This document shows positions 1 through 64,000 of a DNA stretch of 64,000 bases, piece by piece. Under the pieces are notes generated by a model. It did no database searches, had not been told where the DNA came from, and saw only the letters and a program-made list of their open reading frames with translations. The DNA is from Ceratodon purpureus. Lineage: Eukaryota; Streptophyta; Bryopsida; Pseudoditrichales; Ditrichaceae. The translations under genes and the position numbers were made by a program. The DNA lies in NCBI GenBank assembly GCA_014871385.1, contig CM026433.1, positions 6,459,585 through 6,523,584 on the forward strand, given 5' to 3'. Positions within the stretch are counted from its first letter, which is position 1, and the number at the start of each line of letters is the position of its first letter.

Positions 1-44
1 TTGCTCAAGTTGTCTGAAAGTCACTAATTGCAATCTATACGCAG

Positions 45-282
45 GAATCCGAATGTGCAACCCCATTCCGGCATACTCATGGAGTGTAGTCGGAACATTA
101 TTCCGTCGCCAGTGATGCATCGAATTCCTGTTTACGCGGAGAACCAAGCGCAGGTGTTGAGCACACTGGACTCACCACCATCTTCAATAGCGAGGACCAA
201 ACTATTCGATGGACGAGCTCAAAGGTTCCTAGATATTGAGGCAGAAGTAGAGCATACTTGCATCTTTGACCAGTCGTGCTAG
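45..282 (+). CDS. Possible last exon of a gene entering from the left
   Basis: An open frame follows a good 3' splice site (pyrimidine-rich stretch ending CGCAG at 44) and runs about 79 codons to a TAG at 280-282. The product fragment is not recognised; it ends in an acidic stretch and has no obvious domain or membrane segment. The upstream exons would be outside the window. With no homologue and only one exon visible, this is a tentative call. Confidence 0.3.
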
Positions 283-676
283 GCTTGGGAAATAACTTTA
301 TGGAATGTATTTTATTTCTTATTTGACTCGTTTATAAAGACATGTGAGTCTTGTCGGCAAAATATGTGCATTTGAATACATATATTCCTACTATCACCTA
401 ATAGCGTCCCTTCATATCTGCCATTATGATGGGTCGCACCTTTCTCATGCAACTCTTGAATATAAACCTCTTCCCTTCAAGTACCACTTTTCGTGGGCAT
501 TTTTGTATCTAAAAGGTATAACCGTTACTGAAAAGGCATTATGAGTGATATGGAAGGAAAAGCAAAATGCACAACATTGATTGTCAACATTTGAGAAGTT
601 ACAGTTCTGTTGTCGTAATTTTTAAGCTCCTAATCTACAGTCAAAGTTCAATCAAACATCGCTTTTATTTTATATT

Positions 677-1708
677 ATGGAACTTCAGAGATTTAGAGGC
701 GTTTTATCATTGTTGAATCTCTTAATTTTATTTCGCTACAAACAAGTACATTCTTTCGATGAGGAAACTCCACAGAATGTATTGTCGCCAGTTGAAATTA
801 CAAATAATTTATACAAGAAGGTATGGCTAGATTGCTTCGAAAAGCTGTATGATCATGGTGTGCCAAAAAAGCAACACGTTGTATTTGATCAAATCAAAGC
901 TCATGCAAATGTCGAAGTTGGCCGCGGTCTTCTCAATTTTGAAGATAATTTATTTTGTGATTTTGAATACGAAATCCGCGAATGGAACTGTGCCATAAAA
1001 TATGAGATTGATTTCATGTGCAACTGGGAGCATCCACATGCTCGTCTTACGCGGCACAACGGTGCAAATTTCAACGATGATAATTGCCCTATCTGTGAAC
1101 AAGGTCCTAGCCCTTATTTATATTTGTGTCGATGGAATATTGAACGAGATGGTTTGTATGTTTCTCAGTTCCATCCTTTTAGCGGTAGACATCAGTACAA
1201 GCTTTTTAAGCGATGGAAGGAGGACGAGGACCACCACGAATTTCTGTCAGAGTACAGAGTATCTATTTTCAATGATCTCGATGATGAATTAATGCTTACA
1301 TTTGGAGTTATGGATGCCCCAAGGAATACTGTGAAAATACCAGGACGACTTCGAGCACACATTTCCGAACGATTTTTTCGAATAGCATTAAATCGACGCA
1401 CCGATGAACATTTACTGAGTTCAACTTGGATATGCAGTTTTAAAGACCAAGGGAGGATGGCTTATTGTAGAGATGTTAAAATATGGACACCTCCTCTCCA
1501 AAACCACGTCTCAATGCCTATCGAGTGTATAGATTGTGCATGGAAAGCAGATAATGAAGGCATTTGGTTGGATCGAGTTGGATGTGGACAAACGGGATCA
1601 ATTTGGGAAAAACGATACGACTGGGTTCCAATACGGAAGCGGACAAGAGAACCTGACGGTGATGATCAACCAGCAAAGCGTCCAAAACAGGAGCACTTGG
1701 AACTTTAA
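677..1708 (+). CDS. Unrecognised 343-aa nuclear-type protein with Cys/His-rich centre
   Basis: A single uninterrupted exon of 343 codons starts at ATG 677 and ends TAA. The family is not recognised. Around residues 115-145 the protein has a Cys/His cluster (CNWEHPH, then CPICEQ about 20 residues later) that could hold zinc. The last 30 residues contain a basic bipartite stretch (RKRTRE, then AKRPKQE) that looks like a nuclear localisation signal. A hydrophobic patch near residues 9-20 is too short and ragged to be a convincing signal peptide. The gene lies inside the left MULE-like element, upstream of the CTD-heptad gene and in the same orientation, so it is probably cargo. Codon use is more AT-rich than in the genes at 5-9 kb. 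Confidence 0.55.
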   Translation: MELQRFRGVLSLLNLLILFRYKQVHSFDEETPQNVLSPVEITNNLYKKVWLDCFEKLYDHGVPKKQHVVFDQIKAHANVEVGRGLLNFEDNLFCDFEYEIREWNCAIKYEIDFMCNWEHPHARLTRHNGANFNDDNCPICEQGPSPYLYLCRWNIERDGLYVSQFHPFSGRHQYKLFKRWKEDEDHHEFLSEYRVSIFNDLDDELMLTFGVMDAPRNTVKIPGRLRAHISERFFRIALNRRTDEHLLSSTWICSFKDQGRMAYCRDVKIWTPPLQNHVSMPIECIDCAWKADNEGIWLDRVGCGQTGSIWEKRYDWVPIRKRTREPDGDDQPAKRPKQEHLEL

Positions 1709-2205
1709 TATTTTCTGAAAATGAGAGGCATCACTACTATACTTATTAAACGGAAAAAAGAAAAAAGGATATCTAATTCATGTCATTGTGATTCTTCCCA
1801 TTTTATAGTCGTATTCGAAACACTATAAATTTGAGTTTGTAATTATGAATGCCAATTATTAAGACATTAGAGCCAATATCTGCTCTTCATCATCTTATCC
1901 TTTAAACTGACTGACATTCCCATAAGCCAAATTAACTGATGTAGATCCCCAAGGCATCTCCCCATGGCCCCCCCTTCGGCAGCAGCCTTGGCACTTGCGC
2001 TATTCGGTTTTAAAAAAAAAGTGATTACGTTGGATCCCGCATAGACTGATGATGGAGCTCACATCCCGCACCTGCTACCTCGGAAGCTGAGGCCTCTACA
2101 ACTGAGACCCTGGCAGCTCATACCCGGAATGCTCATACCCGAAAATTGCAACCGGCACATTCCAAATCCGAACCCCGGCGGCATTCTGCAAAGCAAAAAC
2201 TTGGC

Positions 2206-2219
2206 TGTCGGATCCGACA
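2206..2219. promoter_or_regulatory. 14-bp perfect palindrome TGTCGGATCCGACA, site 1
   Basis: A perfect dyad lying 144 bp upstream of the TATA box at 2363. The same 14-mer occurs at 4295, 4651 and 6256, and with one mismatch at 7979. It may be the binding site of a dimeric regulator or of an element-encoded protein; that role is inferred. Confidence 0.55.
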
Positions 2220-2362
2220 ATGGATTTCTCGCTACTTCAAATTCCGCCGGCCTCGTTCTTGGCCTCCACGACCTTGTGCCCACCCAACACTTTTGCGCCC
2301 TGTCATCCCTTCCCACTATCTACTAACCTAGCCGCCGCGGCCCTCGTGCCCTGAATTTTTAC

Positions 2363-2370
2363 TATAAATA
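2363..2370 (+). promoter_or_regulatory. TATA box (TATAAATA) of the CTD-heptad gene
   Basis: A TATAAATA motif lies 46 bp before a strong splice donor (CTCG/GTGAGT at 2416), so the transcript has a short non-coding first exon followed by a leader intron (2416-3097) that holds the minisatellite. Confidence 0.6.
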
Positions 2371-2489
2371 ACATTCCTTTCCCTTATTTTGTCACCTTCT
2401 CATCGATCCTTCTCGGTGAGTCACATTCTCTTCTCATTTTTGTTGTTCAGCGTTGTTGCCTATTTGCTATTCTCTCCTCTCCGATTTGC

Positions 2490-3045
2490 CTCGCCTTTGA
2501 TCATTTGCTAGTGTGTGTGCTTCTATATTGCGGCTATGGTGGTGGGGGGCCGAGGCTCAAGAGGGCTGATGAAGCCTCTCCCGGCCTCGCCTTTGCTCAT
2601 TTGCTGGTGTGTGTGCTTCTATATTGCGGCTATGGTGGTAGGGGGCCGAGGCTGGAGAGGGCCGATGAAGCCCCTCCCGGCCTGGCCTTTGCTCATTTGC
2701 TAGTTTTTGTGCTTCTATGTTGCGGCTATGGTGGTGGGGGGCGGAGGTTGAGAGGGCCGATGAAGCCCCTCCCGGCCTGGCCTTTGCTCATTTGCTAGTG
2801 TGTGTGCTTCAATGTTGCGGCTATGGTGGTGGGGGCCGAGGCTCGAGAGGGCCGATGAAGCCCCTCCCGGCCTCGCCTTTGATCATTTGCTAGTGTGTGA
2901 GCTTGTATATTGCGGCTATGGTGGTGGGGGGCCGAGGCTCGAGAGGGCCGATGAAGCCTCTCCCGGCCTCGCCTTTGATCATTTGCTAGTGTGTGAGCTT
3001 GTATATTGCGGCTATGGTAGTGGGGGGCCGAGGCTGTTCTTTGTT
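2490..3045 (+). repeat. Minisatellite of about 105-bp units in a leader intron, six copies
   Basis: Tandem units contain TTTGCTAGTGTGTG, TTGCGGCTATGG and a GGGGGGCCGAGG block. Copies differ by a few bases. The array sits wholly inside the predicted 5' leader intron (donor 2416, acceptor 3097). Open frames across it are by-products of the repeat. Confidence 0.8.
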
Positions 3046-3116
3046 GGTTGAAGAATGCTATAAAATCTAATACGCAATTCATTGGTTTTTTTATTAGGTG
3101 TTCTCCAAAGCAAATA

Positions 3117-3761
3117 ATGGGGAGCCGTGATCGAGTACCGCCATCAGCTGAAACCGAGGTACTAGATTAATAGTACACTAAACCTAAGATGTCTCTGATT
3201 TACAAACATGACTCCTGCCTCGTAATGTATTGCTCACCTCTCATCTGAAAGTGAAATCTAACCTTTTTATCATTTCTGCTTTCTTAGGTGTATTCCGATG
3301 CATCTGAGAGGTCTATCTCCAACCCCATTCCAGTGATCAATGTTTCCGATCTCTCGGATTCATATGATCAGCAGTTCTGTACTTGTGCTGGAGCAAGCCC
3401 TGTGAGTCTTGGTGGTGAGCCGTTCGAGGTTCATTCTCCACAGTACATGCCTACCTCTCCAGTTTACATGCCTACATCCCCAGTGTATGAGCCTACCTCT
3501 CCAGTTTACACGCCTACATCCCCAGTGTATGAGCCTAGCTCCCCAGGCTTCATGCCCATTTCTCCTCCACAGGATTCACCGCCAATGTCTCCTCCCTCTC
3601 CTTCCTCGCCTATAAGAGTGAGGATGCCAGCCCATGTAGTCTTTGCTCTTCCGGCAATACTACCGTGCCCTGTCCAACAGACCAGGCGAAATTGGAGGAG
3701 GCGCCGCCACTGGAATTGTAGACAGTCTCGGGAATATTATAGTCGTGCATCACGTAGATAG
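3117..3761 (+). CDS. CTD-heptad protein, short form (RNA polymerase II CTD-like repeats)
   Basis: Two exons: 3117-3158 (14 codons from ATG) and 3288-3761, with an intron bounded GT at 3159 and AG at 3287; product 171 aa. Order in the protein: a short N-terminus; a VINVSDLSD motif (residues 30-38) like a SUMO-interaction motif; then six consecutive heptads from residue 67 (YMPTSPV twice, YEPTSPV, YTPTSPV, YEPSSPG, FMPISPP; DNA 3444-3569) that copy the YSPTSPS pattern of the Pol II largest-subunit C-terminal domain; an SP-rich linker; and a strongly basic C-terminus (RRNWRRRRHW). A paralogue at 22560-24916 conserves the intron at the same codon, the motif order and the basic tail, which supports a real protein. 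The function is unknown; binding of CTD-reading factors (capping, splicing, 3'-end) is a plausible inference. Confidence 0.75.
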
Positions 3762-4412
3762 AATGTAAATGTAAACGTAGATAGAATGTGAATGTACTTC
3801 TTTCCTAAGTAACATTTTCAATAGGATCTCATTCCCATATAAATTGCTTAGCCATGTGTGTTCATTTTATATCCATGAAGTCAATCCTCTGCAAGCAAAG
3901 ATTATCTACACAGTCACATTGCCACACTCCAAATTGACACCCCAATGGCATCTCCCCTTTGCACCCCCTTGGACAGCAGCCTTGGTTCTTGCATTAAATG
4001 GTGTTTTAAATAACGCTTATGTCGGATCCCGCTGAGACCCGGGGAGCCCAGATCCCGACAGATGATATCCGGGCAACTAATATGCGGGATGAAGAAACCC
4101 CGGCCCCTGCAACTCGCTGCGACACGCAGAGAATATCCGGAATGCACATACCCCGGCAGCTACTACCCGTGCAGCAAATACCCTGGCCGTTGGGTTCCTG
4201 GTAGCTGATATCCGGGCTGATTATAACCCGGCCGCTTCGACCCTCAGTTTCAGAATGCAAACCCCGGCGGCAACCTGCAAAGCACAAAAATGGCTGTCGG
4301 ATCCGACAATCAAGTTCTTGGTTCTTCGAGATTCAGAGGTCCCGGTCTCGGACGCGAAATAAACACTCTCAGATCCTTATAGGCGTCTCTCAATGGCCCT
4401 CCCTTGGACAGC
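3762..4412. other. Spacer with a second diverged cassette fragment
   Basis: No gene is seen. The stretch 3920-4060 resembles 1915-2050 (the CAGCAGCCTTGG block and a GGATCCCGC motif), and 4270-4310 resembles the region around 2200, including another exact 14-bp palindrome at 4295. It looks like an older, diverged copy of the promoter cassette without a gene. Confidence 0.5.
4295..4308. promoter_or_regulatory. 14-bp palindrome TGTCGGATCCGACA, site 2
   Basis: An exact copy of the site at 2206, within a diverged cassette fragment that has no nearby gene start of its own. Confidence 0.45.
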
Positions 4413-4650
4413 GGCATCTATAAATTTGAGTTCGTAAATATGAATGCCAACTATTAAGACATTAGAGTCAGTATCTGCTCTCCATCATCTTATCCTTTAA
4501 ACTGACTGACATCCCCACAAGCCAAATTAACTAATGGTCACTGCAACTGAGACCCCGGCAGCTCATACACGGGATGCTCATACCCGAAAATTGCGACCGG
4601 CACATTCCAAATCCAAACCCCGGCGGCATTCTGCAAAGCAAAAACTTGGC

Positions 4651-4664
4651 TGTCGGATCCGACA
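4651..4664. promoter_or_regulatory. 14-bp palindrome TGTCGGATCCGACA, site 3
   Basis: An exact copy, 144 bp upstream of the TATA box at 4808. This is the same spacing as at site 1. Confidence 0.55.
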
Positions 4665-4807
4665 ATGGATTTCTCGCTACTTCAAATTCCGCCGGCCTCG
4701 TTCTTGGCCTCCACGACCTTGTGCCCACCCAACACTTTTGCGCCCTGTCATCCCTTCCCACTATCTACTAACCTAGCCGCCGCGGCCCTCGTGCCCTGAA
4801 TTTTTAC

Positions 4808-4815
4808 TATAAATA
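4808..4815 (+). promoter_or_regulatory. TATA box (TATAAATA) of the 153-aa gene
   Basis: Identical in context to the TATA box at 2363. It is followed by a donor at 4861 and a leader intron that ends TTTTGCAG at 5268, directly before the ATG. Confidence 0.6.
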
Positions 4816-4934
4816 ACATTCCTTTCCCTTATTTTGTCACCTTCTCATCGATCCTTCTCGGTGAGTCACATTCTCTTCTCATTTTTGTTGTTCAGCGTTG
4901 TTGCCTATTTGCTATTCTCTCCTCTCCGATTTGC

Positions 4935-5200
4935 CTCGCCTTTGATCATTTGCTAGTGTGTGTGCTTCAATATTGCGGCTATGGTGGTGGGGGGCCGAGG
5001 CTCAAGAGGGCTGATGAAGCCTCTCCCGGCCTCGCCTTTGCTCATTTGCTGGTGTGTGTGCTTCTATATTGCGGCTATGGTGGTCGGGGGCCGAGGCTCG
5101 AGAGGGCCGATGAAGCCTCTCCCGGCCTCGCCTTTGCTCATTTGCTAGTGTGTGTGCTTCTATATTGCGGCTATGGTGGTGGGGGGCCGAGGCTTTGTAA
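4935..5200 (+). repeat. Leader-intron minisatellite, three copies
   Basis: The same roughly 105-bp unit as at 2490-3045, but only three copies, lying within the leader intron 4861-5268. Confidence 0.75.
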
Positions 5201-5268
5201 ATATGCTTGAAACTTTTGTTTGATTGAATTTGTGTGTGCCTACTCATCGTGCTCTTTTGATTTTGCAG

Positions 5269-5730
5269 ATGGCTAGATGTTCCCCGAACGCTGCAATGGT
5301 CTGCAAGACTTGCCCTTCCCTCGGTGCTTGCGCCTGTCTCAGATTGTGTAGCCCACCAGTGCTCGAAGTCCCGGTCCCGAACAGTTTGCTTCTAACTCCA
5401 CCCGAGGAGCACTCTGACCACTGTGGCGAATCTTTATCGCCAACCAAGGACCGTATGCACGTGATGTGTGTTGAAGGTCACGGGCGCTCTATTTGCTTTG
5501 AAGTGAAGAGTTCTGACGATGGTCTCCCCAAGTGGGTCCAGAAGTGGATGGACAACGTCGCTGCTGGAGGCGACGGGCGTGAATTCTACCGGAAGGATGG
5601 TGGTTACCCTTTTGTGGATGAGGACTCGGATTGTTTAGAGTACGCTGGAGAAGAGGTTTACAATGCGGTAGATAGTCCTGGTATCCCACTCGTACTTCTC
5701 AGCGACGACGACGAAGATTCGGATAAGTAG
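5269..5730 (+). CDS. Unrecognised 153-aa acidic protein with a C-terminal SUMO-interaction-like motif
   Basis: The ATG at 5269 immediately follows the leader-intron acceptor (TTTTGCAG), which fixes the start; the frame ends TAG at 5730. The N-terminal 40 residues are Cys-rich (CKTCPS, CACLRLC). The middle is rich in Trp and charged residues (PKWVQKWMD). The C-terminus is LVLLSDDDEDSDK, a textbook hydrophobic-then-acidic SUMO-interaction-like motif. The enzyme family is not recognised. Polyadenylation-type AATAAATA lies about 130 bp downstream. It shares its promoter cassette with the CTD-heptad gene, so the two are probably expressed together. Confidence 0.6.
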   Translation: MARCSPNAAMVCKTCPSLGACACLRLCSPPVLEVPVPNSLLLTPPEEHSDHCGESLSPTKDRMHVMCVEGHGRSICFEVKSSDDGLPKWVQKWMDNVAAGGDGREFYRKDGGYPFVDEDSDCLEYAGEEVYNAVDSPGIPLVLLSDDDEDSDK

Positions 5731-6255
5731 ATGTGGGCTTCTCTAGTTATCTGACATTCAATTGCATACGTATTTCTCGGCTCTACGAGATGATGCTTCT
5801 GTTAAGCACTTAGAGCCCTTCGAACAGTTTTGAATGTATACCAACATAAGTTATTTGTAAATAAATATATCGGCTTTTAACATATTTTTGCATTCCGTGG
5901 ATTACGTGCTAAGAAGCAAGCTTTAATACATATGAAGTAACCTTTCAAATAAGTACATGCTAGGTTTAGATTCTCTAGAATAAGTACCTAAGAGCTAATG
6001 ATGCACCATGAAGGAAAAGCTTGGACCCACTGCGGTGAGCAAAATCTCGATGATAATAATAGAACTTTAAAGCAAAAGCACTCATCACCGTTGTAAGAAT
6101 CACGAACTAGACTAACTTTGACGAACGTGATGATTTCTATTCGAGACATGTTAACAATCAAGTAGTTAGAAGTAAGCGAGTAAAGATGATAGTAGTAGGA
6201 GTACAACCATGCGCGCAACGGGGGTCGGTGGATTGCCTTCCTCTCGGAAATCGGC

Positions 6256-6269
6256 TGTCGGATCCGACA
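6256..6269. promoter_or_regulatory. 14-bp palindrome TGTCGGATCCGACA, site 4
   Basis: An exact copy of the dyad. No TATA box or gene start is evident downstream, so it may belong to a lost promoter cassette or serve another element function. Confidence 0.4.
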
Positions 6270-6325
6270 ATCAGTTTTGCAGTTCTGGCAAGACGGCCGG
6301 GGTCGAGAGATTGACATTCGCTTGC

Positions 6326-6492
6326 CTCGTTGGTACGCGGGTAACAGGTACAGTCCACGGGTATGAACCTACAGAATGGATATCAATGCTCATTCGCAAG
6401 ATGAGTTGCCTCGTTCGTACGCGGTTAACAGGTACAGTCCGCGGGTATGATCCTACAGAATGGATATCAATGCTCATTCGGAAGATGACATT
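6326..6492 (+). repeat. Tandem duplication of about 83 bp
   Basis: Two adjacent units each contain TTGCCTCGTT, ACAGGTACAGTCC, GGGTATGA and GAATGGATATCAATGCTC. They differ at a handful of positions. Confidence 0.7.
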
Positions 6493-7062
6493 ACAACATC
6501 CAGTGATGGTAAGAATTTCTGAAACCCAACTGTGGTTATGCTTCAAATGTCATGGATGATATCTCATCGTCGACGCATGGAAAATTCTAGGTCCTTATTA
6601 TATAAGTTTCTAAACTAACCATCCTGATGAAAACGATGGATTCTGAATCCTAGACAAAACTACACACACCTTGCACATTTTAATCCTGGAAGTCTTTATG
6701 CACATACGAAACAAAACTACACACACCTTGCAGATTTTAATCTTGGAAGTCTTTATGCACATACGAACTAGTTATAGCTTGGCACAGGATGCTACGCTTC
6801 TAACTTCAGTGTCGCCAAACTACTCCCGCTCCGGACTAATACATAGAACTTTGATGAAATTCTGAATTTTGCCTCCTCGTGGACCCCTGAAAACAGCCAA
6901 CCTTATTACATGTCATTGCCTTCGAAGACACTCTATAGCATGACATAAAAAGAACATATGTTCAACTGGCAGAGTTCATCCTACAACACTTTGAGGACTC
7001 TGAATTACTTTGAAAGCAATACCCTTAACCGAACAACAATCCTCAAAATTTTACAACATAAC

Positions 7063-7934
7063 TCACTTCGCAAAACATGAGTTCAAACTACATAAAACTT
7101 CTTCGACCAGGGCGTGATTTTTACCTTCACTTTGCTGACCTTTCCCGAGTACGGCATTCAAGTGCGCCTTAGGTCGTATTGGCAGCTTCGAGTATCCACA
7201 ATAGACCGCCCGGGGTGCCCAGTATTTTGGAAATACCTTTCTCTCCTTTGACGACGACCCAGGTCCGGAAGAAGAGGATGAACACATGCTGTAGCTAGGA
7301 GGTGGACCCATTACCTCCATCTCGTAGCTGTTTCGAAGGTGGTCACGCAGCATGACCTTCTGCTGCAGCGATAACTCACAGAGCTCCGTGTTGACAAGAC
7401 TCTCGTCGATCTCAAACGGGATAATCCGATCGGTTATAAACAGTACAAGTGCCTGAGCCCAGTACGCATGAACCATACCAGTACCCCACTCATCTTTCCG
7501 CTTCCTCACATCTCGCGACTCCTTGAATGCCACTACATACGCACATCATGCGGGCATGGAATCTATCACTCGCTCCCACTCGTCACCTCTCTGGCGCAAG
7601 TTCTCCAGAAGCGTCATATAGTCATAACTCCACTTTGAGCTCTGAGTGTATTGTGGGTGCAACTCCGGCATGAGGTCGGGAAACAACTCTGCCATTGCAG
7701 ATTCAGGAGTCACCCAACTCTGACTAAAGAGGTCCGTTACCACCGCAAAGTCCATCCTGCTCTGTAGAAACTTACAAACGACAAGTGCAAAATGCGGAAG
7801 AAATCGTAGAAATTAACTAATGACAAATGCAAAATGCGGAATAAAACGTTATCCCAGACACATATAAGGTGAACCTGTGGACTGCTCTCTTGATATCTTC
7901 CCTCATCCTTGGAAGCCTGCCCTAATTCTGGCAT
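7063..7934 (-). CDS. Unrecognised two-exon gene with one in-frame TGA
   Basis: Exon 1 runs 7934-7875 (20 codons from ATG) and exon 2 7761-7063, joined in phase across an intron whose interior is itself a 43-bp tandem duplication. A single in-frame TGA at 7546-7548 splits exon 2; coding character continues unchanged on both sides (SMPA, stop, CAYVVAFKE). The C-terminal part has a Ser-rich linker (SSSSSGPGSS) and a basic region. No family is recognised. A one-mismatch copy of the 14-bp palindrome lies 45 bp upstream of the start (7979-7992), so this minus-strand gene seems to use the same promoter type. It is either a recently broken gene, a 3'-truncated protein, or has a missed splice at the stop. 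Confidence 0.5.
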
Positions 7935-7978
7935 CTTTATGCCAGGTACTACACTGACTAATTACTACAATTTTAGGC

Positions 7979-7992
7979 TGTCGGATCCAACA
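7979..7992 (-). promoter_or_regulatory. Palindrome variant (one mismatch) upstream of the minus-strand gene
   Basis: TGTCGGATCCAACA differs from the dyad found at 2206, 4295, 4651 and 6256 by one base. It lies 45 bp upstream of the start at 7934. Confidence 0.4.
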
Positions 7993-8605
7993 TAGACATT
8001 TAAGTAAATTACAACTTTGGGGGTAGACCGTTTAGTTCAGGGTTTCAAGCCAAAATTAATGCACTATGACGGCACCGGCATGGCATGTACTCATACATGG
8101 CGGCTAATGAATGATCCTCATGTATCTCAATTACTTCTTTTGATTATTACGGTGCCTACATTGCCATAGATTGCCTACATTGCCTACATTGCCCCTTAAC
8201 TCTACTGGATGAATTTACTCCCGACGTGCAAATGATTAGCTCCGTTGGAGCACTGCTTTATCACGCATGCCATTCTCATTCAGTGTGTAATTACTTGTCC
8301 CTTGTGAAATATGGAGTATCCTGACAAACCAATGGGAAAGACATCTGGTCCACATCCCAAGACATCGTCACATCGCCGTCATTCCTCATTTTTTTGATAA
8401 CAGAAGACATTTACTCTGAGATGATGTGAAGATAGTAAAGCAAGCTCTCATCCTAAACGTATCACCCAGGGACTATCTTTTCGACTGTTCCATTTGTAAG
8501 CGCAATGAATCGATTATTTGTAATCTCTGCGAAATATTAGTGACCCTCTCACTTTTACGAAGGTGTTGGCTATTACTCTTTGATTCCTTTGCGTGCATTG
8601 CAGTC

Positions 8606-9322
8606 ATGGGCTCATCGGCTCTTTCTAAAGCGCTTGCTCCGACCCACGTCACGGACCAAACCTCTCCAACTCCAAGAGTGGAGATCAAGTCATCGATGCC
8701 AGCAGACTCTGAAATGCTACAGGTTTACTCCTTTTCCTTCACCTCCCTTTGTTTGAAACTGGATTGGCCTGCTCATTTCTCATGAAATGCTTTGTTGGAC
8801 CATCGGCATTGCATCGGTGTTATTTCGGTTTTGCCATCTTTAGACAGACCTCTGAATATTAAACATATGTGGCGTGATTCGTATGACTCCTGTGTCACAA
8901 TGTTATTGCAGGACGATTTGCCATGGCACAATTGGGAGTTGCGTGAATATATATGGAGGGTGACGTACGAGGACAAAGACCGGCGGGTAGGCAAACAGGT
9001 TGATGTATTTTCTGAGGTTGAGCAGATAAATCGAGTCCTTCGATCCAATCGAGCCCTGATAGACTGGACAGAGGACGACGTGCGCTCGCTCAGGCGCATC
9101 GAGTTCCTTACTGGAATAACCAGCGTGGAGCCAGAGCTTTTCCAGTACTACATTCCTCGTCCTAGTTCGACCTTCACGCCTGCTCATGTGATCTTCGATG
9201 GGAACCCCGGGTCGTCGGCGGCTATGGATATTACAGACTTACAGGATGTTGTTTGGGAGTCTGAGCGTAGTGCCTCACCCGATCCATTCACCTTCCTAAA
9301 CCAAGAGAGATCGGAGGAGTAA
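8606..9322 (+). CDS. Unrecognised two-exon gene, 175 aa
   Basis: Exon 1 runs 8606-8722 (39 codons) and begins two bases after a likely leader-intron acceptor (GCATTGCAG/TCATG). The intron is 8723-8911 (GTTTAC to ATTGCAG), and exon 2 is 8912-9322, joining in phase (MLQ/DDLPW). The product is about 175 aa. The N-terminus is Ser/Thr/Pro-rich. The centre is charged and probably helical (EDKDRRVGKQ, RSLRRIEF). The C-terminus carries SPDPF and acidic residues. No known domain. The leader-intron design repeats that of the neighbouring genes, which suggests common element cargo. Confidence 0.5.
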
Positions 9323-9429
9323 GAGTAGACCGTGATGCTAGTATGCTAGCTTTGACTAGACAGCTCAACCTTACCGACATTAACATTTTTGTATTAAAAA
9401 TATTATATAATGAAGGTACCACGCCAAAT

Positions 9430-9591
9430 TTCCACGGTAATAGGCTCCACATTACCGATCCCGGCGGTCATTTTTGCAACCCCAGCGGCGAAAATTTCTG
9501 CTCACTTTTGAACCCCGGCGCTGAAATTCTCTGCTCTCTGCTCACTGCTCACTGCTCACTGCTCACCGCTGCCACAGTAGCATGGCTGGCG
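9430..9591. repeat. Right end of the left MULE-like element
   Basis: Reading inward from 9591: GTGAGCAGTGAGC-type tandem repeats, then GAGCCTATTACCGTGG about 150 bp in. The 16.5 kb MULE has GTGAGCGGAGAGC repeats and GACCCTATAACCGTGG in the same order. The match in architecture and in the inner block identifies a shared family. Confidence 0.6.
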
Positions 9592-10264
9592 TTGTTCGCA
9601 TCGCGTCATAGGAAGGAGGACCGTAGTTAAATCCGGCAGCCGCGGTTGTGCTCACCGCCTTAATAAATGCTGGGTGCTTGGCCACGTTGAATGCGACGTT
9701 GGCTTCGTAAAAGAAGGATGACCACAACATGTCCAGCTCCTTTCGCTTGGCGATCTGGAGTGCTTCACTCATGTCTTGTTGCCGCAAGCTCCTAGTGGTA
9801 TTCGAACCGGCCCTACTAGGTGCAGCACTAGAGACATTTCGGTCCTCTTCGGTATCATTATACGAGGGTTCGGATCCACCGTACAGAGTGCCGTGTGTGG
9901 AAGCACTGGAACACCCACGTTGAACTGACGCGGGGTAAGTTGGCCTCATACCATCCATCTCCTCCTGTGTCAAAGGGCCGGGAATCTTCCCACCGCAAAA
10001 CTGAAATTTCCTCTTCACTACGGTAGGTGCCTTTTGGCAAACCCTCGAGATATTGGACTCGTCCCAACCATAATGCTGAAAGCACCTAGACTTCACGTAC
10101 GAAAACTTGGTCCTGCAATACACACATTGGGCTACCTTATGTGACAGTGACCCTTCCTGGAGCTTGACCGTAAACCATGGTGCCCACTCTCTCGTACCGA
10201 GTCTCGGAATGGCTCTAGCCGGAGCAACCACTTCAACCGGTTCAACCGCTTCAACCGGTTCCAT
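9592..10264 (-). pseudogene. hAT transposase, N-terminal fragment
   Basis: Starts at ATG 10264 and matches the first 224 or so residues of the intact hAT transposase at 43418 at about 92% identity (18 differences counted by eye over about 228 residues). It includes the BED-type zinc finger (CVYCRTKF, then CFQHYGW). The frame then leaves homology at the MULE-like end (last shared residues MRTT), so the catalytic region is missing from this copy within the window. The TATA-bearing promoter near 10515 is retained. Confidence 0.9.
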
Positions 10265-10499
10265 AGTGAATGATTAGGGAAGTATCGGGACTAATAGGAC
10301 CAATAGTACCAAAAGATTATTATCTGATATAACTTAGTGTGTCTGAAAAGTGCTTGACACATTGATTTATGGAGAGAAGAATTTTTACATTCCCCCCACC
10401 CAAACCAAGTGTCTCCCCAAGCTAACAGTTTCAAGCAAGGAGCCCTCAAGGAGACCCAGGACATGAAGCACGCAAGGAGGTAAGGTGGATGTCAAATCA

Positions 10500-10800
10500 A
10501 GGGGGCAGTTTATATACTGCCGCCCTCGACCGGGCGAGTACTGTCCGGACGGGCGCGACCGAACGGGCGCGCGCGCACCAGAAGATCGGGCGCGCTTCGA
10601 CGCGAACGGGCGGGCGCAGGTGGGTGCGCGCGATTGCAGGCCGCATGGGGGAAGACGGGCGGGGGCGGGCGCATGCGGGCGCGAGCGCTGGAGCGCGAAG
10701 CGGGCGGGCGCGGGCGGAGAACGGCGGGCGAATGCAGGCGCGGGCGCGCACGGGCGCGCACGGGCGGTTGGGTGCGGGCGCGATCGAACGGCCGAGATCG
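10500..10800 (-). repeat. CpG-rich GGGCGCG array upstream of the left hAT gene
   Basis: Irregular repeats of CGGGCGCGAGC/GGGCGGGCGC type fill about 300 bp directly upstream of the transposase TATA box. Long open frames on both strands are compositional by-products. The right-copy counterpart is 42845-43140. Confidence 0.8.
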
Positions 10801-11104
10801 ATTTGGCCACCTCAATTCACTGAGAAGAAGTAACAACGAGAGGGAAAAATGAATAAAATTTAAATAAATTAAAGTATGTGAACTACAAACACGTGCACAT
10901 CTACATAAAAAGGAACCCTATTTTAGTAAAAAAATTGAGAAACATGACAGTGCGAAAGGACAAACCACTCCATTCACACATGTCTAAGAACTAGAGCGGG
11001 TTGTCATTTTGCCCCTCGTGTTTCTGCCATCCTAGTGGAAGGTAAGTCGTTTTAAGCTAACCTCAGGCAGTCTTAACTTAAAATATGGGATAAATTTTAC
11101 TAGT

Positions 11105-11350
11105 TACTGCGTTAATCCAGTTGAAACCACGAGCGCGCTCGCACGCGGCGTAGTTGGGGAGGGGCGCAAGCAGGCGTGCGCGGACGGGTGGGCGCGAGCA
11201 GGGCGCGCGCAGTTCGGCGAGGTCGCGACCGCACGTGGAAAGAGCGGGCGCGGGCGCGCGTTGGGAGGTTCAATGGGTCGACCGCGGACGCGATCGCGCG
11301 GGCGCCAGCAGGCGTGGACGGACGCGCGCGATCCAACAGGCGCGCGCAAT
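11105..11350 (-). repeat. CpG-rich GGGCGCG array
   Basis: Counterpart of 42255-42500 in the right copy. It borders a long A-tract (11371-11400) and the AT minisatellite. Confidence 0.75.
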
Positions 11351-11367
11351 GAAGTTTAAAAGTCGTA

Positions 11368-11406
<39 letters not shown>

Positions 11407-11739
11407 GTTAAGGGAGAGAATGGACTACACTGAAATACCATACATTAGTATGGGAGATTGGAGTACCCAAAAGAAAATGAAATAAAATAAAATAAACGAA
11501 TAGGCATTCGAATTTATAAAATAAACACATCTACCTTAGTTGCGTGTCTCTGCCGTACCATTTTCAACGAACGTCTTCTCCACCGATGGCCATATCTTCT
11601 GCTACATTTGAAACAATGGATATTGACGAATCACCAGCTGAACTCAAGCGCTTAGAGGACCTTTAGGTGACTTTGGGTCGACCTGAAGATTTACTAGCTT
11701 TAGTATATTATAAAAATGAACGGATCAAATGAGAGAAGG

Positions 11740-12440
11740 AATTAAATGAAAGCGTAGTGTTCAAAGAAATGGGGGAAAAAAAAAAAAAAAACAAATTAAA
11801 GAGTGTGGGAATATTAAATAAAAACAAGGGGATAGGATGGGAGAGTGGTGGAATTATAAAAATGAACGGACGAAATGAGAGAAGGAATTAAATGAAAGCG
11901 TAGTGTTCAAAGAAGGGGGAAAAAAAAAAAAAAAACAAATTAAAGAGTGTGGGAATATTAAATAAAAACAAAGGGATAGGATGAGAGAGTGGTGGAATTA
12001 TAAAAATGAACGGACCAAATGAGAGAAGGAATTAAATAAAAGCATAGTGTTCAAAGAAGGGGGAAAAAAAAAAAAAAAAAAACAAATTAAAGAGTGTGGA
12101 GATATTAAATAAAAACAAAGGGATAGGATGGGAGAGTGGTGGAATCATAAAAATGAACGGACCAAATGGGAGAAGGAATTAAATAAAAGTGTAGTGTTCA
12201 AAGAAGGGGGAAAAAAAAAAAAAAAAACAAATTAAAGAGTGTGGGAATATTAAATAAAAACAAAGGGATAGGATGGGAGAGTGGTGGAATCATAAAAATG
12301 AACGGACCAAATGGGAGAAGGAATTAAATAAAAGCATAGTGTTCAAAGAAGGGGGAAAAAAAAACAAAAACAAATTAAAGAGTGTGGGAATATTAAATAA
12401 AAACAAAGGGATAGGATGGGAGAGTGGTGGAATTATAAAA
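11740..12440. repeat. AT-rich minisatellite, units of about 140 bp
   Basis: Five tandem units each contain AAATGAACGGACCAAATG, GTGTTCAAAGAAGGGGG, an A-tract and AAAGGGATAGGATGGGAGAG. The right copy has the same family, expanded to about nine units (40740-42110). Confidence 0.85.
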
Positions 12441-12464
12441 TTTATTTGAGTGATGTTGTTGGAG

Positions 12465-13075
12465 TGCTCGGGCGCGTGCAAAACGGGCGCAAGCACTGAT
12501 GGGCGCGAGCGCGTGCGGGCGCGTGCAAATGGAACGAGGGAGTTCGGGGGGAGAAATTAGTTCCATGATATGGTTCCAGTGCTCGCGCGCGAGTATTGAC
12601 AGGCGCGAGCAGTCGGGCGCGTGCAAGATCGGGCGCGAGCGGAATGCGGGAGACATTGTGGGGGGAGGAAGAGTTTCAGAATTACGCGACCGTGCGCGTG
12701 CGGTTGGTTTGACGGGCGCGATCAGGACGCGCGCGCGGGTACGGGTGCGTGCAAATGGAAAAGAGAGTTTGGGGAGAAAAATTAGTTCCTCAACAAGGTT
12801 GTAGTGCACGCGCGCGTGCAATGTCGGGAGCGAGCAGTCGGGCGCGTGCGAAATCGGGCGTGAGCGGAACGACGGAGACACCGTCGGGTGTTTCACATTT
12901 CGGTATCCGTTCGCGCGCTGTTGGTGCGACGGGCGCGAGCAGTTTGCGCGCGCGCGTACGGGCGCAATCCTGGATTTACTCTTGCTGGGGGCAGGTTTGC
13001 GGGCGCGCGGGTACGCACACTACGGGCGCGCGCAAACGCGCGCGTGCATGCGGGCGGGTTCAGAGTTCAAATCCA
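12465..13075 (-). repeat. CpG-rich GGGCGCG array
   Basis: About 600 bp of irregular GGGCGCGAGC/GCGCGTGC repeats, counterpart of 40030-40640. No gene is recognisable. Confidence 0.75.
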
Positions 13076-13475
13076 CGTAACATAAAATTCAGTCCATAAG
13101 TTAAATACACTTACAATAACTTAAGTTCTCTTACCATGACTTAAATCCACTGACCATATTAAACATTTTGGTGTGCAATAGAGATATTTATACACTTATC
13201 ATACAATGGAAGGAGATGAGACAACCGGCGGAATGAATAACATGATTGGCAATCAAAAAAAGGGAGGCCAATGTATTATGTAGGGAGAATAAAAGCGTCT
13301 TGAGAACCACGACAATGATTTACAAAAGAAAATTATCATCCATTGTTTGAGTTTAACAAACATTAAACATGTGAATGTAATCCTAAACCTATCCAATTCC
13401 CTATGCCTTCTACATGTATTTATATTCCGATATCTTTTTACAAAACGTGGTCTTCACTCATGGATCTCCACGACG

Positions 13476-14424
13476 TCACGTGCCCGGTGCAGAGGAACTC
13501 AATCCACCCTCATCGTGTCGTGCACGAGAGCTACCGGCTCCACTACTTTCTGCCCCATCCTTGGCGATGAGTTTCCGCTTCGCAGAAAGGGTTCTCTTTG
13601 CTATGCCATCTCCTCCAAGCATTGCTTCCATGAAGTTGTTGTTGCGCATCCGACGGAGCACTGTTACGACCTCCGGAGTATGTTGCGCACATAGGAAATC
13701 CACGGCTTGAGTCTTGAACAATATATCCCATTCAGATTCCGCGGTTTGTATCTCATTAGCGATCTGGAGATCCTCTTCAGTCATGTCGTGCAACTCCTTG
13801 ATCTGATCCGCAACCAACTTCCCTTTGGAATTCCACTTAAATCCAAGAAGATGGGGGCCGTACTGGAATGTACGAGTTTGAATATCCCAGTGCCCATGTA
13901 GCACTTGGTAGAAGAAATTCCTCCTTCCCTCGAGTTCGTCCTCCGTCCCGCCCTTGATGAGTTCGTGGCAGATCCTTACAATCTCCGCAAGATCCTGGTC
14001 CCACCTCCACTGATTGCTCATTTGTTTAACATAGGACTGGTGCATTCCCATAAGCCAATTCCAAATCAAGTCCTCACCCCACTTGTCCGGAAAGTCAGGA
14101 GTATTTTCCTTATTTTGCTCCCAATGCGGTGGCATCCAATTCACTAGGCCGAATTGCTCATAAAAACGCTTGTGTAAGGGGGCCATACATACTGCACACC
14201 ACCGACGTATCATGGCATGGGTAATCAAGCATTGTGGATGATACATGCACTGACAAGATCCCAATGACCAGCCCCCCTCTGGCCCAAATAGATTGGTACA
14301 AATGGGACACTCGGTTCCATCCAACACATACTTCTGTGGATTGGGCCAGAGCAATCTTGGCTTCATATTACTATACTCAGTGATCTTCTCATTGGATATG
14401 GCGGTCTTGTACTCCCACTCCAAC
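13476..14424 (-). pseudogene. RING-like gene, C-terminal half (left copy)
   Basis: Homologous to the last 310 or so residues of the intact gene at 35934-38537. It retains the zinc finger (CPICTNLF, then SCQCMYHPQC, then CAVC) and the stop codon at 13476. The coding sequence is interrupted at 14424/30904 by the MULE insertion; the N-terminal half is at 30913-32523. Upstream of 14424 the frame reads into MULE end repeats. Confidence 0.9.
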
Positions 14425-14557
14425 GAGGAAAGTTCGTATGTGAGCGGAGAGCGTAGAGCGGAGAGCGGAGAGCACAGAATGGAGAGCACAGAATGGAGAG
14501 CACAGATTTGACAATTAGCAAAATTTTCAAAAGCAAAGTAGACCCTATAACCGTGGA
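14425..14557 (+). repeat. MULE left terminal inverted repeat region
   Basis: The outer 29 bp is inverted relative to the right end, followed by about 60 bp of GCGGAGAGC/ACAGAATGGAGAGC tandem repeats. The inner block GACCCTATAACCGTGGA (14541-14557) recurs inverted at 30666-30682. Different numbers of tandem units at the two ends move the inner block to unequal depths. Confidence 0.75.
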
Positions 14558-14599
14558 AAATTACTAAATTAAGGCTTGATTTTGTCGTGTCACGACTTT

Positions 14600-17440
14600 C
14601 CATGAATTTTTGTTTTGTCTGTGTTTTTAGATTAAAAGTGTTAAAAAGGATAGAAGTTATAGTTAGTTAGAAGTTATTGTAGACATTAGGTTAGAATGTT
14701 AGAAATAGAAATAGAGGAAAAATAAAAAGTGTTAAATTAGTTAAAAACACTTAATTAGTATTGTGTTAGAACTCCCTTAAAGGTGGAAATCTCAAGGCAA
14801 AAGTGGCGGAAACTGGGAGTGTGGGCCGCATCAAGGAGTAGAGGAGCTTTGCCATGGTGGAGCACGATCAACAAGGAAAGCGGAAAGTAGGGAGGTTGAT
14901 AACCGGACCTGGCAGGATCCGACTCGCTCCTTTTTAGGGTTTCAACCAGGATATTGGAAAGGCGGCTAGGGTTTAACTCCATCAACCTTCCAGGTTGTTT
15001 CTCGGGAACCGCCGCCACCTTTTTCAGAAAGTGGACCGGTGGAACTGCCACGTGTCCCGCGGAAGCCGGACGGCAGTCAGTTGACCGCCGCCACTTTCTT
15101 CGAATGGCGGGCCAGGTGGGCGGCCACGTGCCGCAATTGCCGCGGACCTTGGGCACGACAGCAAGTTGACCACTCCCTCGGTGACGGAGAATGCGGAGGT
15201 CGTGGGTCGGTCCGGCGTGGAAATCGGGACACGTGTCGAGACCGGGCCGGTGGCGACTCCACTTGCTCCACTGACGGCGCTGGGCCGCAAGGAAAAGCGG
15301 AAGCTGAAGAAGATGGAGGCCAAGGAGAGGAAGAAGAGGGGCAGTGGGTAGATTCTAGGAGTTAATTTTGGTAGGAAGCTTCGGATGCAAGTAGTCGTGG
15401 TAGGTAGAACCAGGGTAGTTAGGTGAAGTTAGACTTTATTGTTTTTGTCTATTTCCTAGTTTCGGGCCTTGGCTCTTCGGGTAGCGGAGAGTCAGTCTGC
15501 TGCCACGTGGCCCGTGATTCTGATCACGCGGCCCGTGGCTCAGTAGTTTAAAAGGGAGAACCCTTGGGGTTTTCTCTCACCATTTTGCGATGTTTGTGTT
15601 CTTTTGTTCAATTCAGGCTTTATGTTTTACTCCACATGTGTCTTGAGTTGTTTTCTTGAGTGCATGAGCAAAGTGAGTGGTCCCTCCTTCCCATTCTTGC
15701 TGTTTCCGAGTTTGCACCGGTCCCCATAAACGCTGTGTAGGTTAGTTAGGCTAGTATTCCGTGTTAGGTCAGTATGGGCTGTGAGCCTCTATTAAGCAAG
15801 TTTTAAAACATCCCTAATTCAAGCCGTTGCTCTCATGCAAGGGGGTACTTGGTGAGCTAGCAGCCGCCCCTGTTTAGGATTGGTGTACTTGCTTAATCGG
15901 TTCAGTATCACCCCCTGTGCGGAAGGTGCTAGACGGAGGAACACTAAGGGTGGAAAGGAGGAGAGGGCGGAAAGTGGAAGTGGAAGATACCAGACTTGGG
16001 TGCGGAGGGTGTACTCCGGCTCGAGGATACTTGGGGATTCGAAGGGGGTACTTCGGTACAAGGATTTGAGCTTCACCATTTCCACAATCCACCCCAACAT
16101 CGGAAGCGTGGAAACGTGGCCCTACTCTGTGTGACCTGCGGAACACAGCATTGTACCCGTTGTGAGGGTAGTGGCCCATTTCCGCATTTCCACCCCTTCT
16201 GGGGGAGTGGTACGAGACTTGAGTGGGACAGTTTTCCGTGAGAAGGCTGCCCCCATCGAAACACCAGGCGGAGGGAGTATTAGTGTAGGAGTACGTGAAG
16301 TAGGGAGAAAACCCTGATAAATCAGTGGGCGAAATCCCCAGAAATAACTACAAAGCCTCTTTGAGCATTCTAGCTTAAACCGCTAGAATTATTCCAGTTA
16401 CGGAAGTCGGTTGGTGACGGAAAAGTGGAGCAGTAGTGAAGATTCCACTAGTAATCTCAGAGATGCTGTCATAGAGTAGCTAACTACGATGGGTTTTCTG
16501 GGATGTTTCTGTGTACATAGTGATGGGCTCTAGGGTCGGAATTCTGGGCCTGTAGATTGTGTTAAGATAAGGTATGTTTCTTGTAGTCTTTGGGGGTAGA
16601 TAGTGTTCCACTTTCCACCTTTGGATAGTGGAATCTTCCGTGATAGGTAGTATCCGGGATTCCTCAATCCCTTAGATTTTGTAGCCTTGGGTGTTTCTTG
16701 GGTTTGTGTTTGGGATTTTTATGTGTTTCTTTTAGATTATCTCTTCTCTCAGTTGTGTTTACAACTGCAGGTTCATCGTGGGAACGAACTTGGCGCGGTT
16801 TTAGCGTGTTACGCGTTATTTAGGTTATTTAACTGAATACGTTACCACCGTGCTACGACAGATTTTGACACTTTTTTTTGGAAAAGAGTATATTACCGTG
16901 GAGATCAGGGTTATCTCTGGTAAGAATTTGTTACGTTTGTTCTCTAAGATACAAATTAGGGCTGATGTCATGATGACGTCATGCATACATTCCTTTAGAT
17001 TTGTCATGGATTTAGGCAAGTTTTAGATGAAACAAATAATTCTTTCGTAGGATTATGTAGATGCACAAGGAAATAAACAAATTTCACAGAACATAAAGGA
17101 GGCAAGGTTTGAAAACTTCCTGGAATATTTCAAAATTCGTGTATAATATCTTAACTGCTGAAACCAAGATATACCTTATTAGAGTCCTTGTCTTCATCGA
17201 AGATTACCCTCTCTTCCTAGGCAGCGAAGCATCTTCATTTGAGTGATACAAGTACGAGATTTTCATCATGAAACAACACTCGGTAAGCTGGGTTCCAGAG
17301 AAGGAGGTCACTCTTGGTTTCTTGAGCTTGTTTTTAGGTGGCGTATTAGGATAGTGACACAGTCTGTATGCGAAGGTAGCGTAGGAGTTCGGGGGGGTCA
17401 ATCTGCAAGCTTGCGTGGAACGTTTTAAGACTACAACAAT
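14600..17440. other. MULE interior without a supported gene
   Basis: AT-rich to 14750, then moderately GC-rich with several short overlapping frames on both strands (14750-15360, 15820-16240). None looks like a protein. A TTTAAAAG promoter-like motif sits near 15547, and a GT-rich stretch with small imperfect repeats spans 15400-16800. The block could contain a remnant of an inserted retroelement end, but I see no primer-binding site or paired repeats that would show it. Confidence 0.4.
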
Positions 17441-17455
17441 TTAGTGTGTTGCGCG

Positions 17456-17842
17456 ATGCCGAAGGTGTGTAATGCGAGATCGAGGAGGACAAGAGCGGCT
17501 GTAGGTTTGCCCCCAAAGGCACCGGCGAGTTATGAGGAGCTGCGGCCGTGGCTGCTGGAGGTGGAGCGCGCCAGGGAACGAGGCATGGACCTGCCACCAT
17601 TTAGGCACATCGGAAGCCTCCATGTTGGTGAAGGTGAATGGCGTTGGACAGTGCTTTGTACCAATGAGCTTCTCCGTATTATGGAGTTGTCCCTAATCCC
17701 GTATCCCTTGCTATCGAACGTCGATGAGAATCCAGTTGTTCAGCTGCCCGAAGTGATCATATCGGATGGCGAAACTTGCTGGTTTGATATCGACAAGAGT
17801 TGGACTGTATATCCTTCGAAGGATAAGTACTGTGAAGTCTAG
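17456..17842 (+). CDS. Unrecognised 128-aa protein, MULE cargo
   Basis: ATG at 17456, stop TAG at 17842, one exon. Basic N-terminus (ARSRRTRAA), a charged helical stretch (LLEVERARERG), and a C-terminal half rich in aromatic residues with PEVIISDGE, which resembles a SUMO-interaction motif. The family is not recognised. It is the leftmost recognisable gene in the MULE, facing the methyltransferase-like gene. Confidence 0.45.
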   Translation: MPKVCNARSRRTRAAVGLPPKAPASYEELRPWLLEVERARERGMDLPPFRHIGSLHVGEGEWRWTVLCTNELLRIMELSLIPYPLLSNVDENPVVQLPEVIISDGETCWFDIDKSWTVYPSKDKYCEV

Positions 17843-18340
17843 CGGGGTGTTCGAATACATTCCTTTAGATTTGGTCATTTATTGGATCTAGATACGAGTA
17901 TTCCAGCATGATGGTTTTAGATAATATAGATGATTCTAGAAATAAGAAAAGAAAAAGCAACTAAAGGAAATGGTCTTAGAAGTCCGTGGAATATTTCAGA
18001 GTTCGTGTACAATAATGGAGTAGCAGAAATCAAGATGTACACCAAGTCAAGAATAGGTAACATGGCTATGGAAATGTGGGATTTTGAATGAGTAAAATAT
18101 AAACTACAGCGCAATATTAATTTTGAGCCTTTCTTTTGTAACTTTTCATTCTTCAAATTATATTTTGAGCATTACAGTTGTGACATTTCATCCTTTACAT
18201 ACACGGAGACGAATTGGAAATGAGAATCATAACAAGTTTAGGTTTAGGGTAGTAGAGTAGACGAAGGATTACGCAATGAACTCCAATTAAATCAAATCAA
18301 ATCAAATAAAAACAATGAAAGACCGAAGCCTCCTTCTAAC

Positions 18341-21300
18341 TCAGAACATGCTACAGTCGCTACTTTCACTCTCAGAACTAGATGACTCTGAATCTCCTTC
18401 TACCGCCTCGTCATCAACGAATAGAAGGGCCCTGGGATCAAAAGTAGTTGGCCGACTAGGAACATATGTGAGGGCTCCAGATTGAAACGCCTGTGCTAAG
18501 TCCTCTGCGTAGTCCGGAAGTATGAAAGGCTGAATCGATCTGGAATGAAGACGCCACAATGGAGTGGACACTGATGTTGGCCCACGTGGCGGTGTTGCCG
18601 AAACTACTCTGCAATAGAAAACCGATTGTGGTTAGATTGAGTACGTAGAGGTGCAAAAAGAAGCAGTGCTAGGATATTTTGAACAAAGAGTAGAAGACTT
18701 ACACCACTTCTCAGGCCTTGCTCTCTTTGAAGGCGTTTCGTTTGCTGCTGCTGGCCTAGGATGTTTCGGAGGGCCCATGTCGGATGGTCTAGCCATGTAC
18801 TGTTTGAGAAGGGCGTTGAAGATGGCTTCGTCATCTTCAAAAGCTACAATGTGTCGACCAATACCCTGGCAAGCCTTGATGGAGGCCCCTGGAAACTCGG
18901 AGAGTAACAAAGAATTTAGAAACGGTTGAAGAAACGAGAGGAAAAATGAAACAGACATATGTATTGATAGTTACCTGTTCCGGCATTCCAGTCGAGGACT
19001 ATGTCTCCGGGCTTCGAAAGCTCTCCAATTATGCTCTGCATCATCTCAGGGGCTTTCTCCCTTGGCCCTCTCCACGGAATGTCCCCATTCATCTGTTGCG
19101 ACTCCGCATCGGTCCAGTTAAAAATGGCATCACTCTCGGTAATGTTGAGGACCCCATGTATCAATTGTGATTTCTTCGTCTGGAAAGAGAAATTACTGCC
19201 ACGACGAACGTAGACGCGAATCCAGAACCGCATAGTCTGCACTCAAGCAAAACTAGTGAGTACAAATAAGGAGAAAGGTTATCACTAAGTATAGAGAAGG
19301 AAATGTTTAGATGTAATTACCAAGTTCTCGGGGTTCGTAGGAGAAGTCAGGCCGTGAACATTGACGCCCCACCAGTCCTTGTAAAGCATGAAGTCATGTC
19401 CCTCAGCTTCTTTCTCGATATCCTTAGCCAACTTCTGATCACTATTGTAGATGAGGCAGAGGGCACCATCTGTCTGCAGGTATTGATCTGCAAAATGGAA
19501 GATATCGTACACATAATCCTTGTAGCGAGAGTTCCAAGGCGGAATACTTGTGGGGGGGTCAGAAACGGAAGGGATGGGAAGATCCTCAGGGATGTCGGCA
19601 ATCATCAAGTCGACTCCCTGATGGTTCTCTTGTTTGCACCGGTCCGGAACTCTATTTTCGTGGCCTGCTCCGAACTTGAAGAAACAAGGAAGCAGAGTTA
19701 GAAACTAAAAAATGAATAGAAGTAGATGTATGAGAGAAATGTCTGAAGAACAAAAAATACCTTCCGAATGAAGTCTTGAGTCTTGATTCAATCTGGGTCG
19801 CCGCCACCTTTTCTCTCTTGTCTTTTATTTCGCCGCAACATTGAATCCACAGATGAGTTGAAGACAGAAACATATGTGGAATTTGAAGCTCCAGTGGAAG
19901 AAGTAATATGGGGAATTTCAAAGAGTTTGGCCTTCCTCTGCTCAATGAGACTTCAGGAGATCTGAGAAGCACTAATGGATGATAAAGCATTCGCAGTGGT
20001 CGAAGTTGGCACTAAGACGTCTGCGGTTGGAGAAGCGTTGGGTGTCTCCTTTCCTGGTGCGGAAGACTCCGCACCAGTATCCTGTGAGCCCAAGGACTTC
20101 GATCCCAGCTTTCGCAGTCGCCGTGCCCGCCCTTTCTTCGGTGGAGGTGCAGATGACTGATCCTGAAGGCCTTCGGCCTCATCAGAACCGTCTCCAGAAT
20201 CATCGACTGCTATTGATCCCACGTCAAGCTGAGCTTTGAGCTCCGTTTCAGACTCAATAACGAAACCTCGAATGCAATCGAGGTACCAACAACCAGCGGC
20301 TAGGTGGGGCGAGCTGTACCTCTTCAGCTGTAGAGGAGTATAGATACACTGATCAGAGCCTCTCTGAATCCACGACACAAAGTATGAAGGGAACTTCTCA
20401 GGGTCAATTGCACCTTTTGGAAGCAGCTCTCTCTTGAAGTACCTAATGAAATTCAACTGCCATGTATCAGAAACATATTATTGACAATGAATAAAAGCGA
20501 AAAGGGAAAAAGATACGAAGTCGTAGTTCATAAATGTCCTACCGGTATGTCACACGCTTGACAACATCTGCTGCTCCCGAAAAGGTGGAAAAATTAGACT
20601 TCTTATCAAAAGGCTTTTCTGCGCGGGTACTAATAAATGCGAGGAAAGCCTTTTCCCAAAGGAGAATACGCCAACTCTCCACATATGCGTCTGGCCGCAA
20701 CAGTCCCGGGAAGGACTTCCACTTGATGACAAGGTTCTCGGTCTTACAGATGTCATCAAACTCCCGGGTAACAGCATCCTCCAACTGCCACAGAAAGGTA
20801 ATGTCGTTGAGGTAAACATGGACATTAAACAAAGAAGAAGAGGTTTCAGTGATTGTTACGAAGTTTGAAGAGCTGTACCGCAGCCCAGAATGTGGCCTTG
20901 TTCAACCAGGGGTCCAACTCGGCCTCCTTAAATTCTTGGGGCAGAAATCTGTAAGATTGTCGTGCACTTGGTGAAGAGTTCCACCACTTCAGCCAACGGG
21001 CTTTAAATCTGGCATCAACATTTGCGGGAACAATCCTCTGAAGCTTATCCACTGTCATCTCGGGCTTGGAAAAATCACTGTAATGCCGATTGATCTGGGA
21101 AGAGAACAATACATGATAGGGAAGATTAGATTTGGAAATAGTTATTGGAAAGTAAAGTAGAAATGTCAAGAAACTCACCTCCGCAAAGAAGTCATCACCG
21201 TTTTTGGGTTTGGCAATGGTCAGGTACTTGGTGAAGTCCTTCTTCTTAATGTAGTTGATCATGTCGGACAAAGCAGCAGACATAGCATCCCAAACACCTG

Positions 21301-21446
21301 CCGCAATTTGCTCTGTAATGGGTGTCTTCTCCTTGTAGGTCCTGGCAGCTTCGTCTGAAGCAGCCACGATTTCTCTCTGGAAAAAAAACATTATCAACTT
21401 CTGAGTGTACAGAGCACGGCAATTGATGACATTTAGAATCATGAGG

Positions 21447-21482
<36 letters not shown>

Positions 21483-22370
21483 AGAAGTGCTTACACGATA
21501 AAGAAATGCGATGAAGATTTTGGTTGGCAAAGTAAACCATCCAGAAATCGATGGTTTGTGATTCAAACATAATTGATACTCCGCTGGTGAGAGCAGATCC
21601 TTGAATTCCTCCAATTTCATCACACCAAAAGAGCGAATACGAAAGAGTTTTGCAGGAAGATTACTCTTCACATGATCATTTTCTGTAGACCTGCTCGAAG
21701 ATATGGTAGTTAGTAAAAGCCCTGAAGTGGAAGTACAAGCAGCTTTCAAGAAGTGGGGACAAGAAGTAGGGAAAAAATTCTTACCAGTTGATGTCGTGCA
21801 TGGCATGAAGAAGGTTTCCCACATGACCGCGGGGGTCAAGAACAATGCAATGCACGGAGATGTGCCAAGCTGGATCATCATAGTGATGGTTGTTGATATG
21901 TCTGAACCATGCGGCAAGGCGATGGTTACCTTCCCAGACATAGAACATTTTCCCGGAGAACTCCTCCCAGTCCGGGTCGGCCAAGAGCTCATCTTCGAAA
22001 GCATCATTGACTTTTTGCCAACAAGGGCTCCAGTCAGCCTTGATCTCCGGAGTGACTTCGGCTGTCTTCTCTTCGTGGTTGTACATGGAAATGTACATGA
22101 CCTGGTCCCCATCTCTATATCCATTGACAAACTCGCGCTCCAAATGTTGAACTCCCATTTTGCCTACAGGTCGCACTCTTGCCATTGACTGCATCCTGCA
22201 GAGGGGTACAAGGATACGGGACTTCGTCTTTGGGAGTATTCGGAGATCGTTGATGACGGTTGTAGAGTCCAATTTGAAATGTTTTCTGTGTTCCAATTCA
22301 CTGTCCAGTGCATTCGTCAAATCAGTAGGACAAGATGGCGCTGGCAACTGATCCTGTGTTTGAGTTACCT
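18341..22370 (-). CDS. Spliced ParB-like / DNA N6A-N4C methyltransferase-like fusion gene (decayed)
   Basis: Exons fit GT/AG rules and keep phase: 22368-21785, 21690-21495, 21376-21179, 21094-20879, 20784-20543, 20442-19761, 19674-19321, 19236-18975, 18888 to about 18708, and 18608-18341. Any further 5' exon is not found. Exon 1 encodes a ParB/sulfiredoxin-like domain (FYVWEGNHRLAAWFRHI, then ISVHCIVLD). The middle 400 or so residues are unrecognised. The C-terminal exons follow the motif order of beta-class DNA methyltransferases: a DPPY-position motif ADIPEDLP, a GALCLIY strand, EKAPEMMQSIIGEL (motif X), and the SAM-binding motif VLDWNAGTGASIKACQGIG followed by acidic FEDD. DPPY is replaced by DIPE, so activity is doubtful. 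Two in-frame TGAs lie in exon 6 (19953-19955 and in its last 40 bases). The ParB-plus-methylase order is known from bacterial and phage proteins. It ends in an acidic Ser-rich tail. Confidence 0.7.
21450..21481. repeat. Poly-G tract (32 bases) in an intron
   Basis: An uninterrupted G run within the intron between the exons ending 21495 and starting 21376; it is poly-C in the transcript. The length may be unreliable in an assembly. Confidence 0.85.
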
Positions 22371-22559
22371 GTCAAAGGTCATACGTATTTAGAGTTGATT
22401 CGAAGACAATGAACGTAAGCAAATCAAAAACAATAAAGTAGAATAAAAGAATTACTTCTCAGACTGGTACATCTCTTTTGAGAACACAATCAGCTACAGC
22501 AGAAATAAGTAGAGCTTAGGCCACTATATGCGTCGTGCACGACTATAATACTCCCTAGC

Positions 22560-24916
22560 CTATCTACAGTTCCAGTGACGACGCCTCTTCCAAAATCGCC
22601 TGGTTTGTTGGACAGGGCATGGCAATACCGCCGGGAGGGCGAAGACAACATGGGCTGGCCTCCTCACTCTAATAGGCGAGGATGGAGAAGGTGGAGACAT
22701 AGGCGGGGTCCTAAGTCTTGGAGAGGTAGGCATGTAGCCCGGGGATGTAGGCTCATAGACAGGAGACGTAGGCATGTACTGAGGAGAGTGGACCTCGAGA
22801 GGTCCACTACCTACACCTACAGGGTTTCCTAAATCACATTTACAGAAATAGGGCTGATCAAATGAATCCGAGAGGTCGGAAACATTGATCACTGAGGTTG
22901 GGGAACTGATGGACAAGGGTGCATCTGAGAATACCTAGAGAAAAAGAACAAAAAAATTGTCAGATTCCCAACTAAGCTTTCAGAAGAGAATTACAAATGA
23001 TTATGGAAGTTCAATAAAATAGGCTATGTTCAAATCAGAAAACAAATTCAAACAACTTACCTCAGTTTCTGCTGGAGTTGGGCCAACAAAGTTACTTGCG
23101 GTGAATTGCTCTGTGAGCTCCTACAACACAAAGGGTATGCATCTTATGAGATTTCAATACAAAGCATAAAATAAACAGAATAAAACAAAGAGTTGCAGAT
23201 TAAACAAATCATTTTCCCAATATTAAGATTAATTTTTATTTTAAAAAACATCACACTCCCCCCCCCCCCCCCCCCCCCCCCCCACATCCTCGGGCCCTCC
23301 TGGTGGGGGGGTTTCGGATCCGAATCTGCCCATGCGAGGGCTCCTCCCCCAGGGCCAAATCCCTCCCATCAACCTCCACTGCTGCACTCGGGGCCGCAAG
23401 GGCCGCGGCCATGGCTGTAACAAGGAGGCGCTGCATACCAAAACTCTCCCCCCCCAAAATCCTCCCCTTCCTCGTGGAGGGTTCCGGATCCGAATGCGCC
23501 CATGCGAGGGGCTCCTCCCCCAGGGCCTTGAAATCCCTTCCATCAACCTCCACTGCTGCACTGGAGGCCGCAAGGGCCGCGGCCATGGCTGTAACAAGCA
23601 GACGCTGCATACCAAAACTCTCCCCCCCCCCACTCCCTCCCCCATCTCCCATACAATATTCTCCACGGCCTTTACTTGAAAACCTTCTGCGGATTCACTC
23701 CTCTCTTCCTGTACACCGACGCCCACAACCCCAACAGATCTATCTACCCACAATTTGATTAACTCCAACACCATAACAAGTGTGCTCACCTGATCAATAG
23801 CAGGGCCGCGGTCCGAGCCACCACCCTCACTCGCCATCTCCTCCTCTTCACGCTCCTCTCCTCGCCCCTCCATCTCCTTCTCGATCTCTCCTTGGGCCGC
23901 GGGTGTATGCTGCACTGGGGCTTGCGAAGAGCCTTTCCCTCTCCCACCTCGACCCTTACCCCTCCCTCGACCCCTCACCTCAGCCCTTCAACCTCTCCCT
24001 CGGGCCGACCCCTCATCCATGTCTTCTTCTCTTGGGCCTACCGCAATGTCGAGCGAATCACTATCCTCCCCACTAGTTTCAGTAGGACTTCCAGGGTGCC
24101 CTCGCCCCGCTCGTGTAGCAGCAAGTGCTTTCCCACCTTTGCCCGCCTCCATAATTTGGCGTCTCGCTCTCCTAGCGACTTTTCTCAACGTCTCATGATC
24201 TGACTCCTCGCCCGTATCCACTTCTGGCGTCTTCTCCTCTACAACCTCTTTCTCAATCCTAATCCAGTCGACAATCTGCGCAAATGTTCAAGACGAAGAC
24301 GAAAATTACTACTCGACTCTTATTTTGATCCACCATTCAGTTTAATGCGGCATCACTATTCTAAACAGTAAGAAAATGAACCCGCAGCAAAGACAATACT
24401 TCTAATCTAATAAAACTCTAAAAAAATACAGAATGTACATTTAGCATTTTTTAATTTATGAATTATGAAACTTACCACATCTGTGTTAGAATGGTCGCCC
24501 GACTGAGAATCCGTCCCTCTAGTTGAACACTCCTTGAATCCGAAAGAAGGTTGTGGTGTCTCCAAAGTCGGACTGCAATTGAACCCTAGCTCTTCCGTCA
24601 TCTCCAGGTGTTTCTCTCCGCTACTTATTTCCTCATGCTCCTCATGCTCAACTGCGGTATCCTCTAAATCCTCATCTTTCACCTCTACTATGGACTCTAG
24701 AATGAGTTTACGGATGCTACAAAATTTAATTGCCACAGGCAGCCCAGCTCCTCGAACCTTCAGAGGTGCACTCAAAAGGTTGCATTTCGACTTTGACTTC
24801 CTACGTAATTCTCTCCTCTTCCTCGATCTCTTGTTCGTAAAATCTGTACCACCTGCTTTCCTTCTAGGTTTAGGAGTGACATAAGTGGAGGGAGCTGACC
24901 CTCCACTCTCCTTCAT
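22560..24916 (-). CDS. CTD-heptad protein, long form (MULE cargo, decayed)
   Basis: Four exons in phase: 24916-24476, 24275-23790, 23120-23061 and 22934-22560. The N-terminal exons encode a basic (PKPRRKAGG, KRSRKRREL) then highly acidic and RG-rich protein (GRGRGKGRGG). The last two exons match the short gene at 3117-3761: PAETE at the splice junction, VINVSDLSDS, heptads YMPTSPV, YEPTSPG and YMPTSPR, the SP-rich linker and the basic tail. An in-frame TGA lies at 23988-23990. The stop at 22560 is a TAG where the short gene has CAG and reads 11 more codons, so this copy is truncated at the very end. The intron between exons 2 and 3 holds a tandem duplication and a poly-C tract. It faces the transposase gene across a divergent promoter region. 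Confidence 0.7.
23258..23283. repeat. Poly-C tract (26 bases) in an intron
   Basis: An uninterrupted C run, poly-G in the transcript of the CTD-heptad gene and so able to form G-quadruplexes. It lies next to a tandem duplication at 23300-23640. Confidence 0.85.
23300..23640. repeat. Intronic tandem duplication, about 155-bp units
   Basis: Two GC-rich units share GGATCCGAATCTGCCCATG-type sequence, CAACCTCCACTGCTGCACT and CCGCGGCCATGGCTGTAAC. Long frames across it are shadows. Confidence 0.8.
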
Positions 24917-25525
24917 GTGTCTAACTAACGAGATATCTCTCCTCACAATATAGCTCTCCTTCTAACTTCTCTTCCTCTTATATATCTTAAACCTTCAACT
25001 CCTCTGACTCAGCCCTAAATACTTACCTTAATCTAAACCTACTTATATTAATATTAATTATATATAATTGCATTTTGAATTAAAGCTGATGAGATCAATC
25101 TATATTGGAAGATAATAAACCAAGCTCAAAAAATATAAAAAGATTTGAATTAAGCACTCGAATACTTGTATTAAATATGGAGACAACTAACGGCTCAGTC
25201 TAATCTCACCAAACTTCACATCAAATAGAATCGGTTCCATGATTCATATATTAAATGCGTACTTCTAAAAATCCCTACCCTTCTAACTCGGGCCTGCCGC
25301 CTGCAGAAAGCAACATTCTAATTAGTTAGCGCCGTCTCTCTTTAATCATACATTCGTTACGTAACAGAATGAATCATTACCTAGTCGTCCACATGGACAT
25401 TCCTACTTCAATAAAATGATCAACAGCGATGCATCATTCCTCTCACTTTGCTCTCGCGATACCGCTTCGCTAGTACACTCACTCTTCTCTCTTCTTCCCC
25501 TATAATCACTGAGTTGCCTGCGAAC
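24917..25525. promoter_or_regulatory. Divergent intergenic region between CTD-heptad and transposase genes
   Basis: About 600 bp of AT-rich DNA separates the minus-strand ATG at 24916 and the plus-strand ATG at 25526. No clear TATA box is visible. The head-to-head arrangement suggests a shared two-way promoter; this is inference from layout. Confidence 0.4.
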
Positions 25526-28500
25526 ATGGGGATGGTCTGTCTGCACGCCCAAGGCATGGGCATCCCCCTTAGGTTTCGCGTAGATGACGATGGTCTAGCT
25601 ACAGTTTCCTCTCTTCGCCTGAGTCTCAGATTCCATTTCCGTGAGGATTCCATCAGTATAGAGGAGGAGATCTTTGATGACGTTACTGCGGAGGTTACCC
25701 ACACCCTCGGGCAACCTTCAATGAGAGATAAGAATAATATGTTGCAGTGGAGACTCTTCCCTGGATCCTATAGAGTCTATGGTCTTACTGATTCTCTGAT
25801 GGCTGCATCCACTGAGATCCTCACCCTCCGTCGCTCTTCTACTTGCACAATTCAGACTCCCTTACCTCGTGATGTCAAGGTCAAAGTCGAGCCTGGTACT
25901 GAAACTTCAGACGTAGAGAAACCTCCCCCTCCGTCAGTCATTTCTCTCTCCTCTGATGACGAAGTCAGTCCCGTCAAGTTGCTGCCCAAGGTCCACGCTG
26001 ATGCTCCTCCTTCCAATGTCTCTCCTCCATTGTCCCAGGTCACAGTTAGCATTGTTCCGCTCTTTCAACAGCTTGCAAAGGCGCGTGGGTCAAAAAACAT
26101 TTTGAAGAAGATAGACTATTCCACTATTAGACAAGAGAGAGTAGAGTACTTGCCTGCGAAGTTTGATGGTCCGGTTCTTTTTGAGTTGCCACCAGCTGCT
26201 GCAGGATCCTCTAAGCTCGCCGCCAAGTCAATGCAGGGAATGGACAAACGATACGACGGACACTTGTGGACCAAGACCATCACAACAAACATCAAAAACG
26301 ACTTCGGACTCTCTTTTCGAAGTTCCAACTGCGTCGGATGGCTGCGCTGCACCAACGAGGAGTGTGACTTCCTGAAGCGTGTTCCCAAGATCTTCGAGGT
26401 TAACGAGACTGAGTTCGAAGGCTGTACCCTGCAAGCTTTTGTCATGGACCAGCCTCCTCCATCTGACTCCACGCTAGTGTGCAAGGTATGTAAAGAACCT
26501 CCATCATGTGTAGCTACATGCGAGGCTAAGATTTATTACGTTGTGGGCAAACCCAATCAGACTAGAGCTTGTATTCACATAGGAACACATCATCATCCAG
26601 TGAAAGTTGGAGACTACAGAGACTCTAAAGCAGAGATTACTAGTAGCTTAATAGAAGAGCAGGTAGAGATGAACAACAAAGCAACAAAGAGCGTCGTTGT
26701 CTTGGAGGCGAGCAAACTCCTCATCGGGAGCTACCTTCTACAGCCCGAGGATGCACCACCGAGGAAGCTGACGATGGAGGAGCTGGTTCCTGTTCTGGAT
26801 CGATGCAGAGACATGGCGTCACCAAACATCCGCAACAAAGTCGCCACCTTCAAAAAATTTAAAAGGTACGGCATCATGGACGGTATCACCAAGCTCCGTG
26901 GTAACAGTCTCTGGGCGTATGTCCAGGAGAATAGGTTTCCTGGTCAGGGATCTATGCGTGACAAAGTCTTCGTCTTCAAGATGTCGGAGGTCGGGCCGGG
27001 AAGTGGTGTCGACTTGGTCAGCCGAATGCAAGCTGGTGGCGACTTGGAGAACGCATGGATCATGTTCGACCATGTAAAACGCGTCAAAGACTGGTCGACG
27101 ATGGCGTGCCATGTGTACGATGCCACCTACTGCCGCGTGATGACAATCGCCACTTGCGACATGCAGTCCGAGGACACGGAGGCCCAGCTCGTCTTCTGGA
27201 AAAACCTGAACCTGGTCATGGAGATCAATGGCGTTGCAGCGCCGAACTTCAAGGGGTTCATGGCGGATAACGCACAAGCGAATTGGAATGTCGTGCGAAT
27301 CCTTTACGGCAATGGCAACAAAGAGGACCCAATGGAGGACCGGGAGAGGTCGTGCTTGTTCCACTGGACTCAGAACATGGTGGCGTATACGTAGAAGCAC
27401 TTCCTCGAAGAACTCTGGGAACAGCACAAGAAGATGTGCACTCATTACAAGAATGCTACCAGCATGGCAGAGGCGGAAACTCTGTACCACGCGTTGCGAG
27501 CCTGGTGGGCATCCACCGGGGTCGTTGGCGAAAGCGGACTCATCAAACTCGATCAGTGGCTTTCATTCTGGCACCACCGCTTCCGCCAGTGGGGGGGATT
27601 CATGACCGAGGTATGATCTCTGCACTCTGTTTTGATGTTTTTCATATTGGTTTCCTAGCCCTAACCTACAAAACTCTAATCCGTTAATCTAATGGCTCCT
27701 ACTGTCAAAATTGCAGAAATTCACGGAAGAAGAACTCACAGAGATGCGAACCTGTAACCTCGCCGAAACAATTCACAACAAGTGGCTCCAAGCTTCAGGA
27801 AACAACGGGAACGACCTGTACGTTGCTATTGTGGACGATTTCGTTCGGGCTTTTCTACAGGTTGTTAACTACTACCTGTTCCTCAAAGGTGACCTCGGCG
27901 GAACAGGACCGTCCAAGAAGGAACTCAGGCTCCGGATGGCTGAACGCAACGCGAAGAAATGGGGAAATCCTACACTGCTCGACAAGCCCATGCTCGATAT
28001 GCCAGGCGCGGATGAGTTCTGCACCCGTCAGCATATCATGCCTGGAGCGGAAGTGTTCGGTTCACAGAAGCGAAAAGCCGATGTCCCCATCAGCGCTGAC
28101 GAGGAGTCTCATCGCCCAGACAAGACAAACTTCTCACGCCCAAGAGGCCCAAGAGGCCCAAGACGTGCCGTCAGGGCTCGCCCTATGCTGATGCCCGTCA
28201 TTGTCGAAGACGACTCCGAACACGACACCGAGGTAGAAGGTACCCAATCTCCTGCCCAGGAAGTTGATTGCCCTTTACCTTCACCTGTGAAGAAGGGCGG
28301 CATTTGCCATGTCAACGCGGTTGGAAGAAACCAAGGTCGACGTGAAGGAGTGGCACATCTCGAGACTTCACAAACTTTCTGCGAAGTGCTGCTGGGCCCA
28401 AAGAGCTGAAACGAAGAAGAAGTGCACTGAGAGAATCGTCAGGGGGCCCCATTGCACAGCTGCCCCGACCTACACTGGGCTTTGGACTAACTACCGCACG

Positions 28501-29212
28501 AACACAGTCGAGAAGACAGAGTTCTTCATCTGCTCCGATGATATTGAGCGCTGCGTGAAAGGCTCTAAGCGCAAGTGGGTAGCACACTACTCAAAGGACC
28601 AAGAATTCCCCTCCGTTCCAGAGGTGTGGCCAGTGAAACTTGGTACTAACCTAGAACTCACTGAGATTCTTGCCCTCGAAGCAGCGGGCTTTCAACTTCC
28701 GCCGAAGAAGCCGGTCTGCCCAATTCTCCTCTGCCCCGCCCCCTGCAAATCTCAGCTCGGTGCCAGTCCCTGCAGACGCTGACCGCTACCCAGGCAAGAG
28801 AGAAGGTAAGATGGTGAAGCGCACTGCCACTCGTCCCAATCCGGCGCAGCGACTGTCCATGGGTTCCTCCGAGTCTCTTAAAGCGCGCCTCCGTTCCGTC
28901 ACCATGATACCTGAGCCGGGCCACGGTTGCATCATTGGGCTGGATTCGGGCGTCGCTCTACACATCACACGGTACTAGATTACCATCAGTTCTTACCCTG
29001 GTTGCACTTGCCCAGCATTCAAGAAGACGATGACTACGTTCCGTGGCAAGACTCTGTTCACGTATTGTAAGCACCTATACTACATACTCTTGAAGGTCTG
29101 CAACCGTGATCCCGAAGCGGAGCTTTACATCCATGCGCCTACCTTCAGCTTCAACGAGGTCAAGCTACTCTTAGAGAGTGGAATCTTGCGTCACCCCTTC
29201 GCGAAGAAGTAG
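25526..29212 (+). pseudogene. Mutator-like transposase with WRKY/GCM1-like and SWIM zinc fingers (decayed)
   Basis: ATG 25526. An intron is predicted at 27611-27716 (GACCGAG/GTATGA to TTGCAG/AAATTC). Order in the protein: an N-terminal region with SVISLSSDDE, a SUMO-interaction-like motif; a zinc-binding region (CVGWLRCTNEEC, then CKVCKEPPSC, then CIHIGTHHH) of WRKY/GCM1 type; a DDE core with VYDATYCRVMT, FMADNAQANW and CLFHWTQNM; PVIVEDDSE in a linker; and a C-terminal SWIM finger (CTCPAFKK, then YCKHLYYIL, the CxC...CxH pattern). In-frame TAGs at 27392-27394 (T-stop-KHFLEEL) and 28976-28978 (RY-stop-ITISSY) sit where Gln is likely, and the frame shifts between about 28.3 and 28.8 kb. SWIM plus DDE fixes the Mutator superfamily. 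Probably not autonomous as it stands. Confidence 0.85.
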
Positions 29213-29463
29213 GTAGCCCTCCTACTTTAGAACTGCCATTTCCACAATGGCCATTTGTCACGTAGTGAATGATTTTAGTAATATACCATGTACTAAGTCC
29301 GCAATACGGAAGCTATATTGACTTTTTCATTATAAAGGCTTTGTCGTTCACATTGATTGCACTCTATTTCAAAACATTCTATCTTGAACAAATGCACTAT
29401 ATACTTGGTATCCCCTGACATGTATCTTTTATTACAGCAAACATATACTTGTTATTAGATGTC

Positions 29464-29916
29464 TTAATCTTCAAACCTAACACGTTTAGGGTTGCCCACT
29501 ACACTATCAGCAGGACTGCCAGCCGCTGACTGTACTACAGGACAAACTACATTCGCATTCACTTTCGTTTTCACACTTGGCAAGTGTCCTTGGTAAGAAC
29601 GTTTCAGCAATGGCCCACCTCCCCGCCTCCGATTCACTGATTCCCTGGAATAGGTTCCCCTTGGGATCTTTCCAACCTTCGAGTATGCATGTGGTTGCAA
29701 AGGCACATCTGCGTCCTCCTTTAGCACTATGATATCATCCGAATTTCCTGAACGTGGAGGATCAGCTCTTACATCCGGTTGTACGTCAACATCCGTTGTC
29801 AAAGGACGCCCTTGGCTGTTGGCCATCACCTCTTCTTCGTCCTCCACCTCAACATATGGTTGAAATGGACAAACATCGTCAGCAAGTGATACAACAATAT
29901 CTCTGACGTCTTCCAT
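29464..29916 (-). CDS. Unrecognised 150-aa protein with acidic N-terminus, MULE cargo
   Basis: ATG at 29916, stop at 29464, intact. The N-terminal third is acidic (VEVEDEEEV). It contains SDDIIVLKEDAD, a strong SUMO-interaction-like motif, then a basic region (SVNRRRGGG) and ends PKRVRFED, a possible nuclear signal. The family is not recognised. It is convergent with the transposase gene, 250 bp away, inside the MULE. Confidence 0.5.
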   Translation of the reverse strand: MEDVRDIVVSLADDVCPFQPYVEVEDEEEVMANSQGRPLTTDVDVQPDVRADPPRSGNSDDIIVLKEDADVPLQPHAYSKVGKIPRGTYSRESVNRRRGGGPLLKRSYQGHLPSVKTKVNANVVCPVVQSAAGSPADSVVGNPKRVRFED

Positions 29917-29939
29917 AGCTGATGTCCCGCACTACGGAA

Positions 29940-30660
29940 AAGAGCTTCACATAACACCAACACAAAAGAGGAAGAGACATTCCATACTCTTATCTTAAAT
30001 ATCCCTGAAGAAGATGCTTGGCGTCCTTGAAAATCGGCTATTCATTCATTTAAAAGTTGTCATCCTCCTAAACTGAATGGAAAAAGATGAGAGTTTAGCA
30101 GAGATCATCTAGCATTTAAATTTATTTTTTAAAAATTAGAAAATGAAAAAAATAAATAAATAAATAAAAAAACATTTATAAATATGAAATTAAGAATATT
30201 AAAGTAAACAAAAGCAATATTTAATATGAAGGTTGAAAATAATATGAAGTAGATTAAGAAATTGAATGTGAAAATAAAATGAAGGAGAGAATTAAATGAA
30301 AGGAGGCTTTGACCCCTCTAACAAGATAAATAGAATAAAGAAAATTAATAAAAAATACAAGACAAATATTAAAAAAAATAAAAATAAAAAAAAAGAATGA
30401 GAAAGGCATGTAGACTATGGTGGATGAATTATAGCAATGTTAAGAAAATGTTACGATATTAAATGTTACTTGATCCCTCTGAAGAGCTTCAATACCAATA
30501 CATTTGAAGTAGTAATTTGCATATAAATGTGAGGGGATAAGGGGAATTAATGAATGCCTGAACCAGTTAGAAGGAGCCGGAGCATAGTAATTGGTGCACA
30601 TCAAAAAATTAATCACCAAGAAAAGAGAATACGAACTACAAATTCAATGAAAATATTGTA
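29940..30660. other. AT-rich MULE subterminal region without genes
   Basis: Very A-rich, with simple runs (AAATAAATAAATAAA near 30160) and short direct repeats. No frame of interest. Confidence 0.6.
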
Positions 30661-30665
30661 ATTAG

Positions 30666-30903
30666 TCCACGGTTATAGGGTCAATTAAATTACTAAAATT
30701 AGTAACTTTCCAAAAATATACTGAGAATATTCGAATCTTCTAATTTTATAGTATATTTTTAGTAAAAAAATTGCTATTTTTAGATTTTGTCCCCGATTCT
30801 GTGCTCTCCGCTCTCCAAATCTCCGCTCACCGCTCTCCGCTCTCCAAATCTCCGCTCACCGCTCTCCGCTCTGCGCTCTCCGCTCACGTACAAGCTTCCC
30901 CCC
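30666..30903 (-). repeat. MULE right terminal inverted repeat region
   Basis: Reading inward from 30903: the 30-bp end, CGGAGAGCG tandem repeats (more units than on the left), an AT-rich spacer, and the inner block at 30666-30682 that is the exact inverse of 14541-14557. Confidence 0.75.
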
Positions 30904-30912
30904 CACTCCAAC

Positions 30913-32523
30913 CGCGTCCAATCTATTTGCTTACCAATCATCGGTATGTCGTCAGGGAACATTTCATCTGGATCTGCCTACGAGGTAAGTCCGAAATCTC
31001 TCTTGGAGTTAAGCTGGAGGTAGTCGCGGTCAATCCTCTTGAACTCATCGTGCATCTGTCTGTGACGGTCGACGTTCATGATGCATGCAATCTTCCATTG
31101 GTAGTACTGTCTGCTCATCTGGATCAGATACTTTCTGAGCATCCCGTTGGTAGCTTGCAATTCGGAGACAGTGGGTACCGATGGCTGTTGAAATCCCAAA
31201 GAGTCCTCCGTCTCTTGAGAATCCACAAACATGATTTGCCGCTGGGGGGGGTGCATCACTTGACTTGATGACGCGAATGGGATGATTGGCTTACGGGGAA
31301 CTCGGACCAGGGTATCTTCCAGGAGACCGTGCGTGGCCGATTCAATGATGGCATTCACGTCTTCCTCGTTCATTCTAGGGCTACCAGGGATTGGAGCTTG
31401 GCTTGCCTCGGGTACGTAAGTCAGAGTCCTCGCAGATCAAAGTTGCGAAATCTCTTCATTCTGCTTCCGTAATCTCATTCATCCTATCAGCTTCTTCGTA
31501 CAAGTTCTGGATAGTCTTCTCCATCTCAGAAATTATTGCATTTTTTCCTTCCAGCTCCTTCTGCAATGCATCGCCTTGCGGGCCCTGGGCATCTGCGGCG
31601 GCTATTGTAGCCTCCAACTCATCTGCAAACCCAGTGTCATCATCTTCCATTACATCAGTCGGGCCCGCAATCTGTGGATTCAATACATGAGGAGCTACAT
31701 CAACATTGCTCGGGCCCGCAATCTGTGGAAGTAATATAGGAGGAGCAACATCAACATTGCTTGGGCCCCCGACGATTGCTAGAGGAGCCTGATGAGGAAT
31801 ACCCGGTCCAGTAGGATTTGCAAGCGCTGCACGATTCCTCGTCGACAAACAGGCAGCTAGCTCGGGATCCTTCTTTTTTAACCGTGTGATTCTAGCACTA
31901 GTCGCTGCTCTTGTTTGTGACTGAGCGGGACGGTCTACCGTACCATCAGAATCATTATCCTCCCCTGAGTCACTCCAATCAACAGGCAAATGATCCTCAG
32001 GATCATCCGCGTATTCCCAGTCCACATCTGGAAATTTTAGGACCCCTGTAGGTATCACCATCTCTCGTGGACGCTGCTGGACGCTAGGAGTCAACCGTAT
32101 GGTCCTCCAATCCACCTGCCTATGAAGCATTACCTCGGCATATACCATTCTACAAATAAAGAGCGGAACCTCGTTTCTATTGTTCATCGCTCGGTTGTAT
32201 AGAACCTGCCACACCTCCAAACACCGCCTCCCGAACTGACGGTTCTTGCAAAATCTCATATTCGCCTTGTTTGAAGTACGATTTTTATTATGGCGGTGCA
32301 ACGGGAATAACTTCCCAATGTGGCACCATTCAATGAATTGTTCACACGTTGCTAGACTCCACGGTTGCGGTGCACCTTCCCACCCTCTGAATGCCAGCTT
32401 TGCAGGATTCATTAAGACGTGAACCTTCTTATGTTGGAGGTTTCCATGCCTGACCCGTCCCGCATCCTTTTGCTTTTTCCTCTGTTCTGCCGCCGTGGGC
32501 TGATTTGGTCCTTGCCGTTCCAT
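30913..32523 (-). pseudogene. RING-like gene, N-terminal half (left copy)
   Basis: Starts at ATG 32523 and matches the right copy through the Trp-rich N-terminal domain and the Pro/Asn-rich repeats (AGPSNVDVAPH-type). A frame change occurs near 31456, just after the coiled coil, and the frame resumes at about 31370. It ends at the MULE insertion; the zinc-finger half lies at 13476-14424. Confidence 0.9.
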
Positions 32524-32796
32524 AGCTACTCAAGGTAGACCGTTCTTCGAAGTCTTCCAAAAGTGCAAAATTAAAAGCCTACGACTACCCCAAAACCTCA
32601 ATCACATTTACAAATTATAAACATTTACAAAATTCTCAAATGTACCACACAAACACCATAGAGTTCTGGAGAACAAAAACAAAGACACGTGTCAGAGTGC
32701 TGGGACCCACCTGAGTACCACGCAATCAGCTACCCGGGGGCTGTTGAAGGCAAGGTGCTCAAAGGGGGGGAGTGCAAAATGAGGGGGCAAATCGCC

Positions 32797-32804
32797 CTTT
32801 TATA
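32797..32804 (-). promoter_or_regulatory. TATA box of the left RING-like gene
   Basis: TATAAAAG on the minus strand, directly downstream of the GC array 32810-33170; same context as the right-copy box at 35652. Confidence 0.6.
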
Positions 32805-32809
32805 CTCAC

Positions 32810-33170
32810 GGGCGCCAGGGAACGGGCGCGAACATCCTGCTACGGGCGCGAGCAGAAACCCCACGGGCGCGCGCGGCCACTGACGGCGGGGTTTCGGCCG
32901 TGTATACCTCCGCGCCCGCGCGGGTATCAAAGGGCGCGAGCGGTTCCGTGGCGGGTATATAACGGGCGCGAGCGGGTTTTACCGCGCGCGAGCGGGTAGC
33001 GACCCGGTCTTCGTCGGGCGCGCGCGGGCGTCGTCCAGGTATCGAAGGGGCGCGCGCGCGGACGTCGATGCGGGCGCGCGGATATTATTCGGGCGCGATC
33101 CGAATTGCACGGGCGCGAACGCTGAATGGACGGGCGCGAGCACTAGTGCAGGACCGGCGCCACCACAAAC
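32810..33170 (-). repeat. CpG-rich GGGCGCG array
   Basis: Counterpart of 35285-35650. It ends at the TATA box of the RING-like gene and lies between that gene and the 134-aa gene. Confidence 0.8.
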
Positions 33171-33276
33171 TAGAAAAGTGTTAAAAATCAGAGTAACCAA
33201 AGAGAACTTGCAAATTCAGAGTTCAAAAAAAATACTTTATTTATTTTGAAAATTTATCACTTCATTGTAATGTCAA

Positions 33277-33681
33277 TTACAGTGCCATGCACTCTAGGTA
33301 CCGGGCCTCTAGGTCTTTCAAGTGCGTCTCGAAATGGTTCGTTTGAGCACTAGAGACAATATTGGGGACACAAAGTATTGACATCTCCTTCTTCAGTTCG
33401 TTGATGAGATCGCCAATCTCACAGGCAAGTTCTTCGACAGTCGCTTGGGTTGCCAACTGCTCTTCAGTGGTTGGAGGCAGAGGGCGTCCATTCTCTGCGT
33501 AGGCCACCAATTTGTCACGGCGAGAGATCCAATCCTCGAAGAACTCAATCAGTTGACGGAGTCGCTCCAGCATTGACCAAATAACTGTATCCGTTCGCTG
33601 TGCAGTGCCCGGTGGGGTGGCACCATTCGTTACACTCATGTACGACTTGATTTGTTGGCAATTGCAGGCGTTGGAATTCAT
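33277..33681 (-). CDS. 134-aa coiled-coil protein, left copy
   Basis: ATG at 33681, intact to the stop at 33277. More than 90% identical to the right copy at 34763-35167. See that entry for the description. Its preservation in the broken left arm suggests either recent duplication or selection. Confidence 0.75.
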   Translation of the reverse strand: MNSNACNCQQIKSYMSVTNGATPPGTAQRTDTVIWSMLERLRQLIEFFEDWISRRDKLVAYAENGRPLPPTTEEQLATQATVEELACEIGDLINELKKEMSILCVPNIVSSAQTNHFETHLKDLEARYLECMAL

Positions 33682-33829
33682 GTTGGACGGTACAGCATTT
33701 GTTGAGAAACCCACCGTAACACTAAGCAATCAGCTACCTTGGGCTGTTGAAGGCAAAATGCACAAAGTGGGGGGGGGGGGGTGCGAATCAGTGGAGGAGG
33801 GTGGCAATTTATACTCACGGGGCCTACAG

Positions 33830-34135
33830 TGTGGGCGCGAGCAGGTTGGGCGCGCGCAGGCTGGTACGGGCGCGAGCACGTTCATCCTAAGCTACGGGCG
33901 CGCGCGACCGTGATCGGGCGGGGGTAATCGGGCGCGATCACTGCGCGCGCGCGAGACAGACGACGGGCGCGATCACTGCGAGCGCGCGAGACAGACGACG
34001 GGCGCGGGCGACCCTGATCGGGCGAGGGTAATCGGGCGCGATCACCGCGCGCGCGCGAGACAGACGACGGGCGCGATCAACCACATATGACAGGCGCGAG
34101 CAGGCGCAAAGACGCGTGCGGACACGACGACGGGC
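33830..34135 (-). repeat. CpG-rich GGGCGCG array, left arm of palindrome
   Basis: Repeats of CGGGCGCGATCAC and GCGCGCGAGACAGACGA. This is the mirror image of 34350-34620; a TATAAATT box (33813-33806) follows. Confidence 0.8.
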
Positions 34136-34138
34136 GCC

Positions 34139-34346
34139 ACCCATGGTAAACAGTAGTAAACTGTGAGGACAGTAATTTTGCTCGCGGTCGGGAGCATGGT
34201 TGTCATAATGGACGGACGGGCCAAAAAATTGTCGTGTAGTCACGTGACGAACGTGACGGACGGTTATCGGACGGACGCTTATCGGACGGGCTCCCGACCG
34301 CGAGCAAAATTACTGTCCTCACAGTTTACTACTGTTTACCATGGGT
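34139..34346. repeat. Head-to-head junction: 57-bp perfect inverted arms around a 94-bp terminal-repeat loop
   Basis: 34139-34195 and 34290-34346 are exact reverse complements (from ACCCATGGTAAAC to CGGTCGGGAGC). The intervening 34196-34289 is the outer part of the hAT terminal repeat. Inverted similarity then continues outward for kilobases on both sides, so this is the centre of a giant palindrome. Confidence 0.9.
34195..34299 (+). repeat. hAT terminal inverted repeat, left end
   Basis: A 105-bp repeat with GGACGGACGGGCC, TCACGTGACGAACGTGAC and TATCGGACGG motifs. It is the near-perfect inverse of 49964-50068. Confidence 0.9.
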
Positions 34347-34349
34347 GGC

Positions 34350-34620
34350 GCCCGTCGTCGTGTCCGCGCGCGTCTTTGCGCCTGTTCGCGCCGGTCATTT
34401 GTGGCTGTTCGCGCCCGTCGTCAGTCTCGCGCGCGCGCGGTGATCGCGCCCGATTACCCTCGCCCGATCAGGGTCGCCCGCGCCCGTCGCGCGCTCGCTG
34501 TGATCGCGCCCGTCGTCTGTCTCGCGCGCGCACAGTGATCGCGCCCGATTACCCTCGCCCGATCACGGTCGCTCGCGCCCGTAGCAGCCTGCGCGCGCCC
34601 AACCTGCTCGCGCCCACACT
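34350..34620 (+). repeat. CpG-rich GCGCCCG array, right arm of palindrome
   Basis: Mirror of 33830-34135; leads to the TATA box of the 134-aa gene. Confidence 0.8.
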
Positions 34621-34634
34621 GTCGGCCCCGTGAG

Positions 34635-34640
34635 TATAAA
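34635..34640 (+). promoter_or_regulatory. TATA box of the right 134-aa gene
   Basis: GAGTATAAATTG follows the GC array. The leader then contains CCTTCAACAGCCC and GGGTAGCTGATTGC, which recur in the leader of the RING-like gene (35708-35738). Confidence 0.6.
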
Positions 34641-34762
34641 TTGCCACCCTCCTCCACTGATTTCGCACCCCCTCACTTTGTGCATTTTGCCTTCAACAGC
34701 CCAAGGGTAGCTGATTGCTTAGTGCTACGGTGGGTTTCTCAACATTCGGTGTACCGTCCAAC

Positions 34763-35167
34763 ATGAATTCCAACGCCTGCAATTGCCAACAAATCAAGTC
34801 CATTATGAGTTTAACGGATGGTGCCACTCCACCGGGCACTGCACAGCGAACGGACACAGTTATTTGGTCAAAGCTGGAGCGACTCCGTCAACTGATTGAG
34901 TTCTTCGAGGATTGGATCTCTCGCCGTGACAAATTGGTGGCCTACGCAGAGAATGGACGCCCTCTGCCTCCAACCACTGAAGAGCAGTTGGCAACCCAAG
35001 CGACTGTCGAAGAACTTGACTGTGAGATTGGCGATCTCATCAAAGAACTGAAGAAGGAGATGGCAATACTTTGTGTCCCCACCATTGTCTCTAGTGCTCA
35101 AACGAACCATTTCGAGACGCACTTGAAAGACCTAGAGGACCGGTACCTAGAGTGCATGGCACTGTAA
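34763..35167 (+). CDS. 134-aa coiled-coil protein, right copy
   Basis: ATG 34763 to TAA 35167, one exon. The first 12 residues contain CNCQQ. Residues 40-65 (LERLRQLIEFFEDWISRRDK) and 85-130 are predicted by eye to be amphipathic helices. There are no catalytic motifs or membrane segments. The family is not recognised; an oligomerising accessory protein of the element is a guess. It is the first gene of the hAT element, and its leader shares a block with that of the RING-like gene, so the two are probably co-regulated. The duplicate in the left arm keeps its full frame. Confidence 0.75.
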   Translation: MNSNACNCQQIKSIMSLTDGATPPGTAQRTDTVIWSKLERLRQLIEFFEDWISRRDKLVAYAENGRPLPPTTEEQLATQATVEELDCEIGDLIKELKKEMAILCVPTIVSSAQTNHFETHLKDLEDRYLECMAL

Positions 35168-35284
35168 TCGACATTACAATGAAGTGATACATTTCCAAAA
35201 TAAATAAAGTATTCTTTTTTAACTCTGAATTTGCAAGTCCTCTTTGGTTACTCTGATTTTTAACAGTGTTCTAGGTTGTGGTGG

Positions 35285-35650
35285 CGCCCGTCCTGGCCCA
35301 CTGCTCGCGCCCGTCCATTCAGTGTTGGCGCCCGACGGTCGCGCCCGTACAGTTCGGATCGCGCCCGAAAATATCCGCGCGCCCGCGTCGACGTCCGCGC
35401 GCGCGCCCCTTCGGTACCCGGACGACGCCCGCTCGCGCCCGACGAAGACCGGGTCGGTACCCGCTCGCGCGCGGTAAAACCCGCGCGCGCCCGTCATATA
35501 CCCGCCACTGAACCGCTCGCGCCCGTTGATATCCGCGCGGGCGCGGACGGATACACGGCCGAAACCCCGCCGTCGGTGCCCGCGCGCGCCCGTCGGGTTT
35601 CCGCTCGCGCCCGTAGCAGGCTGTTCGCGCCCGTTCCCTGGCGCCCGTGA
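35285..35650 (+). repeat. CpG-rich GCGCCCG array
   Basis: Fills the gap between the 134-aa gene and the TATA box of the RING-like gene; counterpart of 32810-33170. Confidence 0.8.
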
Positions 35651-35651
35651 C

Positions 35652-35659
35652 TATAAAAG
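35652..35659 (+). promoter_or_regulatory. TATA box of the RING-like gene
   Basis: TATAAAAG after the GC array, about 280 bp upstream of the ATG; the leader contains the shared CCTTCAACAGCCC block. Confidence 0.65.
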
Positions 35660-35933
35660 GGCGATTTCCCACCTCATTTTGCACTCCCCCCCCTTTGAGC
35701 ACCTTGCCTTCAACAGCCCCCGGGTAGCTGATTGCGTGGTACTCAGGTGGGTCCCAGCACTCTGACACGTGTCCTTGTTTTTATTCTCCAGAACTCTATG
35801 GTGTCTGTGTATTACATTTGAGAATTTTGTAAATGTTTATAATTTGTAAATGTGATTGAGGTTCTGGGGTAGTCGTAGGGTTTTAATTTTGCACCTTCGG
35901 AAGACTTCGAAGAACGATCTACCTCGAGCAGAC

Positions 35934-38537
35934 ATGGAACGGCAACAACCAGCACTCACGGCGGCAGAGCAGAGGAAAAAGCAAAAGGATGCGGGACGGC
36001 CCAGGCATGGAAACGTCCAACATAAGAGGGTCCACGTCTTATTGAATCCAGCAAAGCTGGCATTCAGAGGGTGGGAAGGTGCATCGCAACCGTGGACTCT
36101 AGCAACGTGTGAACAATTCATTGAATGGTGCCACATTGGGAAGTTATTCCCGTTGCACCGTCATAATAACAATCGTACTTCAAACAAGGCGAACATGAGA
36201 TATTGCAAGAACCGTCAGTTCGGGAGGCGGTGTTTGGAGGTGTGGCAGGTCCTATACAACCAGGCGATGAACGAGAGGAATGAGGTTCCGCTCTTTATTT
36301 GTAGAATGGTATATGCCGAGGTAGTGCTTCATAGGCAGGTGGATTGGAGGACCATACGGTTGACTCCTAGTGTCCAGCAGCGTCCACATGAGATGGCGAT
36401 ACCTACAGGGGTCCTAAGATTTCCAGGTGTGGACTGGGCATACTTGGATGATCCTGAGGATCAAGCGCCTGTTGAATGGAGTGACTCAGGGGAGGATAAT
36501 GATTCTGATGGTACGGTAGACCGTACCCCTCAGTCACAGACAAGAGCCGCGACTAGTGCTAGAATCACACGGTTAAAAAAGAAGGATCCTGTGCTAGCTG
36601 CCTGTTTGTCGACGAGGAATCGTGCACCGCCTGCAAATCCTACTGGACCGGGTATTCCTCATCAGGCTCCTCCAGCAATCGTCGGGGGCCCAAGCAATGT
36701 TGATGTTGCTCCTCCTATATTAGTTCCACATATTGCGGGCCCGAGCAATGTTGATGTAGCTCCTCATGTACTAAATCCACAGATTGCGGGCCCGAGCAAT
36801 GTTGATGTAGCTCCTCATGTACTAAATCCACAGATTGCGGGCCCGAGCAATGTAATGGAAGATGATGACACTGGGTTTGCAGATGAGTTGGAGGCTACAA
36901 TAGCCGCCGCTGATGCCCAGGGCCTGCAAGTCGATGCATTGCAGAAGGAGCTGGAAGGAAAAAATGCAATAATTTCTGAGATGGAGAAGACTATCCAGAA
37001 CTTGTACGAGGAAGCTGATAGGATGAATGAGATTATACGGAAGCAGAATGAAGAGATTTCGCAACTTAGATCTGCGAAGACTCCGACTTACATACCCGAA
37101 GCAAGCCAAGCTCCAATCCCTGGTAGCCCTGGAATGAACGAGGAAGACGTTAATGCCATAATTGAATCGGCCACGCACGGTCTCCTGGAAGATACCCCGG
37201 TCCGAGTTCCCCGTAAGCCAATCATTCCATTCGCGTCATCAAGTCAAGTGATGCACCCCCCCCAGCGGCAAATCATGTTCGTAGATTCTCAAGAGACGGA
37301 GGACTCTTTGGGATTTCAACAGCCATCAGTACCCACTGTCTCCGAATTGCAAGCTACCAACGGGATGCTCAGAAAGTATCTGATCGAGATGAGCAGACAG
37401 TACTACCAATGGAAGATTGCATGCATCATGAACGTCGACCGTTTCAGACAGATGCGCGCTGAGTTCGAGAGGATTGACCGCGACTACCTCCAGCTTAACT
37501 CCAAGAGAGATTTCGGACTTACCTCGTGGGCAGATCCAAATGAAATGTTCCCTGACAGCCTACCGATGATTGGTAAAGCAATAGATTGGACGCGGTTGGG
37601 GTGGGAGTACAAGACCGCCATATCCAATGAGAAGATCGCTAAAAATAAAAAGCCAAGCTTGCTCTGGCCCAATCCAGCGAAGTATGTGTTGGATGGAACC
37701 CACTGTGCAATTTGTACCAATCTATTTGGGCCAGAGGGGGGCTGGCAATTGGGATCCTGTCAATGCATGTATCATCCACAATGCTTGATCTCGTGGGCCT
37801 TGATACGTCGGAAGTGTGCAGTATGTAGGGCCCCCTTACACAAGCGTTTTTATGAGCAATTCGGCCTAGTGAATTGGATGCCACCGCATTGGGAGCAAAA
37901 TGAGGAAAATACTCCTGACTTTCCAGACAAGTGGGGTGAAGACTTGATTTGGAATTGGCTTATGGGAATGCACCTGTCCTATATTAAACAAATGAGCGAT
38001 CAGTGGAGGTGGGACCAGAAACCTGCGGAGATTGTACGGATCTGCCACGAACTCATCAAGGGCGGGACGGAGGAGGAACTCGAGGGAAGGAGGAATTTCT
38101 TCTACCAAGTGCTACATGGGTATTGGGATATTCAAACTTGTACATTCCAGTACGGCCCCCATCCTCTTGGATTTAAGTGGAATTCCAAAGGGGAGTTGGT
38201 TGCGGATCAGATCAAGGAGTTGCACGACATGACTGAAGAGGATTTCCGGATCGCTGAGACTGTGGCTACCGCGGAATCTGAATGGGATATGTTGTTCAAG
38301 AATCAAGCCGTGGATTTCCTATGTGCTGAAGTGGCTCCGGAGGTCGTAACAGTGCTCCGTCGGATGCGCAACAACAACTTCATGGAAGCAATGCTTGGAG
38401 GAGATGGCATAGCGAAGAGAACCCGTTCTGCCAAGCGGAAACTCATCGCCAACGATGGGGCAGAAAGTAGTGCAGCAGGTACCTCTCGTGCTCGACACGA
38501 TGAGGGTGGATCGAGTTCCTCTGCACCGGGCACGTGA
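35934..38537 (+). CDS. 868-aa protein with coiled coil and RING-like zinc finger
   Basis: ATG 35934, chosen because it matches the start of the left copy; stop TGA 38537. Residues 1-160: a Trp/Arg-rich domain (FRGWEGASQPWTL, QFIEWCHIGK) of unknown family. Residues 200-320: Pro-rich linker with tandem GPSNVDVAPHVLNPQIA units. Residues 330-385: coiled coil (KELEGKNAIISEMEKTIQNL). Residues 580-640: a zinc finger CAIC, then SCQCMYHPQC, then KCAVC, a C4HC3 arrangement like RING-CH. The rest is a conserved charged C-terminal domain. A RING-like finger with a coiled coil suggests a ubiquitin- or SUMO-ligase role, but the finger spacing is atypical and activity is unproven. It is element cargo, between the 134-aa gene and the transposase. 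Confidence 0.8.
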   Translation: MERQQPALTAAEQRKKQKDAGRPRHGNVQHKRVHVLLNPAKLAFRGWEGASQPWTLATCEQFIEWCHIGKLFPLHRHNNNRTSNKANMRYCKNRQFGRRCLEVWQVLYNQAMNERNEVPLFICRMVYAEVVLHRQVDWRTIRLTPSVQQRPHEMAIPTGVLRFPGVDWAYLDDPEDQAPVEWSDSGEDNDSDGTVDRTPQSQTRAATSARITRLKKKDPVLAACLSTRNRAPPANPTGPGIPHQAPPAIVGGPSNVDVAPPILVPHIAGPSNVDVAPHVLNPQIAGPSNVDVAPHVLNPQIAGPSNVMEDDDTGFADELEATIAAADAQGLQVDALQKELEGKNAIISEMEKTIQNLYEEADRMNEIIRKQNEEISQLRSAKTPTYIPEASQAPIPGSPGMNEEDVNAIIESATHGLLEDTPVRVPRKPIIPFASSSQVMHPPQRQIMFVDSQETEDSLGFQQPSVPTVSELQATNGMLRKYLIEMSRQYYQWKIACIMNVDRFRQMRAEFERIDRDYLQLNSKRDFGLTSWADPNEMFPDSLPMIGKAIDWTRLGWEYKTAISNEKIAKNKKPSLLWPNPAKYVLDGTHCAICTNLFGPEGGWQLGSCQCMYHPQCLISWALIRRKCAVCRAPLHKRFYEQFGLVNWMPPHWEQNEENTPDFPDKWGEDLIWNWLMGMHLSYIKQMSDQWRWDQKPAEIVRICHELIKGGTEEELEGRRNFFYQVLHGYWDIQTCTFQYGPHPLGFKWNSKGELVADQIKELHDMTEEDFRIAETVATAESEWDMLFKNQAVDFLCAEVAPEVVTVLRRMRNNNFMEAMLGGDGIAKRTRSAKRKLIANDGAESSAAGTSRARHDEGGSSSSAPGT

Positions 38538-38867
38538 CGTCGTGGAGATCCATGAGTGAAGACCACGTTTTGTAAAAAGATATCGGAATATAAATACATG
38601 TAGATGGCATAGGGGTATGGATTATTGGATAGGTTTGGGATTACATTCACATGTTTAATGTTTGTTAAACTCAAACAATGGATGATAATTTGCTTTTGTA
38701 AATCATTGTCGTGATTCTCAAGACGCTTTTATGCTCCCTTCATAATACATTGGCCTCTCTTTTTTGGATTGCCAATCATGTTATTCATTCCGCCCGTTGT
38801 CTCATCTCCTTCCATCGTATGATAAGTGTATAAATATCTCTGTTGCACACCAAAATGTTTAACCCCT

Positions 38868-39788
38868 AAATGCTCTTGAAAATTTCAGGCTCAAACTGTC
38901 TTTCGATACCTCTTTGTAAAGCAAGCTGATTTTTTTAATTTCAAAACATTCTTTTGCAATTTCAACCGTAGGATCTTATAAATAACTCATCAAAAAACTA
39001 TTTCTCAAATTCTTAGAGTCAGAAACCAAACCAATCACAAGATCATGATGTTTAAACTTCCAAGACAAGTTATTTCCAATCCTTCAAAAACTAAAATCTT
39101 GGCTTCCACGAATTTTCAGAAAATATGCTTTGAGGTTTTAGAATGGGCAACTGAATATTCTATTTAAAGAATGACTTGAGATTCTTCACAAAAAATTTCA
39201 AAACATTAAACCTTAATTTTCATCTTCAAACCATAAATAATTAGAATAAGATGTAGAATAGAGGGAAAAACTAAACTACTAATTTTGTCCACATAAAAGT
39301 AGATATTGTCAATTCCAACGGTGAAAATGATGTAACAAGTAACCAAAAACTTTTCCAATTTTTAATTTTGAAAAATTGCTAAAATCGAGTTCAAAATCAA
39401 TAGTTGAAGTTATTTTTGATGAAGAGTTGACCGAACTGCCCGCATAATATGACTTCTCATATCTCTTACCTCACTTATTGGATTGGCATGGCTCAAAGCT
39501 TCCTATGTGCATACAAATCAGTAGAAAATGATGATATTTTAATTTATTTTTAAAAAAAAGATTTGAGTTTTTTTTATGCTGCCCGCGTTGAGATTTTGAA
39601 CCTTTAATCCTTCATAACTTTTGCATTACATATCAGAATCGTATGAAACAAAGCTTCACATGTACGTAATGACTGAAAGAATCTACATACAAAATTTCAA
39701 AACTTAATAATTATTTTTGACGCCGTTGCAGCCTGCCCAAAATAGGCTGCGACCACATTTTGGACAGTGGATTTAAGTCGCGCTAAGG
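38868..39788. other. AT-rich insertion specific to the right copy
   Basis: The left copy passes directly from the CAAAATGTTTAA block to a GGATTTAAGTC block. The right copy has about 0.9 kb of gene-free AT-rich DNA here, plus the SINE-like unit that follows. Some internal sentences repeat (CAAAGCTTC, CATAACTTTTGCATTAC). The element type is not recognised. Confidence 0.6.
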
Positions 39789-39947
39789 GTCCCTTCACAC
39801 CTGGAGGTGTGTACCACCGGCTACCGACTGTCTAACTCCGGGCCCTCCAAAAAACCCGTTTCCGATTCACAGGGTTCGAGTTAATTTACAGGGGGTTGGG
39901 TCTCGTGATAGGCCAGAGTCGGGGATCGGGGGCCGGGATTCTTGCTG
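39789..39947. mobile_element. Short insertion flanked by a 19-bp repeat, SINE-like
   Basis: GGATTTAAGTCGCGCTAAG before and GGATTTAAGTCACGCTAAG after look like a target duplication. The 159-bp interior has AGGGTTCGAGTTAA, close to a Pol III B box. No A-tail is seen, so the class is uncertain. Confidence 0.4.
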
Positions 39948-40029
39948 GATTTAAGTCACGCTAAGAGAACTTCAGTTATTGTAAGTGTATTTAACTTATG
40001 GACTGAATTTTATGTTACGTGGATTTGAA

Positions 40030-40640
40030 CTCTGATCCCGCCCGCATGGTCGCGCGCGTTTGCGCGCGCCCGTAGTGTGCGTACTCGCGCGCGCGCGAAC
40101 CTGCCCCAGCGAGAATAAAACCAGGATTACGCCCGCCCGTGCGCGCGCGCACGAACTGCTCGCGCGCGTGCGAAGTGCTCGCGCCCGTCGCGCCCACAGC
40201 GCGCGAACGGATACTGAAATGTGGAACACCCGACGGTGTCTCCGTCGTTTGGCTCGCGCCCGATTCCGCATGCGCCCGCCCGATTTCGCGCGCGCCCGAC
40301 AGTGCACGCGCGCGCGCACTGCAACCAGGGTGGGGGACTAATTTCTCTCCCCAAACTCTCTTTTCCATTTGCCCGCGCCCGTACGCGCGCGCGCGTCCTG
40401 ATCGCGCCCGTCAAACCAACCGCGCGCGCGCGGTCGCGTGATTCTGAATCTCTTCCTCCCCCACAATGTCCCCCGCATTTCGTTCGCGCCCAATTTCGCG
40501 CGCGCCCGATTGCGCGCGCCCGTCAATACTCGCGCGCGCGCACTGCAACCATGTCATGGAAGTAATTTCTCCCCATTCAGTCCCTCGTTCCATTTGCACG
40601 CGCCCGGACGCGCTCGCGCCCATCAATGCGGGCGCCCGTT
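40030..40640 (+). repeat. CpG-rich GCGCCCG array
   Basis: Counterpart of 12465-13075. Strong CGCGCG runs (alternating purine-pyrimidine). No gene follows directly. Confidence 0.75.
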
Positions 40641-40739
40641 TTGCACGCGCCCAAGCACTCCAACAACATCACTCAAATAAATTTTATGATTCCCCCACTC
40701 TCCCATCGTATCCCCTTGTTTTTATTAAATAATCCTACA

Positions 40740-42110
40740 CTCTCTAAATTTTTAATTGTTTTTTTTCCCCCTCTTTGAACAGTACGTTTTTATTTAACTC
40801 GTAATCTCATTTTGTCTGTTCATTTTTATAATATACTAAAGGTAGTAAATCTTCATGTCGACCCAGAGTCACATGAAGATCCTCTAAGCGCCTGAGTTCA
40901 GCTGATTTATATCCACTATTTTTTTTTTCCCCACTGTTTTTTTTTTCCCCCTTCCTTGAACACTACGCTTTTATTTAATTCCTTCTTTCATTTCGTTTGT
41001 TCAATTTTATAATTCCACCTCTCCCCCTTCTTCCCGCCTTATTTTTATTCAATACTTCTACGCTCTGTAATTTGTTTTATATTTTTTTTTCCCCTTCGTT
41101 GAACACTACGCTTTCATTTAATACCTTCTCTCATTTTGTTTGTTTATTTTTATAAGTCCACCTCTAGTCTATCCTCCCGCCTTATATTTATTCAATACTC
41201 CTACGCTCTTTAATTCCTTTTTTTTTTTCCCCCTTCGTTGAACACTACGCTTTTATTTAATTCCTTCTTTCATTTCGTTTGTTCAATTTTATAATTCCAC
41301 CTCTCCCCCTTCTTCCCGCCTTATTTTTATTCAATACTTCTACGCTCTGTAATTTGTTTTATATTTTTTTTCCCCCTTCCTTGAACACTACGCTTTTATT
41401 TAATTCCTTCTTTCATTTCGTTTGTTCAATTTTATAATTCCACCTCTCCCCCTTCTTCCCGCCTTATTTTTATTCAATACTTCTACGCTCTGTAATTTGT
41501 TTTATATTTTTTTTTCCCCTTCGTTGAACACTACGCTTTCATTTAATACCTTCTCTCATTTTGTTTGTTTATTTTTATAAGTCCACCTCTAGTCTATCCT
41601 CCCGCCTTATATTTATTCAATACTCCTACGCTCTTTAATTCCTTTTTCTTTTTCCCCCTTCGTTGAACTCTACGCTTTTATTTAATTCCTTCTTTCATTT
41701 CGTTTGTTCAATTTTATAATTCCACCTCTCCCCCTTCTTCCCGCCTTATTTTTATTCAATACTTCTACGCTCTGTAATTTGTTTTATATTTTTATTTCCC
41801 TTTCGTTGAACACTACGCTTTCATTTAATACCTTCTCTCATTTTGTTTGTTCATTTTTATAATTCCACCTCTAGTCTATCCTCCCGCCTTATATTTATTC
41901 AATACTCCTACGCTCTTTAAATCCCTTTTTTTTTTTTTTCCCTCTTCGTTGAACACTATCATTCTATTTAATTCCTTCTCTCATTTCGTTTGTTCATTTT
42001 TATAATTCCACATCTTCCCCATCCTCCCGCCTTATTTTTATTCAATACTCGTATGCTATTTAATTTGTTTTTTTATTTTTTTCTTCATTTTATAAATTTG
42101 AATGCCTATT
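40740..42110. repeat. AT-rich minisatellite, about nine units
   Basis: Units of about 140 bp with GAACACTACGCTTTTATTTAA, a T-tract, and CCTTATTTTTATTCAATAC. Same family as 11740-12440 but expanded and with a higher-order alternation of two unit types. Confidence 0.85.
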
Positions 42111-42254
42111 CGTTTACTTTTTTTTTTTTTTTTTTTTTCTTTTGGGTACTCCAATCTCCCATACTAATGTATGGTATTTCAGTGTAGTCCAGTCTCTCCC
42201 TTACGCTTTATTTTTTTTCTTTTTTTGAACTTACGACTTTTAAACTTCAATGAG

Positions 42255-42500
42255 CGCGCCCTGTTGGATCGCGCGCGTCCGAACGCGCCCGCAGGCGCCG
42301 GCGCGGTGGTGTCCGCAGTGGACCCACTGAACCTGCCCACGCGCGCGCGCGCACACTCGCGACCGCGCCCGCAAGTACGCGCGCGCGCCTGCTTGTTCGA
42401 CGCGCGCACGCGTCGTCCCCGACCTGCGCTCGCCCTGCTCGCGCCCACCCGTTCGCGCGCGCCTGCTCGCGCCCCACGCCGCCTGCGCGCGCGCTCGGGG
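42255..42500 (+). repeat. CpG-rich GCGCCCG array
   Basis: Counterpart of 11105-11350. Confidence 0.75.
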
Positions 42501-42844
42501 TTTCAACTGGATTAGTGCAGTAACTAGTAAAATTTATCCCATATTCTAAGTTAACACTCCCTGAGGTTAGCTTAAAACGGCTTACCTTCCACTAGGAGGG
42601 CAGAAACATGAGGGGCGAAATGACAACCTGCTCTAGTTCTTAGACATGTGTGAATGGAGTGGTTTGTCCTTTCGCACTGTCATGTTTCTCATTTTTTTTA
42701 CTAAAATAGGGTTCCTTTTAATGTAGATGTGCACGTGTATGTAGTTCACACACTTTAATTTATTTAAATTTTATTCATTTTTCCCTCTCGTTGTTACTTC
42801 TTCTCATAGAATTGAGGTGGTCAAATCGATCCCGGCCGTTTGAT

Positions 42845-43140
42845 CGCGCCCGCACCCGACCGCCCGTGCGCGCCCGCGCCTGCATTCGCCCGCCGCTCTC
42901 CGCCCGTGCGCGCCCGCGCCCGCATTCGCCCGCTGCTCTCCGCCCGCGCCCGCCCGCGCCCGCCCGCTTCGCGATCCAGCGCTCGCGCGTGCATGCGCCC
43001 GCCCCCGCCCGTCTTCCACCGCGCGCGCTATCCGCCACGCGGCCTTCAATCGCGCGCACCCACCTGCGCCCGCCCGTTCGCCTCGGAGCGCGCCCGATCT
43101 TCTGGTGCGCGCGCGCCCGTTCGGTCGCGCCCGTCCGGAC
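42845..43140 (+). repeat. CpG-rich GCGCCCG array upstream of the hAT transposase
   Basis: Counterpart of 10500-10800. Ends 26 bp before the TATATAAA box. Confidence 0.8.
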
Positions 43141-43166
43141 AGTACTCGCCCGGTCGAGGGCGGCAG

Positions 43167-43174
43167 TATATAAA
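43167..43174 (+). promoter_or_regulatory. TATA box of the hAT transposase, inside a dyad
   Basis: TATATAAA sits in a near-palindrome (GGGCGGCAGTATATAAACTG followed by CCCCC), conserved in the left copy near 10515. Confidence 0.65.
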
Positions 43175-43417
43175 CTGCCCCCTTGATTTGACATCCACCT
43201 TACCTCCTTGCGTGCTTCATGTCCTGGGTCTCCTTGAGGGCTCCTTGCTTGAAACTGTTAGCTTGGGGAGACACTTGGTTTGGGTGGGGGGAATGTAAAA
43301 ATTCTTCTCTCCATAAATCAATGTGTCAGGCACTTTTCAGACACACTAAGTTATTCAGATAATAATCTTTTGGTACTACTGGTCCTATTAGTCCCGATAC
43401 TTCCCTAATCATTCACT

Positions 43418-46400
43418 ATGGATCCGGATGAAGCGGTTGAACCGGTTGAAGTGGTTGCTCCGGCTAGAGCCATTCCAAGACTCGGTACGAGAGAGTGGGC
43501 ACCATGGTTTTCGATCAAGTTCCAGGAAGGGTCACTGTCACATAAGGTAGCCCAATGTGTGTATTGCAGGACCAAGTTTTCGTACGTGAGGTCCAGGTGC
43601 TTTCAGCATTATGGTTGGGACCAGTCCAATCTCTCGAGGGTTTGCCAAAAGGCACCTACCGTAGTGAAGAGGAAGTTTCAGTTTTGCGCTGGAAAGATTC
43701 CCGGCCCTTTGACACAGGAGGAGGTGGATGGTATCAGGCCAACGTTCCCCGCGTCAGTTCAACGTGGAACATCCAGTGCTTCCACACACGGCACTCTGTA
43801 CGGTGGATCCGAACCCTCGTATAATGATTCCGATGAGGACCGGAATGTCTCCAGTGTTGCACCTAGTAGGGCCGGTTCGAATACCACTAGGAGCTTGCGG
43901 CAACAGGACATGAGTGAAGTACTCCAGATCGCCAAGCGGAAGGAGCTGGACATGTTGTGGTCATCCTTCTTTTACGAAGCCAACGTCGCATTCAACGTGG
44001 CGAAGCACCCAGCATTTATTAAGGCGGTGAGCACAACCGCGGCTGCCGGATTTAACTACAGTCCTCCTTCCTATGACGCGATGCGAACAACGCACATCAA
44101 GGAAAAAAAGAAGTTAATCAAGGCAAAGATTGATGAACGTACGAAAACCTCGACCGAGTTATACGGGGGTACCATATGCTCCGATGGCTGGGATAATGTG
44201 AATCGCCGACCGTTGATGAATGTCATGCTAGTATGTCCGGCAGGCGATGTATTTCTTGGGTCTGTTGATACGACTGGCGAGAAGAAGTCAATGGGATATA
44301 TTGCCGGGGAGATGAAGAAATATATTCGAGAAATTGGCCCTCAGAATGTTGTCCAGATTTGCACGGACAATGCAGCCAACATGCTTGGCGCCATGGATAA
44401 TATCCTGGAGGAGTTTCCTCACATGTACAAGCAGGGCTGTTGTGCCCATATTCTAGATCTTCTTATGGAGGACTGGGGCAAGGAAGTCTTTGTGAAGGAT
44501 TTGGTCGCCAAGGCTAAACACGTGTGTCATTACATTCGGAGACACCATGTTCCCATGGCCCTTTTCCGCAAATTTGAACCGAAGTTGTCCTTGGTGGTTC
44601 CCGCTGAAACCAGATTCGCTTGTAACTATCTGATGATAGAGCGCCTTATGGAGGTTAAATTTGCTTTGGAGCAAGTGGTCATGGCACAGGAGTGGTACGA
44701 GTATGTCGACGGTTTATTCAACCAAACCGAGGGGGTGCGTAATCATGCACGCGCAAGCGTAGTGCGTCAAACAATTCGTGACGATGGGTTCTGGCATCAG
44801 TGTGACAACTTCACGCACCTAGTGAAACCAGCCCTAGTAGCTCTCAGGACCTTCGATGGAAGCCAGCCGGCAATGGGCAAGGCATGGATTACAATGAGCA
44901 ACCTAAAGGATCACGTGTACAATCTCCGAGGATCCCCTTGCTTTTTCCCACCTGTCATGGCAACAAGGATGGAGCTGCGGTTCGACCGTAGATGGGACAT
45001 GATGCATACCGATCTTCATTATGCCGCGGCGCTCTTGAACCCTTGGGTTAGAACGCATAAGGGCTTACAAGTCATAGGAGAAGCGAAGGCGGCTCTCAAT
45101 CGGGTGTTTCGTCAGGTGGGTGGCCAAATGGGAATTCCATTTGGCGATCTTATGAAAGAGATGATCGAGTTCGACGAGGGACGTGGCCCTTACAGCCCCG
45201 AAGTGACCATCGATATCAGAGGTTTGAATCTGGAACCCCATCAATGGTGGCAGAGGATTGGAGGGGGACCATTGGCAGTCATTGCGAAGCGCATTTTATC
45301 TCAGGTCTGCTCCGCCTCATCGTGTGAACGGAATTGGAGCATGTACTCGTTTGTCCACAACAAGGTACGCAACCGCCTGGGGTTAGAGAAGTCTGAGGCC
45401 TTGGTGTACATTTATACGAATAGCAGACTCCTCCGCGAACGCCCAAAGCCCAACCCCCTCAGATGGTACGAGAACAATGCATGGTCAGAGGAGTCGGATC
45501 CGGAGAGAGATCCAAGCGAAGAGGAAGGAGATGACGACGATCATTACATACCAGTTGACCATGCAGGCAGTGGGGATGATGATGTCTGGGGACATGATAA
45601 CGTCGACGTTAACACGAATGGGCAAAACGACGGTAACGGCAACGGACGCGGTGACCCTAACCGCAACAATCCGCGTGACCGCAACAACCACGACGATAAC
45701 GGTGATGAGTACGACTTCAACAATGAACCAGAATATAACCAGGGAAACCCGGACATGAACATCTATGGAGACGAATTACCCACGCTCCCGGTATTTGATG
45801 AAGCGGCTAATGCAGAAGGAAGAGGCGCTCGTGACGAAAGAGATGCTATTCCAGTCCAAATCAATCCTGAGAACAATGACGGGGTTGCAGATGATTCATC
45901 CAGCGAGGACCATCTAGGCAACGATATCCATGCTGGCGATGATGATGACGACAGTGACGAAGGGGGTGATGGAAGTCATGGACGGGCTGTAGATGGACCT
46001 CATTGGACCGGCCTCGTTAGTGGGGAGGGCAACTGGGGAACCGTTCCGGCACAAGGCGACTCAAGCTTGTTTCAAGAGATTCCTCCTGCTCACGAGAGAA
46101 GGACTGTGCACGCAATCCCCGCACAGACTGTGGCTCCATCGCAACCCACTGGTACGGGGGGTATCGAACCAGATACAATCGTGGATGGAAGCCTGGCTCG
46201 GAGGCCCACAAGTTCAATGGGCGCAAAAATAGCTCGACTCCTTAGATCATCAGCAGCGGCGAGGCCTCCACTCAATCGAGCTAGTGGTAGTCGGCGTGGT
46301 GCCTCCACCGCCAAGCTAGTCCCCGTGGCGCCAGCTATAGACGAAGCCGTACAGAATGTGGCCCAACGTGGTGCGAAGAAGTCCACAGCCAAGGTTGTTA

Positions 46401-46864
46401 GGAAACCACCATCACAAGAACCCCGCGGAGGAACACGAAAGTCAAGCAAAAAAACTGGACCTGATCCCCTTCCATTCTATACAGGATACACTGAAGGGGG
46501 GCCTTCTTCTGGAACTGGGGTTGTTCGCACACGCATAAACTTTGAGGATGGCATCACAGCCATCGGTAATTCCGGAAAGGAGAGGCCTATGAAGCGCCTA
46601 GTAAGTGCCAGAGATGGCAATACGGGTGAAGTTTCCGTGCAAGTGCGCAATCTTACATCGGAGGTGGAAGGAGAGGTACAAGCTCCAGTGGTCGGAGCTC
46701 CTGAGGATGAAGGTGACAACGAGCACTCAGAGGAGGTAGACCCCGATTGCGATGAGGCGCCAGATGACGAAGATGTGATAATCCGGCACGAATTGGGGCC
46801 CACTGTAGCTCGGAAAAGACAATCTTCACGCAAGAAGAAGCCCCGCAAAGCAAGGAGAGTCTAG
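43418..46864 (+). CDS. hAT transposase, 1148 aa, intact
   Basis: ATG 43418 to TAG 46864. Residues 25-70: BED-type zinc finger (CVYCRTKF, then CFQHYGW). Residues 245-380: DUF659/RNase-H-like core with the first Asp in CSDGWDN, the second in CTDNAANM, and CCAHILDLLMEDWG. Residues 620-680: hAT C-terminal dimerisation region (LSQVCSASSCERNWSMYSF, then NKVRNRLGLEKS) with the conserved ERNWS-type motif and the position of the catalytic Glu. The following 450 or so residues are an extra low-complexity acidic and Asn/Gly-rich tail, then a basic end (RKRQSSRKKKPRKARR); this extension is absent from ordinary hAT transposases (about 600-800 aa). It cuts and rejoins DNA in the nucleus at the element ends. 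It looks whole, so the right copy may be autonomous. Confidence 0.93.
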   Translation: MDPDEAVEPVEVVAPARAIPRLGTREWAPWFSIKFQEGSLSHKVAQCVYCRTKFSYVRSRCFQHYGWDQSNLSRVCQKAPTVVKRKFQFCAGKIPGPLTQEEVDGIRPTFPASVQRGTSSASTHGTLYGGSEPSYNDSDEDRNVSSVAPSRAGSNTTRSLRQQDMSEVLQIAKRKELDMLWSSFFYEANVAFNVAKHPAFIKAVSTTAAAGFNYSPPSYDAMRTTHIKEKKKLIKAKIDERTKTSTELYGGTICSDGWDNVNRRPLMNVMLVCPAGDVFLGSVDTTGEKKSMGYIAGEMKKYIREIGPQNVVQICTDNAANMLGAMDNILEEFPHMYKQGCCAHILDLLMEDWGKEVFVKDLVAKAKHVCHYIRRHHVPMALFRKFEPKLSLVVPAETRFACNYLMIERLMEVKFALEQVVMAQEWYEYVDGLFNQTEGVRNHARASVVRQTIRDDGFWHQCDNFTHLVKPALVALRTFDGSQPAMGKAWITMSNLKDHVYNLRGSPCFFPPVMATRMELRFDRRWDMMHTDLHYAAALLNPWVRTHKGLQVIGEAKAALNRVFRQVGGQMGIPFGDLMKEMIEFDEGRGPYSPEVTIDIRGLNLEPHQWWQRIGGGPLAVIAKRILSQVCSASSCERNWSMYSFVHNKVRNRLGLEKSEALVYIYTNSRLLRERPKPNPLRWYENNAWSEESDPERDPSEEEGDDDDHYIPVDHAGSGDDDVWGHDNVDVNTNGQNDGNGNGRGDPNRNNPRDRNNHDDNGDEYDFNNEPEYNQGNPDMNIYGDELPTLPVFDEAANAEGRGARDERDAIPVQINPENNDGVADDSSSEDHLGNDIHAGDDDDDSDEGGDGSHGRAVDGPHWTGLVSGEGNWGTVPAQGDSSLFQEIPPAHERRTVHAIPAQTVAPSQPTGTGGIEPDTIVDGSLARRPTSSMGAKIARLLRSSAAARPPLNRASGSRRGASTAKLVPVAPAIDEAVQNVAQRGAKKSTAKVVRKPPSQEPRGGTRKSSKKTGPDPLPFYTGYTEGGPSSGTGVVRTRINFEDGITAIGNSGKERPMKRLVSARDGNTGEVSVQVRNLTSEVEGEVQAPVVGAPEDEGDNEHSEEVDPDCDEAPDDEDVIIRHELGPTVARKRQSSRKKKPRKARRV

Positions 46865-47195
46865 ACTGTGGTCACCTTTTTAGCGCATGAAGTAGCAGTA
46901 AATCTAAACATAAAATCTACCGGCTAAAAACCAAAAAAAATACTACGTTATTCTTAATGTTTTTTTTTTTTTTTTGGTAGCACCTTCTTATTACGTAGGC
47001 TTATACTGTTACTTAGAGTCAACCTAGTTCATTATCTCACACTCGAAGGAATTGTATGGTTGTGCTCTGTATTAATTTTTGTGCGCTAAATGCGGTTAAT
47101 ATATCTCCATTGAGTAATTTCCCAGTGAATTTTTTTGGTATTCTGTTCAATATACGAGTATACCGTAACCGAACCTGTACAGTGTATGTAACGCT
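46865..47195. other. 3' region of the hAT gene
   Basis: Non-coding, with a T-tract near 46960. No further feature seen. Confidence 0.5.
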
Positions 47196-47199
47196 GCCT

Positions 47200-47560
47200 A
47201 TCCGGGCGCGTGCACTGGGACGGGCGCGTACAGGAAGGCGCCCGCAGGGGCACGGTGTCGGGCGCGTGCGCGGGGACGGGCGCGTGCACGGTCACGGGCG
47301 CGTACAGCGTGCTCGCGCGTACAGATAACCGGCGCGCGCAGGGGTACGGGCGCGAGCACGCGGGCACGGGCGCCTCCGGCGTCGGGCGCGCCCGATGTGG
47401 GCTGACGGGCGCGCACGTGGGCACGGGCGCGCAAACGCGGGCACGGGCGAGGGCAGTCCCCCGCGCGAACGCGGTGGACGGGCGCGTGCAGACGGGCGCA
47501 TGCGGACGGGCGCGTGTGGAGGCCCTGTGCGCGCGCGTGTACGCGCTTACGGGCGCGAAC
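47200..47560 (+). repeat. CpG-rich GGGCGCGTGC array upstream of the kinase
   Basis: Here the unit is GGGCGCGTGCACGG/GGGCGCGTACAG, the G-rich strand on top, opposite to the arrays at 34-43 kb. A CATAAAAG box (47573-47580) follows. Confidence 0.8.
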
Positions 47561-47756
47561 AGCCGAGGGGAGCATAAAAGGCGCCCCTTAACCCTTATTT
47601 TCTACTTTTCAAAGTCTCCTCTTCCAGGTGGCTCCTTGTCCTAGCCCGTGACTCCACGTGCTCTGCTTGGAACTGCAGGAAGTGGGAGCAACCAGATTGG
47701 GTGGGGGGGATCTTTTGGTTTTTTTTTTATTGTGTGTCCAGTTCATTATTCCAACT

Positions 47757-49325
47757 ATGTCGGTCTCTCGCGGATCCGGGAAACGCCCTGCCTACGTAGA
47801 TCTTGATGCTCCTGTAGAGGATGTGATGGCAACCTCCACAGCACCGACCGTTACAGGCTCAAACCCGTCATCAAGCTCATCGGGAAAGAAGAACCGGAAG
47901 TCGGCGAGTGAGAGGGACCCGGACTACCCACCTCCTCGGTACCAGGAATTCGTTAGAGAGCTAGCATTGGAGTGGTACGGATGTCGGAAACGGGAGATGA
48001 TTACCCGTACGTACGTTGAGAAGGGGGAGACCGGAATTAAGGACTTAAAGACCCATTTGGAAGAGTATTTGTGGAAGAAGCTGGACCTTTCCGAGAGATA
48101 TAATGATTGTATTCATTACTTTCATTTCCCTAAGTGGATGGAGCAACAAATAACAACAAACACTACGAACATTGTGCATGTCTTTGAGTGTGTCAACAAG
48201 AAGCCAAAGGAGGGCTACTCGCGGGCGCAGAAGGAAGAGATAGAGAAGCTCAAATATGTCCAGGATTCGTGCGCGAGATTCTCGAATAATAAGACGAGGG
48301 CGAGGCCATGGCTTGAAGCTGGACTGAAAAGCGCAATGGAGAAGTACTTGTGGGGAGCAGTGGTTGGAGTTCCGAGAGGGGTCAAGTTGGTTCCGCTGTC
48401 AGGCACAAAGGAAGGCGGTTATGGTAAAGTCCGAAAATTACGTATTGTTGGCATGCAAACCATACCTGAGACTTGTGTCTTTGCGGGGAAGACGTCCAAG
48501 GCTCCTGACGAGACCCAGAAGCGGCACGAGACATCAATAGAAGCCATGGTTTGCAGAATTGACCATCCCGGCGTTATTAAGTTTTTTGCGGTCAATGACT
48601 GGACGATGGAAGCCTACACGCTTTGGTGGAATGGGGATTGCCTGCAGAATTTTCTGCACAAGTTCAATTCAAATATCGGTGAGGGTACTCAGAACCGTAA
48701 CATCCACAAGCAGATCGATATGCCCATGGAAACACGTGACCGTGTTAAGGCCTTCCGCACCCATAGGGCCAAGCTAGCTTGGGCACTCATCTGTATTATG
48801 GACCGGGTGCATAAGGGGTATTTGCAGCATAATGACATCTCCCCGGGAAATGTCTTGCTTCACTTCCCAGAGGATAAAGTGAGCGAGGTTTACATTGGAG
48901 TATGCGACTGGGGCCTTGCAAGTCGAGTGTGTGAGACAACTCCTTCAAGGTACGGTTACCCAAGTGATGAGGCGCGTACGGAAGCCTTCAAGGAACGTGG
49001 TAGTTTTGTGGCTCCGGAGTTGTGGTACACTTATGGTAAGCGAAATTCGGAGACCTCTTATGAAACTGTAAGGAGGAGACATCTATATACGCAGGCTGCC
49101 GATGCGTACTCGGTTGGAGTGGTAGCAAATAAGATTTGGGATAACGAGGACGACTTTGACCTTTTCAAGGATACAGCGGGGAAGGCTAGATTTGCGGTGG
49201 CGTTGAAGGAGCTCACAAATCCCGATCCCAAGAGCCGCTCCACCTTGCGTTTGGTCCACGCTACTCTAACAGCCCCTCCCTACAATTTCCAAATCCCAGA
49301 GTGTTGTTATCGCAAACATATTTAG
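47757..49325 (+). CDS. Protein kinase, 522 aa, hAT cargo
   Basis: ATG 47757 (CAACTATGTCG), stop TAG 49325. The N-terminal 200 residues are unrecognised, with a Ser-rich, basic linker (SSSSSGKKNRKS). Kinase domain from about residue 205: glycine loop EGGYGKVRKL; VAIK-position Lys in FAGKT; helix-C Glu in SIEAMVCRI; hinge LWWNGDCL; catalytic loop QHNDISPGNVLL (HND for HRD, catalytic Asp and Asn kept); metal-binding CDWGLA (DWG for DFG); VAPELW (APE); and DAYSVGVV in the F helix. All key catalytic residues are present, so activity is plausible. It lies downstream of the transposase with its own GC array and leader; that leader resembles the transposase leader (GGCTCCTTG, AGATTGGGTGGGGGG). Cellular kinases are rare hAT cargo. 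Confidence 0.85.
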   Translation: MSVSRGSGKRPAYVDLDAPVEDVMATSTAPTVTGSNPSSSSSGKKNRKSASERDPDYPPPRYQEFVRELALEWYGCRKREMITRTYVEKGETGIKDLKTHLEEYLWKKLDLSERYNDCIHYFHFPKWMEQQITTNTTNIVHVFECVNKKPKEGYSRAQKEEIEKLKYVQDSCARFSNNKTRARPWLEAGLKSAMEKYLWGAVVGVPRGVKLVPLSGTKEGGYGKVRKLRIVGMQTIPETCVFAGKTSKAPDETQKRHETSIEAMVCRIDHPGVIKFFAVNDWTMEAYTLWWNGDCLQNFLHKFNSNIGEGTQNRNIHKQIDMPMETRDRVKAFRTHRAKLAWALICIMDRVHKGYLQHNDISPGNVLLHFPEDKVSEVYIGVCDWGLASRVCETTPSRYGYPSDEARTEAFKERGSFVAPELWYTYGKRNSETSYETVRRRHLYTQAADAYSVGVVANKIWDNEDDFDLFKDTAGKARFAVALKELTNPDPKSRSTLRLVHATLTAPPYNFQIPECCYRKHI

Positions 49326-49963
49326 AAGTAGGCAAGTAGTGACAACAATGTGATATTCTCAGTTCTCCATAAGAGGGGACATTTTTTGTAAGTGGTTTAC
49401 TGCCACAATTTTGCAAAACTTTTCAATAAACATTGCACTTCCCAATTGCCCTCTTCTGAAATACATGCCCTCTCTTGTCATTTATGATTTTGCCCGATGT
49501 CGCTCTTTCCCTACTAACCTGCAGCGCTCGCGCCCGACCGCCGGCGCCCGATGCAGCGCACTCGCCCAAATGCACGCGCCCGATCCAGGCTCGCGCCCAC
49601 ATGACCGCGCCCGATAAGTGTGCTCGCGACCGTCAACTGGATCGCGCCCGCAGCGACGCTCGCGCCCGTTCGCAGGCGCACGCGCGCGACCGGAACGACG
49701 CACGCGCCCTCGCTCTCGCGCACTCCAGCGCGCGCCCGTGACATCGCGTTCGCGCGGACGCTCGCGCCCGTCGTCCTGCTCGCGCCCACCCGCTCGCGCC
49801 CGTAATCGCGCTCGCGCCCGCACTAATTCAGCGCTAGGTAAATTCGTTTTACCCTTACAGTGAGTCAACTGGTCAACGCCCTTATGTGACGGACACGGGG
49901 GTCTGTCTTGTCACCATGACGGACTAACGGACTAACGGACGGTCGGTCCATTATGACAACCAT
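49326..49963. repeat. Right subterminal GC array and inner partial terminal repeat
   Basis: 49520-49820 is a GCGCCCG array with no gene after it. At 49945-49965, just inside the terminal repeat, the inverse of CATGGTTGTCATAATGGAC appears again, as if one terminus had been laid against another. Confidence 0.7.
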
Positions 49964-50068
49964 GGTCGGGAGCCCGTCCGATAAGCGTCCGTCCGATAAC
50001 CGTCCGTCACGTTCGTCACGTGACTACACGACAATTTTTTGGCCCGTCCGTCCATTATGACAACCCTG
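49964..50068 (-). repeat. hAT terminal inverted repeat, right end
   Basis: Inverse of 34195-34299; ends ATGACAACCCTG, the usual hAT terminus. Confidence 0.9.
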
Positions 50069-50416
50069 GTGACATAGCTGATGTGTCACATATGCGTGGA
50101 GGCTATGGCTGACATAGCGGCTTGGGTTTGACCTTGTCAACATTCTAGGGGTGTCAATGTGTGCGTTAACTTAAACATGAAGTGCGTTAATGAATGTTTC
50201 AATGTGAACGCATCACTCGTCACGTTGTTTTAACCTGAATGCGTCACTACTGACTCAGGTTTAACGCGAACGTGCCACGATTGACATTGTTTTAACGTGA
50301 ACGCGTCACTCTTAATGTTGCTTAAACAAGAATCGCGTTTATGAATGTCATAAAAAACCCTTCACAAAAATGGAACCGCTTGGATTACTTGAAACATCCT
50401 GTAACGAACTACGTTA
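50069..50416. other. Flank with degenerate short repeats
   Basis: Four loose copies of TTAACGTGAACGCGTCAC-like units at 50160-50330. No gene. Confidence 0.4.
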
Positions 50417-50537
50417 TTGCATGGACGAGAGGGTTTACGGTGGGTAATGCACTCCCACCTACCTACCGAGTGCGAAGCACGAGGAATGTAGGTGGGAGTG
50501 GATTACACACCGTAAATCCTCAAGTCCATGCAGCAAC
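50417..50537. repeat. Hairpin-forming short element (MITE-like)
   Basis: Arms of about 45 bp (TTGCATGGACGAGAGGGTTT on the left, inverse at the right, and GTAGGTGGGAGTG pairing with CACTCCCACCTAC) enclose a loop with CGAGTGCGAAGCACGAGG. Class not determined. Confidence 0.5.
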
Positions 50538-50543
50538 GTGACG

Positions 50544-50720
50544 TGGCCCACCGGGGGCCCTGCGAAGGTGCCCACCAGTAAGTTACGTACCACCCTGAAT
50601 TATGATACCAAAGGTCTGGAGTTCGATTCCTGGTTCTGATGCTCGTATCGTACAGTGAGACGTTGCCGGTACTGAGTAGGTTGTCATAATGCACTCATGC
50701 TACCGAGTAGGTCATCATAA
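50544..50720 (+). mobile_element. Possible tRNA-derived SINE remnant
   Basis: An A-box-like TGGCCCACCGG (50544) and a good B box GAGTTCGATTCC (50619-50630), 75 bp apart, longer than in normal tRNAs. No A-tail seen. Confidence 0.3.
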
Positions 50721-50826
50721 TGCACCCATAGTTTTGCTTGTAGTTAAATAACGGTGGGTAATTCACTCTCTTTTGGCCAATCAGAAGCCCGAGACGGGCC
50801 CCGGTGGGTTACGTCATTTGAAACGC

Positions 50827-51260
50827 TAAGGTAGACGACCTGTTTCCGATCACCTTAAGCAATTCAGCATACATCCGGTGAAGTAACGAACACGCAAATA
50901 ATTTTGGAGCGTAGGGAAATAGTTTTGAGGAAGATCATATATTTCTGAACAAATTTTGGAGCAATATTGAATTTACTATGAATTTTCAAAGTGAAGATTC
51001 TCTCCAACCCATTCTCGCTATATAGACTGATCTATTTCCAAGAACTGAAAAACTACATTCCAATACTGGTGCTACTTGATATCAAGAACACATGATTTCC
51101 AAAAATCAAACTTTCTTCCAATTGGAACTGAACACTTGTGAACTTTATACTATGTCGCCATTTACAAATGAATTCGAAAATAATGCAAGCCTATGGTTGG
51201 AAATAGATCGGCCTATACTGCGTTATTGGGGGCCTGATCGGAAACAGGTCGTCTACCTTA
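50827..51260. repeat. Inverted partial duplication around a short ORF
   Basis: A perfect 26-bp inverse pair (50827-50852 and 51235-51260) plus a weaker pair (about 51004-51042 and 51196-51234). On the right the two parts are adjacent; on the left they are separated by about 150 bp. The transcript could fold back. Confidence 0.65.
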
Positions 51261-51397
51261 CTCCTCTGATCATTGCTCACTATATGAGGAATTGCCGAGG
51301 AGGTGGTCCGATTCCTCATCGTCAGCGTCCGTTGCTACTGGCTCCTCCACGTGCCCTTCTACAAACGACCGTTTACCATGAAGTCCTCCGCTTGTGA
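51092..51397 (+). CDS. Unrecognised 101-aa open frame
   Basis: ATG 51092 to TGA 51397. The middle (LWLEIDRPILRYWGPDRKQ) reads like a folded protein, but nothing is recognised and no promoter or splice evidence supports it. It overlaps the right arm of the inverted duplication. It may be a gene fragment. Confidence 0.25.
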   Translation: MISKNQTFFQLELNTCELYTMSPFTNEFENNASLWLEIDRPILRYWGPDRKQVVYLTPLIIAHYMRNCRGGGPIPHRQRPLLLAPPRALLQTTVYHEVLRL

Positions 51398-53252
51398 AGG
51401 TTCTGTTCTACGCCTGTCTATGTTATTATTAAAACAGTAAAAACATTTCACCGTGTACTTCAAACAGTTAAGTTCGAATGCCACAAATACGGCAAACACT
51501 GAATAATAAGTTTCGATGAGCACGCGCGCCAGAATGATAACATTTTTTTTGCCCATCGGTACTGTAGTTGGCAATCTCCAGTAACATGGAAACAGTACCG
51601 ATACAGTATTATATGTACAGACGTTCATTGAGATCGGGCGGGAGCACTATTCCGTCGTCGTCTCCCTCAGATCTAGTTAGTATCCTCATGGCTAACGATG
51701 AGCGCCCCTTTACAAGCAACTGAGAGCCGTTATCGATAGTTTCTACACCCTTCGAAGCGTCTCTAGTAGAAGCTCACCATTCTGTAAAGTTGCTCTTTAC
51801 TCTCGCTGCTTGGGTGTCCAGCCTCAAGATCACGGCAACTGCACTGTCAAGGAAGTTTGGAAGTGCAGGGTAAAGTGTAAGTTGATTATCGACTCGTTTG
51901 GACCGATTTCCTCACCACTTCATCTTCATAGAACCACGGCAAAATTCTTTGCTGTCTGCATTGATGAGAGTAGTGGATGATTTAGGAGGGCAATGTGATG
52001 GCTGAATTAACATGGATTTGTTACACTAGGAGGCACTTCTGTTTTGCTCCACCTTCTTTACTAACAGAATCTTCCTTTCTGTAAATATGTTTTTCAGTCT
52101 AATTTTCTTTGAGAAGCTAGCAAACATCTACTGATTCTTTTGCTAGAGAAGGTGTGGGCTAACTTTGATAGAAAGTAGTCACAGTCGTTCGGATATTTTA
52201 TTTGTCCAATCCTTTTCTCTTCCCAGTAAGCACGACCGCTAGTGCGAGTGGTGATTGTCCGTGTTAGAATTCTAGAATGATGCAAGCTGCCAATCTTTCA
52301 CTTACCTCTCGTGCGTCACGTAAGTTGATACTCAGTTTGTGGAACGAGAATATATCGAGTGCCCACATCCAAGTTTGATTTAATTCAAGGGTTCTTTTCG
52401 GGAACAACTCGTTGTCTTTCCTGTGCAGATTCCGAGATGAATGTAGTGAGTGTGTTTCAGATTCATGTTCTTAATCTGTGTTGCCTTTAAAACTTAGTAT
52501 AACTATGTTTGAATTCGATTCTAGTGGTACCTGCTTTTGTAGTGCTCATGATTACCGTACGGTATGATTGGCTTTTTCAGATGAGTTTTTTGGAGCTTAT
52601 TCGGTTATGTTATCATGGATCTGTGCGTATCTGGAGGCTTATTAGGCAATTCCATCCCATTTCACGTCAGTGCCAGAGAATTGTTACCAACAGGTCTGAG
52701 CATGTATGCTCGCTCAATCTTTAAAGCTTTGCATTCAGATCTAGATCTTGTGTACATCTTTGCTTGCCGTCATGTGCATGATTGTACTTGACAGGAATGA
52801 CGTAAAATATGAACTCTAAGTCCTTGTCACGCGTGCCAGTCCAGAACAAGCCTATTAGGAACGTCCTAATCGACATATCTTCTGGTGGGATAGACTTAAC
52901 AGATTTGTGTGATTAGAGAGGTTTATTTCTAGGGCAGCTTATTGTTATCGATGTATGCGTTGGTGAGCTAGCAATTATATATTTTAATTGTTTGAAGGTT
53001 TGCAACCTACTTTCCAAGTTGGAATGAAACACGTTTCTCTGTCCGTAGACTTTTTAAAAGCACCTTGGTCTAACTATTAGTGATATTGTTGTACCAGTTC
53101 AGCGGTACCCAGTTGACGGAGACATCGCATGTACTCGAATGGAGATTTGAATTCAGGTTGGGACACCAAGTTACAACGCTCCTTCATTGTACCTAACTAC
53201 AGTCACAGTGGAAGGATCGGTATGGTTGTTGCGAGGAAGGGCAGGTTAAGAG
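51398..53252. other. Gene-poor region upstream of the membrane-protein gene
   Basis: No long frame. Possible non-coding leader exons are hinted at by an acceptor near 52427 (TTCCTGTGCAG) and donor-like sites, but they cannot be confirmed. Confidence 0.35.
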
Positions 53253-54420
53253 ATGGATACATGTGCTGCCAGAGACAGAAGAATAGAGAATCTAGAAATT
53301 ACAGAATCACCACATGTGACAACCATCCGGGACATTCTCGGCAATGTGGACGCATCTCTGGGCTCATCCGAGTACCACACTCCTCCGTGGACACCCCTGG
53401 ACACTGAAAAATCGGCATTGTTTCGAGTCACCGAATGCTTGATAGCAATAGACAAGCACAGTGACCCCATTTACAAGAAGGCGCTGGAATACACGACCAA
53501 TGAAGCCACAGTTAGAGCCAGACGGGTTGAAGAGTTGGAATCCAGGTCCGATAAACTAAAAACAGTCATCTTCCAAGTTGTGGGATTCTACCTCGTGTTC
53601 CAAGGTGTCATGATCACGGTGGTAGCTCAATCGACCCTTTTGCAGAAGGGCACCGTGTGGAGCCCCATGACGCTGTCAGGTGCAGCAGCCGCGTGTTGCA
53701 TTATTCCGGTGTGGCAAAAAGGATGGGCCATTGCACACATCAAAGGCGACATGCACGACGAACGGGAGGGATTGCAGGTTTAGTATTGATTCATTGAATT
53801 GCCCAGGCTCTTGAATGTTTTCTGTTATAGTTAGTTTCGCAACTCAATGGACACCCTTCTGTTTAATCACCACAGATCTGCTGTTTACCTTGAATGACGT
53901 CTGTTCCACTTATCACTGACCAAAGCCCCGTATACATTAAAATTGAGTCTTTAGCAACCAGACGCAAGTGGGAGAGGTGGTTAGAACGACATCGTTTCAA
54001 CGATCATATTTCTGAAATAAAATATGTACGTTGACATTAGAATGTGGTTTGGGTTCAGGTTTAGGTTAGAGCTCCTGGTTCCTGTTGGCCACTTCAGAAC
54101 CCATTTGAGCGCTTGAGAACTTGAAAACATAGGTCTACTTCACTATTTGAAATATGACTAGTACTGGTTTGAAGCATTCATTTCAGTATAATTTTTTTGG
54201 CGCTCTGAAATCTGAATGCCATTAATGTATGCAGGTGGCATCGAAGGCGAGAAAAGAGCTTGAGAGATTGGGCGCAAAATACACTTTCCCGCCCAGTAGG
54301 CAACAACCGAAGAAACCCAATATAAAGTGTTACTTCATCCCTTACCTACTGATCATTGTGTTCATATTCGTCTTCACGGGTCTCATTTTAATCTCTCAGT
54401 GGAAGATTAGACATCCTTGA
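53253..54420 (+). CDS. Probable host gene: small integral membrane protein, 236 aa
   Basis: Exon 1 is 53253-53777 (175 codons from ATG); the intron is 53778-54234 (CAG/GTTTAG to TATGCAG); exon 2 is 54235-54420, in phase (GLQ/VASKAR). The N-terminal half is soluble with a short helix (TVRARRVEELESRSDK). Three hydrophobic segments follow: VVGFYLVFQGVMITVVAQ, SGAAAACCIIPV and the C-terminal YLLIIVFIFVFTGLILI. The VFQGV-type first segment with an Arg/Glu-rich helix before it resembles uncharacterised plant membrane proteins as I remember them; this is a memory-based impression. Location is probably an endomembrane or the plasma membrane, orientation unknown. It is the only gene here that looks like ordinary host sequence. 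Confidence 0.7.
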
Positions 54421-54521
54421 GGAAATCAGCCCCAAGTACAGTACTTGTTGCATCTAGTCCTCAAGCTGGTGTGCCATCTTTTGTCCTGCAACCAGCGGAC
54501 TCTTAATTCACGCCAGTTTCA

Positions 54522-54688
54522 GTTTCTTCTTCTTCTTTTCTTTCTTTTTTTTTTTTTTGGGACGTAAAAGAGATTCAATTGCAAAAGGATAGATTACAAG
54601 CCCTCATCGGGCAAAGTCCAGGGCAGGAGTTCACCACAAAATGAACGGGATATCAGATGGCCTAGGGTGCCACAACACAGACATAGCA
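54522..54688 (-). mobile_element. 5'-truncated LINE (L1-type) 3' end
   Basis: Flanked by a 19-bp target duplication (54503-54521 TTAATTCACGCCAGTTTCA and 54689-54707, one mismatch). On the minus strand it ends GAATCTCTTTTACGTCCC plus a poly-A run, as in plant L1 elements. It lies in the 3' flank of the membrane-protein gene. Confidence 0.8.
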
Positions 54689-54707
54689 TTAATTCACGCC
54701 AATTTCA

Positions 54708-56140
54708 AAGAGACCAGATCAGAGTTCATTATCGTCTTCTTCACTGTATCCTCGAATATCTTCACGTTCATTTTCATGCATGTGGTGGACTCCAATTAGA
54801 AGCTCTTGCGCATCACTTAGGTACGTTTCAGAGTAGGGGCCAAGGGCCAAGCAATTCCAGTAGTTTCATTGATCTAGAGGTAGCTGAAAATTGGCCCATG
54901 AGGCTTCACACTAAGGGCCAAAGACTAAAGGTCTTTAAAATGCCTACATCACAACACTTTTTAGAGTTTTGGTTGAGGGACCGAACTCCTCTTCATAAAA
55001 ATATTAAAAAAATTATCAGTTCAATATTTTAATGTTTATGTACAACTCCAAAACTTGGTCCCTTAGATGTCCATGGTTTGGTTTACAACAAAGTTCAGCC
55101 CTTGGGCTATGTATATGCCCCTCACTAATATCAAAGGCCTTGTTTCTCACTCATAAAAGTATCTTAGTTTACTATACATACTTATCCTATGTGACAAATC
55201 GCACTGACCAAGTCTTGAGCTCATGGGTATTGAGATCACTGTCCGGGAAGAGCCGGCGGTTAGTTACAAGGCTACCGGATGGATTTTGAAAATAGCTGGT
55301 AGATTTTCAAGGATAGAGGCAAATGACCGGATTAAATGATTGAAAAATAATTATATTTAGTATTCATAGACATGATATACTGGGTATAATCTAAAAAACC
55401 GGCTCCTTTTTAAAAATAGAGGACATAGGCTGGTTGGCTCATAAAGCTTCCCGAACAGTGATTGAGATAGTGTACTCGGCATTATTTGTACTGGGCACTC
55501 AAGGTCTATAGTGTCATGGAAGTGATTTTTATATTAAGTAATTCAAGGTGACTACAGGAGTTCAGGTGGCAAATTCTCGGCACATTCACATGTAAAATAT
55601 CAATTTTTAAAATTTTAAATAATGAGTTTTCTCTTGTCAAGTTGTCTCCTCCTTCTCCTTCCGCCATCACCAAACCAAAACTGCAAATACCACCAAACCA
55701 GAGAATGGAACTAAAGCAATATTATCATATGCATGAACAAAGGATTGAGCTACCTTCCTTCTAATCCACAAATTTTGTCTATAAGCTTGAGAAAACATAA
55801 CTAAGAAAAAAACTGCGATTTAAGTGACATTCAAAAGTGGTAGTTAGAACCCGACTACGTGCTAGAAACAAGCTAACTGGATTCACGATGGAAGTAGTAC
55901 TGCAGATACTGAGAATCGAGGGGCCAACAAATGTAATCACAGTTTGCTAATTCGTAAACACAACACACACAAAAATCTGTACCTGATATGTGCAGTGGCA
56001 AGAGTAGCGGTATTACATGTGAATTGTTTGCACGATTCTAGAAAACCATTTTGCATTGGACAAGTTTATAAATCAACTAGATGTGCCAATGGCAGTTTCC
56101 ACGCCTCATCCTTAGGGCCTTAGTAGGCCGATTCACGAGA
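54708..56140. other. Intergenic DNA without recognised features
   Basis: Short frames at 54667-55032 and 55032-55289 show no protein character. I see no structured repeat. Confidence 0.5.
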
Positions 56141-56149
56141 AGTGGCCAC

Positions 56150-57354
56150 GCCTTATTCCCGCCCAGTTCGACCCGGACTGGTGCTCCGTTCGGATGTCTG
56201 GCCGTCCTCGCAAAGAGGCAGCCTTCCTTTGGAGCCTCTATCATAGGGCAGTGGCCGTGGATCACTGGCGCCACCTTGCCCACCCCACCACCTCAGCTCT
56301 TTATAGTTGCTGCGTCCAAGACACCCCGGAAACCATAATGCATGCTTTCTATGATTGCCCTGCAGCCGCGGATGCATGGGCTTCTGCCACCACTGTTCTC
56401 TACTATTTACAAGGCATTTCTCGGAGTACCATGCCGTGGCAGCGCCTCTCATGGCACCAATGCCTTATGGGCTATGCCCTCCCAGCTTACCTACAGGACG
56501 GATGCGCCATGTGGTCTCTCCTACGAGGGTTTGTGATATGGACTATCTGGCTTCGACAAAATGCCATTAGGAGAAAAATGAGGTCTCCAAAGGGCCTTTG
56601 GTCGAAATCCGTGCCTCAAAATTTGGCCATGCCCGTGCACTTTACCTGCTGGCACCAATGGTGCCAGCAGGTCGCCGAATTGGCGTTTGGGGGGTCCAGC
56701 CAATCGCTTGCAGCGAAGGCGTTGCCCATTGTTGTCACCCCATTGGACAATACGAGCAGTAATGACACTGTCAACGAGCGTGTGCCCACTACTGTCACCC
56801 CATTAGACAGTAGCGGATTCTGTTGTCAGCGGGGCGAATTTTGTTGTCAGCGGGCAGGATATCCACCAATGAGATTTGCAGAGAGGTGTCAGCGAGCAGC
56901 AGTTCACCTACCTTCGGGCTGTCTTATAAGGCCCGTTGGAGACCCCATTTTTTCCCTAATGTCACATCTTCCTGAATGTCCAATAGACTCAGGAGCACCT
57001 GGAGCAAGTGTTGGAGGACGCGTTCGTGGACCTTGGTCGCTTGGCCTGGTTTCAAGTGCAGTCAGTGGCCGACCTCCTTTCCTCTGTAATGCACCCCGCA
57101 CGCAGGGACTTCGCGTCACGTTGGGCTCGGCTTGGTGTGCTTTGTCACCTCGGCCCGGTTCCGATTCAATGGATCCATATCCGGCTCCGCCAGGATGTAT
57201 TTAATTAGGTTAGTATGCAGGTTAGCCAGAGTTTCAAGTACTTTTCTCGGTGATGGGTTTGTAGTTCTTCATCAGCGGGGCTTGCCTTGCTCGGTTATGC
57301 GGCGGTGTATTTTCTTTTTGCAATGGAAGTTCACCGTTTGTATTAAAAAAAAAA
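56150..57354 (+). mobile_element. LINE remnant with reverse-transcriptase zinc-binding region and poly-A
   Basis: A frame to 57204 contains FLWSLYHRAVAVDHWRHL, then SCCVQDTPETIMHAFYDCP and AADAWASA, the zf-RVT pattern (CC...E...H.F..C) found near the C-terminus of plant LINE ORF2. The reverse transcriptase itself is absent, so it is 5'-truncated. The last part shifts frame (57008-57208 reads LEDAFVDLGRLAWFQ). A poly-A run starts at 57345. No target duplication found. Confidence 0.75.
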
Positions 57355-59039
57355 TTTAAAAATTTTACAAAAAAACTTTGACTTCCTTTATTGAACCTTT
57401 ACGGGATATAGCATGGTGCTTTTGAGAAGCATAGAGGCCAAAAAAATATTAATGCCCCGATATAAAAATCTTTATCCCACCCGAGTTTGGTCCTAGAGTC
57501 ATAGTCTGAGGGTTTCCTATGGCTGAAGAACTTTCACACTTGGTCCTTTGCAGGAACTTTGTTACAATTCCCATGGCTTCTTGTAACGAAGAGAATCTGT
57601 TGCAACCACCATGAATTCCTAACAAAGTTCCAATAGTTCTAAATTGCAAAATAGTAAACAACATTTTGCTCACTTGAGCAACATTACTGGAAATAGCAAC
57701 GTCTATGGTTTTGAAACCCGAACCAACATTTTTGTACACAAACATTACTTTGTTGTTCCCCATACATCCGCAAAGTTGTTCCCATCAAACCGATTTATTC
57801 CATAAGTATACACTATGAGAAACTTTGTTTCGGAGGACCCCTAAATACACCACACACTCAACCTGAGAGGGTGTATCCACCATGGTGTACTCAAGAGTCA
57901 CGCTGGTGTAAACTGCCAATATGCAAAGGTGAACAGTATGCTAGAATGTGAATAGTACACACGTAAGTTGTAACCCTGCACCTCCCGCGGTGGAATATCC
58001 AGGACGGTGGCCTCCCAAAAACCCGGGCATGCTCAAAATATTTTCCAAGGAAGGCCAGCCAATATCGGACAAGCTGTAAATTTTGCGAGTTTGAGGTACA
58101 AGGTTCAAAAGCACTCAAAACCCTCTATGTTAAAATTCCATCGCCAGTCCTGGGATTCAGAACCACGACCTTTGAACTGCAACTTCAATGCCCGTACTTC
58201 CAAATCCCAGTTCCCTCAATGCCCATCCCAACGCACCCACAAGGCTACGCAGATGTGCTATGAGAGAGAGGTCATCGCGGGCCATTTCATGGGCGGGCCA
58301 TGTCAGGACATGAATTCTGGAGTAGCTCGCTTTCCATGCTAAAGTGGATTTCACTATAGAACTCATACCACAAATCATTGTAGTCTCGTGTACTGCTTAA
58401 CCTATGTACTCATAGTTTTACTAGTGATCCTGAGTACACCGCACAATAGATCTGGTTGACTGCTTTGGTCGCCCTGCACTAGGTTTCCAATAGTGTATAG
58501 TCTATAGCAATGAAAAATTCAAAATATCCTAGTACCATAGCAAGGTTGTCACGGACAATAGACGTATATTTAATGTAATTTTGAAAAATATAGTTCATTA
58601 CATACACGGTTAATCCCTACATATATGCAAGACCAAAAAACAGCTTTTGCATAATATGATGATTTCTAGGATAGTAATTGGATGAAGAAAGAATGATGGA
58701 TTTCATCCAATTCTTTATTGTAAAGGATTTTTTTGTCGATCATGCTACTATTTTAAGATAAATTTAGGTCATTCAAGCTATGTTGGATTTTGCCAAGTAC
58801 AGAAAGAGTAGCAGAAAGAGTAGTAGAAAGAATTCAATGACATTGTATAGTGTATGTTGGACTTTTTTGTTTTTTTTTTTTTGTTCAAACTAAATCTATG
58901 CAATAAAAATGAGTTTTATTGTATTTGATTTCAACTGATAAAATGAAGCTAATTAAGTATAGACTTTATCCCATTTTGAATTTTTGGAGAACTTTGATAA
59001 TTGAGTGTTTTGTTGAAGTAGCAAGTTTGGTGAATATTA
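57355..59039. other. Intergenic DNA, no supported gene
   Basis: A minus-strand frame at 57449-57763 (104 aa, KTIDVAISSNVAQVSKM) has some protein-like character but no support. A B-box-like GGTTCTGAATCCC lies on the minus strand near 58150. Nothing else stands out. Confidence 0.4.
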
Positions 59040-59047
59040 CCATGATG

Positions 59048-59640
59048 CAGGGTTGTTAAAACGTCCAAGGACGTTCCGAACGTCCTCCAGCGCTCTAGGA
59101 CGTCCTGTGACTTAGAAAAAAAGAATCACACAAACAGGTTTTACCACGGGGTGAAACAAAATTCTAGGGGGTAAACATTTTTCGGCCGTCAAATCAGGAG
59201 GACGGCCGCGAGGTCTCCGCCAACCGCAGCCACTCCGATCCGACGGCCACAATGCAGCCGCTTCGGGCGATCGTGGGCCGTCGGATCGGAGCGGCGGTCC
59301 GATCCCCCGGCCGTCTGCAGAGTCGGCCTGTCCGCGGCCGCTCCGATCCGACGGCCACGATCAGGCCGCAACGGCCGCATCATGGCCGCTCGATTCCGGT
59401 GGCCACCGAGGGCCGTTGGATTGGGCGGCCGTCCGCGTGGACGGCCGCCGTCACCTCGGCCATCCGCGACAACGGCCGCCCAATCCCAAAAAAAAACCCC
59501 CAAAACTTAAAATGTTCATAACTTCTTCAAAACTTGTCCGACTCGGGCTTAAGAGGTGTTTTTTGGCATCTAAGTTTCGTTTAGATGCCAAAAAACATCT
59601 CATAAGTCCAATTTGGACAAGTTTTGAAGAAGACACGGGG
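59048..59640 (+). repeat. Left inverted repeat of the 4.2 kb hAT element
   Basis: GC-rich GACGGCCG repeats, then a fold-back around 59560-59595 (TTTTTTGGCATCTAAG pairing with TTAGATGCCAAAAAAC). Inverse of about 62740-63256. Open frames here are shadows. Confidence 0.75.
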
Positions 59641-60853
59641 CGATGAAGTTCCGTTTATGTTTTTGTAAAACTAAGGCCATTGGTTGTCCGCTTTCCGAGG
59701 GGGACGGCCGCTGCTTCTACTTGTTCCCTCCCCTCTCCTTTCTTTTACTAACTTCCTTTCCTCCTTAACTCTCTTCCCTTCCTTACACCCTCCTTCTTTG
59801 GCAAAAGCAAAGTAGCCATAGAACTTCCATTTCTGGACATGTAGTCTTCCATGTGGAGTTCAAATGAGGAAGTTTCTGACACATGCATTAGTTGGCTGAA
59901 GAATGTCCGTAAGATTCTTTGAGAAGTTGGATCTTATCTATCTTGGGGGAGATATAATGGGAATAGTTTTAAAATATTCTACTTAATAGTTCCACGTTGA
60001 AGTTTTTTGTTGACGTTCAAAAATGGTAGTGGAAAATTTAGTTATAGGAGAGAATTGAAGGAATGGAAATTGGATGGGGGAGGGAGCAGAGGGTGGTATA
60101 TAGAGAGTATGAATCAGGAATGGAACATTGGAATTAAATAAGGGATAAGCTTGAAATTAAAAAATGAATCTGAATGAGAGGATTTGGAAGGTAAGTTGTA
60201 GAGGAGGTAACACTAAGAAATTAGAATTTAAATCAAATTATATAGAGGTTGAAATTGTGTGAAGGAGGTTGGAGGACACATTAATTAGAATTGAGGATTG
60301 TAAATTTGAATTAGAAGTCGAAGATGGTGGACAAAAATTTCATTATAAATGATAGATGATAGGAATTTAAATACAACAAATTTTAGCTCTAATAATAATA
60401 AATAAATAAATTAAAAAACCAAGCCATCTGACGAAGGTAGATGTTTAATTTAGAAAGGTGGGTGAATTTTGAAGCTTCGGGAGTTGACATTAAGAGAACT
60501 GTTTCTTTCTTTTGGAATGAAGGATATGCTAATATTACATTTGAGTACTTGGGCTAGTGAATGCCACATTGTTTGCCTTCCATTCCTTTTAGACAAACAT
60601 TGAATCTCTATGGCTTAGAGTTTAATAAATCTCGTCGATTTTTTATTCAGAAATTTATGAATTTTTTTCCATCTTAAAGGTGATTCAAAATCATTATTTT
60701 TATGGATGAAGGACATAACAAGTGGAATCTAAATGTGGAAATACAAACACTTACTTCATAGCGAAAAATAATATCTATTATGATTAAACAACTCATTTCT
60801 TTAAAATCATTGCCATTCATATGAATATTCCATTCTTAGTATTCTATTGTTCT

Positions 60854-60992
60854 CACTAGTAGAAATATGGTCCTTAAGGACTCGTCCGTAATGACTTAAA
60901 TGGTCCAAATGACTCATTTCACTCAATTTGAGTCATTTTGGACCATTTAAGTCATTACGGACGAGTCCTTAAAGACCATATTTCTACTAGTG
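60854..60992. mobile_element. 139-bp CACTA-type MITE
   Basis: Nearly a perfect palindrome, ends CACTAGTAGAAATATGGTC and its inverse. The flanking 3-bp duplication TCT (60851-60853, 60993-60995) is the mark of the CACTA (En/Spm) group. It is nested in the 4.2 kb hAT element. Confidence 0.85.
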
Positions 60993-61429
60993 TCTGGATC
61001 CCAGCTAATGTAAAGAATAGAGTATCACTACAAAATGCTTCTATAAAAAATACGAAGAAGTAATGGATAATTTATGTTTGTTTATTTATTTATTTAAGTA
61101 TTTATTTATTTTGTATTCTTCCATTAGTCTCCGATTTTGTCTTTTATTTTTATAATTTTTCCATTTGCCTTCCATTCTATCTTTTTATTTTTTTATTATT
61201 ACAGTATTTTTCCATTCTATCCTCTTAATTTTTTATTATTACACTATTTTTCCATTCTATCTTCTCTTTAGTTTTTTATTTTGACATTATTCTTCTATTC
61301 TATCTTCTCATTTTTCTATCATTCCATTCCTCTCCCATCATTTATTTATTTATTTAATATTCCTCTAATCTGTCTCCCATTCTATCTTTTTATTTTTAAT
61401 TATTGGAAGAAAGGAATTTTTTTTAAAAA

Positions 61430-61960
61430 AATCAGGGGATTATGTTATGTACAAGACAATAATAAAAAAAAAAAAAAAGACAATTGAAAAAAAATATAAT
61501 ATGACGGTAAATGAAAACATAACAAATAACCGCGAGATAGACAAACTACAATGGGAAAAAAATTTGAAGGAAAAAGATGTGTATAGTGAAGATAGATATC
61601 AAAGGAAAAAATATAAAATAAAAAAGTACATGAGAGGTAATAATAAATCAAGAAGATAATTAGAATAAAAGATCAAATAAAAATAATAATAATAATAATT
61701 GCAAGAGTGGAAATGAGATACAAGAAGAAATGAGGAGTATGAAGTGAATAGAGAAAATCATGTCATGGTAATAACATTATGGCAAAAGAAGAAACTAAAT
61801 AAAAATATTTATCTTAGAAAGGAATTTTTTTTTTTTAAAGATTAGAGGATTAGATAAAGCACGAGACAATAATTAGAAAATTGTTAATTGAAATTACGTA
61901 GAATATAATGGTATTTGAAAACATAAGAAATAACCCCGAGATAAACAAACTACAATGGAC
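61430..61960. repeat. Direct duplication of about 125 bp
   Basis: 61430-61560 and 61840-61960 share AAACATAA, AAATAACC, CGAGATA and ACAAACTACAATGG in order, with divergence of perhaps 15-20%. Confidence 0.6.
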
Positions 61961-61963
61961 ATA

Positions 61964-62094
61964 AGGTAGAGGGCTGTTGAACCGCCCACTGTTCCTAAAT
62001 CGATCAGGACTGAAATATACAAACCAGGTACATTTCAGTCCTGATCGATTTTGAAACAGTGGGCGGTTCAATAGCCTTCTACCTTAATTTTGAA
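61964..62094. mobile_element. 131-bp hairpin MITE with TA duplication
   Basis: Arms AGGTAGAGGGCTGTTGAACC and the inverse of AGGTAGAAGGCTATTGAACC, paired over about 55 bp around CAAACCAGG. Flanked by TA on both sides, as in Tc1/mariner-type MITEs. Confidence 0.7.
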
Positions 62095-62739
62095 TACCCA
62101 AGAAAGCAAGTAATTAGGAAAATAACATTTCCATGAAAAAAAATGAATTATCTTGCAATATAAAATTAAAGCCAAAAACATATAAACTTGTCATATCAAT
62201 GTAAGTGAAATCCATGTCGAGTTCTCCTTTAGTTTTATTGCCTAACAAACTAATGTCTTCTAATGAAAGTATGTTATTTTTTATTAACTTCTCATTACCT
62301 TTTAAGTTGTAACTCCCCATTGTATACCTCCCTCTTCTATAGGGCCATGGGCCATGATTTCATTCCTGAAACAAATGTATTCTTCCTTCTAAGCATTGAG
62401 ATTATATTTGCAAACCTTAGTAGCACCAACAAATGAAGGACATAAATATCTCCTTCTAAAGTATACCCCAACATCAAGGAGGATCCCACACTCCCGATTA
62501 CAAGATAATTAGGACATTTTCCATGATTTCAGGGATATGTCTGAAATTTCCAGTTGGGTAATGATTTTGTTTTTAGAGTGTCTATAAATGGAATTATTTT
62601 TGTCAAGGTTGGAGTGGAGGAGAGGAGGGGATGCATATTCTAGAGAAAACCCAAGGGAAGAGGGAAGGCCTTACGAGCCCCCCCGTCCGCACAGACGGCC
62701 CCCCGTCTCCGCCGACGGCCGACCCCTCAACTCCCCAAA

Positions 62740-63256
62740 ATCTTCAGATTCCCGTAACTTCCTCAACATGTGTCCAAATCGGACTTGTGAGATGTTTTTT
62801 GGCATCTACAAGAAACGTAGATGCCAAAAAACACCTCATAAGCCCAATTCGGAAAAGTTTGAAGAAATTATGAACATTTTAAGTTTCGAAGGTTTTTGTT
62901 TGGATTGGCCGGCCGTCATTGCAGACGGCCGCCCAATCCCACGGCCCTCGATGGCCACCAGAATCGAGTGGCCACGATACAGCCCGAAGCGGCCGCATCG
63001 TGGTCGTTGGATCGGAGTGGCCGTGGTTGGCGGCGACCTCGTGGCCGTCTCCGCGGTTGTCTTCGCGATCCGACGGCCGAGATGCGGCCGCGTCGCGGGA
63101 TTGGCCGATCGGACGGTTAGAAAAAAATTTATTCCCTCGAGGTCAGCGAATTCTTACCGCGACGTAATTGTGGAGCGTCGGGGACGCCACATCCGGGACG
63201 GGGACGTCCGAGTTGGACGTCCGGAGCCAGGACGGACGTCTAATTTGAAAACCCTG
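62740..63256 (-). repeat. Right inverted repeat of the 4.2 kb hAT element
   Basis: Inverse of the left end: hairpin near 62798-62832 (GGCATCTAC pairing with GTAGATGCC), then GACGGCCG-rich sequence to the CAGGG end. Confidence 0.75.
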
Positions 63257-63264
63257 CCATGAAG

Positions 63265-64000
63265 TAGCTACAATAAATTTCAAACACTAAAGATTTCTAT
63301 TTATTTTAATGATCTTCATTGCAAAATGCACCTTTTGTTAGAAAATTGGAATTTTAAGTATATTTTGTAATCAATATGAATTTTCATTACAGTCTCTTCA
63401 AAAAAATCATAGTAATTTCAAATTTTCACCAAAATTTATCAAAAAATCATGATTTATAATAAATATGGCTTTATCTACTAAATATACAAGGTTGAATTTT
63501 CAATTTATTTATGGTGGCAAAATTTAACCAGAAACCTATTTAACTTGAAAGTCATACAACCCTCCAAAATCTCATTTCAAGTGTGCGTCATAGAATCCAA
63601 GGACATACTATAATCTTGCAAGTCCACCATTTCATGATTCTCTAATTTTGAAAAATAGTCTCCACTCGAGTTGAGAATACAATTGTATGATTACTTTCTT
63701 ATTTAGTCCATTCTATTTCCGATAGTATCAACCACAGTGAAAAAAATTACAGACTGAAATGCAATTCACACAGTTACAGACTTACCCCAGCAAATTATCT
63801 CCGGACTTCAGTACCTTTGAAGTGACCTCATTCTGCATCTTGAATAATTCCAACAATACCATGCTTAGTGCATATGACGCAGATAGCATATTTTAGCGAC
63901 CGTCATCGATTGCCTTTCAGATTCATACACGTGACCTGCTAACATGCAAATATCTTACTGCTTGGGTTGTGGAAACAACTAGAGTAGGTACCTTCCTAAG
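63265..64000. other. AT-rich flank, nothing recognised
   Basis: No frame above 60 codons and no repeat seen. Confidence 0.5.

Follow-up and report, generated by a model that had tools for sequence, protein, structure and literature searches.

A predicted beta-class methyltransferase domain with an altered motif IV in a Mutator-like transposon of the moss Ceratodon purpureus

Does a moss transposon encode a prokaryotic-type DNA-methylating enzyme, and would the protein still work as one? The original prediction for this locus, made on a 64,000-nucleotide stretch of C. purpureus contig CM026433.1 (hereafter the window; positions count from its first letter), was of a ParB-methylase fusion gene captured by a plant-type MULE and possibly used to mark or protect the element's own DNA. 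The gene lies in a complete element of 16,477 bp that ends in inverted repeats and is flanked on each side by an 11-bp target-site duplication:

14425-30901, unstranded: the whole Mutator-like element of 16,477 bp (from the repeats and duplications at its ends)
14414-14424, unstranded: left target-site duplication CCCACTCCAAC, 11 bp (comparison with the other hAT arm)
30902-30912, unstranded: right target-site duplication CCCACTCCAAC, the same 11 bp as on the left
14425-14510, plus strand: left terminal inverted repeat, with many units of the GAGAGCGGA type (outer limit by eye)
30816-30901, minus strand: right terminal inverted repeat (inner limit by eye)

The insertion lies within a palindromic hAT element, in one of its two arms, and the other arm holds the empty site (37560-37680) as a single, uninterrupted sequence with one base different. 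The 11 bp of the duplication are the longest stretch common to both sides, and the inverted repeats align over 52 bp at 85% without gaps, or over about 86 bp with a gap. Target-site duplications of Mutator-like elements are 9-11 bp long; the inverted repeats and the 11-bp duplications fit such an element. Rfam and tRNA scans across the window gave no matches.

Within the element, the gene of interest stands divergent from a second gene:

25508-29212, plus strand: transposase-like gene (open frames, approximate span) with DDE-like motifs read by eye and a SWIM-like CxC..CxH finger at 28979-29212

One in-frame stop lies near 27394. No Pfam transposase model matched the gene, even at an E value of 10, so the term MULE transposase rests on the structure of the element and the motifs read by eye. 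The finger matched PF04434 at E 0.11-0.12, under the Pfam cut-off, the single-sequence AlphaFold2 model of the gene has a mean pLDDT of 33, and a search of viral_contigs returned no close relative of the open reading frame.

Reading of splice borders resolves the methyltransferase-derived gene into ten GT-AG exons (E4-E13) on the minus strand, from 22368 to 18341, which join in frame, and up to three further exons (E1-E3) may lie upstream:

23790-23837, minus strand: E1, candidate first exon (MASEGGG...), with a GT donor; link to the other exons inferred
23061-23120, minus strand: E2, candidate, with AG/GT borders
22563-22934, minus strand: E3, candidate, CTD-heptad-like (YMPTSPV..YEPTSP); Pfam Rpb1_R below cut-off, homology with 3239-3761
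21785-22368, minus strand: E4, carries EGNHRLAAW (claimed ParB); splice borders, no ParB profile support
21495-21690, minus strand: E5; splice borders
21179-21376, minus strand: E6; splice borders, no Pfam match
20879-21094, minus strand: E7; splice borders, no Pfam match
20543-20784, minus strand: E8; splice borders, no Pfam match
19761-20442, minus strand: E9, low-complexity linker with two in-frame TGA codons (19955 and 19790); splice borders
19321-19674, minus strand: E10, start of the methyltransferase domain, motif IV DIPE at 19596-19585; splice borders, Pfam, HHalign
18975-19236, minus strand: E11, motif X-like stretch and motif I (VLDWNAGTG); splice borders, profiles
18703-18888, minus strand: E12, remainder of the SAM-binding half (GRHIVAFEDDEA); splice borders, profiles
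18341-18606, minus strand: E13, acidic tail and stop, with a slightly unusual acceptor; splice borders

An intron-split gene beside a transposase-like gene inside a transposon had been predicted, and both the in-frame exons and the borders at 14425-30901 bear this out. The two stops in E9 suggest that the present copy is decayed and probably no longer functional. Splicing might still remove them; the best in-phase donor for this scores 1.2, against 4.7-12.2 for ten of the gene's eleven own donors, the eleventh (-2.5) having been scored out of register. One copy of the methyltransferase part is seen in the window.

The last of these predicted exons specify a domain of the beta-class amino-methyltransferases. 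The PF01555 profile matches it at 30.2 bits (cut-off 26.7; E 5.3e-7) with a query that carries two surplus residues at one junction, and at 34.2 bits (E 3.2e-8), again above the Pfam cut-off, with the core domain; no other Pfam domain in the gene rises above its cut-off. HHalign gives 98.3% over residues 4-224, and a profile of 21 DPPY-type viral sequences scores 66.5 bits, compared with at most 3.6 in 200 shuffles. Among PDB sequences, the domain matches DpnA (E 4e-4), CcrM (0.018) and RsrI (0.033). Searches with the methyltransferase part returned 284 phage records by tblastn (best E 1e-5) and 352 plasmid records (best E 9e-4), none at 80% query coverage in either set. In profile alignments the motifs follow the beta-class order of IV, then X, then I, with VLDWNAGTG at 18999-18975 (its final glycine completed by the next exon) and AFEDDEA afterwards, so that the motif order, VLDWNAGTG and trailing FEDD of the original prediction are upheld.

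Active beta-class enzymes carry (D/N/S)-x-P-aromatic at motif IV, where the aromatic residue clamps the flipped base, and F-x-G-x-G at motif I. Here motif IV reads DIPE, with Glu in the aromatic position, and motif I reads N-A-G-T-G, with both glycines kept and Phe replaced by Asn; the acidic residues after the strand that follows motif I are kept. Searches of viral_contigs and genome_contigs returned no relative of the methyltransferase close enough for a comparison of the Glu position, and that of viral_contigs returned none close to the E4-E9 part.

We compared the domain with distant viral relatives, the best 80 of at least 211 loci confirmed from at least 600 stretches, and so a sample chosen for its resemblance to this domain. 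Within these best 80 of at least 211, motif IV is readable in 76 and ends in an aromatic residue in all 76, D.PE occurs in none of the 80, and D[IV]PY is native to 38. DIPE is thus present as predicted but need not derive from DPPY, and only the change from Tyr to Glu is unusual. Five of the 80 lack a motif IV recognized by the regular expression and were excluded from the profiles and the tree (L038 reads DLPY; in L036, L055, L056 and L086 the sequence is cut or broken before it reaches motif IV). Compared with the remaining 75 viral rows, again from the best 80 of at least 211, the domain as a whole is at most 25% identical, and up to 44% over short stretches among the matches listed. The tree of these 75 rows places the moss sequence beside the D[IV]PY group (97/90) on an end branch of 6.92; profile scores point the opposite way, at 67.0 bits for DPPY and 39.0 bits for D[IV]PY.

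The ParB half of the predicted fusion fares differently. EGNHRLAAW (21933-21907) is present in E4 and resembles the ParB G-x-H/R-R box. When all six reading frames of the window are scanned, the pattern turns up a single time, which by itself is no evidence. Neither E4 nor E4-E5 gave a ParB match in Pfam (including ParBc, PF02195), PHROGs, NCBIfam or PDB sequences; of the two profiles named with the original prediction, PF01555 matched and PF02195 did not. Our own ParB profile, built from 16 of 18 phage ParB sequences (2 dropped), gave no score against the E4 part, while all 14 ParB domains left out in turn (leave-one-out on 14 of the 16) scored 59-140 bits. HHalign of E4 with the ParB profile gave about 0%, and in eight pairwise comparisons of E4 with ParB, shuffled sequences equalled or exceeded the observed score in 24 of 300 cases in one and 70-278 of 300 in the others. 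A phage tblastn with the E4 part returned 4 records at E 2, and the single-sequence AlphaFold2 model of the region has a mean pLDDT of 39. A ParB domain in E4 therefore lacks support, the libraries and our own profiles being negative with working positive controls, and the term ParB-methylase fusion loses its support with it. That a whole ParB-methyltransferase fusion was captured from a phage or bacterium is accordingly highly improbable: phage ParB-methylases exist, and a ParB-like frame lies in the stretch examined at 4 of 38 D[IV]PY loci and 8 of 80 overall (best 80 of at least 211), but besides the profile results the spliced model puts about 590 residues, not the predicted 650 or so, between the box and motif IV.

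Upstream, E3 matches Pfam Rpb1_R at E 0.0011 and 19.6 bits, below the cut-off of 20.3, and has a homologue in a neighbouring insertion that shares a related terminal repeat and ends near 9580:

3239-3761, plus strand: CTD-like exon homologous to E3, in the neighbouring insertion (sequence comparison)

The homology extends to 22524, and an in-frame TAG stands just after 22563. One pairwise comparison, of E3 with 3288-3722, gives a dN/dS of about 0.19. The methyltransferase exons have no significant homologue in this insertion. An open reading frame there (8786-9319) was considered as a methyltransferase copy and is unproven, a weak match chosen after the fact: shuffles reached its score in 4-13 of 1000 cases against E11 across four scoring schemes, in 35 of 1000 against E13 and in 3 of 300 against the last 330 residues, and its phmmer E of 0.47 is no better than the best E of a control region (0.19).

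What, then, would the gene do for the element? In the reading we prefer, to which we give an even chance, the 16.5-kb Mutator-like transposon encodes a probably non-catalytic, DNA- and SAM-binding accessory protein. Its intron-containing gene stands divergent from the transposase-like gene, and the C-terminal domain of the protein descends from a beta-class amino-methyltransferase of prokaryotic or phage type. Judging by the motifs, with Glu for the base-clamping aromatic residue and Asn for the motif-I Phe, the protein is probably non-catalytic; it may bind DNA, and perhaps SAM, and act on the element's own DNA, and the CTD-like exon, should it be part of the gene, would offer a possible link to transcription. 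The proposal that the gene may mark or protect that DNA is weakened by the absence of the catalytic aromatic residue. A more specific form of the preferred reading, is speculative and decidedly unlikely: in a Mutator-like family, the altered motif-IV protein, joined to an N-terminal module that resembles the RNA-polymerase-II CTD, would read the family's own DNA or counteract its silencing, and the module would be common to sister elements with different cargo. Such a protein would be a novel type of chromatin regulator encoded by a transposon.

Should DIPE instead be a product of decay, the family might encode an active beta-class methyltransferase that acts on the element's adenine or cytosine, marking itself or protecting transposition intermediates. 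The retained fold family and motif order, the in-frame stops of this copy and the precedent of methyltransferases encoded by transposable elements (PMC5890265) speak for such an enzyme. Tyr to Glu requires two base changes, yet most of the gene is open, and the motif-I Phe has changed too, which makes this reading rather unlikely from the sequence. Also unlikely, and somewhat more so, is a captured passenger gene or fragment that the element never used and that is now decaying. Mutator-like elements frequently capture gene pieces, the two in-frame stops agree with such a fate, and the methyltransferase exons are without a significant homologue next door; against it, the frame is otherwise open across ten exons, the CTD-like exon, perhaps the gene's own, looks selected by its dN/dS, and the divergent pair resembles what we take to be the layout of a two-gene autonomous element.

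If intact relatives keep the Glu, a transposon would have made a regulator out of a DNA-methylating enzyme of prokaryotic type, a tractable case of transposable elements handling host silencing. Should an aromatic residue be kept in them instead, Mutator-like transposons would gain a beta-class enzyme (6mA or 4mC), a result relevant to the debate on where 6mA and 4mC in plants and algae come from.

Transposon-encoded DNA methyltransferases are already known, and it is the beta-class version in a Mutator-like element that is new; the open-licence PMC literature yielded no paper on a Mutator-like element with such a gene. VANC proteins are encoded by VANDAL Mutator-like elements. As PMC5735166 describes them, they are anti-silencing proteins from Arabidopsis transposable elements, and by that description they offer a parallel only, as plant-transposon accessory proteins that act on transposon chromatin. 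In PMC5890265, retrotransposon DNMTs of dinoflagellates and charophytes are shown to methylate CG, and Dam-like genes occur in DIRS elements; these too are DNA methyltransferase genes on eukaryotic transposable elements, but C5 or Dam-like ones in retroelements, where the moss gene is beta-class and borne by a Mutator-like transposon. In the Mariner elements integrated in viruses (PMC3627910), a DNA transposon likewise combines transposase and methyltransferase, but these elements belong to another superfamily, have Methyltransf_26/C5 domains and carry an endonuclease paired with the methyltransferase. Fungal DNA transposons with TET/JBP dioxygenases (PMC12730594) also carry a DNA-modification enzyme, though a different one and in other hosts. 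The bdelloid rotifer N4CMT, according to PMC8885841, is a host gene of bacterial PF01555 origin with introns, an intact SPPY and a chromodomain; the moss gene shares the bacterial enzyme type in a eukaryote and the introns, and differs in being transposon-borne, in reading DIPE and in having no further Pfam domain. With DpnA, CcrM, RsrI and the D[IV]PY phage enzymes it shares the PF01555 domain, the IV-X-I order, both glycines of motif I and an acidic residue that follows the next strand; the motif-IV Glu, the motif-I Asn, the introns and the transposon context set it apart from them.

Repeat analysis places an interruption at 14424/30902 in the left arm of a hAT-type palindrome, defining the borders of a 16.5-kb insert. 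Its terminal inverted repeats (52 bp at 85%; about 86 bp allowing a gap) are rich in GAGAGCGGA-type units, and an 11-bp duplication, CCCACTCCAAC, is present on both flanks, while the other hAT arm holds a single uninterrupted site of this sequence with one base different. The inverted repeats and the duplication fit a Mutator-like element, which contains a divergent pair of genes.

Features of the inserted element
14425-30901, the insert, 16,477 bp
22368-18341, minus strand, exons E4-E13 of the methyltransferase-type gene
25508-29212, plus strand, transposase-like gene
17429-17842, plus strand, possible third gene, a 137-aa stretch (MPKVCNARSRR...) with no Pfam match

The original prediction of a Mutator-like carrier is consistent with these repeats and the duplication but not backed by protein profiles: no Pfam transposase model matches the transposase-like gene and a SWIM-like finger within it (E 0.11-0.12) falls under the cut-off, so the superfamily assignment rests on element structure. 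Introns together with the hAT and Mutator-like elements point to a plant or algal host.

The giant hAT palindrome spans 9589-14424 and 30902-44093, with its centre near 34240. Its arms are 91-96% alike (ten longest pairs), both contain tandem repeats of about 139-147 bp, and the left arm has taken up two Mutator-like insertions. The hAT transposase (43409-46861) matches PF04937 and PF05699 and adjoins a divergent protein-kinase-like ORF (47652-49322; Pkinase E 1.6e-7, 31.4 bits, cut-off 31.7). The palindrome also carries a RING-finger-like gene in two copies, at 35856-38534 (right; zf-RING_2 E 2.4e-4, under the Pfam cut-off) and 13479-14666 (left), and the 16.5-kb element sits within the left copy.

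The exon structure of the methyltransferase-type gene was established at the sequence level by translating the minus strand of 24300-18300 and placing splice borders on the translation. GT-AG borders join E4-E13 in frame, with a slightly unusual acceptor at E13. Two TGA codons within E9, at 19955 and 19790, are the only interruptions of the joined frame, and the element's gene copy is thus probably broken, unless weak splice sites remove these stops. Pfam searches gave no match for E6-E9, in the middle of the gene. Three candidate upstream exons, E1-E3 (23837-22563, minus), form a second joined frame running from MASEGGG... to ...RRRHWNCR and directly followed by an in-frame TAG. CpG observed/expected is 0.62 over the gene versus 0.93 for the window, and of 105 transitions counted across six paired stretches of the hAT arms, 28 are at CpG, a context that holds 10% of bases; both observations agree with methylation-driven decay, without proving it. 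Poly-G/poly-C runs occur at 21450-21481 (32 bp, within the intron after E5) and 23258-23283 (26 bp).

The neighbouring sister insertion, whose end near 9580 is marked by terminal-repeat-like sequence at 9532-9545, splits the hAT transposase gene in its left copy and extends past the window's left end. It contains an exon (3239-3761) homologous to E3 (22563-22934), with 67.6% DNA identity. One pairwise estimate over 123 codons (dN 0.156, dS 0.805, dN/dS about 0.19) suggests purifying selection on this exon type, which encodes RNA polymerase II CTD-like heptads (YMPTSPV, YEPTSP; Pfam Rpb1 C-terminal repeat E 0.0011, 19.6 bits, cut-off 20.3). No significant homologue of E4-E13 was found in the part of the sister insertion inside the window. 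Beside its end, an ORF (8786-9319, 178 aa) aligns weakly with the motif X-I region of E11, at a score reached by 4-13 of 1000 shuffles, and may be a lead to a relative of this exon.

The methyltransferase ancestry predicted for the gene is established by several profile comparisons. PF01555 matches E10-E12 in an approximate spliced model with two surplus residues (30.2 bits, E 5.3e-7, above the Pfam cut-off of 26.7 bits) and the corrected core protein (34.2 bits, E 3.2e-8). The same approximate model is matched by PHROGs DNA-methyltransferase families (best 3e-8) and by NCBIfam CcrM (4e-4, 19.4 bits, far under that model's own cut-off of 830). PDB sequence matches include DpnA (4e-4), CcrM (0.018) and RsrI (0.033). 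Searches with the domain returned 284 phage records by tblastn (best E 1e-5; none covering >80% of the query) and 352 plasmid records (best E 9e-4). Against a profile built from 21 viral relatives of the DPPY type, the domain reaches 66.5 bits over its length and 200 shuffles at most 3.6, and HHalign gives 98.3% over residues 4-224, against 0.1% for the domain versus ParB as negative control. The motif order, IV, then X-like, then I, assigns the predicted domain to the beta class.

The motif IV region reads VDLMIADIPEDLP, with DIPE where DPPY had been taken as the ancestral form. We compared it with the best 80 of at least 211 confirmed viral loci, from an alignment headed by the domain. By our own patterns, motif IV in these 80 is L-x-x-AD[IV]PYN in 38, D[LIM]PY in 16, DPP[YW] in 21 and DLPY in one further locus, and is unreadable in four; D.PE occurs in none (76 readable). 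Ile at the second position is thus ordinary, native to many viral relatives, whereas Glu in place of the aromatic residue is the unusual change. The motif IV aromatic stacks on the flipped base in this methyltransferase family, so catalysis by a domain with Glu here appears doubtful. Motif I (WNAGTG) keeps both glycines but lacks Phe, and is followed by AFEDDEA at the place of the acidic residue of related enzymes. In the tree, the D[IV]PY group is the domain's neighbour (97/90), though the domain has an end branch of 6.92, and HMMER favours the DPPY profile over the D[IV]PY profile (67.0 versus 39.0), so any choice of source clade would be tentative. Separately, viral loci L025, L034, L035 and L059 hold a D[IV]PY methylase with a ParB-like frame nearby, which in L025 and L035 is itself a ParB-methylase fusion.

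The ParB half of the proposed fusion is not supported. EGNHRLAAW is present in E4 (21933-21907), but nothing else speaks for ParB. The E4 part matches no family in Pfam, PHROGs or NCBIfam and no PDB sequence at E 5; among phages it matches four records, all at E 2, of which three are labelled hypothetical proteins and the fourth is unannotated. It receives no score from a profile of 16 phage ParB domains, and with an inner stretch removed scores -2.0 bits, a value reached by 287 of the 344 shuffles reported (500 made); as positive control, 14 of the 16 domains, each left out in turn, score 59-140 bits. HHalign against a larger ParB profile gives about 0%, and a single-sequence structure model (mean pLDDT 39) is too poor for use.

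We infer that the protein may have served the element as an accessory factor, non-catalytic but binding DNA and perhaps SAM. The main rivals are that other copies of the element encode an active methyltransferase, the copy described here carrying both the in-frame stops and the Glu substitution, or that the gene is a captured passenger.

Published reports describe several comparable systems: retrotransposons of dinoflagellates and charophytes that carry DNMTs, and DIRS elements with Dam-like genes (PMC5890265), methyltransferases in virus-integrated Mariner elements (PMC3627910), and TET/JBP dioxygenases encoded by fungal DNA transposons (PMC12730594). They also describe a captured PF01555 enzyme with which bdelloid rotifers, as hosts, write 4mC (PMC8885841), plant 4mC made by MpDN4MT1a/b (PMC8566409), and a Bacillus cereus ParB-methylase with nicking activity alongside ParB-like DNases of phages and plasmids (PMC5512222). 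Transposon-encoded methyltransferases are thus already on record, but searches of open-licence papers turned up no Mutator-like element that carries a gene of this kind.
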